Below, one piece after another: positions 1-64,000 of a stretch of DNA of 64,000 nucleotides (position 1 is its first letter; each line of letters begins with the position of its first letter). The DNA is from Halorubrum hochsteinianum. GTDB taxonomy: Archaea; Halobacteriota; Halobacteria; Halobacteriales; Haloferacaceae. Made by a program: the position numbers and the translations under genes. The stretch is from NCBI RefSeq assembly GCF_023702125.1, contig NZ_CP098415.1, positions 2,170,001-2,234,000 of the forward strand, written 5' to 3'. The notes beneath the pieces are model-generated. The model was not told where the DNA came from, did no database searches, and saw only the letters and a program-made list of their open reading frames with translations.

Positions 1-113
1 GCGGTCGCCAGCGCGGCCTCGGCCCAGCCGGTCGCGGCCGCGCCGACGATGCCGACGCCGGCACCGACGAGCGCGAACACCGCGGCCACCAGCCCGATTT
101 CGTTCGCGTTCAC
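1..113 (-). CDS. membrane protein, N-terminal fragment (cut by window edge)
   Basis: Only the first 37 residues are visible. The frame starts at GTG (complement of 111-113) and gives a hydrophobic, Ala/Gly/Val-rich segment after the short polar start VNANEIG, so it looks like the first transmembrane helix of a membrane protein. The GTG overlaps the stop codon of the preceding lipoprotein gene by four bases (GTGA), so the two are probably one transcript read leftwards. No function can be assigned from this fragment. Confidence 0.55.
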   Translation of the reverse strand, partial: MNANEIGLVAAVFALVGAGVGIVGAAATGWAEAALAT

Positions 114-1474
114 GCGCCGGTCACCCACCCGTCGCGCAGTCTGCCGTGCCAGCCGGTCCGCTCCTCCCACGCGTCGCCGGAGAAGCCGGTCGCGAGCAGG
201 AACTCGCCGGCCCGGACGACGTAGCCGTACTGGACGCCGGCGTGTTCGTCGAAGCCGTACCGCTCGCCCTCCGCCTCGCGGTGGTAAAAGCGGTACCAGG
301 CGGTCGGTCCGGCGGGGTCGGCGTCCGGGCTATCGTCCGAGTCGGCGTCGGTCCCGTTCTCGGTCGCCGACCTGTTCCCGCCGAAGTCGGAGCCCGCGAG
401 CGTCGCCTCCGGGTCGATTGCGGCGCGGCCCTCGGTCGACCCCTCGTCGAGGGCCGTCGAGAGCCTCGCCGCGGCGGTCTCGGCGTCCGGATACCGCTGG
501 ACGTGGACCGGGACCCCGTCGAGTTCGCGGGCCCAGCCGCGGAACGGGTCCCGCCGCCGGGTCCCGACGGACGGTCGGTCCGCGAACGAGACGAACAGCT
601 CCTCGACCCGGTCCGCCGGCTGCGGGATCGGCCCGAGCCGCGCGCGCAGTTCGCGTCTGCGTTCGGGGCCGAACGCGTCGCCGTAGATCCGCGGAACGCG
701 CTCGGGAGCGAGTTCGTCGTCGTAGGGGCGGTAGGCGAACGTCGAGAAGCCGCGGCTCGCGACGGCGAGTTCGACGAGCGTGCCGCCGGTAACCCGGCCG
801 CGCTCGGGATCCTCCGGCGGGAGCGGTGCCAGCAGCCGGCGGAACAGCCGGTTGTGGATCGGGTTCCGAGAGAACGCGGATTCGACGTAGATGTTGGTCC
901 CGATGCTCGCGAGGCCGTCGCGCATCCGGTCCAGCTCTTCGAGGGCCCGGTCGACGTCGTCGCGCGGAGCGAACTCCCGCAGGACCTCGACGTGGGGGTC
1001 GACCCGCTCGCGGATCCGCGGGCCGGGCGAGAAGTGGGGTTCGAGCGCCTCGCTCGCGCGGGCGACGGCCTCCTCCCCGGCGGCCGCGACCGCGTCCACC
1101 TGTTCGCTCGCGATCGCCGCCTCCTCGTCGACGGTCGCGCGGACCGATTCGACGGTCGAGACCGCCGCGGCGACCGCGTCTTGATACGTAGTCTTCGCCT
1201 CCGGGTACTCGGTCGCGAACCACACCGCGTCGTCGACGACCGCGCGCGTCGCCGCCGCCAGCGCGGGGTTGAGCGCCGGGGGGCCGTCGTCGTCGTCCGC
1301 CGGCTCGTCGGGAGGGCCGTCTTCGGGCGGGTCGTCGCCGGGAGGGTCGGCGTCGCCCGGGGCGTCGGCGTCCGCGGGAGCGTCGGGGTACTCGACGCCC
1401 TCGACGCCGAGACACCCGGCGGTCCCGACGAGGGCGGCACCGACGCCCAGAAGCGTCCGTCGCGTCCGTTCCAT
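110..1474 (-). CDS. haloarchaeal lipoprotein of unknown function
   Basis: A 454-residue protein. The start was set at the ATG giving MERTRRTLLGVG, a twin-arginine-like signal followed by a lipobox (TAGC, Cys at about residue 19), so it is probably exported and lipid-anchored. After the lipobox comes a low-complexity Asp/Pro/Gly/Ala linker (about residues 25-60), typical of haloarchaeal surface lipoproteins. The rest is an acidic globular part with helical segments and Arg/Glu-rich stretches that I do not recognise. It overlaps the downstream membrane-protein gene by GTGA. The frame stays open further upstream, but that part lacks a signal and runs antisense to the gene at 1631. Confidence 0.75.
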   Translation of the reverse strand: MERTRRTLLGVGAALVGTAGCLGVEGVEYPDAPADADAPGDADPPGDDPPEDGPPDEPADDDDGPPALNPALAAATRAVVDDAVWFATEYPEAKTTYQDAVAAAVSTVESVRATVDEEAAIASEQVDAVAAAGEEAVARASEALEPHFSPGPRIRERVDPHVEVLREFAPRDDVDRALEELDRMRDGLASIGTNIYVESAFSRNPIHNRLFRRLLAPLPPEDPERGRVTGGTLVELAVASRGFSTFAYRPYDDELAPERVPRIYGDAFGPERRRELRARLGPIPQPADRVEELFVSFADRPSVGTRRRDPFRGWARELDGVPVHVQRYPDAETAAARLSTALDEGSTEGRAAIDPEATLAGSDFGGNRSATENGTDADSDDSPDADPAGPTAWYRFYHREAEGERYGFDEHAGVQYGYVVRAGEFLLATGFSGDAWEERTGWHGRLRDGWVTGA

Positions 1475-1600
1475 GCCACGCACTCCCCGCGGCAGGAACT
1501 TAAATGTGGCACGCCGATTCTCGCCACTGACAGCGCCCGGACGCGCGGCCGTCAGACCGCGGTCCCTCGGAACGATCCGGCGCGACCCCCGAGCGCGGCC

Positions 1601-1608
1601 CTTTTGAG
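1601..1608 (+). promoter_or_regulatory. TATA-like element before the 1631 gene
   Basis: The T-rich octamer cttttgag lies about 25 bp before the ATG at 1631 in otherwise GC-rich sequence. That is the spacing expected for a leaderless haloarchaeal transcript. Confidence 0.5.
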
Positions 1609-1630
1609 GCCGGCACCCCGAGCGACGCGT

Positions 1631-2089
1631 ATGTCCGCGCCAACACGCAGCGACGTGCCGCCCACGTCGATCGGGGTCGACCTCCGCGAGGAGGGCGTCG
1701 TCGTCGAGTACCTCGACGGGCGGACGACCCTCTACCGGGGCGTCCCCGATTCCGCCGAGGGGTCGGTGACCGCCGGTCCCGGCAAGGAGACCCACGTCCT
1801 CGTCACCGACCCCACGGAGACGGAGGGCGTGATGACGTACGTGAACGACTACAAGACCGACGACGAGATCCTCGAAGACTCCGGCGTCGGCCGCGTGATC
1901 GTCGAGGACGGCGAGCGCGACGAGGTGTTCCCCGGCGTGATCGTCGGCCGCGAGGGGCAGCGCAACGAGGTCGTGGCCGACCCCGAGATCGCCGGCGGGC
2001 GGGTGTTCGTCTTCGTCGAGGACGGCTGGACCGAGGGGAGCTACGAGATCGTCGAGGGACCGGAAGACGGTCTCGACGCGCACCGCTGA
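1631..2089 (+). CDS. conserved haloarchaeal protein (DUF5796-like)
   Basis: A 152-residue soluble acidic protein starting at ATG 1631 (MSAPTRSDVPP). It has a regular pattern of short beta strands (IGVDLREEGVVVEYLDG, a GPGKETHVLV segment, then VFVFVEDG near the end) and no signal or membrane segment. It matches my memory of a small family restricted to haloarchaea and filed as DUF5796; the family number is from memory and the function is unknown. The next gene begins 26 bp downstream on the same strand, so the small genes here may be co-transcribed. Confidence 0.75.
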   Translation: MSAPTRSDVPPTSIGVDLREEGVVVEYLDGRTTLYRGVPDSAEGSVTAGPGKETHVLVTDPTETEGVMTYVNDYKTDDEILEDSGVGRVIVEDGERDEVFPGVIVGREGQRNEVVADPEIAGGRVFVFVEDGWTEGSYEIVEGPEDGLDAHR

Positions 2090-2114
2090 TCGGCGTGACA
2101 CCAGATCGCATCCC

Positions 2115-2351
2115 ATGAGCCTCGCGAAGCCGTGGCGCGACCTCGACCGCTCGACGGTCGGGAGCGCGCCGGACCGCTACGCGCTGTACGAACTGGGCGA
2201 CGCCGACGGCGACACGGTCGGGTTCGGCACGGGCGTCCTCCGCGACGAACTGAAGGAGGCGCTCGCGTACGGCGACGCCCCGAAGGTGCGCTGGGAGTTG
2301 GCGGAGTCGGCCGACCACGCCGAGCGCCTGCTCGCGGACCACACGGACTGA
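2115..2351 (+). CDS. small conserved haloarchaeal protein (78 aa)
   Basis: A 78-residue acidic protein (MSLAKPWRDLDRSTVG...) with a YALYELGD segment followed by a predicted helix carrying Lys/Glu. The layout (short beta hairpin, then helix) and full-length pattern fit a haloarchaea-only family filed, as I recall, as DUF7508. The function is unknown. It follows the 1631 gene by 26 bp and precedes the ferredoxin gene by 71 bp on the same strand. Confidence 0.7.
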   Translation: MSLAKPWRDLDRSTVGSAPDRYALYELGDADGDTVGFGTGVLRDELKEALAYGDAPKVRWELAESADHAERLLADHTD

Positions 2352-2421
2352 CCGACCCCCTCCTTGCGAGAGCGCGGGAACGACCGACAGACGAAAGTCC
2401 GGCGGCCGCCGAGAGGACGAC

Positions 2422-2799
2422 ATGAGCGATGAGGCCGAGACCGACGGCGACGAGGCCGCGACCGACGGCGGCGAGGAGGTACTTCGCGCGAGCGACCTCG
2501 GCGGGGAGGGGCCGCCGGTGGAGGAGAAGCCCTACAAGATCGTCTTCGAGGCGAACAAGTGCTTCGGGGCGGGGAAGTGCGCCGAGGTCTCGGACAACTG
2601 GGTGATGGACGTGGTGAGCGGGATGGCGAAGCCGGAGACGTACTACATCGGCGAGGAGGACTTAGACGAGAACGTCCGCGCGGCGGAGGCGTGTCCGGCC
2701 AAAAAGGAGGCGGGCGTGATCCACGTCGTCGACCGCCGGACCGACGAGGAGATCGCGCCGGACCCGCACGGCGACGGGACGCTCTCGGTCGACTGGTAG
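2422..2799 (+). CDS. single-cluster ferredoxin
   Basis: A 125-residue acidic protein. After about 45 acidic residues comes a ferredoxin fold with KCFGAGKC (two Cys) and a distal ACPAKK Cys, the pattern of small 3Fe-4S/4Fe-4S single-cluster ferredoxins that pass electrons to partners such as cytochrome P450s or 2-oxoacid enzymes. The first motif has fewer Cys than a classical CxxCxxC, so a 3Fe-4S cluster or a non-Cys ligand is possible. It is cytoplasmic with no signal. No obvious redox partner is adjacent; the gene is followed by tRNA-Leu. Confidence 0.85.
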   Translation: MSDEAETDGDEAATDGGEEVLRASDLGGEGPPVEEKPYKIVFEANKCFGAGKCAEVSDNWVMDVVSGMAKPETYYIGEEDLDENVRAAEACPAKKEAGVIHVVDRRTDEEIAPDPHGDGTLSVDW

Positions 2800-2857
2800 G
2801 GCGTCCGGCCCGGGCTTCCGAAAGGTGTTTCACCCCGCCGCGGGTAGCCGAATCCGC

Positions 2858-2942
2858 GCGGGGGTGGCTGAGCCTGGCCAAAAGCGGCGGACTTAAGATC
2901 CGCTCCTGTAGAGGTTCGAGGGTTCGAATCCCTTCCCCCGCA
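2858..2942 (+). tRNA. tRNA-Leu (anticodon TAA)
   Basis: An 85-nt class II tRNA. The acceptor stem pairs gcggggg with cccccgc, with A as discriminator. The anticodon stem gcgga/tccgc holds the loop cttaaga, giving anticodon TAA (2894-2896). A long variable arm is present, as expected for Leu, followed by a T arm with gttcgaatc. No CCA is encoded. Confidence 0.96.
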
Positions 2943-2945
2943 TGG

Positions 2946-2974
2946 CGCGGCGCTCACACATCGTGAGCGCCGCG
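2946..2974. repeat. 12-bp perfect inverted repeat just after tRNA-Leu
   Basis: cgcggcgctcac (2946-2957) and gtgagcgccgcg (2963-2974) are perfect inverted repeats with a 5-nt loop, beginning 4 bp after the tRNA. No T-run follows, so it is not a standard archaeal terminator. It may be a processing or attachment-site structure. Confidence 0.7.
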
Positions 2975-3050
2975 GCTCGGCGCAGAAGGGATTCGAAGCA
3001 GGGAGCGGGAGGAGAGCGAGCGTAGCGAGCGAACGGGAGCGACCGTGGAG

Positions 3051-3068
3051 CGAATCCCTTCCCCCGCA
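3051..3068 (+). repeat. duplicated 3' end of tRNA-Leu (possible attachment-site remnant)
   Basis: These 18 bases are identical to the last 18 bases of tRNA-Leu (2925-2942). The two copies start 126 bp apart in the same orientation. A partial copy of a tRNA 3' end is the hallmark of integration at a tRNA. Here the interval is too short to hold an element, so it would be a remnant. Ten of the bases also occur inverted at 2986-2995, allowing a larger stem. Confidence 0.7.
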
Positions 3069-3117
3069 CTCCTACGGCGAGCACACTGCGAGCCGCACGC
3101 CCGGACCGTCGTCCCGA

Positions 3118-3525
3118 TCAGCACTCGATGTCCGTGACCTGAGCCAGCTGCGGGCGCTCGTCGGCGGGATGCTCGTACCAGAAGTTGAAGCGGAGACAGT
3201 AGTCCTCGTCGAGGTCGTCGACGCCGAGGATGTTGACGCTCCCGGCGAACTCCTCGACGCTTCCGTGTAACGCGACCGGCGACGCGTCTCCGCTCGGAGT
3301 TATGGTCACCCGCTCGGTGACGCCCGCGTCGGTACGGTGTGACTGCCAGTCCAGCATCCCGGACTCGGTTTCGAGCGCGAGGTGAAACGTCCGTGCCTGA
3401 TCGTCTGTGTTCGTGAGTTCGACGGCCACCTCTCTGAGAGAGCCGTCGGACGCGAACTGACCCGCACAGCCGGCGAGACCAGACAGTACGGCGGTCGTAC
3501 CGAGGAGGGCTTGTCGGCGTCGCAC
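3118..3525 (-). CDS. small lipoprotein of unknown function
   Basis: A 135-residue protein if started at GTG (complement of 3523-3525), which gives VRRRQALLGTTAVLSGLAGC, a Tat/lipobox signal with the lipid-anchored Cys at about residue 20. The mature part is beta-rich with no further membrane helix (VAVELTNTDDQARTFHLALE, then CLRFNFWY) and ends DIEC. The fold resembles small immunoglobulin-like lipoproteins of haloarchaea; the function is unknown. An upstream in-frame ATG at 3591 would add 22 residues before the signal and is less likely. It stands alone between tRNA-Leu and a small membrane gene. Confidence 0.7.
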   Translation of the reverse strand: MRRRQALLGTTAVLSGLAGCAGQFASDGSLREVAVELTNTDDQARTFHLALETESGMLDWQSHRTDAGVTERVTITPSGDASPVALHGSVEEFAGSVNILGVDDLDEDYCLRFNFWYEHPADERPQLAQVTDIEC

Positions 3526-3653
3526 GATACAAGTCACGCCCAGCGCCGGTAAGTACGTTACCCGTGCTAAGCGATTCGAGGTGTAACCCATCGACCGCCG
3601 AGAGTTTTAACCGAGCCTGCGGCGAGTAACCTGCGAGCAGGTGCGGAGACCGT

Positions 3654-3872
3654 TCACAACCGCTCGCCGAGCCGCCGCGTCACCCATCCGTATCCACGTC
3701 TGAGCAGTCGGCCGGACCCGATCAAGGTCAACACCGCCGCGCCGGCCACGACGCCGAGATGGACGATCCGGAACGACGGGACGGGCGTGTATCGGCCGGC
3801 GACGAGGGTCACGACGAGGCCGAGCCACAGGAGGTACGCACCGACGGCGAGTCGGTAGAGGGCCGCGTACAT
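3654..3872 (-). CDS. small two-helix membrane protein
   Basis: A 72-residue protein (MYAALYRLAVGAYLLWLG...) with two strongly hydrophobic segments (about residues 8-26 and 38-54) and a basic C-terminus (RRGYGWVTRRLGERL), consistent with a small inner-membrane protein with a cytoplasmic basic tail. I recognise no family. It lies 60 bp downstream of the MoaD-like gene on the same strand and may be its operon partner. Confidence 0.55.
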   Translation of the reverse strand: MYAALYRLAVGAYLLWLGLVVTLVAGRYTPVPSFRIVHLGVVAGAAVLTLIGSGRLLRRGYGWVTRRLGERL

Positions 3873-3932
3873 GGCTTTCGGTGGGGAGCGAGTCGTGAAA
3901 AACGTGCCGGACGAAGCGGTGGACGGCGCGCG

Positions 3933-4379
3933 CTAGCAGCAGAACATGAACGGGTAGACGAGCGCGACGCGGTCGCCCTCCTCCAGTTCGGTGTCGAAGC
4001 CGTTCTCGTTCTCGTTGAAGTGACCGTTGACGAGGATGCGGGCGTACGCGATGGTCTGCTCGCCGACGGGGTTCTTCGACCACGTGCCGGGGAGTTCCTC
4101 CGGCGTCGGGGCCCACCCGCTGTGGGTGGCGTCGGACTCGGACTCCGCGATCAGCATGTCCTGGAGTTCGGGGTAGTCCTCGAACAGTTCGTCGAGGAAC
4201 GCGCGGAGCGTGTCGCCCTCGAAGGTGTACTCGAACTCGTACTCCCCGAGTTCCGTGCGCACGTGGCCGGTACACCGGACGGTGACGGTCGTCTCCGCCT
4301 CGGTCGCGGTCGCCTCCGTGTCTCCCGGGACCGACTCCGTTTCGGCCGCCTTGTCGGCCATCTCGCTGGTCTGAGCCAT
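3933..4379 (-). CDS. MoaD/ThiS-fold protein with an unusual C-terminus
   Basis: A 148-residue protein from the ATG at 4379 (MAQTSEMADKAAET). After an acidic leader of about 30 residues comes a ubiquitin-like beta-grasp sequence (VTVRCTGHVRTELGEYEF, then LRAFLDELFEDYPEL, then ILVNGHFNENENG) that matches MoaD/ThiS sulfur-carrier proteins, including the late LEEGDRVALVYPF strand. True carriers end in Gly-Gly, the site of adenylation and thiocarboxylation; this protein ends FMFCC. It therefore probably does not act as an ordinary sulfur carrier. It may bind pterin or metal near a tungsten or molybdenum enzyme, but no such enzyme is adjacent. Confidence 0.75.
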   Translation of the reverse strand: MAQTSEMADKAAETESVPGDTEATATEAETTVTVRCTGHVRTELGEYEFEYTFEGDTLRAFLDELFEDYPELQDMLIAESESDATHSGWAPTPEELPGTWSKNPVGEQTIAYARILVNGHFNENENGFDTELEEGDRVALVYPFMFCC

Positions 4380-4621
4380 GTGTACGCGTAGGGTCCCGGT
4401 CCGGGTAAGCCGGTCTGCGAACATGTTCGCGGCACTCCCGAGCGGCGCGGAGCGAGACCGGTCGGCTCCCGCCGTCGAGCGTGCGGATCTCGTTCGGGGG
4501 CTCGACGAGCCGGCGGAGAGAGCAATCGAAACCACCGGACGGCGAGATATTCGAGCGTCGGGAATCCGACCGAACATGTTGCCGCTAAACGCATAGGCCG
4601 TCTCGGCGGTACGGACGCCCG

Positions 4622-4720
4622 ATGAAGCTCACTCGCAAGACGATCGCGAAGGTCATCGTCGCGGCGTTCCTGTTGAACGGCTGTGTTGAATCGCCATACG
4701 GCGGCAGGGTAGGTCGCTAA
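4622..4720 (+). pseudogene. 5' fragment of a small gene cut by the insertion sequence
   Basis: From the ATG at 4622 the frame reads MKLTRKTIAKVIVAAFLLNG, a normal-looking haloarchaeal start with a hydrophobic segment. It then enters the terminal repeat of the insertion sequence and stops at 4718-4720. No clear continuation is visible to the right of the element, so the rest of the gene was lost or changed beyond recognition. Confidence 0.5.
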
Positions 4721-5621
4721 ATCAAAGGCGTTGAAGCGGGAAGATTCGGTTGCCTATGACACAAATCTCCCGCTTCATCGGGGAGGTTGTGCCGGTTGCT
4801 CAAAGAGTTACTGGCGATGGAGGCGAATCCGCCGCCCCGGAAGGCGGCGGCGGATTCGCCGACTACGCACTCGTTTCCCTCCACTGTCTGCGAATTTACC
4901 TCGATACATCGTACCGCATGACGATCGGCCTGCTCAAAGAGATGCCACAAATAACCGGGGAGATCGGCCTCAGCGCGGCCGATCTCCCTGCGCCGTCCAC
5001 GTTGTGTAAGGCGTTCGACCGGATCAGTATGAGTGTTTGTCGAGTGCTGCTGCGCCAGTCGGCGCAGCTGCACGATCTCTCCGAACACGCCGCGATCGAC
5101 GCCACATTCTACGACCGCTCACCAGCCAGCCGCCACTACTGCCAGCGAATCAGCTACCGCGTTCAAAAGCTGAAAGTCACGAAACTCGTCGATACAGCGT
5201 CGCAAGCTGTCCTTGACGTTCACTGCTCGACGAACCGAGAAGGAAGTGACGCAGATCTCGCTGAGCAGATCGCCCGCCGGAACGCGGGCGATCTGCGGTC
5301 TCTTGCGGCCGATAAGGGCTACGACAAGAAATCGCTCCGCGAAGGATTACGCGATCTTGGGATCAGACCGCTGATCAAGCACCGCATCTTCGCGCCGTAC
5401 GACCACGCACACAACGCCAGAATCGACGATAATCGCTACAATCAGCGCTCTATGACCGAAACCGTGAACTCGGCTGTGAAGCGCTCGCTCGGCTTCGCCG
5501 TGCGAGCGCGGTCCTGGTTCCGTGAGTTCCGCGAGATCGCTCTGATGTGTATGGTCTACAACATCAAGCGCTTCGTCAAACAGTGAATCTCTACGCCTTA
5601 CAGCGATTCAACACAGCCGTT
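4676..5621 (+). mobile_element. IS5-type insertion sequence, complete (946 bp)
   Basis: One transposase gene lies between perfect 19-bp terminal inverted repeats: left 4676-4694 (aacggctgtgttgaatcgc) and right 5603-5621. Size and a single DDE transposase fit the IS5 family elements common in haloarchaea. No direct target duplication is visible: the bases outside the repeats (...cctgttg / acggggg...) do not match. One flank may therefore have been rearranged after insertion. Confidence 0.88.
4756..5586 (+). CDS. IS5 family transposase
   Basis: A 276-residue DDE transposase starting at ATG 4756 (MTQISRFIGEV); a TTG two codons earlier is possible. The catalytic acidic triad is visible in order: Asp in AAIDATFYDRS (about residue 115), Asp in LAADKGYDKKS (about 188) and Glu in SMTETVNSAVKR (about 234), with the Y..R...E-type spacing of IS5 enzymes. 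The frame is intact and ends 35 bp before the right end of the element. Its codon use is less GC-biased than that of the neighbours. Confidence 0.93.
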   Translation: MTQISRFIGEVVPVAQRVTGDGGESAAPEGGGGFADYALVSLHCLRIYLDTSYRMTIGLLKEMPQITGEIGLSAADLPAPSTLCKAFDRISMSVCRVLLRQSAQLHDLSEHAAIDATFYDRSPASRHYCQRISYRVQKLKVTKLVDTASQAVLDVHCSTNREGSDADLAEQIARRNAGDLRSLAADKGYDKKSLREGLRDLGIRPLIKHRIFAPYDHAHNARIDDNRYNQRSMTETVNSAVKRSLGFAVRARSWFREFREIALMCMVYNIKRFVKQ

Positions 5622-5716
5622 ACGGGGGACCGGCGTCGAGTCGTTGGAAGCCCGCCCGCCTTGCCAGTATCCGGCCACCCTAGTCGCTCCCGACGGACGG
5701 TCGAGACAGTTCGCAG

Positions 5717-6349
5717 ATGGCCACCACGGCGTTTCTCCACGGACTCGCGCTCTCGCTCGGCCTGATCGCCGCCGTCGGGCCGCAGAACGTGTTCGTGTTC
5801 CAGCAGGGCGCGTCCCAGCCGCGACTCCGCCGCTCGCTGCCGACCGTCCTCACGGCCGGCGCGGCCGACACCCTCCTCATCCTGGCCGGGGTGCTCGGCG
5901 TCTCCGCCGCGGTGATCGAGTTCGCGTGGCTTCGGACGGCCCTCCTCGCGGCCGGGGTGGCGTTTCTGATCTACGTCGGGTGGACGCTCGTTTCGGTCCC
6001 TGCCGCGGGCCTCGGCCCGCGTGACGAGACGCGCCTGAGCGTGCGCGAACAGGTCGGATTCACCGCCTCCGTCTCGCTGCTCAATCCGCACGCGATACTG
6101 GACACGATCGGCGTGATCGGAACGAACGCGCTGGCGTACGCGCCCCCGCGACGGTGGGCGTTCACCGCGGCGTGCCTCCTCGTCTCGTGGGGGTGGTTCC
6201 TCGGACTGGCCACCGGCGGTCGACTCCTCGGAAACTCCGTCCTGTCCGACGGCCGACTCCGGTATCTCAACGTGCTCTCGGCGGGGGTGATCTGGGTGGT
6301 GGCGCTCTACATGGCGTGGCGGCTGCTCGGACTCGTCGGCGTCCGCTGA
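5717..6349 (+). CDS. LysE/ArgO-type amino-acid exporter
   Basis: A 210-residue membrane protein with about six hydrophobic helices and the LysE signature near the start (LSLGLIAAVGPQNVFVFQQG). The NPHAILDT motif after the third helix is characteristic of LysE/ArgO exporters of basic amino acids. Its length is normal for the family. It starts at ATG 5717, about 95 bp after the insertion sequence, so any original promoter may lie in or before the inserted element. The substrate cannot be read from sequence; export of arginine or lysine is the family expectation. Confidence 0.88.
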   Translation: MATTAFLHGLALSLGLIAAVGPQNVFVFQQGASQPRLRRSLPTVLTAGAADTLLILAGVLGVSAAVIEFAWLRTALLAAGVAFLIYVGWTLVSVPAAGLGPRDETRLSVREQVGFTASVSLLNPHAILDTIGVIGTNALAYAPPRRWAFTAACLLVSWGWFLGLATGGRLLGNSVLSDGRLRYLNVLSAGVIWVVALYMAWRLLGLVGVR

Positions 6350-6505
6350 CTCGGTCGTGGCGCGCCCGCTGTCGCGTAATCGTCGCTGACGGCGACTGCG
6401 ATCGGACGGCGGCGAAGACAGCGACCGGTGGGTCCGGTAGCACGGGAACTCGGTTCATCCTGTGTCTTACCAGCGTGGCCCACCAACCGACGGTACGCTT
6501 CGAGT

Positions 6506-6937
6506 ATGGACGACGGAACTCCTCTCCAGTCAGCGTCGGACTCCCCCGACGAGAAGCAGGTCGTCCGGTGTGCCGCCTGCGAGTCCGCCCTTCGGTCACC
6601 GGGACGGGGCAGCCTCTCGTTTCTGCTGCTCGACGGGCTGACGGTCCCGCTCGTCGGATGTGACGACCATCTGGAGGAGTTCCGGACGCTCTGCGGGCTC
6701 GCGACCGACGGTCGCGCCGACCTCCTCGATCACCGCCCGGCCGGCGGCGTCAACTGCCCGAGTTGTCGTCACGCACCGCAGCGGCCGCGCCAACGGGTCA
6801 TCCCGGTCGGGAACGGCGGGCTGGCGGTGCTCGCGTGCGAAACGCATCAGTCCGACGTCTTCTCTCGGTTTCGAACCGGCCTCCGAGTACGCGAGCATCT
6901 CACTGATTCGATCGACGCGGCCTCCACCGACCCGTGA
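6506..6937 (+). CDS. haloarchaeal Cys-rich protein (possible zinc-binding)
   Basis: A 143-residue protein from ATG 6506. It has paired metal-ligand motifs: CAAC (about residues 23-26), CDDH (about 52-55), CPSCRH (about 85-90) and CETH (about 114-117). This suggests one or two zinc sites built from similar halves, each followed by an 'EFRTLC'-like helix. There is no membrane segment. I know of no named family; similar proteins in haloarchaea are annotated as hypothetical. A regulatory or nucleic-acid-binding role is possible but not shown. Confidence 0.7.
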   Translation: MDDGTPLQSASDSPDEKQVVRCAACESALRSPGRGSLSFLLLDGLTVPLVGCDDHLEEFRTLCGLATDGRADLLDHRPAGGVNCPSCRHAPQRPRQRVIPVGNGGLAVLACETHQSDVFSRFRTGLRVREHLTDSIDAASTDP

Positions 6938-7005
6938 CGCATCAGGGACAGACGCGCAAAGGCGGGGTCGCGGCCGACGTGCCACGCCACCCGCCCGAGG
7001 GACCG

Positions 7006-7035
7006 ATGAGCGACCGCCTGTCGGAGGAGCGATGA
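7006..7035 (+). promoter_or_regulatory. 9-codon upstream reading frame overlapping the kinase start
   Basis: ATG at 7006 opens a frame reading MSDRLSEER and its TGA (7033-7035) overlaps the ATG of the kinase (7032) as ATGA. It may be a leader frame allowing coupled reinitiation, or chance. No peptide function is proposed. Confidence 0.35.
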
Positions 7036-7973
7036 GCGACGGTCAGCGGGGCGTGTTGGCCGTCGGCGACGCGACGGTCGACCTCTACCCGGCGGACGGG
7101 TCGCCGATCGCCCCCGGCAGCCGGTTCGAGTGGCACGTCGGCGGCACGGCGACGAACGTCGCGCGATGTGCGGCCTCGCTCGGCAGCGAGACCGGCCTCG
7201 TGACGAACCTCGGGACCGACGTCATGGGGGAACTGGCCGCCCGACACCTCGCGGACGGTCCGGTGGACACGACCCGCGTGACGCGGGTCGACGCGCCCTC
7301 GCCGCTCACGCTGTACGTCCCGACGGAGGACGGGGACCGGTGGAACGCGTGGGTGACCGGGAGCTGCTACGGGTTCACCCCGCCCGCCGATCCGGCGTCG
7401 CTCGTCGCCCCGTACGAGTGGGTCCATCTGGAGGGCGTCACGCTGCCGACCGCGGTGAACCAGCGTCCGGTTCGACGCCTCGCCGAGGCGGCCGCAGAGA
7501 GCGGGACCCGGGTCTCGTTCGACCTGAACGGACGCCCGAACCAGTGGGACGACCCCGAGACCTACCGACGGGCGCTCCGCGACGTTTTGCGTCGCTGCGA
7601 CCTGATCTTCGCGGGGACGGACGACCTCGCGGTGGCGGGCCTCGATCGCGCGCCGGCGGGGCTCCTCGAACTGCTGCCGTCGGACCACTCGGCGACGGCG
7701 TTCGTCACCGACGGGTCGGAAGCGACGACCGCGCTGACGATCGAGGACGGTGGGATCACCGAGCGAGTGACCGCGACGCCGCCGTCGACGACGGTCGCGA
7801 CCGCGGCCGGGGCCGGCGACGCGTTCGCCGGCGCGGTCCTCGCCGCGTCGGACCACGGCGTCTCGGACTTGGAGGAGCTAGCGACCGTCGGGAACGCGGC
7901 CGGCGCGGCCGCCGTGGCGACGACCGGGCCGTTCGACGCCGACGGCCTCGGTCCGAGCAGCGATCTGCTCTGA
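7032..7973 (+). CDS. PfkB-family carbohydrate kinase
   Basis: A 313-residue ribokinase-fold sugar kinase. The N-terminal substrate motif is seen in GDATVDLYP and in WHVGGTATNVARCAASLG (about residues 37-54). The C-terminal PfkB signature TAAGAGDAFAGAVLAA (about 256-271) contains the catalytic Asp of GAGD and the anion hole. The length is standard. It could phosphorylate a sugar such as 2-keto-3-deoxygluconate, fructose or ribose; the sequence alone does not decide. The next genes are unrelated PH-domain proteins, so context gives no clue. Confidence 0.88.
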   Translation: MSDGQRGVLAVGDATVDLYPADGSPIAPGSRFEWHVGGTATNVARCAASLGSETGLVTNLGTDVMGELAARHLADGPVDTTRVTRVDAPSPLTLYVPTEDGDRWNAWVTGSCYGFTPPADPASLVAPYEWVHLEGVTLPTAVNQRPVRRLAEAAAESGTRVSFDLNGRPNQWDDPETYRRALRDVLRRCDLIFAGTDDLAVAGLDRAPAGLLELLPSDHSATAFVTDGSEATTALTIEDGGITERVTATPPSTTVATAAGAGDAFAGAVLAASDHGVSDLEELATVGNAAGAAAVATTGPFDADGLGPSSDLL

Positions 7974-8130
7974 CCGGACGCCGTCTGCGGCCTTCGACGG
8001 AGCCGACGAACCCGGGATTTCGGGGCCCCGTTCGTGAGGGCGACTTCGAACGCGTCACCGGTGACGCCTGACGGAGCGATGGCTATTTTTGTCCGCGACG
8101 AAATCGCTTCTACAGGTGACATTTCGATAG

Positions 8131-8793
8131 ATGTCCGACGCAGCCCTCCAAGCCGAGCCGACGACTGGCTCGGAGAACACGGCCGAATTAGACCTCGACT
8201 GGCTGTCCCTAGAGGACGGCGAGGAGATCCGCTGGGCGAGCACCCCGCACAAGTACAGCATCGTTCCGGCGCTCGTCGTCGGCCTCCCCCTCTCCGTGGT
8301 CCTCATCGGTATCCCGCTGATCGCGGCGAGCTACCTCCAGTACACCAACACCAACTACGTCGTCACGAACAAGGGGCTCTACAGCAAGCGCGGGATCCTC
8401 TCGCGAGACGTCCAGCAGATCGGCTTCGACAAGGTACAGAACATCTCCTACTCCCAGTCGGCCATCGGCTCGTCGCTGGGGTACGGCTCCGTCGACGTCA
8501 GCACGGCCGGCGGCTCCGGCGTCGAACTCCAGTTCCGCAGCATTCCGAACCCGGCGGCCGTCCAAGAGCTGATCTCGAAGGAGATCGACAAGCGTCAGCG
8601 GAGCGAGTCCGGCGACGCGGACGAAACCGACGACGTGCTCGATCAGATCCTCGTCGAGCTCCGCGCGATCCGCTCGGCGGTGGCGGACGACGGGGATCGG
8701 GCGACCGGCGTCCCGCCGAACTCGGCCGACGTCGACGTCGAGGCGAGTCCCAACCGGGCCGCGGACGGAGCGGTGGAACAGGGCGATGAGTGA
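8131..8793 (+). CDS. bacterial-type PH domain membrane protein (YdbS-like) A
   Basis: A 220-residue protein. An acidic N-terminus precedes GEEIRWASTPHKYS, then two close hydrophobic helices (about residues 48-72), then the bPH2 core (NTNYVVTNKGLYSKRGI; QQIGFDKVQNISYSQSAIGSSLGYGSVDVSTAGG). The tail after about residue 155 is charged and helical. The family (bPH2/DUF304) is membrane-bound and often occurs as paralogous pairs; its biochemical role is poorly known. A T-rich TATA-like stretch (gctatttttg, around 8090) lies upstream. It overlaps the second PH-domain gene by 8 bp. Confidence 0.88.
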   Translation: MSDAALQAEPTTGSENTAELDLDWLSLEDGEEIRWASTPHKYSIVPALVVGLPLSVVLIGIPLIAASYLQYTNTNYVVTNKGLYSKRGILSRDVQQIGFDKVQNISYSQSAIGSSLGYGSVDVSTAGGSGVELQFRSIPNPAAVQELISKEIDKRQRSESGDADETDDVLDQILVELRAIRSAVADDGDRATGVPPNSADVDVEASPNRAADGAVEQGDE

Positions 8794-9316
8794 CTCGTGG
8801 CTGTTCCTTCGCGACGACGAGACGGTCGTGTGGGAGGGGACGCCGCGGCTGTCGGCCGCGATCGGCGGCGTCGCCGTCGGGACCGTCATCGCCGGGCTGA
8901 GCCTCGCGGCGGCGGCGACTACTGACCCGCGCTTGGGGGCGGCGAGTCTCGTCGGACTCGCGGTCATCGCGTGGTCGGTGCTCCGGGTCCGCCGCACCAA
9001 CTACGTCGTCACGACCCGCGCCGTGTGGCTCAAGCGGGGCGTCCTCGGGCGGACGGTCCGCCGCGTCGGCCTGCCGCAGGTCCAGAACACGGCCTACAGC
9101 CAGTCGGTGACCGGGTCGCTGTTCGGGTACGGGACCGTCACCGTGGAAGTCGCCGGCGGGCCGGATCTGGCATTCCGCCGGATCGACGACCCCGAGACCG
9201 TTCGGCGAACCATCACCAGTCGGATCGGCGGCGACAGCGCGGACGTTCCCGGGACCGTCGATCAGTGGCGGGAAGTGCTCGCGATCGTCCGCGATCTCAA
9301 GGCCGCGGTCGAGTAG
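8786..9316 (+). CDS. bacterial-type PH domain membrane protein (YdbS-like) B
   Basis: A 176-residue paralogue of the upstream gene. It has the same order: ETVVWEGTPRLS, two hydrophobic helices (about residues 22-66), then a bPH2 core (RRTNYVVTTRAVWLKRGVLG; RRVGLPQVQNTAYSQSVTGSL; FGYGTVTVEVAGG). The 8-bp overlap with the first gene implies translational coupling, and the products probably act together in the membrane as a heteromer (inference from paired family members elsewhere). It ends with a short helical tail. Confidence 0.88.
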   Translation: MSDSWLFLRDDETVVWEGTPRLSAAIGGVAVGTVIAGLSLAAAATTDPRLGAASLVGLAVIAWSVLRVRRTNYVVTTRAVWLKRGVLGRTVRRVGLPQVQNTAYSQSVTGSLFGYGTVTVEVAGGPDLAFRRIDDPETVRRTITSRIGGDSADVPGTVDQWREVLAIVRDLKAAVE

Positions 9317-9414
9317 CGAACCACGAGCGGACCTTGGACGAATATCGGCGAGAGCGGCCGTGAAGTTGCTTTTCTCTTCGAAGTGACGCGGCGATCGACG
9401 GGGGATCTGCGACC

Positions 9415-9519
9415 GTGACCGTCACACGTTGCCCACTCGTCGTCGACGCAGAGGGGTGTCCCTCGATCGAACACTCCGTGAAATTCGAGGGGAACGTGGC
9501 CGCTGACCTCCGGAAGTAA
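9415..9519 (+). CDS. possible 34-aa Cys-containing small protein
   Basis: A GTG-started frame reads VTVTRCPLVVDAEGC... and ends ADLRK. It has two Cys, no membrane segment, and sits in a 265-bp gap between the PH-domain pair and the chemotaxis gene. A T-rich stretch lies about 40 bp upstream. I do not recognise it, and it may be non-coding. Confidence 0.25.
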   Translation: MTVTRCPLVVDAEGCPSIEHSVKFEGNVAADLRK

Positions 9520-9581
9520 CTCGCGTACACGGCAGCGACGCCGGACTCTCTCGCAGGCGGTCGTCCGCGGCGCTGCGGCCC

Positions 9582-10901
9582 TCAGACTGACCGGTTCATT
9601 ACGCTCGCGAGCCGCCGGTCGATCTCTTCGACCTCCCGGGTGAGACGGGTCACCATCTCGGTCTGACTCTCGTTTTCGTCCGCGATCTCTTCGATCTCGT
9701 CGCTGACGACGTGCGCCCGGTCGGAGACGTCGTCGACGGCGCTCGATATCTCCTCGGCCACGCTCGCCTGTTCGTCGGTCGCGGCGGCGATCTCGCTGAT
9801 CCCGCTTTCGGTCTGTTCGACGGCCCGCAGAATCTGTTTCTGATTTTCGAGGACGCCCTGGATGTCGTCTCTCGCGGACTGGATCTCGTCGTTGGCCGCC
9901 TCCACCTCGTCGGTCGTCTGGGTCGCCTTCGCTTTGATCCGCGCGACGATCGCTTCGATCTCGTCGGCCTGGTCTTGCGACCGGTTCGCCAAGTTCTTCA
10001 CCTCGTCCGCGACGACGGCGAACCCGTCGCTGTCGCTGCGCGCCGCCTCGATGTTGGCGTTCAACGCGAGCATGTTCGTCTGCTCGGCGATGTCGTTGAT
10101 AACGCCGACCAGCTCTTCGACCTGTTCGATCTCGTCTCGCAGCTCCGCCACGTCGTCGGCGACCGTCGCCGACGTCGCGGCCGTGTCGTCGACCTGATCG
10201 ATGACTTCCTCGGCAGTCTCGACGGAGTCTTCAGCCAGCTCTCTCGATTCGGCGCTCTGGCTGCTGACCTCCTCGGCGCTGGAGGCGATCTCCTCGACGG
10301 TGGCGCTGAACCCGGAGACGTCGCCCTGGGTATCTTCGAGTTCGGCCGCTTGTTCGGAGACCAGCTGCGTGATCTCGTTCGATCGGTCCGCGACCTCGGA
10401 GGTCGACTCACTCAGTTGGGCCATCGACGTCTCCACGTTGTCCGAGAGCTCCGCTTGGAGGTCCGACAGCGTCTCGCGCTGTTCGACGACGGTGGTCACG
10501 TCGAACAGCAACTCGACCGCCCCGACGACCTCCCCGGTCGGCGTCTGGATGGGCGTCCCGATGGCGCGGGCGTGGGCTCGCGTCCCGTCGGGCCGCTCCG
10601 CGGAGCGGAACTCGTCTTCGCGGATGGGAGTTCCCGTGCGGACGACCTCCTCGGCGAGCGTCTCGTCTTCGCCCTCTGTTCCGAACACGTCGTACGCGTT
10701 GGTGCCGACGGCCTCGCTCGCCGGCAGGCCGAGGAGCTCGGCCGTCGCCGCGTTCCACTGGGTGATGTCGCCGGCAGCGTCGACGACGAACGCCGCCTCG
10801 GGAAGGTCCGCGATGAACTGTTCGAAGGTGTGTCGCCAGAACGCTCCGTCCGACGCCGTCTCCGTGGCTTGGAGCTGGTCGTTGTGCGTCTCTGTGGACA
10901 T
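9582..10901 (-). CDS. soluble methyl-accepting chemotaxis protein with PAS domain
   Basis: A 439-residue transducer without transmembrane helices. A PAS domain (about residues 25-145; LPEAAFVVDAAGDITQWN, GTNAYDVFG) senses a cytoplasmic or redox signal and is followed by a long coiled-coil signalling domain. The conserved CheA/CheW-binding hairpin tip is present (EQTNMLALNANIEAARS, then FAVVADEVKNLANRS, about 270-305), as are Glu/Gln-rich methylation helices. It should join cytoplasmic chemoreceptor arrays and control archaellum switching. No other che or arl genes are nearby. The upstream non-coding stretch is AT-rich. Confidence 0.93.
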   Translation of the reverse strand: MSTETHNDQLQATETASDGAFWRHTFEQFIADLPEAAFVVDAAGDITQWNAATAELLGLPASEAVGTNAYDVFGTEGEDETLAEEVVRTGTPIREDEFRSAERPDGTRAHARAIGTPIQTPTGEVVGAVELLFDVTTVVEQRETLSDLQAELSDNVETSMAQLSESTSEVADRSNEITQLVSEQAAELEDTQGDVSGFSATVEEIASSAEEVSSQSAESRELAEDSVETAEEVIDQVDDTAATSATVADDVAELRDEIEQVEELVGVINDIAEQTNMLALNANIEAARSDSDGFAVVADEVKNLANRSQDQADEIEAIVARIKAKATQTTDEVEAANDEIQSARDDIQGVLENQKQILRAVEQTESGISEIAAATDEQASVAEEISSAVDDVSDRAHVVSDEIEEIADENESQTEMVTRLTREVEEIDRRLASVMNRSV

Positions 10902-11001
10902 ACTGGCAGGTATCAGTTGGGACTCATGTGGGTTACGCCGGGATTATTGGAGTTGATACGGAATCCGCCGGTTCCACCACTCGGCTAGTCGGGGGCCCGG
11001 A

Positions 11002-11559
11002 TCAACCGACTCCCGTTGAACTAATATTTTTCAACCGTGATGTTGTCCGGAATAACTGGTCGGCCGGAACTGTGTGCCGAGTGTTACCCTTCGACCGTGA
11101 ACTCGTCCGAACAGACCCGTGAAGACGCGGTGCGGGTGTTCGCCCACAGTCGTCTCGCACCTGTAACCACACGCCGTCTTCGTAGTGGGCGACCGCCGTC
11201 GCACACTCGACGGTGTCGTCCGACTCGTCTCTGACGTCACTGACCGGTTTCGACGTCCACTCCGTGTCGGCCACCCGCGCAGCTACCACGTACTCACCCG
11301 AGGTCGATCCCCAATCGCAGTCGACGACCGCTCCGTGAATCCGTCCGTCCTCCTTCTCTCGTAGTTGACGGGACGACTCGTGGACCGTCTCGCCGTCCCG
11401 GTCGACGCGCAGGTCGATCCGGACCGGATCGGACGTGTGGTTCACGGTCGCGAACCGCGCGAGACGAATCGGGGCGTCGTCGACGACGGTGTCGAGACAG
11501 CCGGCGGTCGACGCCGCCGCAGTAAGCCCGATAGTCGAGAGGAGGGAACGTCGTTACAC
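11002..11559 (-). pseudogene. lipoprotein gene with a stop codon right after its start
   Basis: The frame encodes a clear lipoprotein beginning RRSLLSTIGLTAAASTAGC (lipobox), followed by a beta-rich body (VRIDLRVDRDGETVHESS, then GEYVVAARVADTEW). The codon before RRS is TAA (11554-11556), preceded by GTG (11557-11559), so the apparent start is followed immediately by a stop. No other start codon precedes the signal. A later GTG (11445) would make a 147-residue protein without its signal. The tail after VRDDCG becomes Arg/Ser-rich, which suggests a second frameshift near the C-terminus. Expression as a functional lipoprotein is doubtful unless the call is a sequencing error. Confidence 0.6.
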
Positions 11560-11755
11560 ACGACATATACGGGAATCCCCAGTAAATCTCTTTTGACGAA
11601 CGCGACGCGAGATATCACGGCACCGGTACCCGCTGCGATGTGCCCCGCCCCGAGTGCCTCGATACAATCGACCCGGCGTTCAAACGGGAATGCGTCCGAC
11701 AGACAGGCTTTCAAGCGAGCCGATCGACCCACTTCCGAGAACCACCCGCGGAACG

Positions 11756-12118
11756 ATGGGCTCCGACCGATCGCCCGAACTCCTCGTCGTCGCCGTCCGG
11801 TATATCTCCGTGTACGTCTTCGCGATCGGCCCGGCGGTCGACTCGGCGACCGGCCTCGACACGCTCTCGATCGCACCCGGGGGCCTCGGCCGCGCGTGGG
11901 CGCTAATCCCGAATCCGCAGGGCTGGCCGCTCTGTGTCGGCTACCTCCCGGTCCACTACGCGTACCTGTTCGTCCGCGCCCGACTCGCGGGCCGGTCGAT
12001 CGACGCCTACTGGAACGAGTACTCCCTGACAGCACGCCCCGGTGATTCCACGTCCCCACGCGTCAGAACAGCCCGCGCAGCGCCCGCCACTTCGCGGCGA
12101 CGAACCCCGCGAGGATGA
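11756..12118 (+). CDS. hypothetical protein with hydrophobic segments
   Basis: A frame of 120 residues from ATG 11756. Residues about 8-85 look genuine (LLVVAVRYISVYVFAIGPAVD, then a GWPLCVGYLPVHYAYLFVRAR segment), with two or more membrane-like stretches. The last 35 residues are Arg/Pro-rich and overlap the 3' end of the convergent EamA gene by 56 bp, so the true protein may end earlier through a sequence change. I recognise no family. Confidence 0.45.
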   Translation: MGSDRSPELLVVAVRYISVYVFAIGPAVDSATGLDTLSIAPGGLGRAWALIPNPQGWPLCVGYLPVHYAYLFVRARLAGRSIDAYWNEYSLTARPGDSTSPRVRTARAAPATSRRRTPRG

Positions 12119-12956
12119 ACGCGAACCCGCCGACGGTCGCGGGCGTCACCGCCTGCCCGAGCGCGAGCCAGCCCGCGAGCGCGGCGAAAACGGGGATCAC
12201 GTACTCGATGAAGCTCATCTCGATGGGGCCGAGGTCGTCCAGCAGCGTGAAGTACAGCAGGAAGCCGCCGACGCCGGCGACCGCGGAGAGGTACGCGACG
12301 GCGGCGAGCGCGGACGGCGTCCACGCCGCGGCCGCGAACGACTGGCCGGGGAGCGCGAACACGGCGGCGTGGAGGACGACGGCACCGATGGCCATCATCC
12401 ACGCCTGCGTGGCGAGGAACGGCATCGACGGCGACCGGCTGTGCGTGACGACCGCGGCGACGGCGAACGCGAGCGCGGACGCGAGCACGAGCGACACGCC
12501 GAGGACGCTGTCCGCGACGTTCGCGGGGTCGGGGTCCGCGATGATCACGACGCCGACGAACCCGAGCGCGACGCCGAGCGCGGTGGCGGCGGTGAACTCC
12601 TCGTCGGTGGAGACGAGCCGCGTGAGCGCGGGCGTCACCACGGGGACGAGCCCCAACAGCACGGCTGCGACGCCGCCCGTGACGTACCGCTGGCCGGCGA
12701 AGAGGAACGCGTGGTGGGCCCCGATGATGAGCGCGCCGCCGACGAGCACGTAGACGTAGTCGTCGCGGGTCCGGGGGCGGAGGTCCGCACCGGAGGCGAC
12801 CACGGCGACGAACAGCAGCGCGGCGGCCACGTCGAAGCGCACGGCCGCGAACGGCACCGCCGGGAGGTCGGCCAGGCCGACGTCCGTCGCCATGAACGCC
12901 GTTCCCCAGACGGCACACAGGAGCAGGTACCGGCCGGCCGTCCCGTAGCGACGCAT
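12063..12956 (-). CDS. EamA-type drug/metabolite exporter
   Basis: A 297-residue protein with about ten hydrophobic helices in two EamA repeats (RYLLLCAVWGTAFMATDVG at the start; a second repeat from about residue 150). FAAVRFDVAAALLF in repeat one and LGPIEMSFIEYVIPVFAALAG in repeat two match the DMT superfamily. Such proteins export small metabolites or amino acids; the substrate is unknown. A paralogue lies at 62431-63360. It is divergent from the threonine-synthase-like gene, the two starts being 115 bp apart. Confidence 0.9.
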   Translation of the reverse strand: MRRYGTAGRYLLLCAVWGTAFMATDVGLADLPAVPFAAVRFDVAAALLFVAVVASGADLRPRTRDDYVYVLVGGALIIGAHHAFLFAGQRYVTGGVAAVLLGLVPVVTPALTRLVSTDEEFTAATALGVALGFVGVVIIADPDPANVADSVLGVSLVLASALAFAVAAVVTHSRSPSMPFLATQAWMMAIGAVVLHAAVFALPGQSFAAAAWTPSALAAVAYLSAVAGVGGFLLYFTLLDDLGPIEMSFIEYVIPVFAALAGWLALGQAVTPATVGGFAFILAGFVAAKWRALRGLF

Positions 12957-13071
12957 TCACGCGGAGGTCGCCGCCGACGGCGAAGTACCCGTCGAACCGC
13001 TCCGGCGCTCCGGGCGTCCGCACCCGGTGGGCACCGGGTACCACTTAGTGCGGTGCCGCCGTAGCGCCGGT

Positions 13072-14271
13072 ATGGATCGGCTGGTCTGTTACGACTGCGG
13101 GAGGACCTACTCGTTCGGGACCGCCGCCCGCTGTGGCTGTGGCGAACCGCTGTGGTTCGACATCGACGACGAGACTGTCTCGTGGCCCGACACGGGTTCG
13201 GAATCCGCGGGATCCGTCTCGTACGGCCACGACGGCCTCTGGCGGTACGCGTCGGTGCTTCCCGCGGCGGTACCGACGGGGCTGGCGGCGGCCGCCGGCG
13301 GAACGCCGCTCTTGCGAACCCCGTCTATCGAGACCCCCGACGGCCCGCGGATTCACCTCAAACTGGAGGGGGCGAACCCGACGGGGAGCTTCAAAGATCG
13401 GGGCACCGCCGTCGGTATCAGTCGCGTCGACGGCCCCGTGGGGACCGTTTCGCACGGAAACATGGCGCTGAGCGTCGCCGCTCACGCCGCCGCGACCGAC
13501 CGCGAGGCGGTCATCCTCGTCGCCGAGGACACCCCGGACTCGCGCCTCGCGATGATCGCCCAACACGACCCGCACCTGTTCCGGGTTCGCGGCGACTACG
13601 GGCGACTCTACGACGACACGCTCGAACACGACCTCGGCGTCGCGTTCCTCAACTCCGACAGTCCGCTTCGGGTCGCCGGCCAGAAGACCGTCGCGTACGA
13701 GATCTGCGAGGCGTTCCGCCCGGCGGTACCCGACGCGATCGTCTTGCCGGTCAGCAGCGGCGGGCAAGCGAGCGGCGTCTGGAAAGCGCTCCGGGAGCTG
13801 GGATCGGCGGGACTCATCGACGAGGTGCCGCGGATCTATCTCGCACAGGCGGCGCGCTGTGACCCGATCGCGCAGGCCTACCGGCTCGGAGCCTCGCGGG
13901 TCAGGCCCGTGACCGACGAACCGACGGCGGCCGTCTCCATCAACAACGCCGACCCGCCCAGCGGGAACCGGGCGTTGGCGGCCGTCGACGACACCGACGG
14001 GGCGGTGGTGTCCGTCGCCGAGGAGAGCTTGCTGGCCGAGACGAAGCGGCTCGCCGCCGACGCCGGCGTCTCCGTGGAGCCGTCGTGTGCCGTGGCCACG
14101 GCCGCGGTTCGGGAGCTCGCCGAAACCACCGAGATCGGCGCTGACGAGGACGTGGCCGTGATCTTGACCGGGTCCGGGTACAAGTACGAGTCACCCGAGA
14201 CCGACTCCACGGCGGTCCGTGAGATCGACCGCAGTGACGTGCCGGCCGCGATCCGCGACCTCGCGTCGTGA
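13072..14271 (+). CDS. thrC: threonine synthase-like PLP enzyme
   Basis: A 399-residue fold-type II PLP enzyme. The N-terminal Cys cluster (C6, C9, C21, C23) forms the zinc-ribbon-like start seen in archaeal threonine synthases. The cofactor lysine is K108 in GANPTGSFKDRG, and the phosphate-binding loop is LPVSSGGQASG (about residue 225). It would convert O-phosphohomoserine to threonine, but paralogues of unknown substrate exist in haloarchaea, so the specific reaction is probable rather than certain. It starts at ATG 13072 and reads divergently from the EamA gene. Confidence 0.82.
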   Translation: MDRLVCYDCGRTYSFGTAARCGCGEPLWFDIDDETVSWPDTGSESAGSVSYGHDGLWRYASVLPAAVPTGLAAAAGGTPLLRTPSIETPDGPRIHLKLEGANPTGSFKDRGTAVGISRVDGPVGTVSHGNMALSVAAHAAATDREAVILVAEDTPDSRLAMIAQHDPHLFRVRGDYGRLYDDTLEHDLGVAFLNSDSPLRVAGQKTVAYEICEAFRPAVPDAIVLPVSSGGQASGVWKALRELGSAGLIDEVPRIYLAQAARCDPIAQAYRLGASRVRPVTDEPTAAVSINNADPPSGNRALAAVDDTDGAVVSVAEESLLAETKRLAADAGVSVEPSCAVATAAVRELAETTEIGADEDVAVILTGSGYKYESPETDSTAVREIDRSDVPAAIRDLAS

Positions 14272-14480
14272 CGGGCCACGCGGGGTCGCAGTGGGAACGG
14301 AGGTGAAAGAGCACTAGCCTGCGGGTCTGCGCCGAGATGCGACGAGCCGCCGGGGACAAGTCGCTTTCAGGTCGTCCAATATCTGCGATACTTAGAGGAT
14401 TAGTCCGTTCTTACTCACGCCGTCTGTGACCTCCGGGCCGCGGTCATCGCGTTTTTGGCGCTCACTCGCAATGATCCGGT

Positions 14481-15644
14481 ATGGCGACGCCAGGTGAATT
14501 CGGTGAGTTCGGTGGTCGACACGTTCCGGAGCCGCTCGAAGAACCGCTCGACGAATTAGCCGCGGCATATGAAGCTGCGATTTCGGATCCGGACTTCATG
14601 GCTGAGTTCCGCGACCTGCTCGAGCATTTCGCGGGCCGACCTACACCGATATTCCACGCGGAGACGCTGAGCGACCGGTACGACGCCGACATCTACCTCA
14701 AACACGAGGACTTGCTTCACGGTGGTGCCCACAAGCTCAACAACACGCTCGGCCAGGGACTGTTAGCCAAGCGGGCAGGGAAAGATCGCCTCATCGCCGA
14801 AACCGGTGCCGGTCAACACGGGACGGCGACGGCGATGGTAGGGGCGCTGCTGGATCTGGACACGACTGTCTACATGGGCCGTCACGACATGCAGCGGCAG
14901 GAAATGAACGTGTTCCGAATGCGGTTGATGGGTGCCGACGTCGAACCGGTCGACCGCGGTAACGAGGGCCTTGCCGAAGCGGTCGACGCCGCACTCGAAG
15001 ACTTCGCTGAGAACGTCGACTCCACACACTACCTCGTCGGCAGTGTCGTCGGACCCGATCCGTTCCCCCGGATGGTGCGTGAGTTCCAATCGGTCATCGG
15101 GAAAGAGGCACGCGAACAAATCCGAGAGCTCCACGGTGACCTCCCCGATGCCTGCGTCGCCTGTGTCGGCGGCGGCTCAAATTCGATCGGGCTGTGGCAC
15201 GCGTTCAAAGACGACGATGTCGCCTTTTACGGCGCTGAACCGGGCGGCAAAGACGAGGCGAACCACTCCGCTCCGCTCTCTCGGACGGCCCAAGATGAGC
15301 CGCAGATCTTCCAGGGCATGAAGACGAAGACGATCGGTGAGGACACTCGCAACCACTCGGTCTCGGCGGGGCTTGACTACCCGGCGATTGGCCCGGAACA
15401 CGCCGCGCTCCAAGAGATGGGACGCGCTGAGTATCACGCCGTCTCCGACGAGGAAGCGTTGGCTGCATTCCGCGAGCTGAGTGAAGCCGAAGGCATCATC
15501 CCGGCACTGGAACCGGCTCACGCGCTCGCGCTTGCCGCGAAGCTCGCCGAGGCCGACCGCCACGACACCATCTTAGTCAACCTGTGTGGTCGCGGGGACA
15601 AAGACATGCAGACGGCTGCTGAACACTTCGACCTCGGTAGCTAA
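14481..15644 (+). CDS. trpB: tryptophan synthase beta subunit, without trpA
   Basis: A 387-residue TrpB of normal length: GEFGEFGGRHVPEPLEEPL at the start, PLP lysine K85 in GGAHKLNNTLGQ, phosphate loop GGGSNS (about residue 230), and C-terminal CGRGDKD. It condenses indole and serine to tryptophan. In haloarchaea trpB usually sits with trpA and trpC; here the neighbours are thrC and an acetyltransferase. This may be a standalone indole-salvage copy or an acquired one. Codon use is less GC-rich than in the flanking core genes. Confidence 0.93.
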   Translation: MATPGEFGEFGGRHVPEPLEEPLDELAAAYEAAISDPDFMAEFRDLLEHFAGRPTPIFHAETLSDRYDADIYLKHEDLLHGGAHKLNNTLGQGLLAKRAGKDRLIAETGAGQHGTATAMVGALLDLDTTVYMGRHDMQRQEMNVFRMRLMGADVEPVDRGNEGLAEAVDAALEDFAENVDSTHYLVGSVVGPDPFPRMVREFQSVIGKEAREQIRELHGDLPDACVACVGGGSNSIGLWHAFKDDDVAFYGAEPGGKDEANHSAPLSRTAQDEPQIFQGMKTKTIGEDTRNHSVSAGLDYPAIGPEHAALQEMGRAEYHAVSDEEALAAFRELSEAEGIIPALEPAHALALAAKLAEADRHDTILVNLCGRGDKDMQTAAEHFDLGS

Positions 15645-15685
15645 CTCCGACTGCTTCAGTCCAGTCGCCTGCGGGCCCCTTCAGC

Positions 15686-16267
15686 TCACAACGACTTCTC
15701 GTAGTGGACCAGTTCGTACTCTCCAGCGGCGGATCGCTCCACCTCTTCGTATCCTCGGTCGGGATAAAAGGAGAGTGCCGCTGACTGCCGCGTTGACGTC
15801 GTCGCCAACAAGGACTCAAATCCAGCAGCCGTCGCTCGGCGTTCTAGTTCCGTGATCAGCTCCCGGCCAAGTCCCTGTCGCTGGAACGGTGGTGCCACAC
15901 GCATTCGGTGAAGTTCAGCCGCCCCTGGTCGGTCGCGTTCGTCGGCGTGACCGGCGCTGTTGGGCATAAATCCACCCATCGCGACGACAGTGCCGTCATG
16001 CGTCGCTAAGGCGTCTACTTCGCTCGTCTCTAATGTGTTCGTCTCCAACAGCTCTCTTGAGTCGGCATCCGATACTGAATCCAGAACGCCGACGATGAAC
16101 GCTCCTCCAGAGTCGAGATATACTGTCCGGATCGACCGGAGATCATCGGTTCCTGGGATGTCGCTCGGATCGACGCCCGTTTCACGCATTGCCCACCGGT
16201 GGAGTTTCCATACTGCGCTGTCGTCCGGTGACTCGTATAAACGAAATCTCAACGTCTCAGGTCCCAC
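15686..16267 (-). CDS. GNAT family N-acetyltransferase
   Basis: A 193-residue acetyltransferase. The acetyl-CoA motif is VAPPFQRQGLGRELI (about residues 128-142), followed by GFESLLATTSTRQSAALSFYPDRGYEEV, a typical GNAT C-terminal half. The substrate is unknown. It reads towards trpB, its stop lying 42 bp from the trpB stop (convergent). Confidence 0.9.
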   Translation of the reverse strand: MGPETLRFRLYESPDDSAVWKLHRWAMRETGVDPSDIPGTDDLRSIRTVYLDSGGAFIVGVLDSVSDADSRELLETNTLETSEVDALATHDGTVVAMGGFMPNSAGHADERDRPGAAELHRMRVAPPFQRQGLGRELITELERRATAAGFESLLATTSTRQSAALSFYPDRGYEEVERSAAGEYELVHYEKSL

Positions 16268-16641
16268 AGTTCTGTTACATATCGGGTTAATTCACACATA
16301 CGGATGTCGGTTTTGTAGCTGAATTTGTGCGCCGTGTAATGCCACGTTCAGGTTCAAAGAGAGATACCAAAATAACTGTCCGCTTGGCTGTAACTCCGCC
16401 TCATCGATCAACAAGAGGGATGTAAAGCTCCGTACGTTGGGTAACCAGTCCCGATCTACAGCTGGGAAATCCGGATGGAACTTGTCCTGTTCTGAGTCGT
16501 CATCTCCCAGTGCGGTCTCTTTTCGCTGCCGATCTCGAACGAATATCGACACGCAACATATACGGCTGCGAGCCTGACTGGTGCTAGATGCGGTGGAACG
16601 TAGGAACGGCCCTTCGGCGACTCTCTCGGCTGGTGACTCCC
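16268..16641. other. 374-bp gap, no convincing gene
   Basis: Between the divergent acetyltransferase and msrA genes the sequence is relatively AT-rich. A minus-strand frame (16292-16648) stays open but overlaps the msrA start and looks like no known protein. It probably holds both promoters and perhaps decayed sequence. Confidence 0.5.
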
Positions 16642-17265
16642 ATGACACTCACAGAAACACAGATACGCGAGTATGACGGTCGTGCGATGGATAGTGCGGA
16701 GACTGCCACGGCAACGTTCGGGATCGGTTGTTTCTGGGGGCCAGATGCCCGGTTCGGAGCGATAGACGGCGTCGTCCGCACCCGCGTCGGCTACGCTGGC
16801 GGGACGAAAATTGATCCAACGTATCACTCCCTAGGCGATCATACGGAGGTGTTCCAACTCGAATTCGACCCCGACGCGATACCGTATCGAGACCTCCTGA
16901 GCCAGGTGTTCCACTCGCACGACCCGCAGCACCAGACCCGAAAGACGCAGTATCAGAACATCGTGTTCGCTGCGACAGAAGACCAACAAGCAGTCCTCGA
17001 TGAATTCCTTTCGACACGGGGGCCCACTGCCGAGGGAGTCGGAACACGCGTCGAACAGCCCTCACGGTTCTACCCCGCCGAGGACTACCACCAGAAGTAC
17101 AAGCTCCGGTCCGTCTCTTCGTTCATGGATGCGTTCGACGCGGTCGGATACGGCGACGAGGAGCTGCGCGAGTCACCGATCGCTGCCAAGCTGAACGGAT
17201 ACGCCGCCGGACACGATGTCGCCGTTGCCGAGGAACTGCCGAGCCCTGATCGCAGGCCGGCATAG
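16642..17265 (+). CDS. msrA: peptide methionine sulfoxide reductase MsrA
   Basis: A 207-residue MsrA: the catalytic motif GCFWG has its nucleophilic Cys at residue 30, followed by VVRTRVGYAGGTKIDPTYHSLGDHTEVFQLEFDP, the usual substrate-binding region, and YHQKYKLRS near 155. It reduces the S-form of oxidised methionine using thioredoxin-type donors. I chose the ATG at 16642; an upstream in-frame ATG (16588) would add an Arg-rich stretch not expected in the family. No msrB is adjacent. Confidence 0.93.
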   Translation: MTLTETQIREYDGRAMDSAETATATFGIGCFWGPDARFGAIDGVVRTRVGYAGGTKIDPTYHSLGDHTEVFQLEFDPDAIPYRDLLSQVFHSHDPQHQTRKTQYQNIVFAATEDQQAVLDEFLSTRGPTAEGVGTRVEQPSRFYPAEDYHQKYKLRSVSSFMDAFDAVGYGDEELRESPIAAKLNGYAAGHDVAVAEELPSPDRRPA

Positions 17266-17408
17266 ACACCGCGGTTTGTTGACGACGGACAACGCCGTCG
17301 ACACGGATCGGTCACCTCGTTCCTAGAGTGGAGCGGCCACCGTCGCGGGAGGCCGCCCTATCTCGGTGAGCCCGTAGGCTTTCACTCGTCAAGGATCAAG
17401 GGACGCAT

Positions 17409-18551
17409 GTGTCACAGGACAAGTCCCACCAGTCCGATACCGGTCTCGATGTGCTCATTTCCGGCGGATCGATGGGTGGGCTCTTCACGGGGATTGCGCT
17501 CGCGCGGTCGGGTCACCGGCCGACGGTCTACGAGCAGTCGGCAGGTGCCCTCGAAAGCCGCGGCGGCGGTATCGTCGCCCAACAGAACATCCGCCGATTT
17601 CTCAGCGAGCATGATATCGTTGACCCGGCGGACATAACGACGCGGTCTCGCGAACGTCGGTTTCTCACCGAAAACGGGGACATCGAACGCGCCGTGTCCG
17701 AGACGATGGTTTTCACGTCGTGGGACGCACTCTATCGACAGCTCCGCGACGCGTTCCCCGACGAGCAATACCGGACGGACACGGAGGTTGTGGCTGTGGA
17801 GCCCGAGGCGGCTACCGTTACGACCGATGACGGGACGGACCGGACGGGTGACGTGGTCGTCGCCGCCGAGGGCGGCCAGTCGACGACGCGTGCGCAACTC
17901 CATTCCGACGTGAAACCGGAGTTCGCGTCCTACGTCGCGTGGCGTGGCGTCGTCGACGAAGCGGATCTCCCAACTGTGTGCGCCGAGGCGTTCGACGGGA
18001 CGTTCACGTTTTATCAGGGAGCCGATCAACTCATTCTCGCGTACTTCATTCCAGGCCCGGACGGCGAGACTGAGCGGGGCTCGCGTCGGCTCAACTGGGT
18101 GTGGTATGATACGCTCAACGGTCGGGACCGAGATGCGATATTCACGGACACGAGCGGTACTGAACAACGATTCTCCGTTCCACCGGGGGAGTTACGCGAT
18201 CCGGTTCGTCACCGACAGCGCGAGCGCGCGGGGACGCTCCCCCCCGTGTTCGAGACGCTCGTCAGCGAGACACCCGACCTCTTCGTGCAGGCGATCTACG
18301 ACCTGACGGTGCCGACGATGATCGCGGGTCGGGTGTGTCTGCTCGGTGACGGCGCGTTTGTCGCCCGCCCGCACACGGCAGCCGGGACCGCGAAGGCGGC
18401 AGGGGATTCGACCGCGCTCGCCGACGCGCTTTCGAGCCACGGATCGGTCGAGGACGCGCTCGCAGAATGGGATCAAACACGCACCGAGTACGGCACCACG
18501 CTCGTTGCTCGTGGGAAGCAGATGGGTGACGTACGGCTGAACCTGAACTGA
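17409..18551 (+). CDS. FAD-dependent aromatic-ring monooxygenase
   Basis: A 380-residue flavoprotein. The dinucleotide motif SGGSMGGLFTGIALARSGH (about residues 18-36) and VYEQS form the FAD-binding Rossmann segment. The second FAD motif VCLLGDGAFVARPHTAAGTAKA (about 312-333) has the GD of class A hydroxylases. It resembles 2,6-dihydroxypyridine 3-hydroxylase-type enzymes, which use NAD(P)H and oxygen to hydroxylate aromatic rings; the substrate is unknown. The start is GTG 17409, one base out of frame with a nearby ATG. No ring-cleavage genes are adjacent. Confidence 0.88.
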   Translation: MSQDKSHQSDTGLDVLISGGSMGGLFTGIALARSGHRPTVYEQSAGALESRGGGIVAQQNIRRFLSEHDIVDPADITTRSRERRFLTENGDIERAVSETMVFTSWDALYRQLRDAFPDEQYRTDTEVVAVEPEAATVTTDDGTDRTGDVVVAAEGGQSTTRAQLHSDVKPEFASYVAWRGVVDEADLPTVCAEAFDGTFTFYQGADQLILAYFIPGPDGETERGSRRLNWVWYDTLNGRDRDAIFTDTSGTEQRFSVPPGELRDPVRHRQRERAGTLPPVFETLVSETPDLFVQAIYDLTVPTMIAGRVCLLGDGAFVARPHTAAGTAKAAGDSTALADALSSHGSVEDALAEWDQTRTEYGTTLVARGKQMGDVRLNLN

Positions 18552-18776
18552 TCTGGGCTCAAGGTGACTGTCTGAACGAGTACTGTGGTCACGGCCGTCG
18601 GGTGATAACAGTCCCAACGGTGTCGGCAACAGGTCTGTGTCGGGTTATCCGACGAGCTCATCGGGCGACCAGCGACGAGGTTCACGATGAGTCCGTGCGT
18701 GGTCCGCTCGATCTGTTCGGTCGTGATCCCCGACAGTTTCGGAAAGCGAGAACTCCACCGGGATCCGCCCACCGGA

Positions 18777-19412
18777 CTACGTCTGGAGTGGCGTCTCTAA
18801 CGCCTCTTCGATCGACTGCTGACCGGCCGCGAGTTCGAACGTCTTACCGTACGTGCTTTCAGCCTCAAGGGTCGCGATCAGCGTGCGGGCGACGTCCTCT
18901 CGCGGGATCTCGATCGCGTCTCTACCGAGATCGACACCGGTTCTGATCCGTCCGGTACCACCCTCGTCCGTCAGCGGTCCGGGCCGAACAATGGTGTACG
19001 TCAGGTCGCTCTGTTGGAGATACTCGTCGGCCTCACCCTTTGCGCGGAGATACTCTCGCAACGCCTCGGGGCTGTCCTCGGGCCGGTCGGCATTGATCGA
19101 ACTGAGCATCACGAACCGGTCTACCTCCGCGGATGCCGCCTCGTCGACGAGGGAAACCGCACCGTCGCGGTCGACACCCCACACGTCTTCACCACCCGAT
19201 CCCGCCGCGAAAATGATCGCGTCAACCCCCTCAACGGCGTGTGAAACATCGCCGGTGAGATCCGCGACAACCGGCTCAGCACCCAACTCCCTGACATCCG
19301 GTGCTTGCGTCTCCACGCGCACCATCCCCCGAACGCTGTGATCGCTTTCGGCGAGGAAGCGAGTCATGTGTTGGCCGACTTGTCCATGCGCACCAGTAAC
19401 GAGAACGTTCAT
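18777..19412 (-). CDS. NAD(P)-binding atypical SDR (NmrA/YwnB-like)
   Basis: A 211-residue Rossmann protein of the atypical short-chain dehydrogenase group: nucleotide motif VTGAHGQVGQHM (about residues 5-16), VADLTGDV, FVMLSS in place of the classical Ser-Tyr-Lys centre, and TIVRPGPLTDEGGTGRI. Such proteins bind NAD(P)H and act as reductases or redox sensors. It is divergent or isolated with no evident partner. Confidence 0.85.
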   Translation of the reverse strand: MNVLVTGAHGQVGQHMTRFLAESDHSVRGMVRVETQAPDVRELGAEPVVADLTGDVSHAVEGVDAIIFAAGSGGEDVWGVDRDGAVSLVDEAASAEVDRFVMLSSINADRPEDSPEALREYLRAKGEADEYLQQSDLTYTIVRPGPLTDEGGTGRIRTGVDLGRDAIEIPREDVARTLIATLEAESTYGKTFELAAGQQSIEEALETPLQT

Positions 19413-19570
19413 ACACCCGTTTCTCGGCTAGTATCGCCAAGAAGGTAGCGTCACCCGAAACGACGAGAGTGAGTAGCGTACTCCGTATTATCGCATTTGC
19501 GAGGCGAAAACCCACGGCTGGAGCCGGAGATCGCCTCCTTGATTCGCTATAGGAGAGCTTGCTCCGCGTT

Positions 19571-19756
19571 TCAAGCGGCTCGCTTCAGTATCTGTGGCGT
19601 GACCAGGAGGTCAACAGCGGCGACGGCCAGCATCGCCAATCGAAGCGTTTGATCTTCAACAACGAGGAATGCGATCGCGACGATCATCGCAGTCGTCATC
19701 GCTGGGAGGCCCCACCGAAACAGTGGGTTTCGGAACAGGTTCGGGGATTGCGCCAT
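19571..19756 (-). CDS. small two-helix membrane protein (61 aa)
   Basis: MAQSPNLFRNPLFRWG is followed by two hydrophobic helices (about residues 17-33 and 40-53) and a short basic end (ILKRAA). This layout (two helices, basic ends) is common in small haloarchaeal membrane proteins of unknown function. It lies just before tRNA-Val on the same strand. Confidence 0.6.
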   Translation of the reverse strand: MAQSPNLFRNPLFRWGLPAMTTAMIVAIAFLVVEDQTLRLAMLAVAAVDLLVTPQILKRAA

Positions 19757-19933
19757 GGGTGTCGATCAGCGCATGGAATACTGTAAAGTGTGTCGTATTT
19801 TAGCACGAGAAGCGAAGAACCGGCAGACACCGACCACGTGGACGCCCTGACCGCAGATGATTCGACAGCGATTGCCCACCCCATTGCGGGACGTGACTGG
19901 AGCTATCTCATTCAGAAAAACACAGGAAACGTA

Positions 19934-20008
19934 TGGGTTGGGGCGGATTCGAACCGCCGGCCTGCTCCGTGTGAAGGAGCCGTCATAACCTGACTAGACC
20001 ACCAACCC
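19934..20008 (-). tRNA. tRNA-Val (anticodon CAC)
   Basis: A 75-nt tRNA read on the minus strand. The acceptor stem gggttgg pairs with ccaaccc, with A as discriminator. The anticodon loop is ttcacac between gctcc and ggagc, giving CAC. The T arm contains gttcgaatc. A TATA-like gcttaagt lies about 30 bp upstream of its 5' end (20036-20043). No CCA is encoded. Confidence 0.95.
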
Positions 20009-20091
20009 GCGCATTCCGAGGTACCCGACCTCCGGACTTAAGCGTTACCTTACGGCGAAGCTTCATCTCGACCCCGACCGGATCCCTCGGC

Positions 20092-20631
20092 GTGACCCAC
20101 GAACTCCGCTTCCTCGAACGCCTCCGGCAGCACGCCGCCAGTCTCCTCCACGCGCCGCTGTCGGTTGTCGGACTGTACGCCGAGCGGCGCACGCCCCGCG
20201 AACAGTACGCGTTCACGCTCCGCGAGCCGTACCCGGTCGTCGAGGCCCAACTTCACCGACTCGGCTTCGTCCGCAACCTCGTCTCCTCGGTCAAGTACCG
20301 GGCGTACGCGACGCCACCGGAGACGACCGTCGCCAGCTGGGTCCGCTACCCCGAGGGCGCGCTCGCCAGCGACGACCAACTCCACCTTGCCTTATATGTC
20401 GGGCGCGACCGCGCGACGACGGACATGTACGCCCACTGGGAGCCGTCGTGGATCCGCCACCCGATCCGCCACTACCGCGCGACCGACGTCGACGCCCAAC
20501 GGGGGATCGAGCGCGTCCGATCGCTGTTCGAGAACGCGGGGATCGAGTACGCGGTCGTCCCCGCAAAAGAGCGGATCGGCGGGGACGCCGCCGACTCGAC
20601 GGGGTCGGCCGGGGACGCACCGATCGGGTAG
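20092..20631 (+). CDS. conserved haloarchaeal protein of unknown function
   Basis: A 179-residue soluble protein starting at GTG 20092 (VTHELRFLERL). It has a long N-terminal helix, an aromatic beta-rich middle (REQYAFTLREPYPVV, LHLALYVGRDRATTDMYAHWEPSW) and a low-complexity Gly/Asp/Ser tail. It is full length with no membrane segment. I recognise it only as a hypothetical conserved in haloarchaea. Confidence 0.65.
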   Translation: MTHELRFLERLRQHAASLLHAPLSVVGLYAERRTPREQYAFTLREPYPVVEAQLHRLGFVRNLVSSVKYRAYATPPETTVASWVRYPEGALASDDQLHLALYVGRDRATTDMYAHWEPSWIRHPIRHYRATDVDAQRGIERVRSLFENAGIEYAVVPAKERIGGDAADSTGSAGDAPIG

Positions 20632-20685
20632 TTCGTCGTTCGAGTCGCCGCTCGGTCGCTCAGTTTGCCCCCTGGGGACGATCGG

Positions 20686-20964
20686 CTATTCCTCGGCGGC
20701 GTCGCGGCCGCGGTACTCGGTTACGCGCTTGCGGGCGGACGCGACCGCCTCGCGGGCCTCCCCTTCGGCGCGCTCTTCGAGCCGTTTGAGGTCCGCCTGA
20801 AGCGTGTCCAGCCGCGACGGCTCCGGTTCCGGCTCCTCGTCTTCGCGACCGACGAGCTCTTTCACGCGCGCTTCAACCGGTTCTAACTCCTCGGCGACGC
20901 CGGCCTTCGCGTGTTCCGCCGCTCGACCGAGGTAGTACCGCGCGTCTTCGAAGTGCTTGCTCAT
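20686..20964 (-). CDS. small helical haloarchaeal protein (92 aa)
   Basis: From ATG 20964 (MSKHFEDARYYLGRAAEHAKAG) the protein is almost entirely charged helix with heptad-like spacing (AEELEPVEARVKELVGRE, then LQADLKRLEERAEGEAREAV), so it probably forms a coiled coil or helical bundle. I associate it, from memory, with family DUF7553. It has a Glu/Pro linker near residue 45. The function is unknown. Confidence 0.7.
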   Translation of the reverse strand: MSKHFEDARYYLGRAAEHAKAGVAEELEPVEARVKELVGREDEEPEPEPSRLDTLQADLKRLEERAEGEAREAVASARKRVTEYRGRDAAEE

Positions 20965-21109
20965 ATCTGTCCTTTGGCGGAGGGCAGATATAACCTTTGT
21001 GGCGATACGTCGGGGACAGTATTCGACGGGACGGTCGACGAGTCGTCGCTGGAATCGAAGAATCTGGTGTTCTGGGGCCGGCACGAAACGGACACCGCCT
21101 TCCGGCTCA

Positions 21110-22063
21110 CTACCGCGCGCCCGGCGGCAGCGGGTCGGCGTGGTCGGCGATCGCGTCCGCGACGCGGTGCGGGTGTTCGTGGACGACCCAGTGGGTCGCG
21201 TCGTCGATCGTGAGCAGGCGGCCGTCGGCGCAGCGCTCGACGCTCTCGTGTGCCAGCCGGTGCGCGAGGAACTGGTCTTGTGCGCCCCAGATCACGAGCG
21301 TCGGGACGGTCACCTCCGTCTCGGCCGGCTCCGGGCGGTCGCGGACGATCGCGCGGTACCAGTTCACCATCGCCTCGAACGCGCCGTCGCGGTTCCACGC
21401 CCGCCGGTAGCGGCGCAGGTCCTCGTCGGAGAACGTACCGGGCGCGCTCGTGTCGCGTAACGCGTTCGTCGCCAGCCGCCAGTTCCCGGCGCTCGCGACC
21501 GCCTCGGGCAGCTTCGGGAGCTGGAACGCGAGCATATACCAGCTCTTGAGCCGCTGGTCCCACGACCGCCGCAGCGCGCGCTCGAAGACGCTCGGGTGCG
21601 GGACGTTCACCGCGACCAGTTCCGAGAGCCGAGACTCGTGGTTGAGCGCGAGCCACCACGCCACCGCCGCGCCCCAGTCGTGGCCGGCGACGGCCGCCGT
21701 CTCGCGGTCGTAGGCGTCGATCAGGCCGACGACGTCGCGCGCGAGTTCGTCGATGCGGTAGTCGCTCACGGCCGGGGGCTTCTCCGAGCAGTTGTAGCCG
21801 CGCTGGTCGGGCACCACGACGCGGTAGCCCGCGTTCGCGAGCGGCGCGATCGCCTCGTGCCACCCGTACCAGAACTCGGGGAAGCCGTGGAGCAAGACGA
21901 GCAGCTTCCCGTCCTCGGGGCCGGCCTCGACGACGTGAAGCGTCACGTCGTTCGTCTCGATCGCGCGGGAGCGCCCCGGGACCGCATCCGGGATTTCGTC
22001 GGCGGCGATCGGCTCCGGGAGGCGACCTTCGTCGACCGCGCGCCCAGTCGGCGGTTCGAGCAT
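21110..22063 (-). CDS. alpha/beta hydrolase, epoxide hydrolase-like
   Basis: A 317-residue hydrolase starting at ATG 22063. The oxyanion motif HGFPEFWYGW (H59), PDQRGY, nucleophile elbow GHDWGAAVA with Asp129, a cap with the conserved tyrosine region (LKSWYMLAFQLPKLPE), and the late ATHWVVHEHP histidine (about 295) all fit soluble epoxide hydrolases, where Asp rather than Ser is the nucleophile. The substrate is unknown. The longer upstream frame has no supporting features. Confidence 0.88.
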   Translation of the reverse strand: MLEPPTGRAVDEGRLPEPIAADEIPDAVPGRSRAIETNDVTLHVVEAGPEDGKLLVLLHGFPEFWYGWHEAIAPLANAGYRVVVPDQRGYNCSEKPPAVSDYRIDELARDVVGLIDAYDRETAAVAGHDWGAAVAWWLALNHESRLSELVAVNVPHPSVFERALRRSWDQRLKSWYMLAFQLPKLPEAVASAGNWRLATNALRDTSAPGTFSDEDLRRYRRAWNRDGAFEAMVNWYRAIVRDRPEPAETEVTVPTLVIWGAQDQFLAHRLAHESVERCADGRLLTIDDATHWVVHEHPHRVADAIADHADPLPPGAR

Positions 22064-22222
22064 ACGAGTGTCGTGGGCCGGAGCCGACAAATAGCTACCT
22101 CGCTCGGCCACTTCGGTGATCGAAATGCTCAAGCCGCTGGCAGGCCGCACTCCGGGTATATTCGCAATTTCCCGCGGATCACTCGCCGAACGAACGATTC
22201 CGGGAAATTCGCTTCGTACCCC

Positions 22223-23809
22223 ATGACATCCGACTCGACGACTGCTTCAGCCGCGGACGCGCCGGACGGGGACGCGACCGTCTCGAACGTCGTCCTCGTC
22301 ACGGTGGACTCGCTGCGCGCGGACGCCGTCTCGCCGTACGACTCCGAGCGCCGCTCGCCGGTGATCGACGACCTCGCGGACGGCGGCACCGTGTTCGACC
22401 GCGCGTTCGCCACGGGCAACTGGACGCCGTTCTCGTTCCCCTCGATTCTCGCCTCCGAACCGGTGTTCGCCCGGTCGGGCGACATCGGCGTCGACGAGTC
22501 CGACACCCTCGCGGAGGTGCTCTCCGAGGCGGGGGTCGCGACCGGCGGGTTCAACGCCGCGAACGGCTTCCTCACCGACCACTGGGGGTATCCGGACGGG
22601 TTCGACGAGTTCGAGCCGTTCGTCACGAGCGTCGGCTCCAGCGTGTACAGCCGGTATCTCGCCGCGCACCCGACCGTCGAGGCGTGGATCCAGCTCGCGA
22701 CCTCGCCGGTCCGCCGGCTCGGGTCGAAGCTCCGCGGCGACAGCGACGACCGGCCGTTCCTCGACGCCTCGCGCATGTTCGACGTGGAGGACGCCGCGAC
22801 CGCGTTCGTCGACGACACCGACGAGCCGTTCTTCCTGTGGGTCCACTACATGGACACCCACACCCCGTACGTCCCCGCGCCGCGGTACATCCGCGAGGTG
22901 TCGGACGGCATCGTCGGCACCCACCAGATGCTCCACGCGCACGCCCGGACGAGCCTCGGGCTCGAAGTCGGCGAGCGCACGCTCCGCGAACTCCGCACCC
23001 TGTACCAGGCGACGGTGCGACAGGTGGACGCCAGCGTCGGCCGACTGCTCGACAGCTTGGACGCCGCCGGCGTCCGCGACGACACCGCGGTGTTGCTCGC
23101 GGGCGACCACGGCGAGGAGTTCCAGGAACACGGCCACCTCGCGCACTATCCGAAGCTGTACGACGAGCTGATCCACGTCCCGCTCGTCGCGGACGTGCCC
23201 GGCCTCGACGGCGGGCGCGTCGACGGCCACGTGGGACTCGACGCCGTCCCGCCCACGGTCGCCGACCTGCTGGGCGTCGAGGCGTCCGAGAAGTGGCACG
23301 GCGAGTCGCTCCTGCCGGCGCTCCGCGACGACGCGGAGTCGACGGAATCGACGGATTCGACGGGGTCGCCGGACTCGGCGACCGGTTCGGCGGACGAGTC
23401 CGCTGAACCGACCGATGACCCCGACGATCCGACCGACGACCCGGTCGTCTCGGTGACGGTCCGCGGCGAGGACGTGACCCAGCAGCCGATCCCCCGGTCG
23501 CTGTCGGACGGCGACCTGCTCGTCAGCGCTCGCGACGACGACTGGACGTACATCGAGAACGTCGACGGCGACGCGGTCGAGCTGTACCACCGCCCCTCGG
23601 ACCCGACCCAACAGGAGAACCTCGCGGTCGACCCCGGCGAGCGGGAACGATCAGTCATCGACCGGCTGAAGCCGGTCATCGACGACCACGCGGCGCTGCT
23701 CCGCGAGCGCGGCGCGGCGGCGGAGGCGGCCGCGGCCGAGCGCGACGAGGACGACGAGGAGGTCGACGAGGACCTCGAAGCCCGTCTCGAAGCGCTCGGG
23801 TACAAGTGA
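22223..23809 (+). CDS. sulfatase-family hydrolase, followed by gtrA
   Basis: A 528-residue protein from ATG 22223. Metal-binding residues are seen in TVDSLRADAVS (about residue 30) and AGDHGEEFQEHGH (about 300). At the position of the formylglycine-forming Cys the sequence is TPFSFPSIL, with Ser in the place of the modified Cys, so the enzyme may be a Ser-type sulfatase or a phosphotransferase/lyase of the alkaline-phosphatase superfamily. A Ser/Asp/Glu/Pro-rich low-complexity insert (about residues 370-410) precedes the last domain. Its stop overlaps the gtrA-family start (TGATG), suggesting a cell-surface sugar job. Confidence 0.85.
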   Translation: MTSDSTTASAADAPDGDATVSNVVLVTVDSLRADAVSPYDSERRSPVIDDLADGGTVFDRAFATGNWTPFSFPSILASEPVFARSGDIGVDESDTLAEVLSEAGVATGGFNAANGFLTDHWGYPDGFDEFEPFVTSVGSSVYSRYLAAHPTVEAWIQLATSPVRRLGSKLRGDSDDRPFLDASRMFDVEDAATAFVDDTDEPFFLWVHYMDTHTPYVPAPRYIREVSDGIVGTHQMLHAHARTSLGLEVGERTLRELRTLYQATVRQVDASVGRLLDSLDAAGVRDDTAVLLAGDHGEEFQEHGHLAHYPKLYDELIHVPLVADVPGLDGGRVDGHVGLDAVPPTVADLLGVEASEKWHGESLLPALRDDAESTESTDSTGSPDSATGSADESAEPTDDPDDPTDDPVVSVTVRGEDVTQQPIPRSLSDGDLLVSARDDDWTYIENVDGDAVELYHRPSDPTQQENLAVDPGERERSVIDRLKPVIDDHAALLRERGAAAEAAAAERDEDDEEVDEDLEARLEALGYK

Positions 23810-24231
23810 TGATCCGCGCGACGTTACGCAGCTTCGCGAGCGGTCCGCTCGCGGTCCAGATGCGCCGGTTCGTCGCCGTCGGCGCGTTCACCGCGGGGAT
23901 CCAGATGGGACTGCTGTGGCTGTTCGAGGACGTCGCCGGGCTGAACTACCTCATCGCGGCAACGATCGCCATCGAGATCACGATCCTCCTTTCGTACGTG
24001 TTCAACAACGCGTGGACGTTCCGTGCGCGCCAGAACACCGGCGTCTCCGAGTACTTCCGCGGTATGCTCAAGACGAACTTAGTCCGCGGCACCGCGTGGC
24101 CGCTCCAGATCGGCGTCCTCTACGCGCTCGTCGAGTGGGGCGGGTTGACGGCGCTCGTCGCGAACGTGCCGGCGATCCTCATCAGCGGACTCTACCGGTT
24201 CGTCCTCGACTACCGGTGGACATGGGGGTGA
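23809..24231 (+). CDS. GtrA-family membrane protein
   Basis: A 140-residue protein with four hydrophobic helices: RRFVAVGAFTAGIQMGLLWLFEDVAG, then the motif LSYVFNNAWTFRAR typical of GtrA, and a closing LDYRWTWG. GtrA-like proteins help flip lipid-linked sugars across membranes for surface glycosylation. The start was placed at ATG 23809, which overlaps the sulfatase stop by one base; GTG 23806 is the alternative. The sulfatase-GtrA coupling suggests modification of surface glycans. Confidence 0.88.
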   Translation: MIRATLRSFASGPLAVQMRRFVAVGAFTAGIQMGLLWLFEDVAGLNYLIAATIAIEITILLSYVFNNAWTFRARQNTGVSEYFRGMLKTNLVRGTAWPLQIGVLYALVEWGGLTALVANVPAILISGLYRFVLDYRWTWG

Positions 24232-24271
24232 GACACCGGCGGAGTAGGGAGCGGTAGCCGCTCGGCTTCGC

Positions 24272-24973
24272 TCAGAACGGCAGCCGCGGTTCGATGCGCG
24301 CGACGAGGTCGCGGACCGCCTCCTGCTTGTAGTAGCCGACCGCCGACGCGACCACGATGAGCGCGAGGATCGCGATCGCCGAGCGGAACCGGCCGTTCGC
24401 GATCTCGCCGCCGGCGTGGACGGCCAACACGTACGCCGGGAGCCGACCGACGGCGATGACGCCGATGAAGGTGGGCAGCGACCACTTCGTGAGCCCGCTG
24501 ATGAAACAGATCGCGTCGTCCGGGAGCCCGGGGACGACGACGAACGCGAACAGCCCGGGGATGCCCACGGTGTCGACGAAGCCGTCGAACCGGGAGACGA
24601 CGTCCTCGTGGAGGACGCTCTCGACGAAGGATCTGCCGAACCGCTTCGAGAGCGAAAAGGCGATCGCGCTGCCGATGAGGACGCCGGTGAGGCTGTAGAC
24701 GATACCCCAAAACGAGCCGAAGAGGTAGCCCGCGACCACGGCGACGACCTGCCCCGGGATCGGAGCGACGATGACCTGGAGCGCCTGAAGGCCGATAAAG
24801 ACGAGGGGGGCGAAGATCCCGAACCCGTCGAGCCACGCGCGGAGGGCCTGCTGGTCGGTGAGAAAGCCGGCGTACCGGCTCACGAGGACGTAGAGTCCGA
24901 CCGCGAGGACCGCGACGCCGACCGCGGCCGCGATCCCCCGCCGGCGGTCGGCCCGCGAGGAGAAGAGTTTCAT
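24272..24973 (-). CDS. TVP38/TMEM64 (VTT domain) membrane protein
   Basis: A 233-residue membrane protein with a VTT/DedA-like core: LQVIVAPIPGQVVAVVAGYLFGSFWG (about residues 64-90), SKRFGRSFVES and the second re-entrant motif LPDDAICFISGLTKW. About five hydrophobic helices and a basic C-terminal end. These proteins act in membrane homeostasis and lipid scrambling; the specific substrate is unknown. It is convergent with the GtrA gene. Confidence 0.9.
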   Translation of the reverse strand: MKLFSSRADRRRGIAAAVGVAVLAVGLYVLVSRYAGFLTDQQALRAWLDGFGIFAPLVFIGLQALQVIVAPIPGQVVAVVAGYLFGSFWGIVYSLTGVLIGSAIAFSLSKRFGRSFVESVLHEDVVSRFDGFVDTVGIPGLFAFVVVPGLPDDAICFISGLTKWSLPTFIGVIAVGRLPAYVLAVHAGGEIANGRFRSAIAILALIVVASAVGYYKQEAVRDLVARIEPRLPF

Positions 24974-25019
24974 TCGTGTGGTAGCCGGCGACAGAGCGAC
25001 TTGAAGGTTACCGAAGCGG

Positions 25020-25814
25020 TCACGCGAGCGGCTCCGCGCTCCAGTAGGCCATCCGCATCGGGATGCCCTCGCTGTCTCTGTGGGTCGCGGCTCCAGGCAG
25101 GAACCGGAGGTCGTCGACCGCGCGGCGCGCGACCACCGCCAGCCCGAGCGCGTCGACCGCGTCGTCGACGGTGGGCTCGGCGGTCGCCTCCTCGCCCGCG
25201 TCGCTCTCGGCGGTCCCGGGCTCGGCGTCGACCGACTCCCGGCAGATCCGGCCGAGCGCGGCCCCGGGGGCGTCGAGGTGGCCGTCGAGCGCGGCGAGGC
25301 GTTCGCCGACGCCCGGGGCCGTGGTCTTCGAGCGGTCGAGGGGCGAGCCGTTGAGCCCGCGGAAACACACCTCCGGGTGCGCCTCCAGCACGCGCTCCCG
25401 GGCCGTCTCGTCCTCGCGGAGGAACGCGTCGACCGCGCCGACCGCCGGGGCGATGTGGTACGACTGCCGGCTGAGCCCCTTGTCGAGGTCCGCCTTGTTC
25501 CGCTCGCTCACCGTCCCGTAGTCCGCGCCCTCGCGCGCCAGTTCGCAGGCTCCCCGGGACGGCACGGGGAACACGCTGCTCGGGCGCTCGGCGGCCGATC
25601 GCGCGGCCGAATCGACCGCCTCGCGCTTTGCGAGGGTCTCGGCGTCGTCGGGGAGGCCGATCGGCACGTCGACGAGGATCCGGTCGACGCCGTCGTTCCA
25701 GAGGGTTTCAAGATCTGCTTCGAGCCGGCACTGAGGGTCGTCGTCGCCCTCGATCACGACCGCGATCCACGCGCCGCCCGCCCAGTCGACGCCCGCAACG
25801 GTCTCGGTTGGCAT
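25020..25814 (-). CDS. DUF429 family protein
   Basis: A 264-residue soluble protein with DUF429 features: VAGVDWAGGAWIAVVIEG at the start (an RNase H-like first strand with Asp), ILVDVPIGLPDD, and EAHPEVCFRGLNG (about 145-157). The RNase H-like fold suggests a nuclease-type or nucleotide-binding role, but no activity is established. The region around residues 200-215 is a Glu/Asp/Ala-rich insert. Confidence 0.85.
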   Translation of the reverse strand: MPTETVAGVDWAGGAWIAVVIEGDDDPQCRLEADLETLWNDGVDRILVDVPIGLPDDAETLAKREAVDSAARSAAERPSSVFPVPSRGACELAREGADYGTVSERNKADLDKGLSRQSYHIAPAVGAVDAFLREDETARERVLEAHPEVCFRGLNGSPLDRSKTTAPGVGERLAALDGHLDAPGAALGRICRESVDAEPGTAESDAGEEATAEPTVDDAVDALGLAVVARRAVDDLRFLPGAATHRDSEGIPMRMAYWSAEPLA

Positions 25815-25952
25815 CGATCGATTCAGGGTCGCCAGTCGGAAGTGGTTGCTGGGCGGGGGAGAAAAATCCGTTTTGAACTGGACGGTAGTAGTGGAAGGTA
25901 TTCTTAATCACAGGCATTATTTTGATTAGTTGATAGAAAAGAGGACTCGGTG

Positions 25953-27554
25953 ATGGAGTGGCGTGATCTCGTGGATGAGTTGAGTACATCTCAATCTCTC
26001 ATTGGGGGAGCAGCACTGCTCGAATTGGTTACGCGATTACCCAGTGACACTCTCGCGGCAGTGCTTTCGGTGGGAAGTGGTACACTTGGCACGCAACTGA
26101 TCGCATCTACGACCACTTGGGTATTGTTTGCGATTATCTGTTACAAGTTCACACCACTCATCTACTCGCTTCTCGATCCAGTACCAAGCGGAGAGTTTGG
26201 GTTCAAACTCATTTTTACTTCTCTAAGTACCGCAGCGGGGATTCTGTTCACGTATCTCGATAGTTCGAGATTCACCGTCGGAATTCTCGTTTTGGTACTA
26301 GTCGGGGTTGTGGTACTCCTCGCGTATTTTCAGTGGGTTAGGGAGTGGTCACTTCTTGCCCCGGACAATCGGAGTTTGGTGATTTTAGAGTTTTTCACCC
26401 CACAGGAGAACATTACCGAGGAAATCGAAACGGACGTGAATCGGTCCGGTGTTCTTGGAGTGATAGGTTCAGCCCTGTATCTATTGGCGTTGGGCCTGTT
26501 GTTGATCTTTCCAGTGTTTTTGACCGGTCTCTTGTCTCAGGTACTCGTATACGCGTATCCAGTGCCCGATCTAATCTTTCTGGGATGGGTAGTAGGGGGG
26601 TTTGTCTCCTCAAAGCTGTTAACTGAAGAAAACAAACCAGATTTTTTTGACGTAGAAGTTGATATTGAAAAATATCTTTTAGATGTACTCGAACACGCCA
26701 CCCGAAGTACCCAAGGAATGTTTCTAACGTCTTTCATCCTTCTGGGAATATTGAGTTCTGCTGGGAAGATATTCTTAGCAGTTACCGCAGGAACCATCCT
26801 AATACAGTCTTATCTAACCGCTTTCGGAATCTCGTTATTTGAATTCGGAACTCGGCCTGTCACGTTAATCTCCGGGGTCACGGGTATCGTGACTCTACTG
26901 TTCTCCGTTGGCGTCTTCTCGTCTTGGGCCTGGATCCGTGAATTTCAGCGCCTCCCGTATTACCTCGACAGTTGGGAAGACAGGGAGTCAGCAGGCAGCG
27001 AACTTCCCTCACGACCGGTCGGATTTCTCCTTGTGCCGATGACCACCTTCGCTGTTATCGCCCTTTACGTCAGCACGTTCCCCAAAGAATCTCTTTCCGT
27101 GATTGACTACGGCTTCGCCTTTGGATGGCCGATATTCCTACTCCCAGGCTGGTGGGCGGTCTCAAGATCCGAACGCTTCCAGCCAGTCACCCGCGAAAGT
27201 CTCTGGATAATCTCCGGGCTCTATCTTGAGGCGCTCTCATTGTGGCCAATCGCTAATTTCGCTAACGGTGAAGCCGAATCAGCATCGGTGTCGTCGATTT
27301 CCAGTCTGCCCGGGTTTACTCTGTTTTTATTGTTCCTACTGGCGACTCCTTCTTTAATACCATATGTGTCTCGGTACGAGCAGGACGGAAATCGTAACTA
27401 CCTGCTTGTTTGGTTCTTTCTTGTTGCTACCTTCTTTGCGATTGTATTCTCTTCAATCGTTTCAGGGGGGCTTCGGTTACAGTTACAGATTCTTGCGGGA
27501 GTCACGTTCGTTGGTGGACTGGCTCTCGGTGTCGTTCGGTATTTTGACCTGTGA
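25953..27554 (+). CDS. AT-rich orphan polytopic membrane protein (533 aa)
   Basis: A protein of 533 residues with roughly 12 or more hydrophobic segments spread over its length; charged loops (DNRSLVILEFFTPQENITEE; NKPDFFDVEVDIEKYLLDVLEH) separate them. I recognise no family or motif. Base composition is far lower in GC than all flanking genes and codons are mixed (TTA, AAT, GTA and TCT are frequent), a strong sign of recent acquisition. It starts at ATG 25953 (GTG one codon earlier is possible), downstream of an AT-rich promoter region, and ends 264 bp before tRNA-Pro. A transport or defence role cannot be told from sequence. Confidence 0.82.
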   Translation: MEWRDLVDELSTSQSLIGGAALLELVTRLPSDTLAAVLSVGSGTLGTQLIASTTTWVLFAIICYKFTPLIYSLLDPVPSGEFGFKLIFTSLSTAAGILFTYLDSSRFTVGILVLVLVGVVVLLAYFQWVREWSLLAPDNRSLVILEFFTPQENITEEIETDVNRSGVLGVIGSALYLLALGLLLIFPVFLTGLLSQVLVYAYPVPDLIFLGWVVGGFVSSKLLTEENKPDFFDVEVDIEKYLLDVLEHATRSTQGMFLTSFILLGILSSAGKIFLAVTAGTILIQSYLTAFGISLFEFGTRPVTLISGVTGIVTLLFSVGVFSSWAWIREFQRLPYYLDSWEDRESAGSELPSRPVGFLLVPMTTFAVIALYVSTFPKESLSVIDYGFAFGWPIFLLPGWWAVSRSERFQPVTRESLWIISGLYLEALSLWPIANFANGEAESASVSSISSLPGFTLFLLFLLATPSLIPYVSRYEQDGNRNYLLVWFFLVATFFAIVFSSIVSGGLRLQLQILAGVTFVGGLALGVVRYFDL

Positions 27555-27817
27555 ACGACAGACGATACTCTATTTCTAGTCACACCGCGGTTCTGAATCT
27601 GGTCTGTCGCGGGCGTCAGCCTGTCCCGTCAGTTTAGGACTGTTCGCGTGCCCGAGCCGGTTCCGCGCGTCGCAAAACGTACTGATCCACCGCTCGAAAA
27701 TCACACCGTTTCGGCTCAGATACACGCCCTCGTGGGGATCGACGTCAACCTGCTACTCAACACTGCTCATGCGGCCACCTACTACCAGTCGCTCACCGAG
27801 TGAAAGTGCGGGAGAAG

Positions 27818-27890
27818 TGGGCCGGCACGAATTTGAATCGTGGTTACGGCCACCCGAAGGCCGAAGGATACCAAGCTACCCCACCGGCCC
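27818..27890 (-). tRNA. tRNA-Pro (anticodon CGG)
   Basis: A 73-nt tRNA on the minus strand. The acceptor stem gggccgg pairs with ccggccc, with A as discriminator. The anticodon loop is ttcgggt between cggcc and ggccg, giving CGG. The T arm contains attcaaatt. A TATA-like attaaaa lies 26-32 bp upstream of its 5' end (27916-27922). Confidence 0.95.
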
Positions 27891-28241
27891 GCATCTGAAC
27901 GAAAGCCGTTCGTTCTTTTAATCCTTCCGAAAGGGGGCGATACGCGATGGCCGGACACCGTCCCGGTGGCACCGACACCGCCGCTGTCCCGGAAACGACG
28001 CGTGAGTCGTGGCGAACTGGTTCCGGCGCGAACGACTTCGAATCCCGAACCGCTCGGCGACACGTGAGAGACTCCGTTGGAACCAACTCCACGACCACGA
28101 CCACCGCAGCCCCACGCCTCCCCAGCCTCGTCGCTCGCTCCGGGCTCCCTTCGGTCGCCCGTCCGCTCGCGACTCCCTCGCGCGTGCGACTCGCGCCCTT
28201 CGGGCGCTCGTCGGCGCGCGCCACCGCACCGCTTGTTCTAT
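27891..28241. other. 351-bp gap with promoter of tRNA-Pro, otherwise no gene seen
   Basis: The first 40 bp hold the TATA element of tRNA-Pro. The rest is Arg/Ser-codon-like in every frame with no start-to-stop gene of normal haloarchaeal composition. It contains short GC-rich inverted motifs (cgcgcgtgcgactcgcgc, gcccttcgggcg), a type of spacer common in haloarchaeal intergenic DNA. Confidence 0.55.
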
Positions 28242-28676
28242 TTATAAGCTCTCGTCGCCGTTCTCGGACTCCGCCGCGTCTTCGGTCTCGAAGTAGCGGT
28301 CGCGGTGTTTCCGACACCCCGGATTGAACGCGGCCCCACACGCGGGACAGGCGTCGTCGTCGCTCTCAAGGTACTCACGGGCGGTCAGCGTCGTTCCACA
28401 GACTCCACACAGCACCGCGGGCTCGTCGAAGCGCTCGCGGGGCCACGGGACCGCCTCGTGGTCGGCGGCCGCGTCGTGGCAGGCGTCGCAGGGGTAGTAC
28501 GTCTCACAGCAGCCGAACCGGAGCGCGATCACGTCGACGGGGTCGTCCCAGTGGGCACAGCGCGTCTCGGGGTCGACCGCGACCCCGCGCAGCGGCACCG
28601 GAAAGCGCGGATCGGTGGCGGGCGCGGTCGTCGTCTCGCGGTCCGCACCCGAGCCGTCAGTAGCTGGCGTAGCCAT
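28242..28676 (-). CDS. CHY zinc finger protein
   Basis: A 144-residue protein. After an Ala/Thr-rich start comes the CHY-type arrangement: CAHWDDPVDVIALRFGCCETYYPCDACHDAAADH (about residues 40-74), then paired CGVCGTTL and CPACGAAFNPGCRKH (about 90-125), enough Cys/His for about three zinc ions. CHY fingers occur in stress- and ubiquitin-related proteins in eukaryotes; the archaeal role is unknown. Its start overlaps the end of trmY by 20 bp. Confidence 0.9.
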   Translation of the reverse strand: MATPATDGSGADRETTTAPATDPRFPVPLRGVAVDPETRCAHWDDPVDVIALRFGCCETYYPCDACHDAAADHEAVPWPRERFDEPAVLCGVCGTTLTAREYLESDDDACPACGAAFNPGCRKHRDRYFETEDAAESENGDESL

Positions 28677-29280
28677 CGGTGTCGAGCCAGTTGTGGACGA
28701 CGGTGATCGTATGGTCGGCGTGGAGCAGTTCGGGCCCGACCCGTAGCCGGCGCTCGGCGCGGTCGGCGATCGACTCGGCCTCCGCCGGCGCGAAATCGTG
28801 GTGATCCGAGAGCACGAAGACTGGGTCGGTCGGCGGGTCGGCGTCGACGAGCGGGTCGCCGTCCTCGTGGAGCTGGACGAGCGTGCCGTCGGGACCTCGG
28901 CCGGAGCCGCCCGCCTCGCCGACGAGCCGGTCGAGCGTCGCGTCGAGGCCCATCCGACGGAGTTCGACGCCCGGCGAGACGTCCGCGGGCATGTGGCCGA
29001 TGGCGTCCTCTTTCGCGGCGAGCGCGTCGCGGACCCGCGCGGCGACGTTGCGCTCGTCGGGGTGGAGGTGCCGGAGCGTGTCGGCGTCGAAGGTGACGGT
29101 GAACGCGTCGGCGATCACGAGGTGGACCCGGACCGACTCGCGGATGCCGTGCGAGAGGAAGACGCCGGCGCTCACGCACCGACAGAGCAGGTCGAGCCGC
29201 CCGGCCCCCGGAATGTCCGACAGCGAGATCGCGTCGGGGTCGGTGGGCACGTCGCGGCCGATGACGACAAACTGGCGCAT
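28657..29280 (-). CDS. trmY: tRNA (pseudouridine54-N1)-methyltransferase TrmY
   Basis: A 207-residue SPOUT methyltransferase: MRQFVVIGRDVPTDPDAISL start, GAGRLDLLCRCV, GIRESVRVHLVI and the C-terminal knot segment FVLSDHHDFAP match TrmY, which makes N1-methylpseudouridine at position 54 of archaeal tRNAs with SAM. It is cytoplasmic. The start ATG at 29280 fits the family exactly. It overlaps the CHY zinc finger gene by 20 bp, so the two are probably co-transcribed. Confidence 0.93.
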   Translation of the reverse strand: MRQFVVIGRDVPTDPDAISLSDIPGAGRLDLLCRCVSAGVFLSHGIRESVRVHLVIADAFTVTFDADTLRHLHPDERNVAARVRDALAAKEDAIGHMPADVSPGVELRRMGLDATLDRLVGEAGGSGRGPDGTLVQLHEDGDPLVDADPPTDPVFVLSDHHDFAPAEAESIADRAERRLRVGPELLHADHTITVVHNWLDTDGYASY

Positions 29281-29330
29281 GTCTCCGCGTCGCCCCCGAT
29301 CGTCATAAGGGGTGCGACCCAACGGCCGGC

Positions 29331-29471
29331 GTGAGCCTCACCGGACTCTGTCAGGTCTGCGAGGCGGCGGCCGCGACGGACAGCTGCGACCGCTGCGGCC
29401 GCGCCGTCTGCGACGACCACTGGGACGAGACGGCCCGCGCCTGCGCCGGCTGCGCCGCCGGGCGCGGATAG
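29331..29471 (+). CDS. 46-residue zinc-ribbon mini-protein
   Basis: GTG-started frame VSLTGLCQVCEAA...RG of 46 residues with four metal pairs in register: CQVC, CDRC, CDDH and CAGC. This density of Cys and His is typical of the small zinc finger proteins abundant in haloarchaea. The stop is TAG 29469-29471. It is divergent from trmY (51 bp apart) and convergent with pyrF. The function is unknown; B-box-like or nucleic-acid-binding roles are possible. Confidence 0.72.
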   Translation: MSLTGLCQVCEAAAATDSCDRCGRAVCDDHWDETARACAGCAAGRG

Positions 29472-29488
29472 GGGAGCGGCGGCCGGCG

Positions 29489-30319
29489 CTACCGGTGTCG
29501 GTTCAGCCGCTTTTTGAGCCGCTTGGCCGCGTCGCCCGCAGCGCCGAAGTACGTCGCCTCGTCTTCGGGGCGGCTCGACTCCTCGCCGGCGAAGATGATC
29601 CCCCGTGAGGAGTTGACGAGGCCGACGTCGACCGGGAGGTCCGACCGCGAGGCCAGGCCGTGTTCGACTGCGGCCTCGGCGTCGCCCCCCTGCGCGCCGA
29701 CGCCGGGGACGAGGAAGGGGATCTCGGGGACGATCTCGCGGACCGTCTCCAGCTCCTCCGGCGCGGTCGCGCCGACGACGAGCCCGACGTTGTCGTTGGC
29801 GTTCCACACGTCCGCGAGCGCCGCGACGCGCTCGTAGAGGGGTTCGCCGGAGGCGAGTTCGAGGTCCTGGAGGTCCGCCCCGCCCGGGTTCGACGTGCGA
29901 CAGAGCGCGAACACGCCCTTGTCCGCGCGGTCGAGGAACGGCTGTAGCGAGTCGCGCCCGAGGTACGGGTTCACCGTGATCCCGTCGACCCAGTCGAGGA
30001 CCTCGGCGTACTGTCGCGCCGTGTTCCCGATGTCGCCGCGCTTGGCGTCTAAGAGGACGGGGACGCCCTTCCCCTCGGCGTAGGCGGCGGTCTCGCGGAG
30101 CGCGCGCCAGCCGTCGGGGTCCTCGTAGAAGGCGGCGTTCGGCTTGTAGCAGGCGGCGTGCTCGTGGGTCGCGTCGATGATCCGGCGGTTGAACGCCCAC
30201 CGCGGGAGGTCGGCGTCGGCCACGTGGTCGGGGAGCCGGGTCGGGTCGGGGTCGAGCCCGACCGAGACGACGCTGTCGGTCGCGTCGATCCGGGCCGCGA
30301 GCGTCTCGAAGAAGTCCAT
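29489..30319 (-). CDS. pyrF: orotidine 5'-phosphate decarboxylase
   Basis: A 276-residue OMP decarboxylase of the longer (type 2) subfamily. The catalytic motif DAKRGDIGNT (D91, K93, D96) is intact; SVGLDPDPTRLP lies near the start, VTVNPYLG-like ITVNPYLGRDSL around 113, and the phosphate loop FLVPGVGAQGGD near 205. It converts OMP to UMP in the last de novo pyrimidine step. The gene stands alone here. Confidence 0.95.
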   Translation of the reverse strand: MDFFETLAARIDATDSVVSVGLDPDPTRLPDHVADADLPRWAFNRRIIDATHEHAACYKPNAAFYEDPDGWRALRETAAYAEGKGVPVLLDAKRGDIGNTARQYAEVLDWVDGITVNPYLGRDSLQPFLDRADKGVFALCRTSNPGGADLQDLELASGEPLYERVAALADVWNANDNVGLVVGATAPEELETVREIVPEIPFLVPGVGAQGGDAEAAVEHGLASRSDLPVDVGLVNSSRGIIFAGEESSRPEDEATYFGAAGDAAKRLKKRLNRHR

Positions 30320-30392
30320 ACGCGCCCTGCGTCGGCCGGTACACTAACGGTTTTGCTCCGGGGGCGACGCGACAGCGTCCGCGAACGGCCCG

Positions 30393-31280
30393 TCACCGCC
30401 AGTCGCTCGGAACGTACTGTTCGAACTCGGGGGATTCCGACCGGGCCACGGGTCGGAACACCGCTTCTCCGTCGATCCGGAACTCCTCGATCGCGTCTTG
30501 AGCGGGGCCGGTCAGGTGGCCGGCGAAGGCCATCGCCGACGGATACGCCACGTCGTGGCGGCCCGGATTGACGGGGATGACCGCGTACTCGTTTCGGAGG
30601 AGCGGTCCGGGGTCCTCGATGCCCCGGTCGACGTGCGCCGCTAAGTCGCCTCCGGCGACGTTGAGAAACGTCCCCCGGTCGGTCAGCGTATACGAACCGG
30701 TCTCCGCGGCCAAGCTGAGCGTGTTTCCCATTCCCTGTCCCGTCTCCCCATACCAGTCGCCGGTCGGATCGACGCCGGCCTCGCTCCAGAGCTGTCGCTC
30801 TCGGATGTGCGTGCCGGAACGGTCGCCGCGCGACAGGAACGCCGCCTCGGCGCTCGCGATATCCCGGAAGGCGGTGTCCGGGGGTAAACCAGCAACTCCC
30901 GCCGGATCGTCCGGCGGCCCGACCACCAGAAAGTCGTTGACCATCACCGTCCGGCGGTTCGTCCCGTCGCCCGCTCGAAGGAACGCGTCCTCCAAGGAAC
31001 GGGCGTGAACGAGGACTACGTCGCAGTCGCCGTTCCGCGCCGTGCGCAAGGCCCCGCCGGTCCCGCGCACGACCGTGTTCACCTGCGGCCCGAACGCCCG
31101 AGTGAACCCCGGCGTCAGTTCGTTGAGTAGCCCGCTGTCGTTGATCGTCGTCGTCGCCGCAAGCGTCAGCGACCGGACGGAGGCGGTCGGTTCCTCGTCG
31201 GTCGGGGCGGCACCGCCACACCCCGCGAGCGACACGACGCCACCGGCACCGACCGCTTGGAGATAGCTACGACGGTCCAC
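30393..31280 (-). CDS. TupA-like tungstate/oxyanion-binding lipoprotein, no transporter nearby
   Basis: A 295-residue exported protein: MDRRSYLQAVGAGGVVSLAGC is a Tat-style signal with lipobox Cys21. The mature part reads like TupA/extracellular tungstate-binding proteins: LTLAATTTINDSGLLNELTPGFTRAFG (anion-binding start), GDCDVVLVHAR, VMVNDFLVVGPPDDPAG and FLSRGDRSGTHIRERQLW. These deliver tungstate or molybdate to a TupBC/ModBC transporter, but no permease or ATPase gene lies beside it, so it must work with a distant partner. Confidence 0.87.
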   Translation of the reverse strand: MDRRSYLQAVGAGGVVSLAGCGGAAPTDEEPTASVRSLTLAATTTINDSGLLNELTPGFTRAFGPQVNTVVRGTGGALRTARNGDCDVVLVHARSLEDAFLRAGDGTNRRTVMVNDFLVVGPPDDPAGVAGLPPDTAFRDIASAEAAFLSRGDRSGTHIRERQLWSEAGVDPTGDWYGETGQGMGNTLSLAAETGSYTLTDRGTFLNVAGGDLAAHVDRGIEDPGPLLRNEYAVIPVNPGRHDVAYPSAMAFAGHLTGPAQDAIEEFRIDGEAVFRPVARSESPEFEQYVPSDWR

Positions 31281-31474
31281 GTCGGAGTTACCGGTTACAG
31301 TTACCTAATATTTCTGTGAAACCATATTCGGGTTCGTCGGCTTCGGCGACGGGATCGGGTAACTGGTCGCCCTCCGTTGTGTTCGACGCCTCGGCTTCCG
31401 GGTCGCTCGCGGGCCCGAACGAGGGCCTCACCCAACGGTCTGCTCGTCGGTATGCGTTCGGACGGTCGACTCCC

Positions 31475-32791
31475 TCAACAGGAGCAGTAGTACTCGCGGT
31501 CGACGAACTCCGTCTCGAACAGCTTCGCCGCCGGTTCCGGGTCGGAGGGGCGGTAGACGCCGGTCGTCAGGTCGCCCTCACGCTCGAAGTCGCCCGACAC
31601 CAGCCGCCGCCAGTCGGCGGCCGACAGCTGATCCCAGAACGCGTCGTCGCCGGCTAAAAGCGAGAGGTAATCGCGGAGGTACACCCACCGCGTCGGCTCG
31701 ACGCCGTCCGACTCGTAGGTCGCGTCGGTGACCGCGGCGTACGCCGCCATCGGGAGGTTCGCGCCCGCGGCGACGGGCATGGAGATCCACTTCCACGGCC
31801 GCGTGTTGACGTCGAGCAGCAGGAACTCCTCGCGGGCCCCGTCGTAGACGAACTCCGCCTCGCTGATCCCGTGGTAGCTCGCGTCGTCGAGGACGGCGAG
31901 CGCGCGCTCCTCGATCGCCGGCTCGTCGGCCGTCTCGACGAGACAGGAGGTGCCGAAGTTCAGAGGGAATCGGACCGCGGCGTTGCCGACCACCGCGAGC
32001 GCGTCGTCGGCCCCCGAGGGCGGGACGTAGGAGGCCAGCGAGTGATCCTTCCCTGTCGCGATGTCGACGCGCTTCTGGGCCATCACGGCGATTCCCGCGT
32101 CGCTGGCGGCCGCGACGACGTCCGCGAACTCCTCGCGGTCCGCGACCTCGATCACGTTGGTGCCGAACGCCTCCTCGAAGTCGCGCTTGAGCTCGGGTTT
32201 CACCACCAGCGGGAAGCCGAGCGCCTCCGCGGCCTCCTCGACTGTCGCGTCCGCCTCGCGCGTGCCGACCGCGTCGGTCTCCGCCAGCCGGTAGGTCTCG
32301 GGGTACGGGACGCCCAGCGCCTCGCAGGTCGCGTACAGCTCCGACTTGTTCAACACGTCGTCGAGCGTGTCGCTGCCGGCGAAGGGGAGCCGCACGCCCT
32401 CGGGGTCGGCCTCGGCGTACGACAGCGCCCACTCGTCCATACAGCCGAACGCGACCGCCTCGGTGCCCGCGGCGTCGACGATCGCCTCCACGTCCTCACG
32501 GAACCCGTCGAGGTCGTCGAGCGGGTACGTCACCGCCCCGGCGTAGTCGACGGCGTCCGACGGCGGCGCGAGCCCGTCGTGGGTGACGGCTCCGGCCTCG
32601 CCGTCCGAGTCGCCGCCGGCGCTCCCGCCGGCGCGGTCGAGCGCGATCACGGGCACGTCGTGGGCGTCGAGCGCCCGAGCGACGCCGAGGCCGGTGATGT
32701 GCGCGTTGCTGACGAGCGCGGGCGGGCGGTCGAACTCGGCGTCCGCGAGCGCGTCGATCAGTCCCTCCGTCGAGCGAAACCGGTCTGCCAT
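31475..32791 (-). CDS. ATP-grasp carboxylate-amine ligase
   Basis: A 438-residue ATP-grasp enzyme from ATG 32791. The N-terminal part reads PPALVSNAHITGLGVARALDAHDVPVIALDR (Rossmann-like), then FPLVVKPELKRDFEE (the lysine of the ATP-grasp fold, about residue 200) and the late metal-binding FLLLDVNTRPWKW (about 340). This family joins a carboxylate to an amine using ATP; relatives make D-aspartate or gamma-glutamyl links. The substrate is unknown, and the C-terminus ends in a tyrosine/cysteine pair (YYCSC). It is not in an operon with any peptide gene. Confidence 0.85.
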   Translation of the reverse strand: MADRFRSTEGLIDALADAEFDRPPALVSNAHITGLGVARALDAHDVPVIALDRAGGSAGGDSDGEAGAVTHDGLAPPSDAVDYAGAVTYPLDDLDGFREDVEAIVDAAGTEAVAFGCMDEWALSYAEADPEGVRLPFAGSDTLDDVLNKSELYATCEALGVPYPETYRLAETDAVGTREADATVEEAAEALGFPLVVKPELKRDFEEAFGTNVIEVADREEFADVVAAASDAGIAVMAQKRVDIATGKDHSLASYVPPSGADDALAVVGNAAVRFPLNFGTSCLVETADEPAIEERALAVLDDASYHGISEAEFVYDGAREEFLLLDVNTRPWKWISMPVAAGANLPMAAYAAVTDATYESDGVEPTRWVYLRDYLSLLAGDDAFWDQLSAADWRRLVSGDFEREGDLTTGVYRPSDPEPAAKLFETEFVDREYYCSC

Positions 32792-32944
32792 ATCCCTCCT
32801 CGACGGTCGACGCACAAAAGGGTCCGACGTACCGGCCGAGCGTGCCCGTATCGGTGAGGTCGCCAGCGTCGTCCCACGCGTCCCGACCGCGGACCGCGGG
32901 GGCGACGCGAGCGGCTTTTCAGGCCGCGTCGCCTCCGGATCGGT

Positions 32945-33520
32945 ATGACGGACCTCGACGACGACGCCGACCGCGCCGACCCCGCGAGCCCCGACGGCGA
33001 CGCCACCGGCAGCGACGCCGGCCCGACCGAGGAGCTCCCCGACCGCGTCCGCCGGGCGTTCGCGGACCACGGCTCCTTCGAGCGCGACGGCGACGGCTGG
33101 GTCTCGACCACCACCGCCTTCGACGGCCGCGTCCGCGCCGCGCCGGCCGGCGAGGGGCAGATTCGGTTCACGGTCACGGTCCGGGTGCCGACCCTCTCGG
33201 CCGTTACCGCCGACGAGGTCGCCGACGTGGTCGAGGACGGCTGGGCCGACACGTTCGAGCGCCGCGTCGTCGACGTCGGCGGCGTCACCCGCCGCGAGCG
33301 CGAGTTCGACCCCGCCGTCGAGACCGGCGGCGACGAGATCGCGGTCACCTACGCGCTCACGGATATCAACGAGCGGCGCGGCGTCGACGACGCGGGCGCG
33401 CTGATCGACTTCGTGGAGGGGACGTACGTCCAGGGCGTGATCCCCGGTTACGAGTACACGGGGCCGGTCTCGGAGCTGCTCGCGGCCGCGCGACGACACG
33501 GGAACGACGGCGCGGTCTGA
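32945..33520 (+). CDS. DUF5813 family haloarchaeal protein
   Basis: A 191-residue acidic protein. The first 30 residues are Asp/Ala-rich and disordered; then ELPDRVRRAFADHGSFERDGDGWV and a beta-rich body (IRFTVTVRVPTLSAVTADEVADVVEDGW) ending VIPGYEYTGPVSELLAAAR. The pattern matches a haloarchaea-only family I recall as DUF5813, of unknown function. Confidence 0.75.
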   Translation: MTDLDDDADRADPASPDGDATGSDAGPTEELPDRVRRAFADHGSFERDGDGWVSTTTAFDGRVRAAPAGEGQIRFTVTVRVPTLSAVTADEVADVVEDGWADTFERRVVDVGGVTRREREFDPAVETGGDEIAVTYALTDINERRGVDDAGALIDFVEGTYVQGVIPGYEYTGPVSELLAAARRHGNDGAV

Positions 33521-33597
33521 GGCCGCGAGTCCCGGGTCGGATCGGTGTGGCCCGCTGCGGTCGATAGGGGGAAGTGTCGGCGGCCCGTACGACGCCC

Positions 33598-33921
33598 ATG
33601 CTCGCGCTGTTCGGGTTCGGCAGCCTCCTCGCGCTGGTCGCGTTCCACACGTTCCTCGCCGGGGTCGCCACCCGATTCTTCCGGCTCCAGCTGTCGACCA
33701 GGTGGGGGTCGGCCGTGTACACGCTCGTGTTGACCCCCCTGCTGTTGCTCGTCTCGACGCTGGTGTTCACGGGCGCGCTCGGCGTCGGGACCGGGATCGA
33801 CGTCGGGAGCTCGACGATCCTCTTGGCGCTGCTCATCGGCCTCCCGCTCGCGTTGGGCGTGGCGATCGACTACCTCTACGTCCCGTCGCCCGAGGAGTAC
33901 GACCTGCCTGACACGCGCTGA
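33598..33921 (+). CDS. three-helix membrane protein of unknown function
   Basis: A 107-residue protein from ATG 33598 with three hydrophobic helices (about residues 3-22, 38-60, 68-90) and the C-terminal DYLYVPSPEEYDLP. It resembles small haloarchaeal membrane proteins of unknown function. It faces tmk convergently with about 16 bp between the stops. A GTG at 33574 is a less likely start. Confidence 0.7.
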   Translation: MLALFGFGSLLALVAFHTFLAGVATRFFRLQLSTRWGSAVYTLVLTPLLLLVSTLVFTGALGVGTGIDVGSSTILLALLIGLPLALGVAIDYLYVPSPEEYDLPDTR

Positions 33922-33937
33922 CGCGGTCGTTTCCGAA

Positions 33938-34531
33938 TCAGCGGTCGAGCAGGTCCGCGACGATCGACTCCACCCGCGCGATGACGTCCTCCGGCGACCG
34001 CGTCGCGTCGACGCGGTGGAACCGCCCGGGGTCGGCGTCCAGCAGGCGCTCGTAGTTCTCGCCGACGGCCGCGAGGTAGCCGTCGCGCTCGAACTTGTCC
34101 GTCCGCCCGGCGCGCTCGGCCGCGGTCTCCGGGTCGAGGTCGAGATAGACGGTCGCGTCCGGCTCGCGGGAGAACGCCGCGTGGACCCCTTGGACGTACT
34201 CCATCGGTCGCTGGATGTCGACATCGGCGCGTGCGAGCGCCGCCCCCTGGTAGGCGAACCGCGAGTCCGAGTAGCGGTCGGAGATCACCAGATCGCCGTC
34301 GGCGAGCGCCGGGCGTATCGTCTCGGAGAGGTGGTTCGCGTGGTCGGCGGTGTACAGGAACAGCTCCGCGAGCGGGTCGGCGTCGCCGTCGCCCATCGAC
34401 CGCGCCACCGCGTCGCCGTACCAGCTGTCCGTCGGCTCGCGGGTGAACGTCGCGTCGGGATACACGTCGTGGAGCGCCTCCCAGACCGTCGTCTTGCCGC
34501 TGCCGTCGAGCCCCTCCAGCGTGATCAGCAT
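33938..34531 (-). CDS. tmk: thymidylate kinase
   Basis: A 197-residue dTMP kinase. It has the P-loop GLDGSGKTT (residues 7-15), the LID-like region and [16 protein letters not shown] (about residue 85, DRY/F motif with the dTMP site), and [15 protein letters not shown]. It phosphorylates dTMP to dTDP. The start at ATG 34531 fits the family; an N-terminal extension in frame lacks similarity. It is divergent from the CNNM/CorC gene. Confidence 0.92.
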
Positions 34532-34653
34532 GGTGGCGTTCCGCCGCGCCGAGGAATAAACGGCCCGGGTCGCGGCGGGTCCGATTGGCGTCGCCGCGGC
34601 GCGACCCGACCCGACGCCACCTCCTTTTAGTGACGGCTCCGTGAACGCCCGCC

Positions 34654-34704
34654 ATGGCACTCGATCCGTCGACCGCTCGCGAGACCGGGGGAACCGGATG
34701 GTAG
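34654..34704 (+). promoter_or_regulatory. 16-codon upstream reading frame overlapping the CNNM/CorC start
   Basis: ATG 34654 opens [16 protein letters not shown] and ends at TAG 34702-34704, overlapping the ATG of the main gene (34698) by seven bases. A TATA-like cttttag at 34624-34630 places the expected transcript start at this ATG, so the mini-frame would be the first one read. It could couple translation to the downstream gene. Confidence 0.4.
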
Positions 34705-36071
34705 CGATCGCCGTCTCGCTGTCGCGCGTCGCGGCGGCACTGGTGTTGGTCGTCCTCAACGGCTTCTTCGTCGCGTCCGAGTTCGCGTTCGTCCGGATCC
34801 GCTCGACTTCGGTCGAAGAGATGGTCGAGGACGGGAAGGCGGGCGCGGAGACGCTTCAGGCGGTGATGACAAACCTCGACGACTACCTCGCGGCGACCCA
34901 GCTCGGGATCACGCTCGCGTCGCTCGGGCTGGGGTGGATCGGCGAGCCGGCGGTCGCGGCGCTGCTGGAGCCGGTCCTCGGGCCGCTGCTCCCCGAGAAC
35001 CTCGTCCACCTCGTCGCGTTCGCGGTCGGGTTCTCGTTCATCACGTTCCTCCACGTCGTCTTCGGCGAGCTCGCGCCGAAGACCATCGCCATCGCGCAGG
35101 CCGAGCGGATCTCGCTGCTGCTCGCGCCGCCGATGCGGCTCGCGTACCTGCTCTTCGCGCCCGGGATCGCGGTGTTCAACGGCACCGCGAACGCCTTCAC
35201 GAGCCTGATCGGCATCCCGCCGGCCTCCGAGAGCGACGAGACGCTCGAAGAGCGCGAGATCCGGCGCGTGCTGGCCCGCGCCGGCGAGGCGGGCCACGTC
35301 GACGAGTCCGAGGTCGCGATGATCGAGGGCGTCTTCGAGCTCGACGACACCGCGGCCCGCGAGCTGATGGTCCCCCGCCCGGACGTGGTCTCGCTGTCCG
35401 CGGACGCGTCGCTCTCGGCGGTCCGCGAGACGATCCTCGACGCCGGCCACACCCGCTACCCGGTCGTCGCCCGCGACGACGCCGACCGCGTCGTCGGCTT
35501 CGTGGACGTGAAAGACGTGCTGCGCGCGACCGAGGCGGGCGACGACGACGCCACCGCGGGCGAGCTGGCCCGGGAGATTCTCGTCGTCCCCGAGACGACG
35601 AGCGCGAGCGACCTCCTCGTTCAGTTCCGCGACGAGCGCCGACAGATGGCGGCCGTCATCGACGAGTGGGGCGCGTTCGAGGGGATCGCGACCGTCGAGG
35701 ACGTCGCCGAGGCGCTCGTCGGCGACCTCCGCGACGAGTTCGACACCCCCGAGCACGACCACACTATCCGCCGGACCGACGATCGGACCCACGAGGCCGA
35801 CGGCTCCGTCCCGCTGGCGGCCGTCAACGACGCGCTCGGCACCGACCTCGACGGCGACGGCTACGAGACCCTCGGCGGGTTCGTCCTCGACGCGATCGGT
35901 CGCTCCCCGGAGGTCGGCGACGTCGCCGAGACGGAGGCGTTCGCCTTCGAGGTCACCGCGGTCGACGGCGCGCGCATCTCGACGGTGCGCGTCACGCAGC
36001 GCGAGGACGACGGCGGGTCCGCGGACGCCGCCGCCGACGGCGACGGGGCCGGAGACGACGCGAGCGAGTGA
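34698..36071 (+). CDS. CNNM/CorC (hemolysin-like) membrane protein
   Basis: A 457-residue protein. The N-terminal CNNM/DUF21 membrane domain of about four helices spans residues 1-180 ([40 protein letters not shown]). A pair of CBS domains follows (about 205-325; [18 protein letters not shown] and [17 protein letters not shown]), then a CorC_HlyC transporter-associated domain (about 350-435; [25 protein letters not shown]). The C-terminus is Asp/Gly/Ala-rich. Family members act in magnesium or cobalt efflux; direct transport is not certain. Confidence 0.9.
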
Positions 36072-36114
36072 CGGCGACGCGAGCGTTTTTTACCCGCGGG
36101 CGTGACCGGCCCCC

Positions 36115-36984
36115 ATGGTCGACCGAATCTGTGTCCCCACCGACGACAGCGACGCGGCCGCGGCGGCCCTCGATCACGCCCTCGCCGTCGCCGCCGACCA
36201 CGGCGCGACCGTCCACCTCCTCCACGTCGCGGACACGACCCGCGACAGCGTGACGCGGATCGGCGGCGACGTGGTGGACGTGCTCGAACGCGAGGGCGAG
36301 TCGATCGTCGCGGACGCGGCCGCCCGCGCTGCCGACCGCGGCGTCGAGACGGAGACGGCGGTCCGACAGGGCGGCGTCCCGGAGACGGTCGCCGCGTACG
36401 CCGCGGAGGCCGACGCCGACCTCCTCGTCATGTCGACGCGCGGCCGGCAGGGCGTCGAGCGCCTCGTCGGCAGCACGACAGAGCGCGTCGTCAGGCAGTC
36501 CTCGGTGCCGGTGTTGACCCTTCGCCCGGGCGACGACGAGACCGCGTACCCGTACGAGGACGTGGTGGTGCCGACCGACGGCAGCGGTGCGGCGACCGCC
36601 GCGCTCGACCGGGCGATCCCCATCGCGGAGCGCGCGGGCGCGACCGTCCACGTCCTCTCGGTCGTCGCCACCGGCGGGATCGGCGTCGGCGACTACGTCG
36701 ACGCGGACGTCCTCGCCGAGTACGCCGACGACGAGGTCGCCGAAGGCGTCGAGCGGGTCGAGGCCGCCGGGGTCGCGGCAGTCGGTGCCGTCGAGGTCGC
36801 CCCCTCGGCCCCGCGCGGCATCCGCGCGTACGTCGAGGAGCACGGCGTCGACCTCGTGGCGATGGGCACCCACGGCCGGACCGGCGTGAGCCGGTACCTG
36901 CTGGGGAGCGTCGCCGAGCGCGCCCTCCGGACCGTCCCCGTGCCGGTGTTGACCGTCCCGGCGACCGAGGCGGACGAGGAGTAA
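36115..36984 (+). CDS. tandem universal stress protein (two UspA domains)
   Basis: A 289-residue protein of two Usp domains (about residues 1-140 and 147-286). Each starts with a strand and Asp ([26 protein letters not shown]) and ends with the nucleotide-binding G..G.........G(S/T) motif: [18 protein letters not shown] in the first, [15 protein letters not shown] in the second. Both motifs look intact, so ATP binding is likely. A T-run (gttttttacc, about 36086-36095) gives a TATA-like element about 25 bp before the ATG. Confidence 0.92.
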
Positions 36985-37039
36985 TCCGCCCGGGCCGTCG
37001 CCTGCGGCCGACGGGTAGTGATCCGCCCGGGCCGTCGCC
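36984..37039 (+). repeat. two copies of a 19-bp direct repeat
   Basis: atccgcccgggccgtcgcc occurs at 36984-37002 and again at 37021-37039, 37 bp apart, between the Usp gene and the NAD(P)-binding gene. The inter-copy sequence is also GC-rich. It could be a duplicated intergenic block or a regulatory repeat. Confidence 0.75.
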
Positions 37040-37092
37040 CGCGCGTCAGACACCGCGGTAGGTTTACGGGCTTGCCACGCGACGTGGATCGC

Positions 37093-37989
37093 ATGAAAGT
37101 ACTGGTAGCCGGCGGGACCGGATTCATCGGGTCGTACCTCTGTCGCGCGCTCGCCGAGGACGGCCACGCGGTGACCGCGCTCTCCCGCTCGCCCGAGGAG
37201 ACGCCGGAAGGGGTGACGGGCGTCAGCGGCGACGTGACCGACCACGGCTCCATCGAATCGGCCGTCGAGGGCCACGACGCGGTCGTGAATCTGGTCGCGC
37301 TCTCGCCGCTGTTCGAGCCGGAGGGCGGCAACCGCATGCACGACCGGATCCACCGCGGCGGGACCGAGAACCTCGTCCGCGCGGCCGAGGACGGCGGCGT
37401 CGAGCGGTTCGTCCAGCTGAGCGCGCTCGGCGCGGACCCGAACGGCGACACCGCCTACATCCGCGCGAAGGGCGAGGCGGAGGCGATCGTCCGCGAGAGC
37501 GACCTCGACTGGGCGATCTTCCGCCCGTCGGTCGTCTTCGGCGAGGGCGGCGAGTTCGTCTCGTTCACCAAGCGGCTGAAGGGGATGTTCGCGCCGGGCG
37601 TCCCGCTGTACCCGCTTCCGGGCGGCGGCAAGACGCGGTTCCAACCGATCCACGTCGAGGATCTGGTTCCCATGATCGCCGCGGCGGTGACCGAAGAGGA
37701 ACACGCCGGCGAGACCTACGAGATCGGCGGCCCGGAGGTGCTCACGCTCCGACAGGTGACCGATCTGGTCTACGAGGCCGAGAGGAAGGGCGTCACCATC
37801 CTCCCGCTTCCCATGCCGCTCGCGAAGATCGGGCTCTCCGTGCTGGGTGCGGTTCCCGGGTTCCCGATGGGTCCGGACCAGTACCGCTCGCTGAAGTTCG
37901 ACAACACGACCGCCGACAACGACGTCGCGGCGTTCGGCGTCGACGCCGCCGAACTGACGACGCTCGGCGAGCACTTGGGGGTGCGATGA
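37093..37989 (+). CDS. NDUFA9-like atypical SDR
   Basis: A 298-residue NAD(P)-binding protein with VAGGTGFIGSYLCRALAEDGH (residues 4-24), GDVTDHGSIESAVEGHDAVVNLVA and a long C-terminal part (GGGKTRFQPIHVEDL, then IGGPEVLTLRQVTDLV) typical of the NDUFA9/ACRP40 group of atypical SDRs. The catalytic Tyr-Lys pair appears only loosely (DTAYIRAKGEAE). Relatives are assembly or accessory factors of complex I or act as reductases; nothing here identifies the partner. Confidence 0.88.
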   Translation: MKVLVAGGTGFIGSYLCRALAEDGHAVTALSRSPEETPEGVTGVSGDVTDHGSIESAVEGHDAVVNLVALSPLFEPEGGNRMHDRIHRGGTENLVRAAEDGGVERFVQLSALGADPNGDTAYIRAKGEAEAIVRESDLDWAIFRPSVVFGEGGEFVSFTKRLKGMFAPGVPLYPLPGGGKTRFQPIHVEDLVPMIAAAVTEEEHAGETYEIGGPEVLTLRQVTDLVYEAERKGVTILPLPMPLAKIGLSVLGAVPGFPMGPDQYRSLKFDNTTADNDVAAFGVDAAELTTLGEHLGVR

Positions 37990-38050
37990 CCGGGGGATCG
38001 GCCCGAACGTGTCAACTGGACTAATATCGCCGATGGTAATGGCAACCGAA

Positions 38051-38094
38051 GGCTTATATACGAGATCGCGTTCTGTTCACGTCAAACGCGGAGG
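38051..38094 (+). promoter_or_regulatory. promoter and ribosome-binding site of cetZ
   Basis: ggcttatata (38051-38060) is a strong haloarchaeal TATA element. It is followed by ggagg (38090-38094), nine bases before ATG 38104. Unlike most genes in this window, this one therefore has a leader with a Shine-Dalgarno site. Confidence 0.75.
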
Positions 38095-38103
38095 GAGCAC
38101 ACG

Positions 38104-39282
38104 ATGAAACTCGCAATGATCGGATTCGGACAGGCGGGGGGTAAAGTCGTCGACAAGTTCTTGGAGTACGATAAGCGGACGGGCTCCGAGATAGTTCGGG
38201 CCGCAGCGGCCGTTAACACGGCGAAGGCGGACCTCATGGGGCTCGAACACATCGCCGAGGACCAGCGCGTCCTCATCGGCCAGTCCCGGGTGAAGGGCCA
38301 CGGCGTGGGCGCGGACAACGAACTGGGCGCAGAAATCGCGGAGGAGGACATCGACGAGGTCCAGGGCGCGATCGACTCGATCCCGGTCCACGAGGTGGAC
38401 GCGTTCCTCGTCGTCGCCGGGCTCGGCGGCGGGACCGGCTCCGGCGGCGCGCCGGTGCTGGCGAAACACCTCAAGCGGATCTACACCGAGCCGGTGTACG
38501 GGCTGGGGATCCTGCCGGGCAGTGACGAGGGCGGCATTTACACCCTCAACGCGGCCCGCTCGTTCCAGACGTTCGTCCGCGAGGTGGACAACCTGATGGT
38601 GTTCGACAACGACGCCTGGCGGAAGACGGGCGAGTCCGTCCAGGGCGGCTACGAGGAGATCAACGAGGAGATCGTCCGGCGGTTCGGCATCCTGTTCGGC
38701 GCGGGCGAGATCCAGCAGGGCCAGGAGGTCGCAGAGAGCGTCGTCGACTCCTCGGAGATCATCAACACCCTCTCCGGGGGCGGCGTCTCGACGGTCGGCT
38801 ACGCCGAGGAGGAGGTCGAAGAGCGCTCCTCGGGCGGGCTGCTCTCGCGGCTCCGCGACGACGGCAACGACGAGGAACTCGACAGCGCACACACCACGAA
38901 CCGGATCACCAGCCTCGTGCGCAAGGCGGCGCTGGGGCGGCTCACGCTCCCCTGTGAGATCGAGGGCGCGGAGCGCGCGCTGCTCGTGCTCGCCGGCCCG
39001 CCGGAGTACCTCAACCGGAAGGGCATCGAGCGCGGCCGCAAGTGGCTCGAAGAGCAGACCGGCTCGATGGAGGTCCGCGGCGGGGACTACCCGTACCGCG
39101 GCGCTGGCTTCGTCGCGACCGTCATCCTGCTCGCGGGCGTCACGAACGTCCCGCGGATCAAGGAGCTCCAGCAGGTCGCCATCGAGGCGCAGGACAACTT
39201 AGACGAGATCCGCGAGGAGAGCGACGAGAACCTCGACGAGCTCGTCAGCGACGACAGCGACGAGCTGGAGTCCCTGTTCTAA
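38104..39282 (+). CDS. cetZ: CetZ tubulin-family protein
   Basis: A 392-residue FtsZ/tubulin superfamily GTPase. It has IGFGQAGGKVVDKF at the start (T1), a nucleotide-binding loop GGGTGSGGAPV (residues 108-118, the tubulin signature) and a T7-region-like stretch downstream. The C-terminus is acidic (SDDSDELESLF). It differs from true FtsZ, which fits CetZ, the archaeal paralogue that controls cell shape and motility in haloarchaea. It is followed by cofC after 18 bp. In Haloferax volcanii, cetZ1 also lies beside cofC/cofG as I recall, so this looks like the cetZ1 neighbourhood. Confidence 0.92.
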   Translation: MKLAMIGFGQAGGKVVDKFLEYDKRTGSEIVRAAAAVNTAKADLMGLEHIAEDQRVLIGQSRVKGHGVGADNELGAEIAEEDIDEVQGAIDSIPVHEVDAFLVVAGLGGGTGSGGAPVLAKHLKRIYTEPVYGLGILPGSDEGGIYTLNAARSFQTFVREVDNLMVFDNDAWRKTGESVQGGYEEINEEIVRRFGILFGAGEIQQGQEVAESVVDSSEIINTLSGGGVSTVGYAEEEVEERSSGGLLSRLRDDGNDEELDSAHTTNRITSLVRKAALGRLTLPCEIEGAERALLVLAGPPEYLNRKGIERGRKWLEEQTGSMEVRGGDYPYRGAGFVATVILLAGVTNVPRIKELQQVAIEAQDNLDEIREESDENLDELVSDDSDELESLF

Positions 39283-39300
39283 GCGCCGCCGTCGCTCGCG

Positions 39301-39948
39301 ATGGAGGTCATCGTTCCCTTTTCGACCGACCGGCCGAAGTCGCGGCTCGCCGACGTGCTCTCGCCCGACGAGCGACGCGCGTTCGCGCGAGCGATGCTGA
39401 CGGACGTGCTGGAGTCGATCGTCGCCGCCGGCGGCGAGCCGCGGGTCCTCGCGACCGACGCGGTCGACGTCGATCGCCCGGTGACCGTCGACGACCGCCC
39501 GCTGACGACGGCGGTGAACGCGGCGCTCGACGGGCACTTCGAGACCGCCGGAGCCGCCGACGGCTCGGTCGAGCCGGTCGCCGTCGTGATGGCGGACCTC
39601 GCGCTGGCGACCCCGGACGCGGTCGAGCGCCTGTTCGCGGCCGGGCGCGACGCGGACGTGGCGGTCGCTCCGGGGCGGGGCGGCGGCACGAACGCGTTCG
39701 TCTCCTCACACGCCGACTTCCGGGTGGACTACCACGGCGCGTCGTACCTCGACCACCGCGACATCGCGGCCGAGGTCGGCGCGGGGTTCGTCGCGGTCGA
39801 CTCCCGCCGGCTCGGCACCGACGTCGACGAGTCGGACGACCTCGCAGAGGTGCTGATCCACGGCGAGGGACGGGCGGCGACGTGGCTCCGCGAGGCCGGC
39901 TTCGTCCTCGACACGTCCGGCGGGCGCGTGGGGGCGGTCCGGGAGTGA
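39301..39948 (+). CDS. cofC: 2-phospho-L-lactate guanylyltransferase CofC
   Basis: A 215-residue nucleotidyltransferase: [33 protein letters not shown] is the classic CofC start with the KSRL nucleotide-binding motif, followed by [14 protein letters not shown] and [11 protein letters not shown] (about 120). It activates 2-phospholactate (or phosphoenolpyruvate) with GTP for the F420 side chain. It begins 18 bp after cetZ. Confidence 0.93.
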
Positions 39949-39991
39949 GACGCCAACACGGTCGAGCGATCGAAAGCGGCCGGCGACCGGA

Positions 39992-40011
39992 AGCGATCGA
40001 AAGCGATCGCT
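39992..40011. repeat. 8-bp perfect hairpin between cofC and cofG
   Basis: agcgatcg (39992-39999) and cgatcgct (40004-40011) with a 4-base loop (aaag), followed by ccccc. The 13-mer gagcgatcgaaagcgg-like unit is also partly repeated at 39964-39977. This is a possible stem in the cofC-cofG intergenic RNA. Confidence 0.6.
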
Positions 40012-40093
40012 CCCCCAGACCGCGCTCGGCGACACCGGATCCGGTTACGCCGAGGGATCCGCAACCGCGATCCTTTTTGATCGCCGCCCGCGA

Positions 40094-41266
40094 GTGACGG
40101 CCGTGTTCGCCGGGACCGACGAGTACGATGTCGACGTCGCTGTCGACGAGCGGGACGTCGAGCGACTGCTCTCGGTCACTCCCGCCGACGTCGACACGGC
40201 CGACCGGCTCACGTTCGCGCGCAACGTCTTCATCCCGCTGACCACGGCGTGCCGGTACACCTGTACGTACTGTACCTACTACGACGTGCCGGGCGAGGCG
40301 TCGCTGTTGTCGCCCGAGGAGGTGCGCGAGCGGTGCCGCGTCGGGGCCGACGCCGGCTGTACGGAGGCGCTTTTCACCTTCGGCGACGACCCCGACGAGC
40401 GGTACACCGCGGTCCACGAGACGCTCGCCGAGTGGGGGTTCGAGTCGATCCACGACTATCTCTACCGCGCCTGCGAGATCGCCTTGGAGGAGGGGCTGCT
40501 CCCGCACTCGAACCCGGGCGATCTCACCGAGTCGCAGTTCGCCGCCCTCCGCGAGGTGAACGCGTCGATGGGCGTCATGCTGGAGACGACGGCCGACGTC
40601 GACGCGCACTCGGGCGGCCGCCGGAAGACGCCGGGCCAGCGGCTCAACACGATCCGCGCGGCGGGCCGGCAAGGCGTCCCGTTCACCACCGGAATCTTAG
40701 TCGGCATCGGCGAGGACTGGCGGGACCGCGCCGAGAGTCTGCTCGCGATCCGGGCGCTCCACGAGCGGTACGGCCACGTTCAGGAGGTGATCGTCCAGAA
40801 CGTCGTCCCGAACGAGCGCTCGGACTTCCCGAAGCCGGACTTGGAGACGATGCGCCGCGTCGTCGCCATGGCGCGCGCCGCGCTGCCCGAGGAAGTCTCC
40901 GTTCAGGTCCCGCCGAACCTCTCGCCGGCGGCGGAGCTGGTCGACTGCGGGATCGACGACCTCGGCGGCGTCTCGCCGGTGACGGACGACTACATCAACC
41001 CCGCCTACGAGTGGCCGGACCTCCGCGAACTCGAAGCCGTGGCCGACGCCGGCGGCGTGCCGCTCCGCGAGCGACTCCCCACCTACGCCCGATACCTCCC
41101 CGACGACTGCCGGCCCGCGGGCGTCGCCCCCGCGCCCGACCCGGACGGTCGCGAGGCGTGGGTCCCCCCGGCGGTCCGCGAGCGGATCGCCGACGGCGAC
41201 GTCCACGGGCGGCGGCTGCGGGCGGTCGCCCGCGGCGACGGCCCGCTGGCGGTCCGGAGCGACTGA
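40094..41266 (+). CDS. cofG: FO synthase subunit CofG
   Basis: A 390-residue radical-SAM enzyme: the cluster motif ACRYTCTYC has Cys53, Cys57 and Cys60, matching the CxxxCxxC spacing. GEALFTFGDDPDERY, NPGDLTESQ and the late NVVPNERSDFP region (about 240) match CofG, the subunit that with CofH makes the deazaflavin ring (FO) of coenzyme F420 from tyrosine and a pyrimidine. GTG 40094 is the start; a second GTG (40103) is also possible. No cofH is in the window. Confidence 0.93.
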   Translation: MTAVFAGTDEYDVDVAVDERDVERLLSVTPADVDTADRLTFARNVFIPLTTACRYTCTYCTYYDVPGEASLLSPEEVRERCRVGADAGCTEALFTFGDDPDERYTAVHETLAEWGFESIHDYLYRACEIALEEGLLPHSNPGDLTESQFAALREVNASMGVMLETTADVDAHSGGRRKTPGQRLNTIRAAGRQGVPFTTGILVGIGEDWRDRAESLLAIRALHERYGHVQEVIVQNVVPNERSDFPKPDLETMRRVVAMARAALPEEVSVQVPPNLSPAAELVDCGIDDLGGVSPVTDDYINPAYEWPDLRELEAVADAGGVPLRERLPTYARYLPDDCRPAGVAPAPDPDGREAWVPPAVRERIADGDVHGRRLRAVARGDGPLAVRSD

Positions 41267-41330
41267 CGCCGCGGAACCTCCGGACGGCCGCCGCCCACCG
41301 GCCGTAAACAACCGCGCTGCCAGTAGCTTC

Positions 41331-41338
41331 TTTAAATA
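41331..41338 (+). promoter_or_regulatory. TATA element before the MscS gene
   Basis: tttaaata, about 25 bp before the ATG at 41359, in otherwise GC-rich DNA. This fits a leaderless transcript. Confidence 0.6.
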
Positions 41339-41358
41339 GTCTCGCGAAAGGGCGGGTG

Positions 41359-42216
41359 ATGAATCCCTTACAACTCGACGCGATCACGAACGCGGTCGAC
41401 GTGGCGGCGATCGCGGGGACGCTGATCCGATTCGTCGCCGGTTTCGTGGCCGTGCTGTTGCTCGGGAAGTACGTGCTCATTCCGGGGCTCCGACGGGTCG
41501 TCAGATCGCGCGGGTTCGACGAGGCGGTGTTGAGCCTCGGGACGAACGTGCTCAACGCCGTCGTCTGGGTGGCGGCGGTCGCCATCGGGTTCGCCGTGGC
41601 CGGCTACGGCGCGTTCCTCTCTGCGTTCGCCGTCTTCGGCGGCGCGCTCGCGCTCGCGGTCGGCTTCGCCGCGCAGGACCTGCTCGGCAACTTCGTCGCC
41701 GGCGTGTTCATCCTGAAGGACAAGCCGTTCGAGGTCGGCGACTGGATCGAGTGGGACGGGAAGAGCGGTCGCGTCGAGGAGATCGACCTGCGCGTCTCGC
41801 GGATCCGGACCTTCGACAACGAACTCGTCACGGTCCCGAACGGCGATCTGGCGAACAACGCGGTGACGAACCCGGTCGCGTACGACACGCTCCGTCAGAA
41901 GTTCGTCTTCGGGATCGGCTACGACGACGACATCGGCGAGGCGACGGACATCATCGTCGAGAAGGCGGAAGCGCACGAGGAGATACTCGACGACCCCGGC
42001 GTCTCCGTCCGCGTCGTCGAGCTCGGCGACTCCGCGGTCGGCCTCCAGTCGCGCTGGTGGATCGACGACCCCGACCGCGCCGATTTCGTCCGGGTGCGCT
42101 CCGAGTACGTCACCGCGGTGAAGGAGGCGTTCGACGACGCCGGCATTGACATGCCGTACGTCCACCGGCAGCTCACCGGCAGCGTCGAGGTGCTCGAATC
42201 GGTCGCGGACGAGTAG
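41359..42216 (+). CDS. MscS-type mechanosensitive channel
   Basis: A 285-residue channel with three hydrophobic helices in the first 105 residues. The pore helix TM3 is Ala/Gly-rich (FGGALALAVGFAAQDLLGNFVAG), followed by the MscS beta domain (DKPFEVGDWIEWDGKSGRVEEIDLRVSRIRTFDNELVTVPNGDLANNAVTN). The C-terminal half forms the alpha/beta cage. It opens under membrane tension to release solutes on hypo-osmotic shock, which matters for a halophile. A GTG codon immediately before the ATG is an alternative start. Confidence 0.92.
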   Translation: MNPLQLDAITNAVDVAAIAGTLIRFVAGFVAVLLLGKYVLIPGLRRVVRSRGFDEAVLSLGTNVLNAVVWVAAVAIGFAVAGYGAFLSAFAVFGGALALAVGFAAQDLLGNFVAGVFILKDKPFEVGDWIEWDGKSGRVEEIDLRVSRIRTFDNELVTVPNGDLANNAVTNPVAYDTLRQKFVFGIGYDDDIGEATDIIVEKAEAHEEILDDPGVSVRVVELGDSAVGLQSRWWIDDPDRADFVRVRSEYVTAVKEAFDDAGIDMPYVHRQLTGSVEVLESVADE

Positions 42217-42236
42217 ATCCCCGGCCGCGACTCCCC

Positions 42237-43688
42237 TCACCCGGCCTCTTTCTCGCCGTCGCTCCCGCCCGGCCTGTACTGCCGGCTGACGGCCTGCCAG
42301 CGGTTCGACCGGAACCGGTAGCCGTTCAGCCCGGCCGGAACGAGCTTCTCGGCCACCAGCGCCACGTAGAGGCCGCCGACCCCGAGCGGCGTCGCGAGCC
42401 CGACCAGCGCGGCCGGGAGCGCGACGGCGTACAGGCCGATCATCGAGGCGATGAACGGCCAGCGCGTGTCGCCCGCGCCCCGGAGCGAACCGGTGATCGA
42501 GCCGTCGATCCCGAGCGGGACCGCCGACACCCCGGCCGCGACGACGAACGCCGCGGTGGCGCTCACCGCGGCCGGGTCGTCGACGAAGGCCCCGGCGATC
42601 GGGGTCGCCGCGGCGATCACCGCGGCCGACGCGAGGACGTAGACGACCGCCGACAGCGCGATCACGTCGCGGCCGTACGCCGTGGCGAGCGACTCCTCGC
42701 CGGAGCCGAGCCGCTGGCCGACGAGCGTGCTCGCGGCGATCGAGAAGCCCCAACTGAAGCTGCCGAGCAGCGCCCGCACCCGGCGGCCGACCTCCAAGGC
42801 GGCGACGACCGCCTCCCCGAACGACGAGGCGATCCACAGGAGCGGGAAGACGACGACCCCCTCCGCGACCCGGCGGGCGATCAGCGGCGCGGACACTCGG
42901 AGGAGCTGCCGGGAGAGGCCGACGTCGAGCCACGGGCCGGAGCGCCCGACGGGAACGGGCGACGCGCCGCGGCCAAAGTACGACCGCCCGGTCATCCCCC
43001 ACGCGAGGACGAGCCCGACGGCGGCGATGGAGAGCGCGGTGCCGAGGCCGGCACCGAACACGCCTAACCCGGCTCCGAGGACGAGCCACGTCGTGAGGAC
43101 GACGTTCAACACCGCGCCGCCGGCGCGCGCGACCATCGGCGTGCGGGTGTCGCCGACGCCGGCGTACGTCCGGCTCGCGATCATGTTGAAGAACTCGAAG
43201 GCGAGCGCGGGGGCCGTGACGACGAGGTAGGTCGTCCCCGCCGACAGCGCCGCCCCCTCGCCGCCCACGAGGGCGATCAGCCGCTCCGCGCCGAGGACGT
43301 ACCCCGCGACGATCGGTGCGACGAGCAGCCCGGCCACGATCAGCGACTGCTTGACCACCAGCCCCGCGCGACCGCGCTCGTCGCCGCCGTAGTTCTGGGA
43401 GACGAGCGAGACGGTCCCCCCCGCGAGCCCGATGGAGACGAACTTCGCGAGCTGCCAGAACGCGAACGCGTAGCCGAGCCCGGCGACCGCTGAGACCCCC
43501 ATGGCATAGCCGATCACCGCGAGGTCCACGGTGTTTTTCGACATGATCGCGAACCCGGTGACGATCCGGGGCCACGCCAGCCCCATCGTCTCGTCGAGCC
43601 GCGACCGGTCGATGACGCCGGCGCGGTGGAGCGCGCCCGCGACCGCCTCGGCGACGCGGGCGACGCCGCGTCGGAGCCGAGATAGCAT
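42237..43688 (-). CDS. MATE family efflux transporter
   Basis: A 483-residue membrane protein with about 12 hydrophobic helices in two similar halves. The N-terminal MATE motif region (SKNTVDLAVIGYAMGVSAVAGLGYAFAFWQ) and the second (SSFGEAVVAALEVGRRVRALLGSFSWGFSIAASTLVGQRLGSG) carry the typical G/A-rich, QxxxxG-like pattern. It exports cationic drugs or metabolites driven by sodium or protons. It reads towards the MscS gene, ending 20 bp from it. Confidence 0.92.
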   Translation of the reverse strand: MLSRLRRGVARVAEAVAGALHRAGVIDRSRLDETMGLAWPRIVTGFAIMSKNTVDLAVIGYAMGVSAVAGLGYAFAFWQLAKFVSIGLAGGTVSLVSQNYGGDERGRAGLVVKQSLIVAGLLVAPIVAGYVLGAERLIALVGGEGAALSAGTTYLVVTAPALAFEFFNMIASRTYAGVGDTRTPMVARAGGAVLNVVLTTWLVLGAGLGVFGAGLGTALSIAAVGLVLAWGMTGRSYFGRGASPVPVGRSGPWLDVGLSRQLLRVSAPLIARRVAEGVVVFPLLWIASSFGEAVVAALEVGRRVRALLGSFSWGFSIAASTLVGQRLGSGEESLATAYGRDVIALSAVVYVLASAAVIAAATPIAGAFVDDPAAVSATAAFVVAAGVSAVPLGIDGSITGSLRGAGDTRWPFIASMIGLYAVALPAALVGLATPLGVGGLYVALVAEKLVPAGLNGYRFRSNRWQAVSRQYRPGGSDGEKEAG

Positions 43689-43764
43689 TGATCCGGGGTA
43701 CGCGTCGGGCCGGCTTGTGTCTGTCCGTCCGGGGCGGGATCGACGTCGCCGCCGCCGGGCGAAG

Positions 43765-44271
43765 TTATTCGAGCAGCGACCGCGCCCGCTGTACGTAGCT
43801 GTTCGAATCCCAACTCCGGGCGTCGCCGTTCGCGTCGAGGATCGCGGTCGCGTCGGCCGTCGAGAGCGCGTCGGTCCGAACGAGGACCGAAAGCAGCGTC
43901 GGCGTCGTGACGAGTCGCGTGTCCGCGAGCGACGCGTGAATCAGGCCCAGCTGGGTGAACTCGTCACAGAGGAACAGCGCGGCGTCGAGGTCGTTCGCGA
44001 GCGTCACGGCCGCGTTCCCCCCGTCGTCAAGCGGAAACTCGGCGTCGAGATCGACCGACCGGATCGCGATCTCCTCGCGCCGATCGAGGACGGCCGCCGC
44101 GGCGCGACCGTGGGCGTCGTCGTACGAGGCGACCGTTTCGAGTTCCTCGACGACCGCGCTCGGGACGGCAACCTCGTATCGGGCGGTACAGACCGCGAGG
44201 GGATCCGGATCCTCGCCGGCGGCGATCCCGAGGCTCACGAGTGCCGAGGTGTCGGCGACGAGTCGCGACAT
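43765..44271 (-). CDS. PIN-domain-like toxin (VapC type)
   Basis: A 168-residue protein beginning MSRLVADTSALVSLGIAAG, with the first PIN acidic residue (D7, in VADTSAL), then VPSAVVEELETVASY (acidic E), the conserved GGNAAVTLANDLDAALFLCDEFTQLGLIH with D residues about 100 and 111. The four acidic ligands of a Mg-dependent PIN ribonuclease are present. It begins immediately after the stop of the ribbon-helix-helix gene (44272-44274), as in a type II toxin-antitoxin operon. The antitoxin gene precedes it on the same strand. Confidence 0.82.
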   Translation of the reverse strand: MSRLVADTSALVSLGIAAGEDPDPLAVCTARYEVAVPSAVVEELETVASYDDAHGRAAAAVLDRREEIAIRSVDLDAEFPLDDGGNAAVTLANDLDAALFLCDEFTQLGLIHASLADTRLVTTPTLLSVLVRTDALSTADATAILDANGDARSWDSNSYVQRARSLLE

Positions 44272-44574
44272 CTACGCGTCGGCGACCTCGTCGACGAAGT
44301 CCTCGCTCAGCTGCTGTTTCAACACCCGGAGGTTCGCCGCCTCCTCGGCACCGACGAGCGACTTGAGCTGCTCGAGGGAGATTTCGTCGTCGTAGTAGGC
44401 GGCGGCGATCTCCTGCGTGAGCGCGTCGTCGTGGGTCGCCGACTGGAGGTACTCCCGTAACGCGGTGATGAGGACGTCCGTCCGATCCTCGCCGAGTACG
44501 TCCGCGAGCGCGTCGGTGCGGTTGACGAGCCGATGCGGTGCCCGGAACTGAACGCGTTTCTTGTCGCTGCCCAT
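44272..44574 (-). CDS. antitoxin, ribbon-helix-helix-like
   Basis: A 100-residue protein from ATG 44574: MGSDKKRVQFRAPHRLVNRTDALADVLGEDRTDVLITALREYL is the ribbon-helix-helix pattern of MetJ/Arc-type antitoxins (beta strand, then two helices). The C-terminal half is helical and should wrap the toxin. It would repress its own promoter; the upstream direct repeats support this. It is directly followed by the PIN gene. Confidence 0.8.
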   Translation of the reverse strand: MGSDKKRVQFRAPHRLVNRTDALADVLGEDRTDVLITALREYLQSATHDDALTQEIAAAYYDDEISLEQLKSLVGAEEAANLRVLKQQLSEDFVDEVADA

Positions 44575-44627
44575 CGTGTGTACGATGTGAGCCAACTCAC
44601 TTAGCGCTTGCCGTGTGTACATTGTGA
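44575..44627. promoter_or_regulatory. operator-like repeats upstream of the toxin-antitoxin pair
   Basis: cgtgtgtacgatgtga (44575-44590) and cgtgtgtacattgtga (44612-44627) match at 14 of 16 positions and lie 37 bp apart. A perfect 5-bp palindrome gtgag-ccaa-ctcac (44587-44600) sits between them. Ribbon-helix-helix antitoxins bind such repeated sites as dimers. The region lies between the antitoxin start and the divergent thiE promoter. Confidence 0.7.
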
Positions 44628-44685
44628 GTCCAGTAGGGCGCGGAACCGGCTCTCGAACCGGCCGACCACACGCCGGAGCGAACTG

Positions 44686-44693
44686 CTTTTATC
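44686..44693 (+). promoter_or_regulatory. TATA element of thiE
   Basis: cttttatc, about 25 bp before the GTG at 44716, in GC-rich surroundings. The spacing implies a leaderless mRNA, so a classical riboswitch in a leader is unlikely. Confidence 0.65.
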
Positions 44694-44715
44694 TGCCCAC
44701 CGAGACCGACCACTC

Positions 44716-45351
44716 GTGAATACCAACGAGTGGCAGACGTACCTCGTCACGGCGGCGAGCCGGTCGGCGGGACGGACGACCCCGGAGGTCGTCGCGGCCG
44801 CGCTCGACGGGGGGATCGACGTCGTCCAGCTCCGCGACAAGGACGCCTCCGTGCGGGAACGGTACGAGACCGGCACCCGCCTCCGGGAGCTGACGGCCGA
44901 GGCGGGCGTGCCGCTGATCGTCAACGACCGGGTCGACCTCGCCGCGGCCGTCGACGCCGACGGCGTCCACCTCGGCCAGTCGGACCTGCGGGTCGCGGTC
45001 GCCCGCGAGCAGCTGGGCGAGTCGGCGGTCGTCGGCGTCTCGGCGTCGACGGTCGAGCAGGCGCGCGCGGCCGAGGCGGCGGGCGCGGACTACCTCGGGG
45101 TCGGGGCCGTGTACGCGACGTCCTCGAAGGACGTGCCCGACGAGCGGAACGGGGTCGGCACGGAGCGGATCGCCGCGATCGCCGACGCGGTCGACATCCC
45201 GGTGATCGGGATCGGCGGCATCGACGCGAGCAACGCGGGGAAGGTGGTCGACGCGGGCGCGACCGGCGTGGCGGTCCTGTCGGCGATCACGGCCGCCGAG
45301 GACCCGACCGAGGCGACCGCGGCCCTCGGGGAGGCGGTCGCCGATGTCTGA
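44716..45351 (+). CDS. thiE: thiamine-phosphate synthase ThiE
   Basis: A 211-residue TIM-barrel enzyme: GGIDVVQLRDKDAS (about residues 34-47), PLIVNDRVDLAAAVDADGVHLGQSDL (phosphate site), DYLGVGAVYATSSK and the C-terminal PVIGIGGIDASN (about 160-171) with AGATGVAVLSAI. It joins HMP-diphosphate to thiazole phosphate to give thiamine phosphate. GTG start, leaderless. It overlaps thiM by 8 bp, so the pair is co-translated. Confidence 0.94.
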   Translation: MNTNEWQTYLVTAASRSAGRTTPEVVAAALDGGIDVVQLRDKDASVRERYETGTRLRELTAEAGVPLIVNDRVDLAAAVDADGVHLGQSDLRVAVAREQLGESAVVGVSASTVEQARAAEAAGADYLGVGAVYATSSKDVPDERNGVGTERIAAIADAVDIPVIGIGGIDASNAGKVVDAGATGVAVLSAITAAEDPTEATAALGEAVADV

Positions 45352-46219
45352 CGAGCGCGACCCACTCGACGCGTTCGACGCGGACCTGCTCCGGCGGACG
45401 CTGGCCGCGGTCGGTGAGACCGGCCCGCTCGTCCACCACCTCACGAACGCCGTGACGACGAGCGAGACGGCAAACGTCACGCTCCACTGGGGCGGGCTCC
45501 CGGTGATGGCCGACGCGCCGGCCGAGGCCGGCGACATGGCTGCCGGAGCCGACGCCGTCGTCATAAACACCGGCACGGCGAGCCGGCCCGACGTCGACGC
45601 CATGGTCGACGCCGGGCAGCGGGCGAACGAGGCCGACGCCCCCGTCGTCCTCGACCCGGTCGGCTACGGCGCGACGCCGCACCGCGTCGAGTCGATCGGT
45701 CGGCTCCTTGACGCGGTCGCGTTCGACGTCATCAAGGGCAACGCCGGCGAGATCCGCGGGCTCGCGGGCGAGGAGGCGACGGTCAGGGGCGTCGAGTCCG
45801 TCGGCGAGGAGTCGGGCGTCGCGGCCGCCGCCGAGGCGCTGGCGGCCGAGACGGGGGCCGTCGTCGTCGCGTCCGGCACGGCGGACGTCGTCGCCGACCC
45901 CGACGGCGGCGCGTACGAACTCGCCGTCGGCCACGAGCGGATGGGGTCGTTCGTCGGCTCGGGCTGTATGCTCGCCAGCACGCTCGGGACGGTGACCGCG
46001 CTGACCCGGGGGGCGGACGCGCCGGTCGCGTCGACGGCGGAGGCGGCGCTCGTCGGCACGGCGGCGTACGGGCTGGCGGGCGAGCGCGCGGCCAAGAAGG
46101 ACCCGGACGGACCGGCGAGCTACCGGACCGCGTTCATGGACGCGGTGGCGGCGACGGCGGCCGACCCGCCGGAGACGGACGTCGCCGACCGCGCGTCGAA
46201 GGTCCGCTCCGAGAAATAG
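45344..46219 (+). CDS. thiM: hydroxyethylthiazole kinase ThiM
   Basis: A 291-residue kinase: GPLVHHLTNAVTTSETANVTLHWGGLPVMADAPAEAGDMA (about 27-66) matches ThiM, with VLDPVGYGATPHR, IKGNAGEIRGLAG and the terminal FVGSGCMLASTLG (about 208-221). It phosphorylates hydroxyethylthiazole for thiamine salvage. It overlaps thiE by 8 bp; thiD is not adjacent. Confidence 0.94.
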   Translation: MSDERDPLDAFDADLLRRTLAAVGETGPLVHHLTNAVTTSETANVTLHWGGLPVMADAPAEAGDMAAGADAVVINTGTASRPDVDAMVDAGQRANEADAPVVLDPVGYGATPHRVESIGRLLDAVAFDVIKGNAGEIRGLAGEEATVRGVESVGEESGVAAAAEALAAETGAVVVASGTADVVADPDGGAYELAVGHERMGSFVGSGCMLASTLGTVTALTRGADAPVASTAEAALVGTAAYGLAGERAAKKDPDGPASYRTAFMDAVAATAADPPETDVADRASKVRSEK

Positions 46220-46245
46220 ACGCGCTGGCCGCGCGAGGCGGCGAC

Positions 46246-46995
46246 CTACCGCGTCGCCGTCTTCCACTCCCGCAGGCCGATCCGGCCGCCGTTCAGGTCC
46301 TCGGCCGGGGCCTCCGTGGCGGCCCAGACGAACAGCGGCGCGACGCTCTCTGGGTCGCGGGCGCGCTCCTTGCCGGTGAGGTCGGTCGCGACGAGGCCCG
46401 GGTCGACGACCCCGACCGTCGCCGAGAGGTCGGCGGCGAAGCCGCGCGCGACGGCCTCCGCGGCCGCCTTCGAGACGGCGTACGCGCCCATGCCCGGTTT
46501 CGACTCGGCCGCGACCGCGCCCGACGGGACGAGGACGCGCGCGTCGTCGGCGAGGTGGGGGACCGCCTCCGATATCGTGGCGAACACGCCGCGCGCGTTC
46601 GTCCGCATCGTGTCGTCGTAGTCGGCGTACGTCACCTCCGTCGTCGGGCGCTCGCCCGGTGCGCCGTGGAACACGCCGGCGTTCGCGAACACCACGTCGA
46701 CCGGGCCGGCCTCGCGGGCGACCCGCTCGAAGAAGCGTTCGAGGTCGAACTCGTCGCGCACGTCGACGCGGTCGCCCCAGGCGGTCCCGCGCTCGGCGTC
46801 GCCGTCTCCCCCCTCGTTCGGCGTCTCGCCGCCCTCCTCGTCGCCTCCGTCGCCGTTCAGCGCCGCGACGGTCCGATCGACGGCCCCGCCGTCGCGTCCG
46901 GAGACGGCGACGAACGCCCCTTCGTCGACGAACGCCTCGGCGACGGCCCGCCCGATCCCGCTCGTTGCCCCGGTGATCGCGACCGTCAGATCCAT
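46246..46995 (-). CDS. short-chain dehydrogenase/reductase
   Basis: A 249-residue SDR: cofactor motif TGATSGIGRAVAEAF (residues 9-23), NAGVFHG (about 115), and the catalytic YAVSK (about 175-179; Y and K of YxxxK). A Gly/Asp/Glu-rich insert around residues 50-75 is unusual for the family. The substrate is unknown. It is divergent from the carotenoid operon. Confidence 0.88.
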   Translation of the reverse strand: MDLTVAITGATSGIGRAVAEAFVDEGAFVAVSGRDGGAVDRTVAALNGDGGDEEGGETPNEGGDGDAERGTAWGDRVDVRDEFDLERFFERVAREAGPVDVVFANAGVFHGAPGERPTTEVTYADYDDTMRTNARGVFATISEAVPHLADDARVLVPSGAVAAESKPGMGAYAVSKAAAEAVARGFAADLSATVGVVDPGLVATDLTGKERARDPESVAPLFVWAATEAPAEDLNGGRIGLREWKTATR

Positions 46996-47120
46996 GTGAT
47001 ACGGGGTACGCGCGTCGGCGACTTAGTGGTATCCACTCGGGTCGGAGCGCTCTGGAGCGCCTCGAACCGTCGGGTCGTCCCGAACGTGTCAGGGACGTTC
47101 CCGCACAGCGTCTGGCCGGA

Positions 47121-47128
47121 TTTATACC
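47121..47128 (+). promoter_or_regulatory. TATA element of the crtD operon
   Basis: tttatacc, 23 bp before ATG 47151, fits a leaderless transcript covering the three-gene bacterioruberin operon. Confidence 0.65.
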
Positions 47129-47150
47129 GTCGCCGTCCGTAGGATCACGT

Positions 47151-48650
47151 ATGGACGTGGTCCCGGACATCGACGGCGTTGCCGGCGAGTCGATCGTCGT
47201 TATCGGCGGCGGCTTCGGCGGTCTCTCGACGGCCTGTTACCTCGCGGACGCCGGCGCGGACGTCACCGTGTTGGAGAAGAACGAGCAGCTCGGCGGCCGC
47301 GCCAGCCGGCTCGAAGTCGACGGGTTCCGGTTCGACATGGGGCCGTCGTGGTACCTGATGCCGGACGTCTTCGAGCGGTTCTTCGGCCACTTCGGCCGGA
47401 CGCCCGACGAGTTCTACGAGTTAGAGCGGCTCGACCCGCACTACCGCGTGTTCTGGAAAGACGGCGATCAGGTGGACGTGCTGCCGGACCGCGAGGAGAA
47501 CAGGGAGATCTTCGAGTCGTACGAGCCGGGTGCGGGCGAGGCGTTCGACGCGTACCTCGAGGAGTCCCAGCGCACCTACGAGATCGGGATGGAGCACTTC
47601 GTGTACGAGGACCGCCCCCGGCTGCGCGACTACGTCGACACCGACGTGTTGCGCTACTCGTGGGGGCTCTCGCTGCTCGGCAAGATGCAGGGCCACGTCG
47701 AGGACTACTTCGACCACCCGAAGCTCCAGCAGCTGATGCAGTACACGCTCGTGTTCCTCGGGGGGTCGCCGACGAACACGCCGGCGCTGTACAACCTGAT
47801 GAGCCACGTCGACTACAACATGGGCGTCTACTACCCCGAGGGCGGGATCGGCGCGGTCGTCGACGGCATCGTCGAACTCGCCGAGGACCTCGGCGTCGAG
47901 TTCGTCACCGACGCCGAGGTGACCGGCATCGAGGGCCGCTACGGCGCGTTCGCGGTCGACACCGTGAACGGCGACCGGTACCTCGCCGACCGGGTCGTCT
48001 CCGACGCCGACTACGCGCACACCGAACAGGAGCTGCTGCCGGAGCGGAAGCGGCAGTACACGGAGGAGTACTGGGAGTCGCGGACGTACGCGCCATCCGC
48101 GTTCCTGCTGTACCTCGGCGTCGAGGGCGACGTGCCGAACCTCGAACACCACACGCTCGTCCTCCCGACCGACTGGGACGGGCACTTCGCGCAGATCTTC
48201 GACGACCCCGAGTGGCCCGACGACCCCGCCTACTACCTCTGTGTCCCCTCGAAGACCGACGACACGGTCGCGCCGGAGGGCCACAGCAACCTCTTCGCGC
48301 TGGTGCCGATCGCGCCCGGGCTCGCGGACACCCCGGAGATCCGTAACCGCTACCGCGACCTCGTGATCGACGACATCGCGGAGAACACCGACACCGACCT
48401 CCGCGGCCGCGTCGTCGTCGAGGAGACGTTCTCGGTCGACGACTTCGCGGACCGGTACAACAGCTACGCGGGCAGCGCGCTCGGGCTGGCGCACACGCTC
48501 ACCCAGACCTCGCTGTTGCGCCCGCCGCACACCTCCGACGCGGTCGACGGGCTCCACTTCACGGGGTCGACGACGACGCCGGGGATCGGCGTCCCGATGT
48601 GTCTCATCAGCGGGCAGCTGACCGCGGAAGCGATGGCCGACGACGCGTGA
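47151..48650 (+). CDS. crtD: carotenoid 3,4-desaturase CrtD (phytoene desaturase family)
   Basis: A 499-residue FAD oxidoreductase: dinucleotide motif VVIGGGFGGLSTACYLADAG (about 16-35), VLEKNEQLGGRASRL, RFDMGPSWYLMPD and the C-terminal FTGSTTTPGIGVPMCLISGQ (about 468-487), all CrtI family. Position is decisive: it heads the cluster with lyeJ and cruF known in haloarchaea, where CrtD desaturates the 3,4 bonds on the way to bacterioruberin. A general CrtI role (phytoene to lycopene) is the alternative. It overlaps lyeJ by GTGA. Confidence 0.9.
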   Translation: MDVVPDIDGVAGESIVVIGGGFGGLSTACYLADAGADVTVLEKNEQLGGRASRLEVDGFRFDMGPSWYLMPDVFERFFGHFGRTPDEFYELERLDPHYRVFWKDGDQVDVLPDREENREIFESYEPGAGEAFDAYLEESQRTYEIGMEHFVYEDRPRLRDYVDTDVLRYSWGLSLLGKMQGHVEDYFDHPKLQQLMQYTLVFLGGSPTNTPALYNLMSHVDYNMGVYYPEGGIGAVVDGIVELAEDLGVEFVTDAEVTGIEGRYGAFAVDTVNGDRYLADRVVSDADYAHTEQELLPERKRQYTEEYWESRTYAPSAFLLYLGVEGDVPNLEHHTLVLPTDWDGHFAQIFDDPEWPDDPAYYLCVPSKTDDTVAPEGHSNLFALVPIAPGLADTPEIRNRYRDLVIDDIAENTDTDLRGRVVVEETFSVDDFADRYNSYAGSALGLAHTLTQTSLLRPPHTSDAVDGLHFTGSTTTPGIGVPMCLISGQLTAEAMADDA

Positions 48651-49564
48651 CCGAGGCCGTGAGCGACCAACACCGATCCACCACGGACGACCGCGCGGAG
48701 TCCGCCGGGGGCGGCGGCGAGGGGCTCCGCTACCTGCTGGTGTTGTCGCGGCCGCGCTTCTGGCTGTACCTCGCCGGACCGGTCGCGGTCGGGGTCACCT
48801 ACGGGATCGCCGACGTGAGCGAACTGTTCACGCCCGTCACGGTCTCGCTCGCGGCGTACTTCCTCCTCCCCGCGAACGTGTTCCTCTACGGCGTCAACGA
48901 CGTGTTCGACGCCGACATCGACGAACTGAACCCGAAGAAGGAGGGCCGCGAGGCCCGCTGGCAGGGGAGCGGGCTCGTCGTCGCCGCGGTCGTCGCCGCC
49001 GGCGCGCTGGGGCTGGCGACGCTCGCGATCACGCCACGCGTCGCGTGGCCGTACCTGCTCGGCTTCCTCGTCCTGGCGGTCGGGTACAGCGCGCCGCCGG
49101 CGCGCTTCAAGACGACGCCGTTCCTCGACTCGCTGTCGAACGGGCTGTACGCGCTCCCCGGCGCGGCGGCGTACGCGACGGTCGCGGGCGCGCACCCGCC
49201 GCTCGCGGCGCTCGCCGGCGCGTGGCTCTGGACGATGGGGATGCACACGTTCTCTGCGATCCCCGACATCGAGCCGGACCGAGCGGCGGGGATCGACACG
49301 ACCGCGACGCTGCTCGGCGAGGGCCGCACGTACGCCTACTGCTTCGCGGCGTGGACCGCCGCGGCCGGGGCGTTCTGGCTCGTCGATCCGCGGCTCGGCG
49401 CGCTGCTCGGCGTTTACCCGATCTTCGTCGCGTGGGTCGCGCGCTCGTCCGTCTCGGTCGACCGGGCGTACTGGTGGTTCCCGGCGCTGAACACCGTCGT
49501 CGGCACGCTGCTGTCGATGGGCGGCCTCTGGCGGGTGTACCCGCTCTGGGAGGCGCTGCCGTGA
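48647..49564 (+). CDS. lyeJ: lycopene elongase LyeJ (UbiA-family prenyltransferase)
   Basis: A 305-residue membrane prenyltransferase: the first Asp-rich motif NDVFDADIDELNPKKEG (about 84-100) and the second DIEPDRAAGIDT (about 205-216) are those of UbiA enzymes. About eight hydrophobic helices. In haloarchaea LyeJ adds two C5 units to lycopene ends to make the C50 skeleton of bacterioruberin. The start was set at GTG 48647 because it overlaps the crtD stop as GTGA; an upstream in-frame start lies inside crtD. It overlaps cruF by GTGA. Confidence 0.9.
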   Translation: MTEAVSDQHRSTTDDRAESAGGGGEGLRYLLVLSRPRFWLYLAGPVAVGVTYGIADVSELFTPVTVSLAAYFLLPANVFLYGVNDVFDADIDELNPKKEGREARWQGSGLVVAAVVAAGALGLATLAITPRVAWPYLLGFLVLAVGYSAPPARFKTTPFLDSLSNGLYALPGAAAYATVAGAHPPLAALAGAWLWTMGMHTFSAIPDIEPDRAAGIDTTATLLGEGRTYAYCFAAWTAAAGAFWLVDPRLGALLGVYPIFVAWVARSSVSVDRAYWWFPALNTVVGTLLSMGGLWRVYPLWEALP

Positions 49565-50439
49565 CCGACTCGACCGCGACGACCGGGTCGGGGCTCGACG
49601 CGCTCCGGGACCGGCTGCCCGACACGCGCCGCGAGGCGGAGGCCCTGCTCGACCGGGTCGTCCGCGAGAACCGCTTCACCATCGCGGTCGTGTTCCCGCT
49701 CGTCGGCGCGATCGCGCTCGTCGCCAGCGCAGAGGGAGTGGTGCCGGAGCCGTACGCCTTCCACCCGTGGTTCGTGCTGTTCGGCGTGATCGTGATGCGC
49801 TCGCCGCTCGTCGTGGGCGTGCTGCCGACCGTCGACCGCCGCGCGCTCGGCTGGATCGGCGTGCTGGTCGCGTACACTTACCTCATCGAGGGCGTCGGCG
49901 TCGCCACCGGCTGGCCGTACGGCGAGTTCGCGTACACGGTCGACCTCGGCCCGATGCTCGCGGGCGTGCCCGTCGCCCTGCCGGTCTTCTTCATCCCGCT
50001 CGTCTTGAACGCCTACCTGCTGTGTCTGCTGCTGCTCGGGCCGCGCGCCGACAGCGTGTGGGTCCGGCTGGCGACGGTGATCCCGGTGGTGGTCGCGATG
50101 GACGTCGTCTTGGACCCGGGCGCGGTGTCGCTCGGCTTCTGGGACTTCGGCGGCGGCGCGTTCTACGGCGTCCCGCTCTCGAACTACGCCGGGTGGGTGC
50201 TGTCCGCGGTCGTCGCGGTCGTCACGCTCGATCGGGCGTTCGCGGCGGCCGGAATTCGCGAGCGCCTCCGCGACTGCGAGTTCATGCTCGACGACATGGT
50301 GAGCTTCGTGATCCTCTGGGGGGGAATCAACCTCTGGTTCGGGAACCTCCTGCCCGCGGCGGTCGCGGCCGCCTTCGGCGTCGGACTGGTCCGCGCCGAC
50401 CGGTTCGACACGCGGCTGTTCACGCAGTGGCGGCGGTAG
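49561..50439 (+). CDS. cruF: bisanhydrobacterioruberin hydratase CruF
   Basis: A 292-residue membrane protein with about seven hydrophobic helices; the segments GVGVATGWPYGEFAYTVDLGPML, DVVLDPGAVSLGFWDFGGGAFYGVPLSNYAGW and MLDDMVSFVILWGG match the CruF carotenoid hydratase family. It hydrates the C50 ends to complete bacterioruberin. The operon order crtD-lyeJ-cruF supports the call. The start is GTG 49561, overlapping lyeJ by GTGA. Confidence 0.9.
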   Translation: MTDSTATTGSGLDALRDRLPDTRREAEALLDRVVRENRFTIAVVFPLVGAIALVASAEGVVPEPYAFHPWFVLFGVIVMRSPLVVGVLPTVDRRALGWIGVLVAYTYLIEGVGVATGWPYGEFAYTVDLGPMLAGVPVALPVFFIPLVLNAYLLCLLLLGPRADSVWVRLATVIPVVVAMDVVLDPGAVSLGFWDFGGGAFYGVPLSNYAGWVLSAVVAVVTLDRAFAAAGIRERLRDCEFMLDDMVSFVILWGGINLWFGNLLPAAVAAAFGVGLVRADRFDTRLFTQWRR

Positions 50440-50479
50440 CGGCCGCCGGGGCGGGCGCGGCCGCGCCACTCGGCTGCGC

Positions 50480-50486
50480 TTATATA
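50480..50486 (+). promoter_or_regulatory. TATA element upstream of dacZ
   Basis: ttatata is one of the best TATA boxes in the window. It lies about 26 bp before GTG 50509 and 76 bp before the dacZ ATG, so transcription should begin at the short upstream frame. Confidence 0.7.
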
Positions 50487-50508
50487 CCGGGGCCACGTCC
50501 TTCCGGTC

Positions 50509-50565
50509 GTGACTGACGGCGGCAACCGCACGCGACGGGGGAACCGAGAGGACCGACGGCGATGA
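50509..50565 (+). promoter_or_regulatory. 18-codon Arg-rich upstream frame, overlaps the dacZ start
   Basis: The frame reads VTDGGNRTRRGNREDRRR and stops at TGA 50563-50565, overlapping ATG 50562 as ATGA. The TATA element puts the expected transcript start at this GTG, so it would be the first, leaderless frame. This could couple or tune translation of the cyclase. Confidence 0.5.
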
Positions 50566-51119
50566 GCGGGCTCGCAATCCGGTACGGCGACCACGAGCGC
50601 GTGTGCGAGGTCGTCGACCGGCTGACCTACTGCGCCGAGGGGATCAGCGTCTCCTTCGACGGGTACGAGGAGCCGCACGTGAAGGGGCCGGGGCTGTACT
50701 TCGCCGTCATCGGCGACAGCGACTACGGCGCGTACGCGGACCCGATGGGAGACAACCGCTGGCCGCGCGACGACTGCGCCTCCGTCTTCGACGAGGACGC
50801 GTTCGCGGCCGCCGCGGAGTCGGTGAGCGTCGAACAGGACGGCGGCGTCGTCGTCGCGGTCGACGGCGAGATCGAATCGCAGATGGTCCGGTTCCGCGAT
50901 CTGGGCACCCGCGACGCGGAGACCGACCTCGTCGACGACGTGAGCTACGAGCCGTGGATGGGGTCGCGCCACATGAGCGCGATCGAGACCTCCGTCCGGC
51001 CGGAGGTCGTCGCGACGGTGACGCTGAGCGAGGAGACCGGCCGCGTCAGCGTCTTCCGCGACGGCGAGGCGGACAGCGCGCAGCGCGAGGCGATCGGCGG
51101 CCGCTGGCGGGTCGCGTAG
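50562..51119 (+). CDS. dacZ: diadenylate cyclase-like protein DacZ
   Basis: A 185-residue protein whose C-terminal half matches the DisA_N diadenylate cyclase domain: GPGLYFAVIGD (about 42-52), AVDGEIESQMVRF with D101-G102-E103 at the DGA position, and MGSRHMSAIETS with R136-H137-M138 at the RHR position, then SEETGRVSVF (156-165). Two motif residues differ from the textbook DGA/RHR, as I recall also for haloarchaeal DacZ. It should convert 2 ATP to cyclic di-AMP, a signal linked to osmotic control in haloarchaea. An uncommon upstream frame overlaps its start. Confidence 0.83.
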   Translation: MSGLAIRYGDHERVCEVVDRLTYCAEGISVSFDGYEEPHVKGPGLYFAVIGDSDYGAYADPMGDNRWPRDDCASVFDEDAFAAAAESVSVEQDGGVVVAVDGEIESQMVRFRDLGTRDAETDLVDDVSYEPWMGSRHMSAIETSVRPEVVATVTLSEETGRVSVFRDGEADSAQREAIGGRWRVA

Positions 51120-51247
51120 GACTCACGGCGTCGCCGCGCCGCGTCGCGCAGGCTCCCCGCTTCCGGCGTCGACTCCGCGGTCGCGGCGCTCCCGGCGTCC
51201 GGTACCGAGGCCCCACCGTTAAGCCGCGGCCGGGCGAACGACGACCC

Positions 51248-51673
51248 ATGTACGACGACATTCTGGTGCCGACGGACGGGAGCGAGGCGGTCGACCGCGC
51301 GCTCGACCACGCGATCCGGCTGGCGACCAACCACGACGCGACGGTCCACGCGCTGTACGTCGTCGACCAGCGGATCGCGGCCGCCAACTCCGGCGACCTC
51401 CACGACGAGGTCGTCGCCGACCTCGAATCGCAGGGTGAAGACGCCGTAAGCGCGGTCGCGGAGGCGGCCGCCGAGGCCGGCCTCGACGCCGAGACCCACG
51501 TCGCGCACGGGACGCCCGACACCGAGATCGTCGCGTACGCCGAGGAGAACGGTATCGACGTGATCGTGATGAGCCCGGAGGGGAAGTCGCCGCGCGAGCG
51601 GATCCGGTCGCTCGGCAGCGTCTCCGACCGCGTCGCCGACGACGCGTCGGTTCCGGTGTTCCTGATCAAGTAG
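51248..51673 (+). CDS. universal stress protein (UspA)
   Basis: A 141-residue single Usp domain: YDDILVPTDGSEAVDRALDHAIRL (start with the ATP-binding Asp), HALYVVDQR and a C-terminal MSPEGKSPRERIRSLGSVSDRVADDASVPVFLIK, where the G..G..........GS phosphate loop is slightly altered. It is preceded by a TATA-like ccgttaag (about 51217). It may form dimers and bind ATP. Confidence 0.9.
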   Translation: MYDDILVPTDGSEAVDRALDHAIRLATNHDATVHALYVVDQRIAAANSGDLHDEVVADLESQGEDAVSAVAEAAAEAGLDAETHVAHGTPDTEIVAYAEENGIDVIVMSPEGKSPRERIRSLGSVSDRVADDASVPVFLIK

Positions 51674-51778
51674 CCGTCGAGCGGACGGACTCCACCGCCG
51701 GCCCAGTCCCCCCGACTGGCGGGGTCCGCAGTCGGCCGGTCCGGGGCAATTAGGTGGGTGCGGACGCGACGCCCCGGC

Positions 51779-52546
51779 ATGGAACTCACCGTGCTCGGGT
51801 CCGGCAGCGCGATGCCGGTCCCCGACCGCGCGCAGGCCGGGTACCTCCTCGACGACGGCGACCGGTCGTTGCTCGTCGACTGCGGCAGCGGCGTCCTCCA
51901 GCGGCTCGCCGGGACGGACACCGGCTACGAGGGCGTCTCGACGGTCCTGCTGACCCACCACCACCTCGACCACGTCGCCGCCCTGTTACCCCTCCTGAAG
52001 GCCCGCTGGCTAGCCGGCGAGGAGCACCTCGAAGTGGTCGGGCCCGCGGGCACGAAGGCGCTCGTCGACGGCCTGCTCGACGTCCACGACTACCTCGACG
52101 GTCGGATCGACCTGGCGGTCCGGGAGGTGTCGGCGTCGCGCCCGTTCGCCGCCGGCGGGTTCGACGTGGCCGCCCGCGAGACGCGTCACTCGATGGACGG
52201 GTTCGCGTACCGGTTCTCGCCGCCGAGCTCCGACGCGCCGGCCGGGGACGGTCCGCTCGTCCTCTCGGGCGACACCGAGGCGTTCGCGGGGATGGCGCGG
52301 TTCGCGGACGGGGCCGACTGCCTGGTCCACGACTGCTCGTTCCCGGACGACGTCGACGTGTCGAACCACCCGCGGCCGACGAGCCTCGGCGAGGCGCTCG
52401 CGGGGGCGGACGTGGGGACGCTCCTGCTCTCGCACCTCTACCCCCACACCGGCGGCCGCGAGCGCGAGATGGAAGACCAAGTCCGCGAGGCGGGCTTCGA
52501 CGGCGAGGTGCGGACCGCGACCGACGGGCTCCGCGTGTCGCTGTGA
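51779..52546 (+). CDS. metallo-beta-lactamase fold hydrolase (RNase Z-like)
   Basis: A 255-residue enzyme: ELTVLGSGSAMPVPDRAQAGYLL is the RNase Z/elaC-type start, THHHLDHVAAL the zinc-binding HxHxDH motif (about residues 60-70), LVLSGDTEAF the following Asp, and LLLSHLYPH (about 220) the last His. This fits the RNase Z/phosphodiesterase branch of the fold, but it is shorter than most tRNase Z and may instead hydrolyse other phosphodiesters. Confidence 0.87.
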   Translation: MELTVLGSGSAMPVPDRAQAGYLLDDGDRSLLVDCGSGVLQRLAGTDTGYEGVSTVLLTHHHLDHVAALLPLLKARWLAGEEHLEVVGPAGTKALVDGLLDVHDYLDGRIDLAVREVSASRPFAAGGFDVAARETRHSMDGFAYRFSPPSSDAPAGDGPLVLSGDTEAFAGMARFADGADCLVHDCSFPDDVDVSNHPRPTSLGEALAGADVGTLLLSHLYPHTGGREREMEDQVREAGFDGEVRTATDGLRVSL

Positions 52547-52658
52547 GCGGCCTCGGGGGTCGACGCCGGCGCGGTGTTGTCGGAATCGTAATCAGTCGCC
52601 GCCCGTAGGGGGCCGCGACGTAACCGATGGCTGTTACGCTTCCGCACGATCGACCCGG

Positions 52659-52667
52659 TTATTTAAG
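52659..52667 (+). promoter_or_regulatory. TATA element of moaA
   Basis: ttatttaag, 25 bp before ATG 52692. Fits a leaderless moaA transcript. Confidence 0.7.
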
Positions 52668-52691
52668 CGCGCGTAGTCGCTCCGAACTCGT

Positions 52692-53696
52692 ATGGCCGGT
52701 CCACTCGCGGACGACTTCGGACGGGAGGTGACGGGGGTACGGATCTCGCTCACCGACCGCTGTAACTTCGACTGCGTCTACTGTCACAACGAGGGGTTAG
52801 GCGACACGCGCGGGCCGATGGAGCCGAGCGAGTCGGAGATGAGCGCCGACGACGTGGTCCGCTTCTTGGAGGTCGTCGAGGGGTACGGCGTCGACGCGGT
52901 GAAGTTCACCGGCGGCGAGCCGATGCTCCGACAGGACCTCGAAGAGATCATCGAGCGCACCCCCGACTCGATGGAGGTGTCGATGACGACGAACGGCACC
53001 TTCCTGCCCGGTCGCGCCGCGGACCTGAAGGCCGCCGGCCTCGACCGCGTCAACGTCTCCCAGGACGCGCTCGACCCCGGCGACTTCGCGGAGGTGACCA
53101 AGTCCGGCGCGTACGAGAAGGTCCTCGAAGGCGTGAAGGCCGCCGTCGACGCCGGGCTCGACCCCGTGAAGCTCAACATGGTCGTGTTCACGCACACCGC
53201 GGGCTACGTCGAGGAGATGGTCGAGCACGTCGCCGACAACGAGGGGCTCCAGCTCCAGCTCATCCAGTACATGCCGGAGCTGACCGGCAAGCCCGAGTGG
53301 AACGTCGACATCGGACGCGTCCACGACTGGCTCGCGGAGAAGGCGGACCGCGTCGAACACCGCGAGATGCACGACCGGAGGCGCTACTTCGTCGGCGAGG
53401 ACAGCGACGACGACACCGGCGGGATGGTCGAGATCGTCGACCCCGTCGAGAACGAGGACTTCTGTGCGAACTGCGGCCGCGTCCGCGTCACCCACGAGGG
53501 CTACCTAAAGGGCTGTCTCAACCGCAACGACGACCTCCGGTCGATGGGCGAGATGACGCGGGAGGAAATCGCGGAGACGTTCGAGGAAGTGGTGGCTAAT
53601 CGGGTGCCCTACTACGGCGAGTATCTGGTCGAGGGCGAGGACGGCGGCTACGAACTCAACGAGAAGTACCTCGGGACGCCGCCCGCGGCGGACTGA
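52692..53696 (+). CDS. moaA: GTP 3',8-cyclase MoaA
   Basis: A 334-residue radical-SAM enzyme. The N-terminal cluster is CNFDCVYC (C24, C28, C31), [10 protein letters not shown] follows near 76, and the C-terminal second cluster motif [20 protein letters not shown] (about 257-276) binds GTP. It converts GTP to the cyclic precursor of molybdopterin with MoaC. It is alone here; the MoaD-like protein is 48 kb away. Confidence 0.95.
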
Positions 53697-53794
53697 GCAG
53701 AATTTTGGTCTAATCTGATGTGAGCTACGACGATTCAGCTGTGACTTTTATCTTGTAGTAATTTGTTGAAATGTATGCTTAATAGATAACAAAT

Positions 53795-54271
53795 CTATGT
53801 ATCTTGGTTGCGAGCTATAAGGTGCATCGCTGCCCTCCGCTGGTATTTAATATGGCTCAAGTGATTGTGGATTATACTGATAGATTTCTGTTGTTCATCT
53901 TCAGAGAGTTCAGACAGATGATCGATATCGCTCATTACATGTCTTGCACCTCCATGAAATGCGATTAATGCCGACATCTCATCCTCATCCAGCCGTCCAA
54001 GCTCCCCTGATATTGACTCATAAACCTGATTATGAAGCCAGTTCCCGTGTGGAACACCACTCCCATCTGGGTTATGAGGCCACTTGTCTAGTGCATCCAT
54101 CGTTTCCAACTCAGACATCAATGCCTGTCTGACCCATTCTGTTCTTTTTTCTCTTTTTGAACTTTGTAATCTATGTTGCGCGTAGTACGTCCCTATTGAA
54201 CCTATTATCCCACCAAGAAGTGCTGAAAGTAAAGTCGCAGCCGATGTTGAGAGTTCTGGAAACCCTATCAT
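53795..54271 (-). CDS. AT-rich orphan with one membrane anchor (158 aa)
   Basis: MIGFPELSTSAATLLSALLGGIIGSIGTYYAQHRLQ is a single N-terminal helix (about residues 10-29), followed by a charged helical cytoplasmic domain (EKRTEWVRQALMSELETMDALDKW, then LDEDEMSALIAFHGG) with no known motif. The DNA is much less GC-rich than the core genes and has clear AT-rich flanks. It lies just beside tRNA-Arg, so it may have come with an integrated element. The function is unknown. Confidence 0.7.
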   Translation of the reverse strand: MIGFPELSTSAATLLSALLGGIIGSIGTYYAQHRLQSSKREKRTEWVRQALMSELETMDALDKWPHNPDGSGVPHGNWLHNQVYESISGELGRLDEDEMSALIAFHGGARHVMSDIDHLSELSEDEQQKSISIIHNHLSHIKYQRRAAMHLIARNQDT

Positions 54272-54330
54272 AATTATGTTTGTGTCTTTGTAGCAATTAT
54301 ACTATCCCGTGCCGATTCGCTCGCAGATAG

Positions 54331-54405
54331 CGGGCACGGTGGGATTCGAACCCACGACCATCGGATTAGAAGTCCGACGCTCTATCCGGGCTGAGCTACG
54401 TGCCC
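54331..54405 (-). tRNA. tRNA-Arg (anticodon TCT)
   Basis: A 75-nt tRNA on the minus strand. The acceptor stem gggcacg pairs with cgtgccc, with G as discriminator. The anticodon stem tcgga/tccga holds the loop cttctaa, giving TCT. The T arm contains gttcgaatc. A run of T (54431-54436, complement) supplies a TATA-like element about 28 bp upstream of its 5' end. Confidence 0.95.
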
Positions 54406-54478
54406 TCATTTGCTTCTACTCTGCCGAGTCTAAAAAACGCCCGCGGTTCGCGTCGGGAGCCGCCCGAGTCGACCGCGT

Positions 54479-57310
54479 TCAGTACTCGTGCTCGACCACG
54501 ACGTTCCCGTCCGAATCGGTGACGGACACCGTGTCGCCGCCGTTGTTCCAGATCGCCGTTCCGGTCCGGCCCCAGTATAGTTCCGTATCGGTGTCGGTCC
54601 CCCCGCCCGAGTACAGGGTGACCTGCTTGCCCGACGGGAGCGTGAACCCGTCCGGGAACGAGTACTCCTTCGTCGTCTCGTCCGAGACGGTGTAGCCGGT
54701 GAGATCGAGGGCGTCGTCGCCGGCGTTCTCGAAGACGACGTTCTCCTGCGGGTCTTCGAGGTCGTCGCCCTCCGCGTCCGCGTTCACTTCGACGAACGCC
54801 AGCGACCCTCCGGACCCGCCGTCCCCGCCGTCGTCAGCGGTGAACGGCGTGAACAGTTCGTCGAAGCCGTCGGCGAAGTTAGTCGTCGTTGGGTTCGCGG
54901 GGTCGCCGAGATTGTTCTCCCCGTCGGTCACCGGCGTGTCGGTGAACGCGACGTCGGCATCCAACTCGCTCACCACCGGGTCGAAGTTTCCGAGCGCGTC
55001 GGCGTCCGCGGCGGTGCCGAGGAGGACGACCGCCCCGCCCGCGTCGGCGAAGTCCGCCACCGCGGTCCGTTCGGTCGAACTCAACGCCTCCGTCGGCGTC
55101 GAGAGGATCAGCGCGCGGGCCGCGGGGTTCCCGTCCGAATCGAGCAGGTCCGGTCCGGGATCGGTCACGAGGTCGACGACGCCTTCGAGGTCGATGAACG
55201 CCTCGTCGCCGGGCGCTTGGCCTTCGAGGTAGCGCAGGTAGTACGCGGCGTCCTCCGCGGAGACGGCGAAGTCGGCCGCGAACTGCCCGTGGCCGCCGTC
55301 GACGATCACCGGGCCGGTCGCGTCCCCGACGCGGTCGATAACGTTCGTCAGGAACGGGAAGACGCCGTACGCCTCGACGCCGGGACCGCCCTCGCCGCCC
55401 TCGAAGGACTCCTCGATCAGCGGGCCGCCGAGCGCGGCGACGTTGGCGTCGGGGTCGAGCGCGACGAGCGTCTCGCCGGCCTCGGACGCGACGGGCTCCT
55501 CGGGGCCGGACACCGCGACCGGCTCCGGGAAGAAGAGCTCGTCGACCGGGTCGTCGCGGCGCTCGTCCGTCCCCGCCTGATCGGAGATGTCCCAGATGCC
55601 GTCGCCGGCGTCCCGGGCGGCGCGTTCGAGGTCCCAGTACTCGTCGTGCTTTCCGAGCCCGGAGTCGTACACGCGGGCCCAGCCCTCCTCGATGACGTTC
55701 GCGTTGTAGACGCCCCCGTCGGGGAGTTCGAGGAAGCCGAGCAGGCGGCCGAAGTTCCCGCGGAGCCCCTCGTTCTCGTCGAAGGACAGGGTGACCGTGC
55801 TGCCGACTTCCAGTTCGCTCTCGGCGTAGTCCGTCGCCTCGTCGCCCTTGTCCTTGAGCGCCGGGGCGTCGTCGATCCCCTCGTACTCTTCGAGGCGCTC
55901 CTCCGTGCTGCCCGTCTCGGGCGTGTCGATGCCGAGGATCCGGACCGTCTCGACCTGTCCTTCTGGGAACTCCACGTCGGCGGTGTCGCCGTCGGCGACG
56001 CTCGTTATCTCGACCTCGTACTCCTCGCTCGGGTCGAGTTCGAGCCCGAGCCCTTCGCGGTCGGCGAACAGCCCGGGGTAGTTCTCGGTGTCGAGCGCGG
56101 TCGTCGTGGGGACGAACTCGGAGCCCGCGTTGCTCTCGCCGTCGATCACCTGGTTGTCGTTGAACCGGATCTGCGTCCCGATTCCGGTCGCCAGCGCGTT
56201 GAGGTTGCCCGTCTCGTCGAAGTCGTTGTAATCGGACTGGTCCATCAACACGATCAGCCCGCCAGCGTCGGCGAACGACGAGAGTGCGCCGATCTCGTCG
56301 TCGGAGAACGCTGCCGACGGCGACGTGATCACGATCGCCGACGCCGGACCGAGGAGGTCGTCTTCGAGGCTCGTCGTCGCCTCCAGCGCGTAGCCGTTCT
56401 CGTCGGCGTAGTCCGCGAACGCCGAGTGGCTGTCCAGTCCGTAGAACTGGTCGTGGCCCTCGTCCCAGAGGACGGTGTCGGAGTCGGCGTACTCGTCGAG
56501 GAGGTTCAACAGCACCTCCTCGTTGCCGTACTCGCCGAACTGGACGTCGTCCTGCGCGAAGGGGAACCCGAACGCGACGACCGGCAGGTCCTGATCGACC
56601 GCCATCAGCGGCAGCGGCGCGTCGTCCGGGTAGTTCGTGTTGTCGCCGTTCCCGTCCGCGTCGGTCGACCCCGCCGTCGACTCGGCCGCGACCGCGATCG
56701 CCTCCTCCGGGAGGTAGCCGTCTTCCGCCAGCAGGCTCGCGGTCGAGTCGAAGACGAGTTCGTCGACGAACTCCGTTGGTGCCTCGCCCGGCCCGTCGCC
56801 GGGGTCCTCGATCGGCCCGTCGCCGATCCCGATGGTGATCGCCACCTCGCCGTCGGTCGGGTCGTCGCCGGCGTCGACCTCGACGCCGACCGCGACCGAC
56901 TCGCCGACGCCGAGTTCGACGGTCGGGTCCTCGCCGAGCGCATCGTCGCCGACGGTCAGGTCGAAACTCGCGTCGCCGAGATTCCCGTCGTCGACGGTCG
57001 CGAACAGGCCGAGATCCTCGGTCCCTTGGTTGCTGACCTGGAACACCTCGCCGAGCTCGTAGACCGTGTTCGAGCCGAAGCCGGTCCCGCCGCCCTCGAC
57101 CTCCTCGAAGACTAGTGCGAGTTCGCCGTCGTCGTCGACGAACGCGAACTCCTCGTCGAGCGGGGTCAGCGAGAGCAGGGAACTCGCGTCGTCCGCGAGC
57201 GCGACGGTGGCGTCCCGCTCCGCCGTCGCCGTGTCGAACGCGCCCGTGGCGATCGCGCCGCCCCCGGCCGCGGTCGCGCCGAGTCCGATGAGGACGCTGC
57301 GGCGTCTCAT
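54479..57310 (-). CDS. large exported protein: DUF4350-type domains, nuclease, lamin-tail domain
   Basis: A 943-residue exported protein. Residues 1-170 resemble the following gene's N-terminus: MRRRSVLIGLGATAAGGGAIATGAFD is a Tat-like signal, then a DUF1102/SipW-like beta domain. A DUF4350-like part spans about 180-428 (LPVVAFGFPFAQDD, VLWDEGHDQFY, AIVITSPSAAFSDDE). A thermonuclease (SNase-like) domain lies at about 429-577 (DGDTADVEFPEG, TVRILGIDTPETGS, ANVIEEGWARVYD). A second DUF4350-like part is at about 590-820, and a lamin-tail domain at about 833-943 (LAFVEVNADAEG, LDLTGYTVSDET, WGRTGTAIWNNGGD). It probably acts outside the cell, cutting DNA or RNA. It overlaps the upstream gene by 4 bp (ATGA). 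Confidence 0.85.
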   Translation of the reverse strand: MRRRSVLIGLGATAAGGGAIATGAFDTATAERDATVALADDASSLLSLTPLDEEFAFVDDDGELALVFEEVEGGGTGFGSNTVYELGEVFQVSNQGTEDLGLFATVDDGNLGDASFDLTVGDDALGEDPTVELGVGESVAVGVEVDAGDDPTDGEVAITIGIGDGPIEDPGDGPGEAPTEFVDELVFDSTASLLAEDGYLPEEAIAVAAESTAGSTDADGNGDNTNYPDDAPLPLMAVDQDLPVVAFGFPFAQDDVQFGEYGNEEVLLNLLDEYADSDTVLWDEGHDQFYGLDSHSAFADYADENGYALEATTSLEDDLLGPASAIVITSPSAAFSDDEIGALSSFADAGGLIVLMDQSDYNDFDETGNLNALATGIGTQIRFNDNQVIDGESNAGSEFVPTTTALDTENYPGLFADREGLGLELDPSEEYEVEITSVADGDTADVEFPEGQVETVRILGIDTPETGSTEERLEEYEGIDDAPALKDKGDEATDYAESELEVGSTVTLSFDENEGLRGNFGRLLGFLELPDGGVYNANVIEEGWARVYDSGLGKHDEYWDLERAARDAGDGIWDISDQAGTDERRDDPVDELFFPEPVAVSGPEEPVASEAGETLVALDPDANVAALGGPLIEESFEGGEGGPGVEAYGVFPFLTNVIDRVGDATGPVIVDGGHGQFAADFAVSAEDAAYYLRYLEGQAPGDEAFIDLEGVVDLVTDPGPDLLDSDGNPAARALILSTPTEALSSTERTAVADFADAGGAVVLLGTAADADALGNFDPVVSELDADVAFTDTPVTDGENNLGDPANPTTTNFADGFDELFTPFTADDGGDGGSGGSLAFVEVNADAEGDDLEDPQENVVFENAGDDALDLTGYTVSDETTKEYSFPDGFTLPSGKQVTLYSGGGTDTDTELYWGRTGTAIWNNGGDTVSVTDSDGNVVVEHEY

Positions 57311-58596
57311 TGGATCCCCTCCCTGTCCGCGAAGAGACCAGCGAACTCGTCGCTGTTGAACTCGCTCGTGGTGAAGTCGAACGCTCCAGAGGGGTCTTCC
57401 ACTTGGTCCACATTGAACCTGAAGTCGAGGCCCAGTTCGTCAGCGATTTCGTTCAGGTTCGCGGTTTGGTCGTTGTTTTGGAAGGCGCTCTGGTCGAATA
57501 GCAGTACTCCGCCACCGTCGGAGGCGAAGTCACTCAGTGCGGTGAGTTCGTCGTCGGTAAACCCGTCCGCGGGCGTACTGATCGCAACACCATCCGCAGT
57601 TGAAAGGTCTCCCTCGAAGTCCTCGGTCGCTTCGATCGAATACCCGTTCTCACCAGCGTACGTGACGAACTGGCTGAACGAGTTCGGACCATCGTCTTCG
57701 AGCGTCCAGAACTGCCCGTGGCTCTCGTCCCAGAGAACCGTGCCCGAACCGATGAGTTCGTCCATCAGATTCAGAACGAACTCCTCGATACCCGTGCCGA
57801 AGTCGGATCGCCCGTCGTCGAGCGACTGCATCGTTCCGAATCCGGCGACGGGACTCGATCCGTCGACGGAAACGAGCGGAATCGGATTTTCTTCGTAGAC
57901 GACCGGATCGCCTTGGTAATCGTTAAAATTGACACCGGTGTCGGACGCCGTCACGGCAACCACCGAATCGTCGGCGAGTTCACTCTCCCCGTCGGCCGCG
58001 ATCTGACTTGCCGTCGACCGGAACTGGATCGAGTCGATCGTCTCGGGCGGCTCCGGTTCCGGATCCTCCGGCGCGTCGTCGCCCTCCTCGAAGGCCGCCT
58101 CGATGGTGATGTCGATGTCGAGTTCGTTCGTCACGTCGACGTCGCCCGTCTCGACGTACGTGCCGACGGACTGCTCGGAGCCGGTCTCCAGCGTGACGGC
58201 GTTGTCGGGGTCGTCGAGCGCGCCGTCGCGGTCGCCCGTCGGATACAGTCGGAACTCCCCGTCGAACGAGCCGGTGTCGCTGGTCGCGGTGATCGAGACG
58301 GTCTCGGTCCCCTGATTCGCGATCGCGAACACCTCGTCGAAGAAGAACTGCGAGTTGCGCCCGATGCCGTCGCCGTCGCCCGACACGTCGCCGAACGCGA
58401 GCGCGAGTTCGCCGTCGCCGTCCGTCGTCGCGTACGCGCTCTTCGAGACGAGTCCGAGGTACGCGTCCTCGTCGTCCGCGAAGTTCACCGTCGCCGTCCG
58501 CTCCGCGCTCGCCGCGTCAAACGCGCCCGTGCCGATGAGTGTTATCCCGCCGATACCGCCGGCTGCCGCTCCCGTGATGAGTGTGCGTCGTCGCAT
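57307..58596 (-). CDS. exported protein with DUF1102-like and DUF4350-like domains
   Basis: A 429-residue exported protein and first gene of a two-gene operon. MRRRTLITGAAAGGIGGITLIGTGAFDAASAERT is a Tat-like signal; then a DUF1102/SipW-like beta domain (about 35-170; LGLVSKSAYATTDGDGELAL, FAIANQGTETVSITATS), and a DUF4350-like part (about 185-429; VLWDESHGQFWTLEDDG, GVAISTPADGFTDDELTALS). It ends DEFAGLFADREGIQ, matching the middle of the 943-residue neighbour (PGLFADREGLG), so it is that protein's truncated paralogue. It ends ATGA-overlapping the next start. Confidence 0.82.
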   Translation of the reverse strand: MRRRTLITGAAAGGIGGITLIGTGAFDAASAERTATVNFADDEDAYLGLVSKSAYATTDGDGELALAFGDVSGDGDGIGRNSQFFFDEVFAIANQGTETVSITATSDTGSFDGEFRLYPTGDRDGALDDPDNAVTLETGSEQSVGTYVETGDVDVTNELDIDITIEAAFEEGDDAPEDPEPEPPETIDSIQFRSTASQIAADGESELADDSVVAVTASDTGVNFNDYQGDPVVYEENPIPLVSVDGSSPVAGFGTMQSLDDGRSDFGTGIEEFVLNLMDELIGSGTVLWDESHGQFWTLEDDGPNSFSQFVTYAGENGYSIEATEDFEGDLSTADGVAISTPADGFTDDELTALSDFASDGGGVLLFDQSAFQNNDQTANLNEIADELGLDFRFNVDQVEDPSGAFDFTTSEFNSDEFAGLFADREGIQ

Positions 58597-58747
58597 GAAT
58601 CGTCTGCGGCCGGCGTGCGCCGTTGCGACTCTCCACCGTCCGACCGGAGCCGCGAGAAGCGAGGTCCACGCGAGCGGAGGGCGAGCGCGAAGGGAATACG
58701 TTTCGTACTGTCACACGTCAGCCACGAGAACACCGTCCGACGGCTCG

Positions 58748-58763
58748 TTTAAATAATTTTATA
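58748..58763 (-). promoter_or_regulatory. AT-rich TATA region upstream of the exported-protein operon
   Basis: tttaaataattttata, the most AT-rich stretch of this gap, would on the minus strand start a transcript near 58722 with a leader of about 125 nt before the ATG at 58596. It could equally serve the divergent UPF0200 gene. Confidence 0.5.
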
Positions 58764-58886
58764 CGACGTGTGCGTAACATTCCCCACCGCTACGTAGCAC
58801 TCCGGAGCGTTACGGTGCCGACCCGTCCGAACCCCGGAGAGGCGGCAACAGCAGACCTAAGTCCGCGAGCGGAGTAGCGTCCGGTA

Positions 58887-59507
58887 ATGAACGTCATCGG
58901 AACCGTCGGTCTCCCCGGCAGCGGGAAGGGGGAGGCGGCGAGCGTGGCCGAGGCGGCCGGCATCCCGGTCGTCGTGATGGGCGACGTGATCCGCGCCGAG
59001 TGCCGCCGCCGCGGGCTGGACCCGGCGCAACACCACGGGCGGATCGCGGGGGCGCTCCGCGAGGAGGAGGGCGACGACGCCATCGCCGCGCGGACGCTCC
59101 CGCGGATCCGGGAGGCCGCGGCCGAGAGCGACCGCGGCGGGACCGTCCTCGTCGACGGGCTCCGCTCGACGGTCGAGCTCGAACGCTTCCGCGAGGCGTT
59201 CGGCGACGACTTCACCCTCGTCGCGATCCGCGCGCCGTTCGAGGTCCGCGCCGAGCGGCTCGGCGAGCGCGGCCGCGACGACTCGGACTCCGATCTGGAG
59301 GCGCTCCGCGAGCGCGACGACCGCGAGATCGAACTCGGACTCGGCGAGACCTTAGAGCGGGCCGACGTCGAGATCGACAACACCGACAGCCTCGCGGCGT
59401 TCCGCACGCGGGTCCGCGAGGTGCTCGGCGTCGAGAGCGAAGCGGAGGCGAAGGGGTCTGCTCCGACCGACGCCGAGACGCCGAGCGCCGGGGGTGACGG
59501 CGCGTGA
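58887..59507 (+). CDS. UPF0200 P-loop nucleotide kinase-like protein
   Basis: A 206-residue P-loop protein: VIGTVGLPGSGKGEAASVAE has Walker A at residues 8-15, VVMGDVIRAECRRRGLDP, and TVLVDGLRSTVELE like dephospho-CoA kinase/adenylate kinase relatives. The UPF0200 family, known in archaea, has no settled substrate. The C-terminus has a Glu/Ala/Gly-rich tail. It overlaps the UPF0201 gene by GTGA. Confidence 0.88.
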   Translation: MNVIGTVGLPGSGKGEAASVAEAAGIPVVVMGDVIRAECRRRGLDPAQHHGRIAGALREEEGDDAIAARTLPRIREAAAESDRGGTVLVDGLRSTVELERFREAFGDDFTLVAIRAPFEVRAERLGERGRDDSDSDLEALRERDDREIELGLGETLERADVEIDNTDSLAAFRTRVREVLGVESEAEAKGSAPTDAETPSAGGDGA

Positions 59508-59956
59508 TCTACAGCGTCGACGTGCGGATCGAGGCCCCGGTCCGCGACACGGAGGTGACCGACCGCGTCGCCGACGCCGTCGAGAACGTCTTCCCGGACG
59601 CCGAGCCGGTCCACGAGGACGGGACGCTCGTCTCCGAGACGCACAGCCTCGACGCCTTCTCCGACGTGCTCCACGAGCAGGAGATACTCGACACCGCCCG
59701 CCGCGTCTTCCTCCAGAACCGAACCGACGAGGGGTTCGCCTTCGCGCTGAAGAAGCAGGCGGCGCTCGAAGGCGTCGTCAACTTCGCGGTCGGCGAACCG
59801 GACGAACTGGGCGAGATCGACGTCGAGGTGCGCGTCCGCGAGCCCGACGTCGAGTCGTTCATCGACTACGTCGCGCCCGAGACGGACGAGGGCCAGCCGG
59901 TGGATCCGGTCCGCGAGTACGGCGACCGGTTCGACCCGGAAGACGAGGCGTACTGA
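59504..59956 (+). CDS. UPF0201 (DUF54) protein
   Basis: A 150-residue protein, GTG start: VIYSVDVRIEAPVRDTEVTDRVADAVENVFPDAEP, then ARRVFLQNRTDEGFAFALKKQAALEGVVNFAVG. This matches archaeal UPF0201, proposed to bind RNA, and the pairing with UPF0200 is conserved in archaea as I recall. The acidic C-terminus is typical of halophiles. It overlaps the first gene by GTGA, so the pair is translated together. Confidence 0.87.
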   Translation: MIYSVDVRIEAPVRDTEVTDRVADAVENVFPDAEPVHEDGTLVSETHSLDAFSDVLHEQEILDTARRVFLQNRTDEGFAFALKKQAALEGVVNFAVGEPDELGEIDVEVRVREPDVESFIDYVAPETDEGQPVDPVREYGDRFDPEDEAY

Positions 59957-59992
59957 GGCCGTCGCCGCCGCGTACCGGTTTTCCCTTTCGAC

Positions 59993-60595
59993 TCAGTCGC
60001 TCAGCAGCGACGAGGCCGCCCCGCCGATCGCGCCGAAGGCGGCGGGGTAGACGGCTCCCGCGAGGAGGGCGGCCGTCACGATGTCGGGGGCCACGCTCCC
60101 GTCGCCGACCGAGTACCGGAACAGGAAGGTCCCGATAAGCGCCAGCGGGAGGTAGCCGGCGAGGACGAACGCCCCGGCCCGCGCTCCGCCCGCGGGGGAG
60201 TCAGCGCCGGCGACCCGCCCGGCGACGACGCCGGCGACGAGCAGGAGGACCGGCGGGACGACGAACAGGAACGACGCGCCCTCGGCCTGCGAGATCAGGT
60301 TCTGCGACTGCGTGCCGCCGAACACCGCGGGAATGACGGTGTCGACGAAGTGGGCGTTGTAGAACATCCACCCGGACACCTGCCACGCCGAGATGGGGTC
60401 GTTCCCGAACAGTTCGGCGAGGAAGTTGAGTCCCGACAGCCCCTCTTCGATCCGGCCGCTCTGCGTGAGGTAGACGGTCAGGTAGCCGAGGAGGTAGGCG
60501 GCGGCACCCGCGACCGCACCGCCGATCGCGTCTCGGGCGATACTCCGGTCCGAGCCTGTCGCTGCGGTCGGTCCGCCGGTCGCTGACGAGGACAT
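59993..60595 (-). CDS. conserved haloarchaeal membrane protein
   Basis: A 200-residue protein with a Ser/Thr-rich start and about five hydrophobic helices (about residues 26-48, 68-84, 105-128, 143-160, 170-195). Motifs AGAAAYLLGYLTVYL and AAGVVAGRVAGADSP recur in haloarchaeal membrane proteins of unknown function. It faces UPF0201 convergently (36 bp between stops). Confidence 0.72.
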   Translation of the reverse strand: MSSSATGGPTAATGSDRSIARDAIGGAVAGAAAYLLGYLTVYLTQSGRIEEGLSGLNFLAELFGNDPISAWQVSGWMFYNAHFVDTVIPAVFGGTQSQNLISQAEGASFLFVVPPVLLLVAGVVAGRVAGADSPAGGARAGAFVLAGYLPLALIGTFLFRYSVGDGSVAPDIVTAALLAGAVYPAAFGAIGGAASSLLSD

Positions 60596-60706
60596 GCGCT
60601 CGGTGTCGTTTCGGACGCGGTAAGTGTCTGTCGGGTCGGCATTCGCGCTCCGGCTCGCCGGCAGACGGCGTCAAATCGGCTCTCGCGCCGAAATCTTCCC
60701 CGCGGA

Positions 60707-61357
60707 TCAGGCCGTCGCATCGCGCCACTCCGCCCGCGAGATCGTGTACCGGACCTCGTCGTGGACGCTCCCGTCGGCGAACGCGAGGGTGTTCCGGAGC
60801 CGTCCCTCTCGCCGCCCGCCGAGGCGGTCGACGTACCTCTCGATCGCCCGCCGCGACGCCTCGTTGTCGGGGTGGTGGCTCACGGCGACAATGTCGAGAT
60901 CGAGGTCGTCGAACGCGACTTCTGCGAGCGCCGCGGCGCGCTCGCCGGAGTACCCCCGGCCCCAGAACCGCTTCCGGAGCCACACGCCGAGGTTCGCGGT
61001 GCGCCGGTCCCACTCGACGTCGAACCCGCCGAAGCCGGCGATCTCGCCCGCGCCGTCCTCGCCCTCGCGCGGTCGGATCACGTACGTCGCCGCCTCGCCG
61101 TCGTCGAAGCGCTCGCGGCCGCGTTCGAGGAACTCCTGCGTCTCCTTTTTCGTCTCGTGGGGGTCCCACGTGACGTGCTCGGTCACCTCCTCGATGCCGG
61201 GGTCCGACGAGCAGATCCGGTAACACTCGTCGAGGTCGACCGCCTCGGGGCTCCGCGCCGCCAGTCGCAGTCGGTCCGTCTCGATTGTCTCGGGGAACAC
61301 GAACCGGGGATCGTCGCAGTCCGGAAAAACGCTACCGGCGACCTGCGACGGCGTCAC
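60707..61357 (-). CDS. GNAT (RimJ/RimL-like) acetyltransferase
   Basis: A 216-residue protein: ETIETDRLRLAARSPEAVDLDECYR is a RimJ/RimL-type start; LGVWLRKRFWGRGYSGERAAALAE (about 125-148) is the acetyl-CoA loop with R/Q-x-x-G-x-G/A spacing, followed by SHHPDNEASRRAIERY. It acetylates amino groups, perhaps ribosomal proteins or small molecules; the substrate is unknown. Confidence 0.88.
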   Translation of the reverse strand: MTPSQVAGSVFPDCDDPRFVFPETIETDRLRLAARSPEAVDLDECYRICSSDPGIEEVTEHVTWDPHETKKETQEFLERGRERFDDGEAATYVIRPREGEDGAGEIAGFGGFDVEWDRRTANLGVWLRKRFWGRGYSGERAAALAEVAFDDLDLDIVAVSHHPDNEASRRAIERYVDRLGGRREGRLRNTLAFADGSVHDEVRYTISRAEWRDATA

Positions 61358-61385
61358 ACACCGGACGAACAGGGGGTTGGGGCGC

Positions 61386-62357
61386 TCACGCGTCGAGCGC
61401 GTCGCCGAGGTCGTCGCCCACGCTCGCGATCGCCTCCCGGGCGCGGTCGACCTCCTGCATCGTCATGAACCCGTGAACCATCGTCGGGTAGTTCTCGTAG
61501 CGGGTGGCGACCCCGTCCGCGACCAGTCGCTCCGCGTACGCCCTCCCGCCGTCTCGGAGCGGGTCGAACCCGGCGGTGAGGACGGTCGCGGGCGCGACGC
61601 CGGAGAGGTCGCCGGCGTTGATCGGGTCGGCGTACGGGTTCCGGCGGTGGATCTCGCTGCGGTAGTACGCCTCCGAGAACCACTCGATGTCCGCCCGCGT
61701 GAGGACTGTCCCGCCGTGTTCTCGGACCGACTCCTGATCGGGGTCGACCCCGATCCCGGGGTAGAGGAGCGCCTGATGGGCGATCTCGGGGCCGTCGCGC
61801 TCGGCGGCCATCAGCGCGGTCACGGCCGCGAGGGTGCCCCCGGCGGAGTCGCCCGCGACCGCGACGTCGCCGGTGCCGCGGAGCCGGCCCGGCGCGGCCG
61901 CGGCCCACTCGGCGGCGGCGTAGGCGTCCTCGACCGCGGCCGGGAACGGGTTCTCTGGCGCGAGGCGGTACTCGACGGAGAGGACCGCACAGCCGCTCTC
62001 CCGCGTCAGGTGTCGGCAGAGCCAGTCGTGGGTCCTGATGCTCCCGAGGACGAACCCGCCGCCGTGGAAGAAGACGACGGTCGGGAACGGCGGGTCGCCC
62101 GCGGGCAGATAGAGGCGGGCGTCAAGGTCGTCTGGCGACCCCCGACCGCCCGTGGCGCGCCGGCTCTCGTCGCCGGGACCGGGCACGGTCACCGACTCGG
62201 TCGCGCCGACGCTCGGCGGGTTTCGGTTCTGAAGCCGCGTCAGCGGTCGAGTCAGGAGTCGGAGCAGTTTCAGCCGGTAGCGTCCGTGGGGGAGCGGAAT
62301 CCGCGACTGGCGGGCCGCGGCCCGCTTCGCTTGGGGGTCGATCTGGTCGGCGCTCAC
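61386..62357 (-). CDS. alpha/beta hydrolase (HSL/esterase family)
   Basis: A 323-residue hormone-sensitive-lipase-type esterase: oxyanion HGGGF (H98-F102), nucleophile GDSAGG (S171), then a catalytic Asp near ...GFDPLRDGG (about 270) and His in TMVHGFMTMQEV (about 300). The N-terminal cap is basic. It hydrolyses short-chain carboxylic esters. It is next to the EamA exporter gene. Confidence 0.9.
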   Translation of the reverse strand: MSADQIDPQAKRAAARQSRIPLPHGRYRLKLLRLLTRPLTRLQNRNPPSVGATESVTVPGPGDESRRATGGRGSPDDLDARLYLPAGDPPFPTVVFFHGGGFVLGSIRTHDWLCRHLTRESGCAVLSVEYRLAPENPFPAAVEDAYAAAEWAAAAPGRLRGTGDVAVAGDSAGGTLAAVTALMAAERDGPEIAHQALLYPGIGVDPDQESVREHGGTVLTRADIEWFSEAYYRSEIHRRNPYADPINAGDLSGVAPATVLTAGFDPLRDGGRAYAERLVADGVATRYENYPTMVHGFMTMQEVDRAREAIASVGDDLGDALDA

Positions 62358-62430
62358 GCCGGGGGAGTCGTCGCCCCGCCGACAAGACGGTTGCGGCGGC
62401 TGCCGTCGGTTCCGGAGGTGACCGCCCCGC

Positions 62431-63360
62431 TCATCCGGTCACGCCGGCGGCCCGCAGCTCCTCGCGGATCGCGTCGCGTTTCACCAGCCCGAAGCCGACG
62501 CAGATGATGAGGAAGCCGGCGACCGTCGCGGGGGTGATCCCCTCGCCGAGGACGAGCCAGCCGGCGGCGGCCGCGAACACGGGCGCGACGTAGGAGACGA
62601 GGTTGATCTCGATCGGGCCGAGCCGGTCGAGGAGGTCGAAGTAGATGAGGAAGCCGATCCCGCTGGCGACGACCGAGAGGTAGCCCAAGGCGAGCAGCGA
62701 CTCCGTCGTCCAGGCCGCGTCGGCGACGGACTCGCCGAGTCCGAAAGCGAGCAGGTGCGTGAGGCCGGCCCCGAGGAGCATCGACCACGCCTCCATCGTC
62801 TCGATGGCGATGTCGGCGTCGGAGGCCCGGGAGAGGACGGAGCCGAGCGCGAACGAGGCGGCCGCGGCCAACACGAGCAGCTTCGAGACGGTGCCGCCGC
62901 CGGTCAGGTTCGCGGGGTCGGGGTTCGCGAGGACCACCGCCCCGACGAGCCCGATCCCGAGCCCGAGCGCGCCGACCGCGGTCAGCCGCTCCGCGGGGAG
63001 GAAGGCGCGCGCGAAGACGGTGGTCAAAAGCGGCGAGAGGCTGACGATGACGGCCGCGACGGCGCTCGTCACGGCGGGGTCGCTCTCGCCGACGAACAGG
63101 AACGCGTGGTAGGCGGCGATGATGAACACGGCCCCGGAGACGACCTCCAGCCACCCGTCCCGGCCGCGCGGGACCGGGTCGTCGACCGCGTACGCCGCGT
63201 AGGCCAGCATCACGACGCCCGCCACGTCGAACCGGAACGCGGCGAACAGCACGGGCGGGAAGTACGCCAGCCCCGCGTTGATCGCGACGAACGCGGACCC
63301 CCACGCGGCGGCGAGAAGCAAGAACAGCGCGAGGTTTCTGAGACGGCTCACGTCCGCCAT
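62431..63360 (-). CDS. EamA-type drug/metabolite exporter (second copy)
   Basis: A 309-residue DMT-superfamily protein of about ten helices: ALFLLLAAAWGSAFVAINAGLAYFPPVLFAAFRFDVAG (repeat one) and GLGESVADAAWTTESLL...LGPIEINLVSYVAPVFAAAAGWLVLGEGITPATVAGF (repeat two). It is clearly paralogous to 12063-12956. Its start is ATG 63360. The exported substrate is unknown. Confidence 0.9.
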   Translation of the reverse strand: MADVSRLRNLALFLLLAAAWGSAFVAINAGLAYFPPVLFAAFRFDVAGVVMLAYAAYAVDDPVPRGRDGWLEVVSGAVFIIAAYHAFLFVGESDPAVTSAVAAVIVSLSPLLTTVFARAFLPAERLTAVGALGLGIGLVGAVVLANPDPANLTGGGTVSKLLVLAAAASFALGSVLSRASDADIAIETMEAWSMLLGAGLTHLLAFGLGESVADAAWTTESLLALGYLSVVASGIGFLIYFDLLDRLGPIEINLVSYVAPVFAAAAGWLVLGEGITPATVAGFLIICVGFGLVKRDAIREELRAAGVTG

Positions 63361-63469
63361 CTCCCGGCGGCCGGCCAAAAGGTTCCGGAAACGGTCAGGT
63401 TCGCTGGGGCCGCTCGGGCACGGGCGCGGGAGGGAGGCCGCGACCGGTCTCGGCGGGGGCGACCGGCAG

Positions 63470-64000
63470 TCAGCGCACCTGATACCCGTCCGCGTCGCGG
63501 GCGACGACGCCAACGTCTGAGAGCCGCCGGAGGGCGTCGGCGACCGTCGACTCCCGCGCGCCGACCTCGTCGGCGACCGCCGCGGGCGTGCCGTCGGTCT
63601 CGATCACCGCGGCGATGACCGTCGCGAAGAAGCGGCTGTCGGCCTGCCCGCCTAGCCGCTCGTCGATCTCGGCGAGGGCGTCCTCGACGCGGCCCTGAAC
63701 CCACCGCTGCGCGAGCGAGAGCTCGCGGTCGAGGTCCTGTAAGCGCGCGAACTCCTCCGCGAGTTCGGCGAGGTCGCCGGTCGTCCCGGAGCCGTCCGGG
63801 GCCTCGATCGAGAGGTGCGGGCACCGACCCGACATGTCGAGGCTGTTCTTCGCCGGGTACGCGCTCTTCGCCCCGAAGCCGTACGGCGAGACGCTCACCT
63901 CCAGCCGGAGGCTGCGCGCGATCCGGAAGTACTTGCGTCGCTGGTCGTCCGTCGTCGACTCGACGAGACCGGCCTCCTCCAGCTTCCGCAGGTGGTCGAT
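63470..64000 (-). CDS. ArsR-type winged-helix regulator, N-terminus beyond window edge
   Basis: 176 residues of a DNA-binding protein are visible and the frame runs off the end of the window. The incoming part IDHLRKLEEAGLVESTTDDQRRKYFRI is the recognition-helix and wing region of an ArsR-type HTH. A linker helix follows (LAEEFARLQDLDRELSLAQRWVQGRVEDAL), then a second winged-helix-like region at the end (AVADEVGARESTVADALRRLSDVGVVARDADGYQVR). It may sense a ligand or metal and control local genes; no target site is visible. Confidence 0.75.
   Translation of the reverse strand: MDHLRKLEEAGLVESTTDDQRRKYFRIARSLRLEVSVSPYGFGAKSAYPAKNSLDMSGRCPHLSIEAPDGSGTTGDLAELAEEFARLQDLDRELSLAQRWVQGRVEDALAEIDERLGGQADSRFFATVIAAVIETDGTPAAVADEVGARESTVADALRRLSDVGVVARDADGYQVR

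Follow-up and report, generated by a model that had tools for sequence, protein, structure and literature searches.

A tandem pair of pilin-domain proteins in Halorubrum, one with a predicted staphylococcal-type nuclease

Related nucleases and surface fibres

Haloarchaea inhabit brines that are rich in free DNA, which they use as a source of phosphorus. In Haloferax volcanii, growth on DNA as phosphorus source requires Hvo_1477, a protein composed of a staphylococcal-type nuclease (SNase) domain and a lamin-tail domain (LTD), and no free secreted nuclease was found in the medium, i.e., the activity is cell-bound (PMC3929857). By architecture, Hvo_1477 is the nearest tested relative of the larger of the two proteins described here (P0002). 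Both are exported haloarchaeal proteins with an SNase catalytic domain and a C-terminal LTD; Hvo_1477, however, comprises only 327 aa, has a lipobox anchor, and lacks GIFT modules, a pilin domain, and a partner gene. Further haloarchaeal proteins also combine SNase and LTD; in Hlac_1867, the LTD accompanies a metallo-beta-lactamase domain.

The N-terminal part of the pair resembles the subunits of surface fibres. The Tat-fimbria (Tafi) subunits TafA and TafE and the Tafi pilus of Natrinema sp. J7-2 (9p0a) have the twin-arginine signal and a DUF1102-type beta-sandwich domain in common with it, but Taf subunits measure only ~200 aa and carry no enzyme. The TasA/TapA biofilm fibres and the archaeal bundling pili are alike in the donor-strand principle; TasA and TapA form donor-strand fibres by means of an N-terminal donor strand and undergo SipW processing (PMC9674648). 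In those parts of the literature that were examined, no enzyme cargo is described for either kind of fibre.

The GIFT modules of the pair have the fold of IFT52 GIFT, DUF4350, and GldG-type domains, as indicated by matches to IFT52 and DUF4350. Archaeal proteins of arCOG01314 are membrane-anchored (PMC5898192). The modules described here differ from these domains in that they are extracellular, surround a nuclease, and carry a conserved DExHxQ-type motif.

A gene pair with a common N-terminal architecture

The window analyzed here, a stretch of 64,000 nucleotides from Halorubrum hochsteinianum, contains two consecutive genes whose reading frames overlap by 4 bp (ATGA):

57307..58596, minus strand: P0001, 429 aa, with signal peptide, Taf-type pilin domain (DUF1102), and one GIFT/DUF4350-type module, without nuclease
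58504..58596, minus strand: P0001 signal peptide, residues 1-31 (MRRR..., AxA before E32); the first residues match those of TafE/TafA and Tafi pilus precursors
58072..58503, minus strand: P0001 pilin domain (DUF1102), residues 32-175
57310..58047, minus strand: P0001 GIFT/DUF4350-type module, residues 184-429, allelic family A
54479..57310, minus strand: P0002, 943 aa, with signal peptide, pilin domain, GIFT1, SNase, GIFT2, and LTD
57221..57310, minus strand: P0002 signal peptide, residues 1-30, as predicted from sequence
56801..57220, minus strand: P0002 pilin domain (DUF1102), residues 31-170
56036..56776, minus strand: P0002 GIFT1 module, residues 179-425
55577..56029, minus strand: P0002 SNase domain, residues 428-578; active site D442, R457, D462, T463, E465, R522
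54821..55549, minus strand: P0002 GIFT2 module, residues 588-830
54482..54811, minus strand: P0002 LTD, residues 834-943

The original prediction described two consecutive genes with a common signal, DUF1102 domain, and DUF4350-like part, the second adding an SNase, another DUF4350-like part, and an LTD within 943 residues. The reading frames and the Pfam matches bear this out. DUF1102 scores 29.4 bits in P0001 (cut-off 22.2) and 17.5 in P0002 alone, and all homologous mature pilin domains (10/10) match this family. DUF4350 matches two stretches of P0002 (34.1 bits; cut-off 30.4) and falls just under the cut-off in P0001 (26.5). The matches of P0002 to SNase (38.2 bits; cut-off 21) and LTD (70.3 bits; cut-off 34.3) are unambiguously above threshold. 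P0001 aligns with residues 1-424 of P0002 (44% identity; E 8e-70) and, as had been noticed before, ends at the point where P0002 continues into the nuclease.

Both signal sequences end in AxA-E without a cysteine and lack a lipobox. Their RR motif, the AxA site, and the homology to the Tat-dependent Tafi point to a Tat signal. Both genes are under purifying selection (dN/dS 0.2–0.3 in a comparison of the closest species).

The nuclease domain

The fold of the P0002 nuclease domain matches that of S. nuclease (Z 18.0; rmsd 2.1 over 131 residues), and D442, R457, D462, T463, E465, and R522 align to the catalytic residues D21, R35, D40, T41, E43, and R87. The Arg and Glu on which the prediction of an SNase-like nuclease had been staked are therefore present together with the rest of the six-residue set, which is kept almost throughout 43 relatives. 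Fold and active-site residues make a good case for P0002 as a modular secreted protein with an SNase-type nuclease, and it is very likely an active enzyme. The best family match of the domain is the calcium-activated nuclease EcnA (NCBIfam NF047969; 76 bits, E 3e-21), whose equivalog cut-off of 180 bits is not reached and whose domain layout is different; the P0002 nuclease is probably Ca2+-dependent. No publication on EcnA as a nuclease was found in a literature search. Among the relatives, the nuclease is split into two frames in one genome (G005) and decayed in another (G026). The order of SNase and LTD seen in Hvo_1477 is present also in P0002, but with a GIFT module in between.

A Tafi pilin domain at the N terminus

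When a profile of the mature pilin domains was compared with solved chains, the only match below E 0.1 was 9p0a (E 4e-6; next 0.22), whose title is that of the Natrinema sp. J7-2 Tafi pilus. In a structural comparison, 109 residues of the P0001 model align to 9p0a (Z 6.6), and the model matches the Pyrobaculum bundling pili (7ueg) with Z 6.7; structural matches of this order are weak when taken alone. Searches with single mature pilin domains found no pilin match. A chance resemblance caused by the signal peptide was considered and dismissed, because the mature domains were tested and their profile still matched 9p0a. Judged by sequence, the DUF1102 domain of both proteins is thus a Tafi pilin domain. 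The earlier designation as a DUF1102/SipW-like domain holds for its first half only: SipW is the peptidase, and profile and structure matches point to the pilin.

The pair is not part of the taf locus, which lies at ~2.330–2.336 Mb of the same genome (G000:C1), whereas the gene pair occupies 2.224–2.229 Mb. In this locus, TafA, TafC, and TafE score above their cut-offs and TafF falls short of its own; a SipW-like signal peptidase is present as well. A taf-like locus is located at 610–619 kb of G000:C1. The window proteins remain far below the equivalog cut-offs of TafE (27.5 and 35.0 bits; cut-off 155) and TafA (17.3 and 21.9 bits; cut-off 190).

We favor, at roughly even chances, a reading in which P0002 is a Ca-type nuclease that scavenges extracellular DNA while displayed on Taf-type fibres or docked to them, and P0001 is its nuclease-free partner. 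P0002 would leave the cell via the Tat pathway and then be trimmed by a SipW-like peptidase. Through donor-strand exchange, its pilin domain would insert into a Taf-type surface fibre or attach to one, which would keep the enzyme near the cell. There, at the surface, it would cut extracellular DNA and RNA, chiefly as a supply of phosphate and nucleosides. P0001, a pilin-GIFT protein produced alongside, would probably act as a spacer, docking, or assembly subunit in that section of the fibre.

It is also possible, if somewhat doubtful, that P0002 is a plain surface-bound or secreted scavenging nuclease, in which DUF1102 completes its own fold and serves folding or cell-wall contact, no fibre is involved, and P0001 is either a by-product or a protein with a binding function. 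A GIFT-SNase-GIFT core recurs across the Halobacteriales, mostly without a pilin domain, and the GIFT-SNase-GIFT(-LTD) core of many genera has a signal peptide but no pilin domain. Since most homologs elsewhere lack it, the pilin domain is not needed for the enzyme. The AlphaFold model, at low confidence, places the N-terminal strand within the domain, and co-occurrence with tafA is not strict. By contrast, the first domain belongs specifically to the Tafi pilus family, it heads several other, unrelated exported proteins, and TasA fibres, which are related, polymerize by means of their N-terminal strand (PMC9674648).

The TafA-equivalog gene is absent from 6 of the 10 Halorubrum genomes that carry the site, so that a fibre carrying the nuclease would need to be a taf-like one. 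tafA is present in 4 of the 10 site carriers versus 2 to 4 of the 42 others (Fisher p 0.009–0.035), a co-occurrence that is not counted as evidence because the statistic ignores kinship. TafC was found in only 4 of 146 genomes (E 1e-30).

The same pilin head is found in front of GH97 glycosidases (in two genera), VWA, and beta-helix cargo. Tentatively, the haloarchaeal Taf-type pilin domain may be a general display anchor, behind which a nuclease, a glycosidase, VWA, or a beta-helix is fused and built into Tat-dependent donor-strand fibres, yielding enzyme-decorated archaeal pili in which the anchor stays constant and the cargo can be exchanged module by module. On glycosidases, the same head would turn Tat-fimbriae into an extracellular enzyme scaffold, a role for which these fimbriae are not known. 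The cell may display the nuclease on surface fibres to harvest environmental DNA, and a pilin-headed nuclease would offer a concrete answer to the missing free nuclease in the medium of H. volcanii: the enzyme would sit on surface fibres.

Distribution and insertion site

As for recurrence in haloarchaea, the core is widespread, whereas the pilin-headed pair occupies a single site in Halorubrum. Among 52 genomes, this site holds eight pairs, one single hybrid gene, and one decayed pair; it is empty in all inspected non-carriers (20/20). The pair lies between two flanking genes, which in non-carriers are only ~100 bp apart:

54330..54405, minus strand: tRNA-Arg (TCT), bordering the insertion site
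58887..59507, plus strand: kinase-like gene

Adjacency to the tRNA is the only sign of mobility seen at the locus. A viral origin was discarded, as the patterns used retrieved no relative of the pair from viral contigs.

The roles originally proposed for the pair were DNA scavenging, defense, and competition. Scavenging is the role of P0002 best supported, by analogy with Hvo_1477; the other two have found no specific support. A weapon or anti-DNA defense, in which the exported nuclease would act against competitors or against viral or incoming DNA and an arms race would drive module exchange, appears unlikely. Both the insertion adjoining a tRNA and the exchange of whole modules at domain borders (see below) resemble loci under diversifying selection, but no delivery system, immunity gene, or defense gene was recognized beside the two genes, whose matched flanks are conserved chromosomal genes, and the absence of relatives in the viral contigs likewise speaks against this role.

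Exchange of GIFT modules

The structural model of the P0001 GIFT module matches IFT52 (Z 8.0; 2.5 A over 130 residues), and the whole module resembles part of the IMPa metallopeptidase (Z 12.1). A circular permutation had seemed conceivable, as the N-terminal part of the module precedes the motif, but was dropped because the whole module aligns co-linearly with IMPa.

The internal duplication proposed for the pair is only partly reflected in the phylogeny. P0001 and P0002 have sister pilin domains (support 98/97), yet their GIFT1 domains do not group (AU p 0.016), which rules out a simple tandem duplication. The pair instead combines a common pilin domain with GIFT modules that were exchanged separately between alleles. 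In most species, the pilin domain of P0001 is 90–95% identical, whereas its GIFT module, of family A in the window and family B in other species, shows only 43–46% identity. A swap is evident also for GIFT2 (AU p 2e-5), whose allele in P0002 is common to the single-gene lineage but not to most genes at the same site. Together with the LTD, the GIFT modules may represent exposed modules for binding or spacing.

These exchanges bear also on the possibility that P0001 represents a partial copy of P0002 in decay and has no independent role, which we regard as very improbable. It would explain why P0001 lacks nuclease and LTD and why, in one genome (G024), one hybrid gene suffices, whose pilin domain is of P0001 type and whose other domains are of P0002 type. 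However, P0001 has a dN/dS of ~0.2 between the closest species, retains its reading frame at the site in eight genomes, ending at the same domain border in each, and its GIFT module has itself been exchanged as a unit.

Domain layout of the gene pair

The two genes lie in a Halorubrum genome of 3.06 Mb and overlap by ATGA. Pfam and NCBIfam scans yield the following layout.

57307-58596, minus strand: P0001, 429 aa; signal, DUF1102/Taf, DUF4350
54479-57310, minus strand: P0002, 943 aa; signal, DUF1102/Taf, DUF4350, SNase, DUF4350, lamin-tail domain (LTD)

P0001 aligns with residues 1-424 of P0002 (44% identity, E = 8e-70) and ends where P0002 enters the nuclease. The scans and this alignment confirm the original prediction of a pair with a common front part, a nuclease and LTD in the second protein, and a first protein ending at the nuclease boundary. 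Among the relatives listed, H. tebenquichense is the nearest (92% identity for P0002). A 158-aa protein (53795-54271, minus strand) for which no convincing family match was found adjoins tRNA-Arg; H. tebenquichense and a genome lacking the pair (G050) have it too.

In the structure model of P0002 (mean pLDDT 69), residues 427-574 match S. nuclease (Z 18), and D442, R457, D462, T463, E465, and R522 align with its active-site residues D21, R35, D40, T41, E43, and R87. The catalytic Arg and Glu are thus in place, and the claim of an SNase-like nuclease stands. The three SNase motifs are present in 41, 42, and 42 of 43 relatives, two of the misses being mere edges of sequence cut-outs. The LTD matches Lamin-B1.

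The DUF4350-type (GIFT) module of P0001 (residues 184-420) resembles the IMPa metallopeptidase over 189 residues (Z 12.1); the second half of the module matches IFT52 (Z 8.0, 130 residues, 2.5 Å). A motif near D290, E291, H293, and Q295 is invariant in 15 aligned rows. GIFT modules may serve in binding or as spacers. At four loci (L012:7917-11363, L014:7905-10811, L067, and L068), the SNase domain is interrupted by an entire GIFT module, which follows the DTPE...EWEGI stretch and precedes the first long helix; both SNase halves are kept.

A pilin domain as putative display anchor

The first domain of both proteins is a pilin domain. All ten mature domains match Pfam DUF1102, and when solved structures are searched with a profile built from them after removal of the signal peptide, 9p0a (“Structure of Natrinema sp. 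J7-2 Tafi pilus”) is the sole chain with E below 0.1 (E = 4e-6, next 0.22). Single-sequence searches with the mature domains found no pilin, so the link holds at the profile level. The P0001 model (pLDDT 73) matches 9p0a (Z 6.6, 109 residues) and the Pyrobaculum bundling pilus 7ueg (Z 6.7); these values are weak by themselves but agree with the sequence match.

The same head precedes GH97 glycosidases in two genera and VWA and beta-helix proteins, and this recurrence supports its putative role as a display anchor. Pfam DUF1102 exceeds its cut-off in the heads of L149 and L150; the others were found via TafE/TafA or P0001 searches.

L150:249-4151, minus strand: GH97 glycosidase of H. coriense (G047), 1300 aa
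L152:450-4385, minus strand: GH97 glycosidase (G060), 1311 aa
L155:10468-12030, minus strand; L148:1620-4118, plus strand; L156:1753-4020, plus strand; L149:106-2583, minus strand: large proteins in which this type of head is followed by VWA, beta-helix, or GLUG cargo

Both GH97 proteins carry a Tat-type signal before the Taf/DUF1102-type domain and a glucodextranase C-terminal module.

PMC12687288 cites Tat-fimbriae (tafi) as haloarchaeal filaments that depend on Tat and have TafA as their core. About 0.1 Mb from the pair, the genome encodes a taf locus with TafA (209 bits, cut-off 190), TafE (232, cut-off 155), TafC (461, cut-off 410), a TafF match below its cut-off (299 vs. 420), and a SipW-like signal peptidase. 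Separate from this locus is another DUF1102/Taf-like cluster, which likewise includes a SipW-like signal peptidase (L022, G000:C1:608000-624000, 2129-11305).

In TasA fibres, the N-terminal donor strand of one subunit completes the following one, and the signals are cleaved off by SipW (PMC9674648). P0001 and P0002 are predicted to be exported by Tat, may be trimmed by a SipW-type peptidase, and could dock on a Taf-type fibre by similar donor-strand exchange, which would keep the putative nuclease close to the cell. Against such docking, neither protein reaches the Taf subunit equivalog cut-offs, and no TafA equivalog was found in 6 of the 10 carriers of the site. A DNA-scavenging role for P0002 is suggested by analogy with Hvo_1477 of Haloferax volcanii, which is required for growth on DNA; free nuclease is undetectable in the medium of that species.

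Distribution and module exchange

The GIFT-SNase-GIFT core occurs in many genera of the order, mostly without a pilin domain; some of the proteins carry as many as five GIFT modules or module parts. Among 393 evenly sampled genomes of the phylum, every one of the 15 strong matches came from the order of the window's genome. Besides Halorubrum, three genomes from two other genera (G053, G080, and G060) and one Halobacteriales MAG (QH_10_67_13) have pilin-headed versions. The pair does recur in haloarchaea, a point originally left for checking: complete or partial, it is present in 10 of 52 Halorubrum genomes, at a single site flanked by tRNA-Arg(TCT) and a kinase-like gene. The tRNA directly adjoins the kinase in all 20 non-carriers inspected. 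At this site, H. alkaliphilum (L126/L021) has a multi-GIFT SNase gene that belongs to a different subtype of the family and lies in opposite orientation, reflecting either independent arrival or inversion.

The module preceding the nuclease (GIFT1) unites the site genes in one clade (support 100/99), whereas the module following it (GIFT2) rejects that clade (AU p = 2e-5). The window's GIFT2 groups with a single-gene lineage (75-89% identity) and shares only 48-59% identity with most genes at the same site; the adjacent SNase keeps 64-86% in the same comparison. The pilin domain of P0001 is 90-95% identical across most species, in most of which its GIFT module drops to 43-46%. P0001 and P0002 have sister pilin domains (98/97), but a sister relationship of their GIFT modules is rejected (AU p = 0.016). 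A single gene in G024 joins a P0001-type pilin domain to a P0002-type remainder. The putative anchor is therefore constant and the cargo modules are exchanged. The LTD falls into two types by identity; its AU test is not significant (p = 0.126).

Each part of the two proteins belongs to an already known kind; the literature searched yielded no description of the combination of pilin domain, nuclease, and nuclease-free partner, or of a constant anchor with exchanged modules. Between the window and H. tebenquichense, dN/dS is 0.23 for P0001 and 0.29 for P0002 and becomes larger with distance, i.e., both genes are under purifying selection. G005 carries a split nuclease, and G026 a decayed pair.
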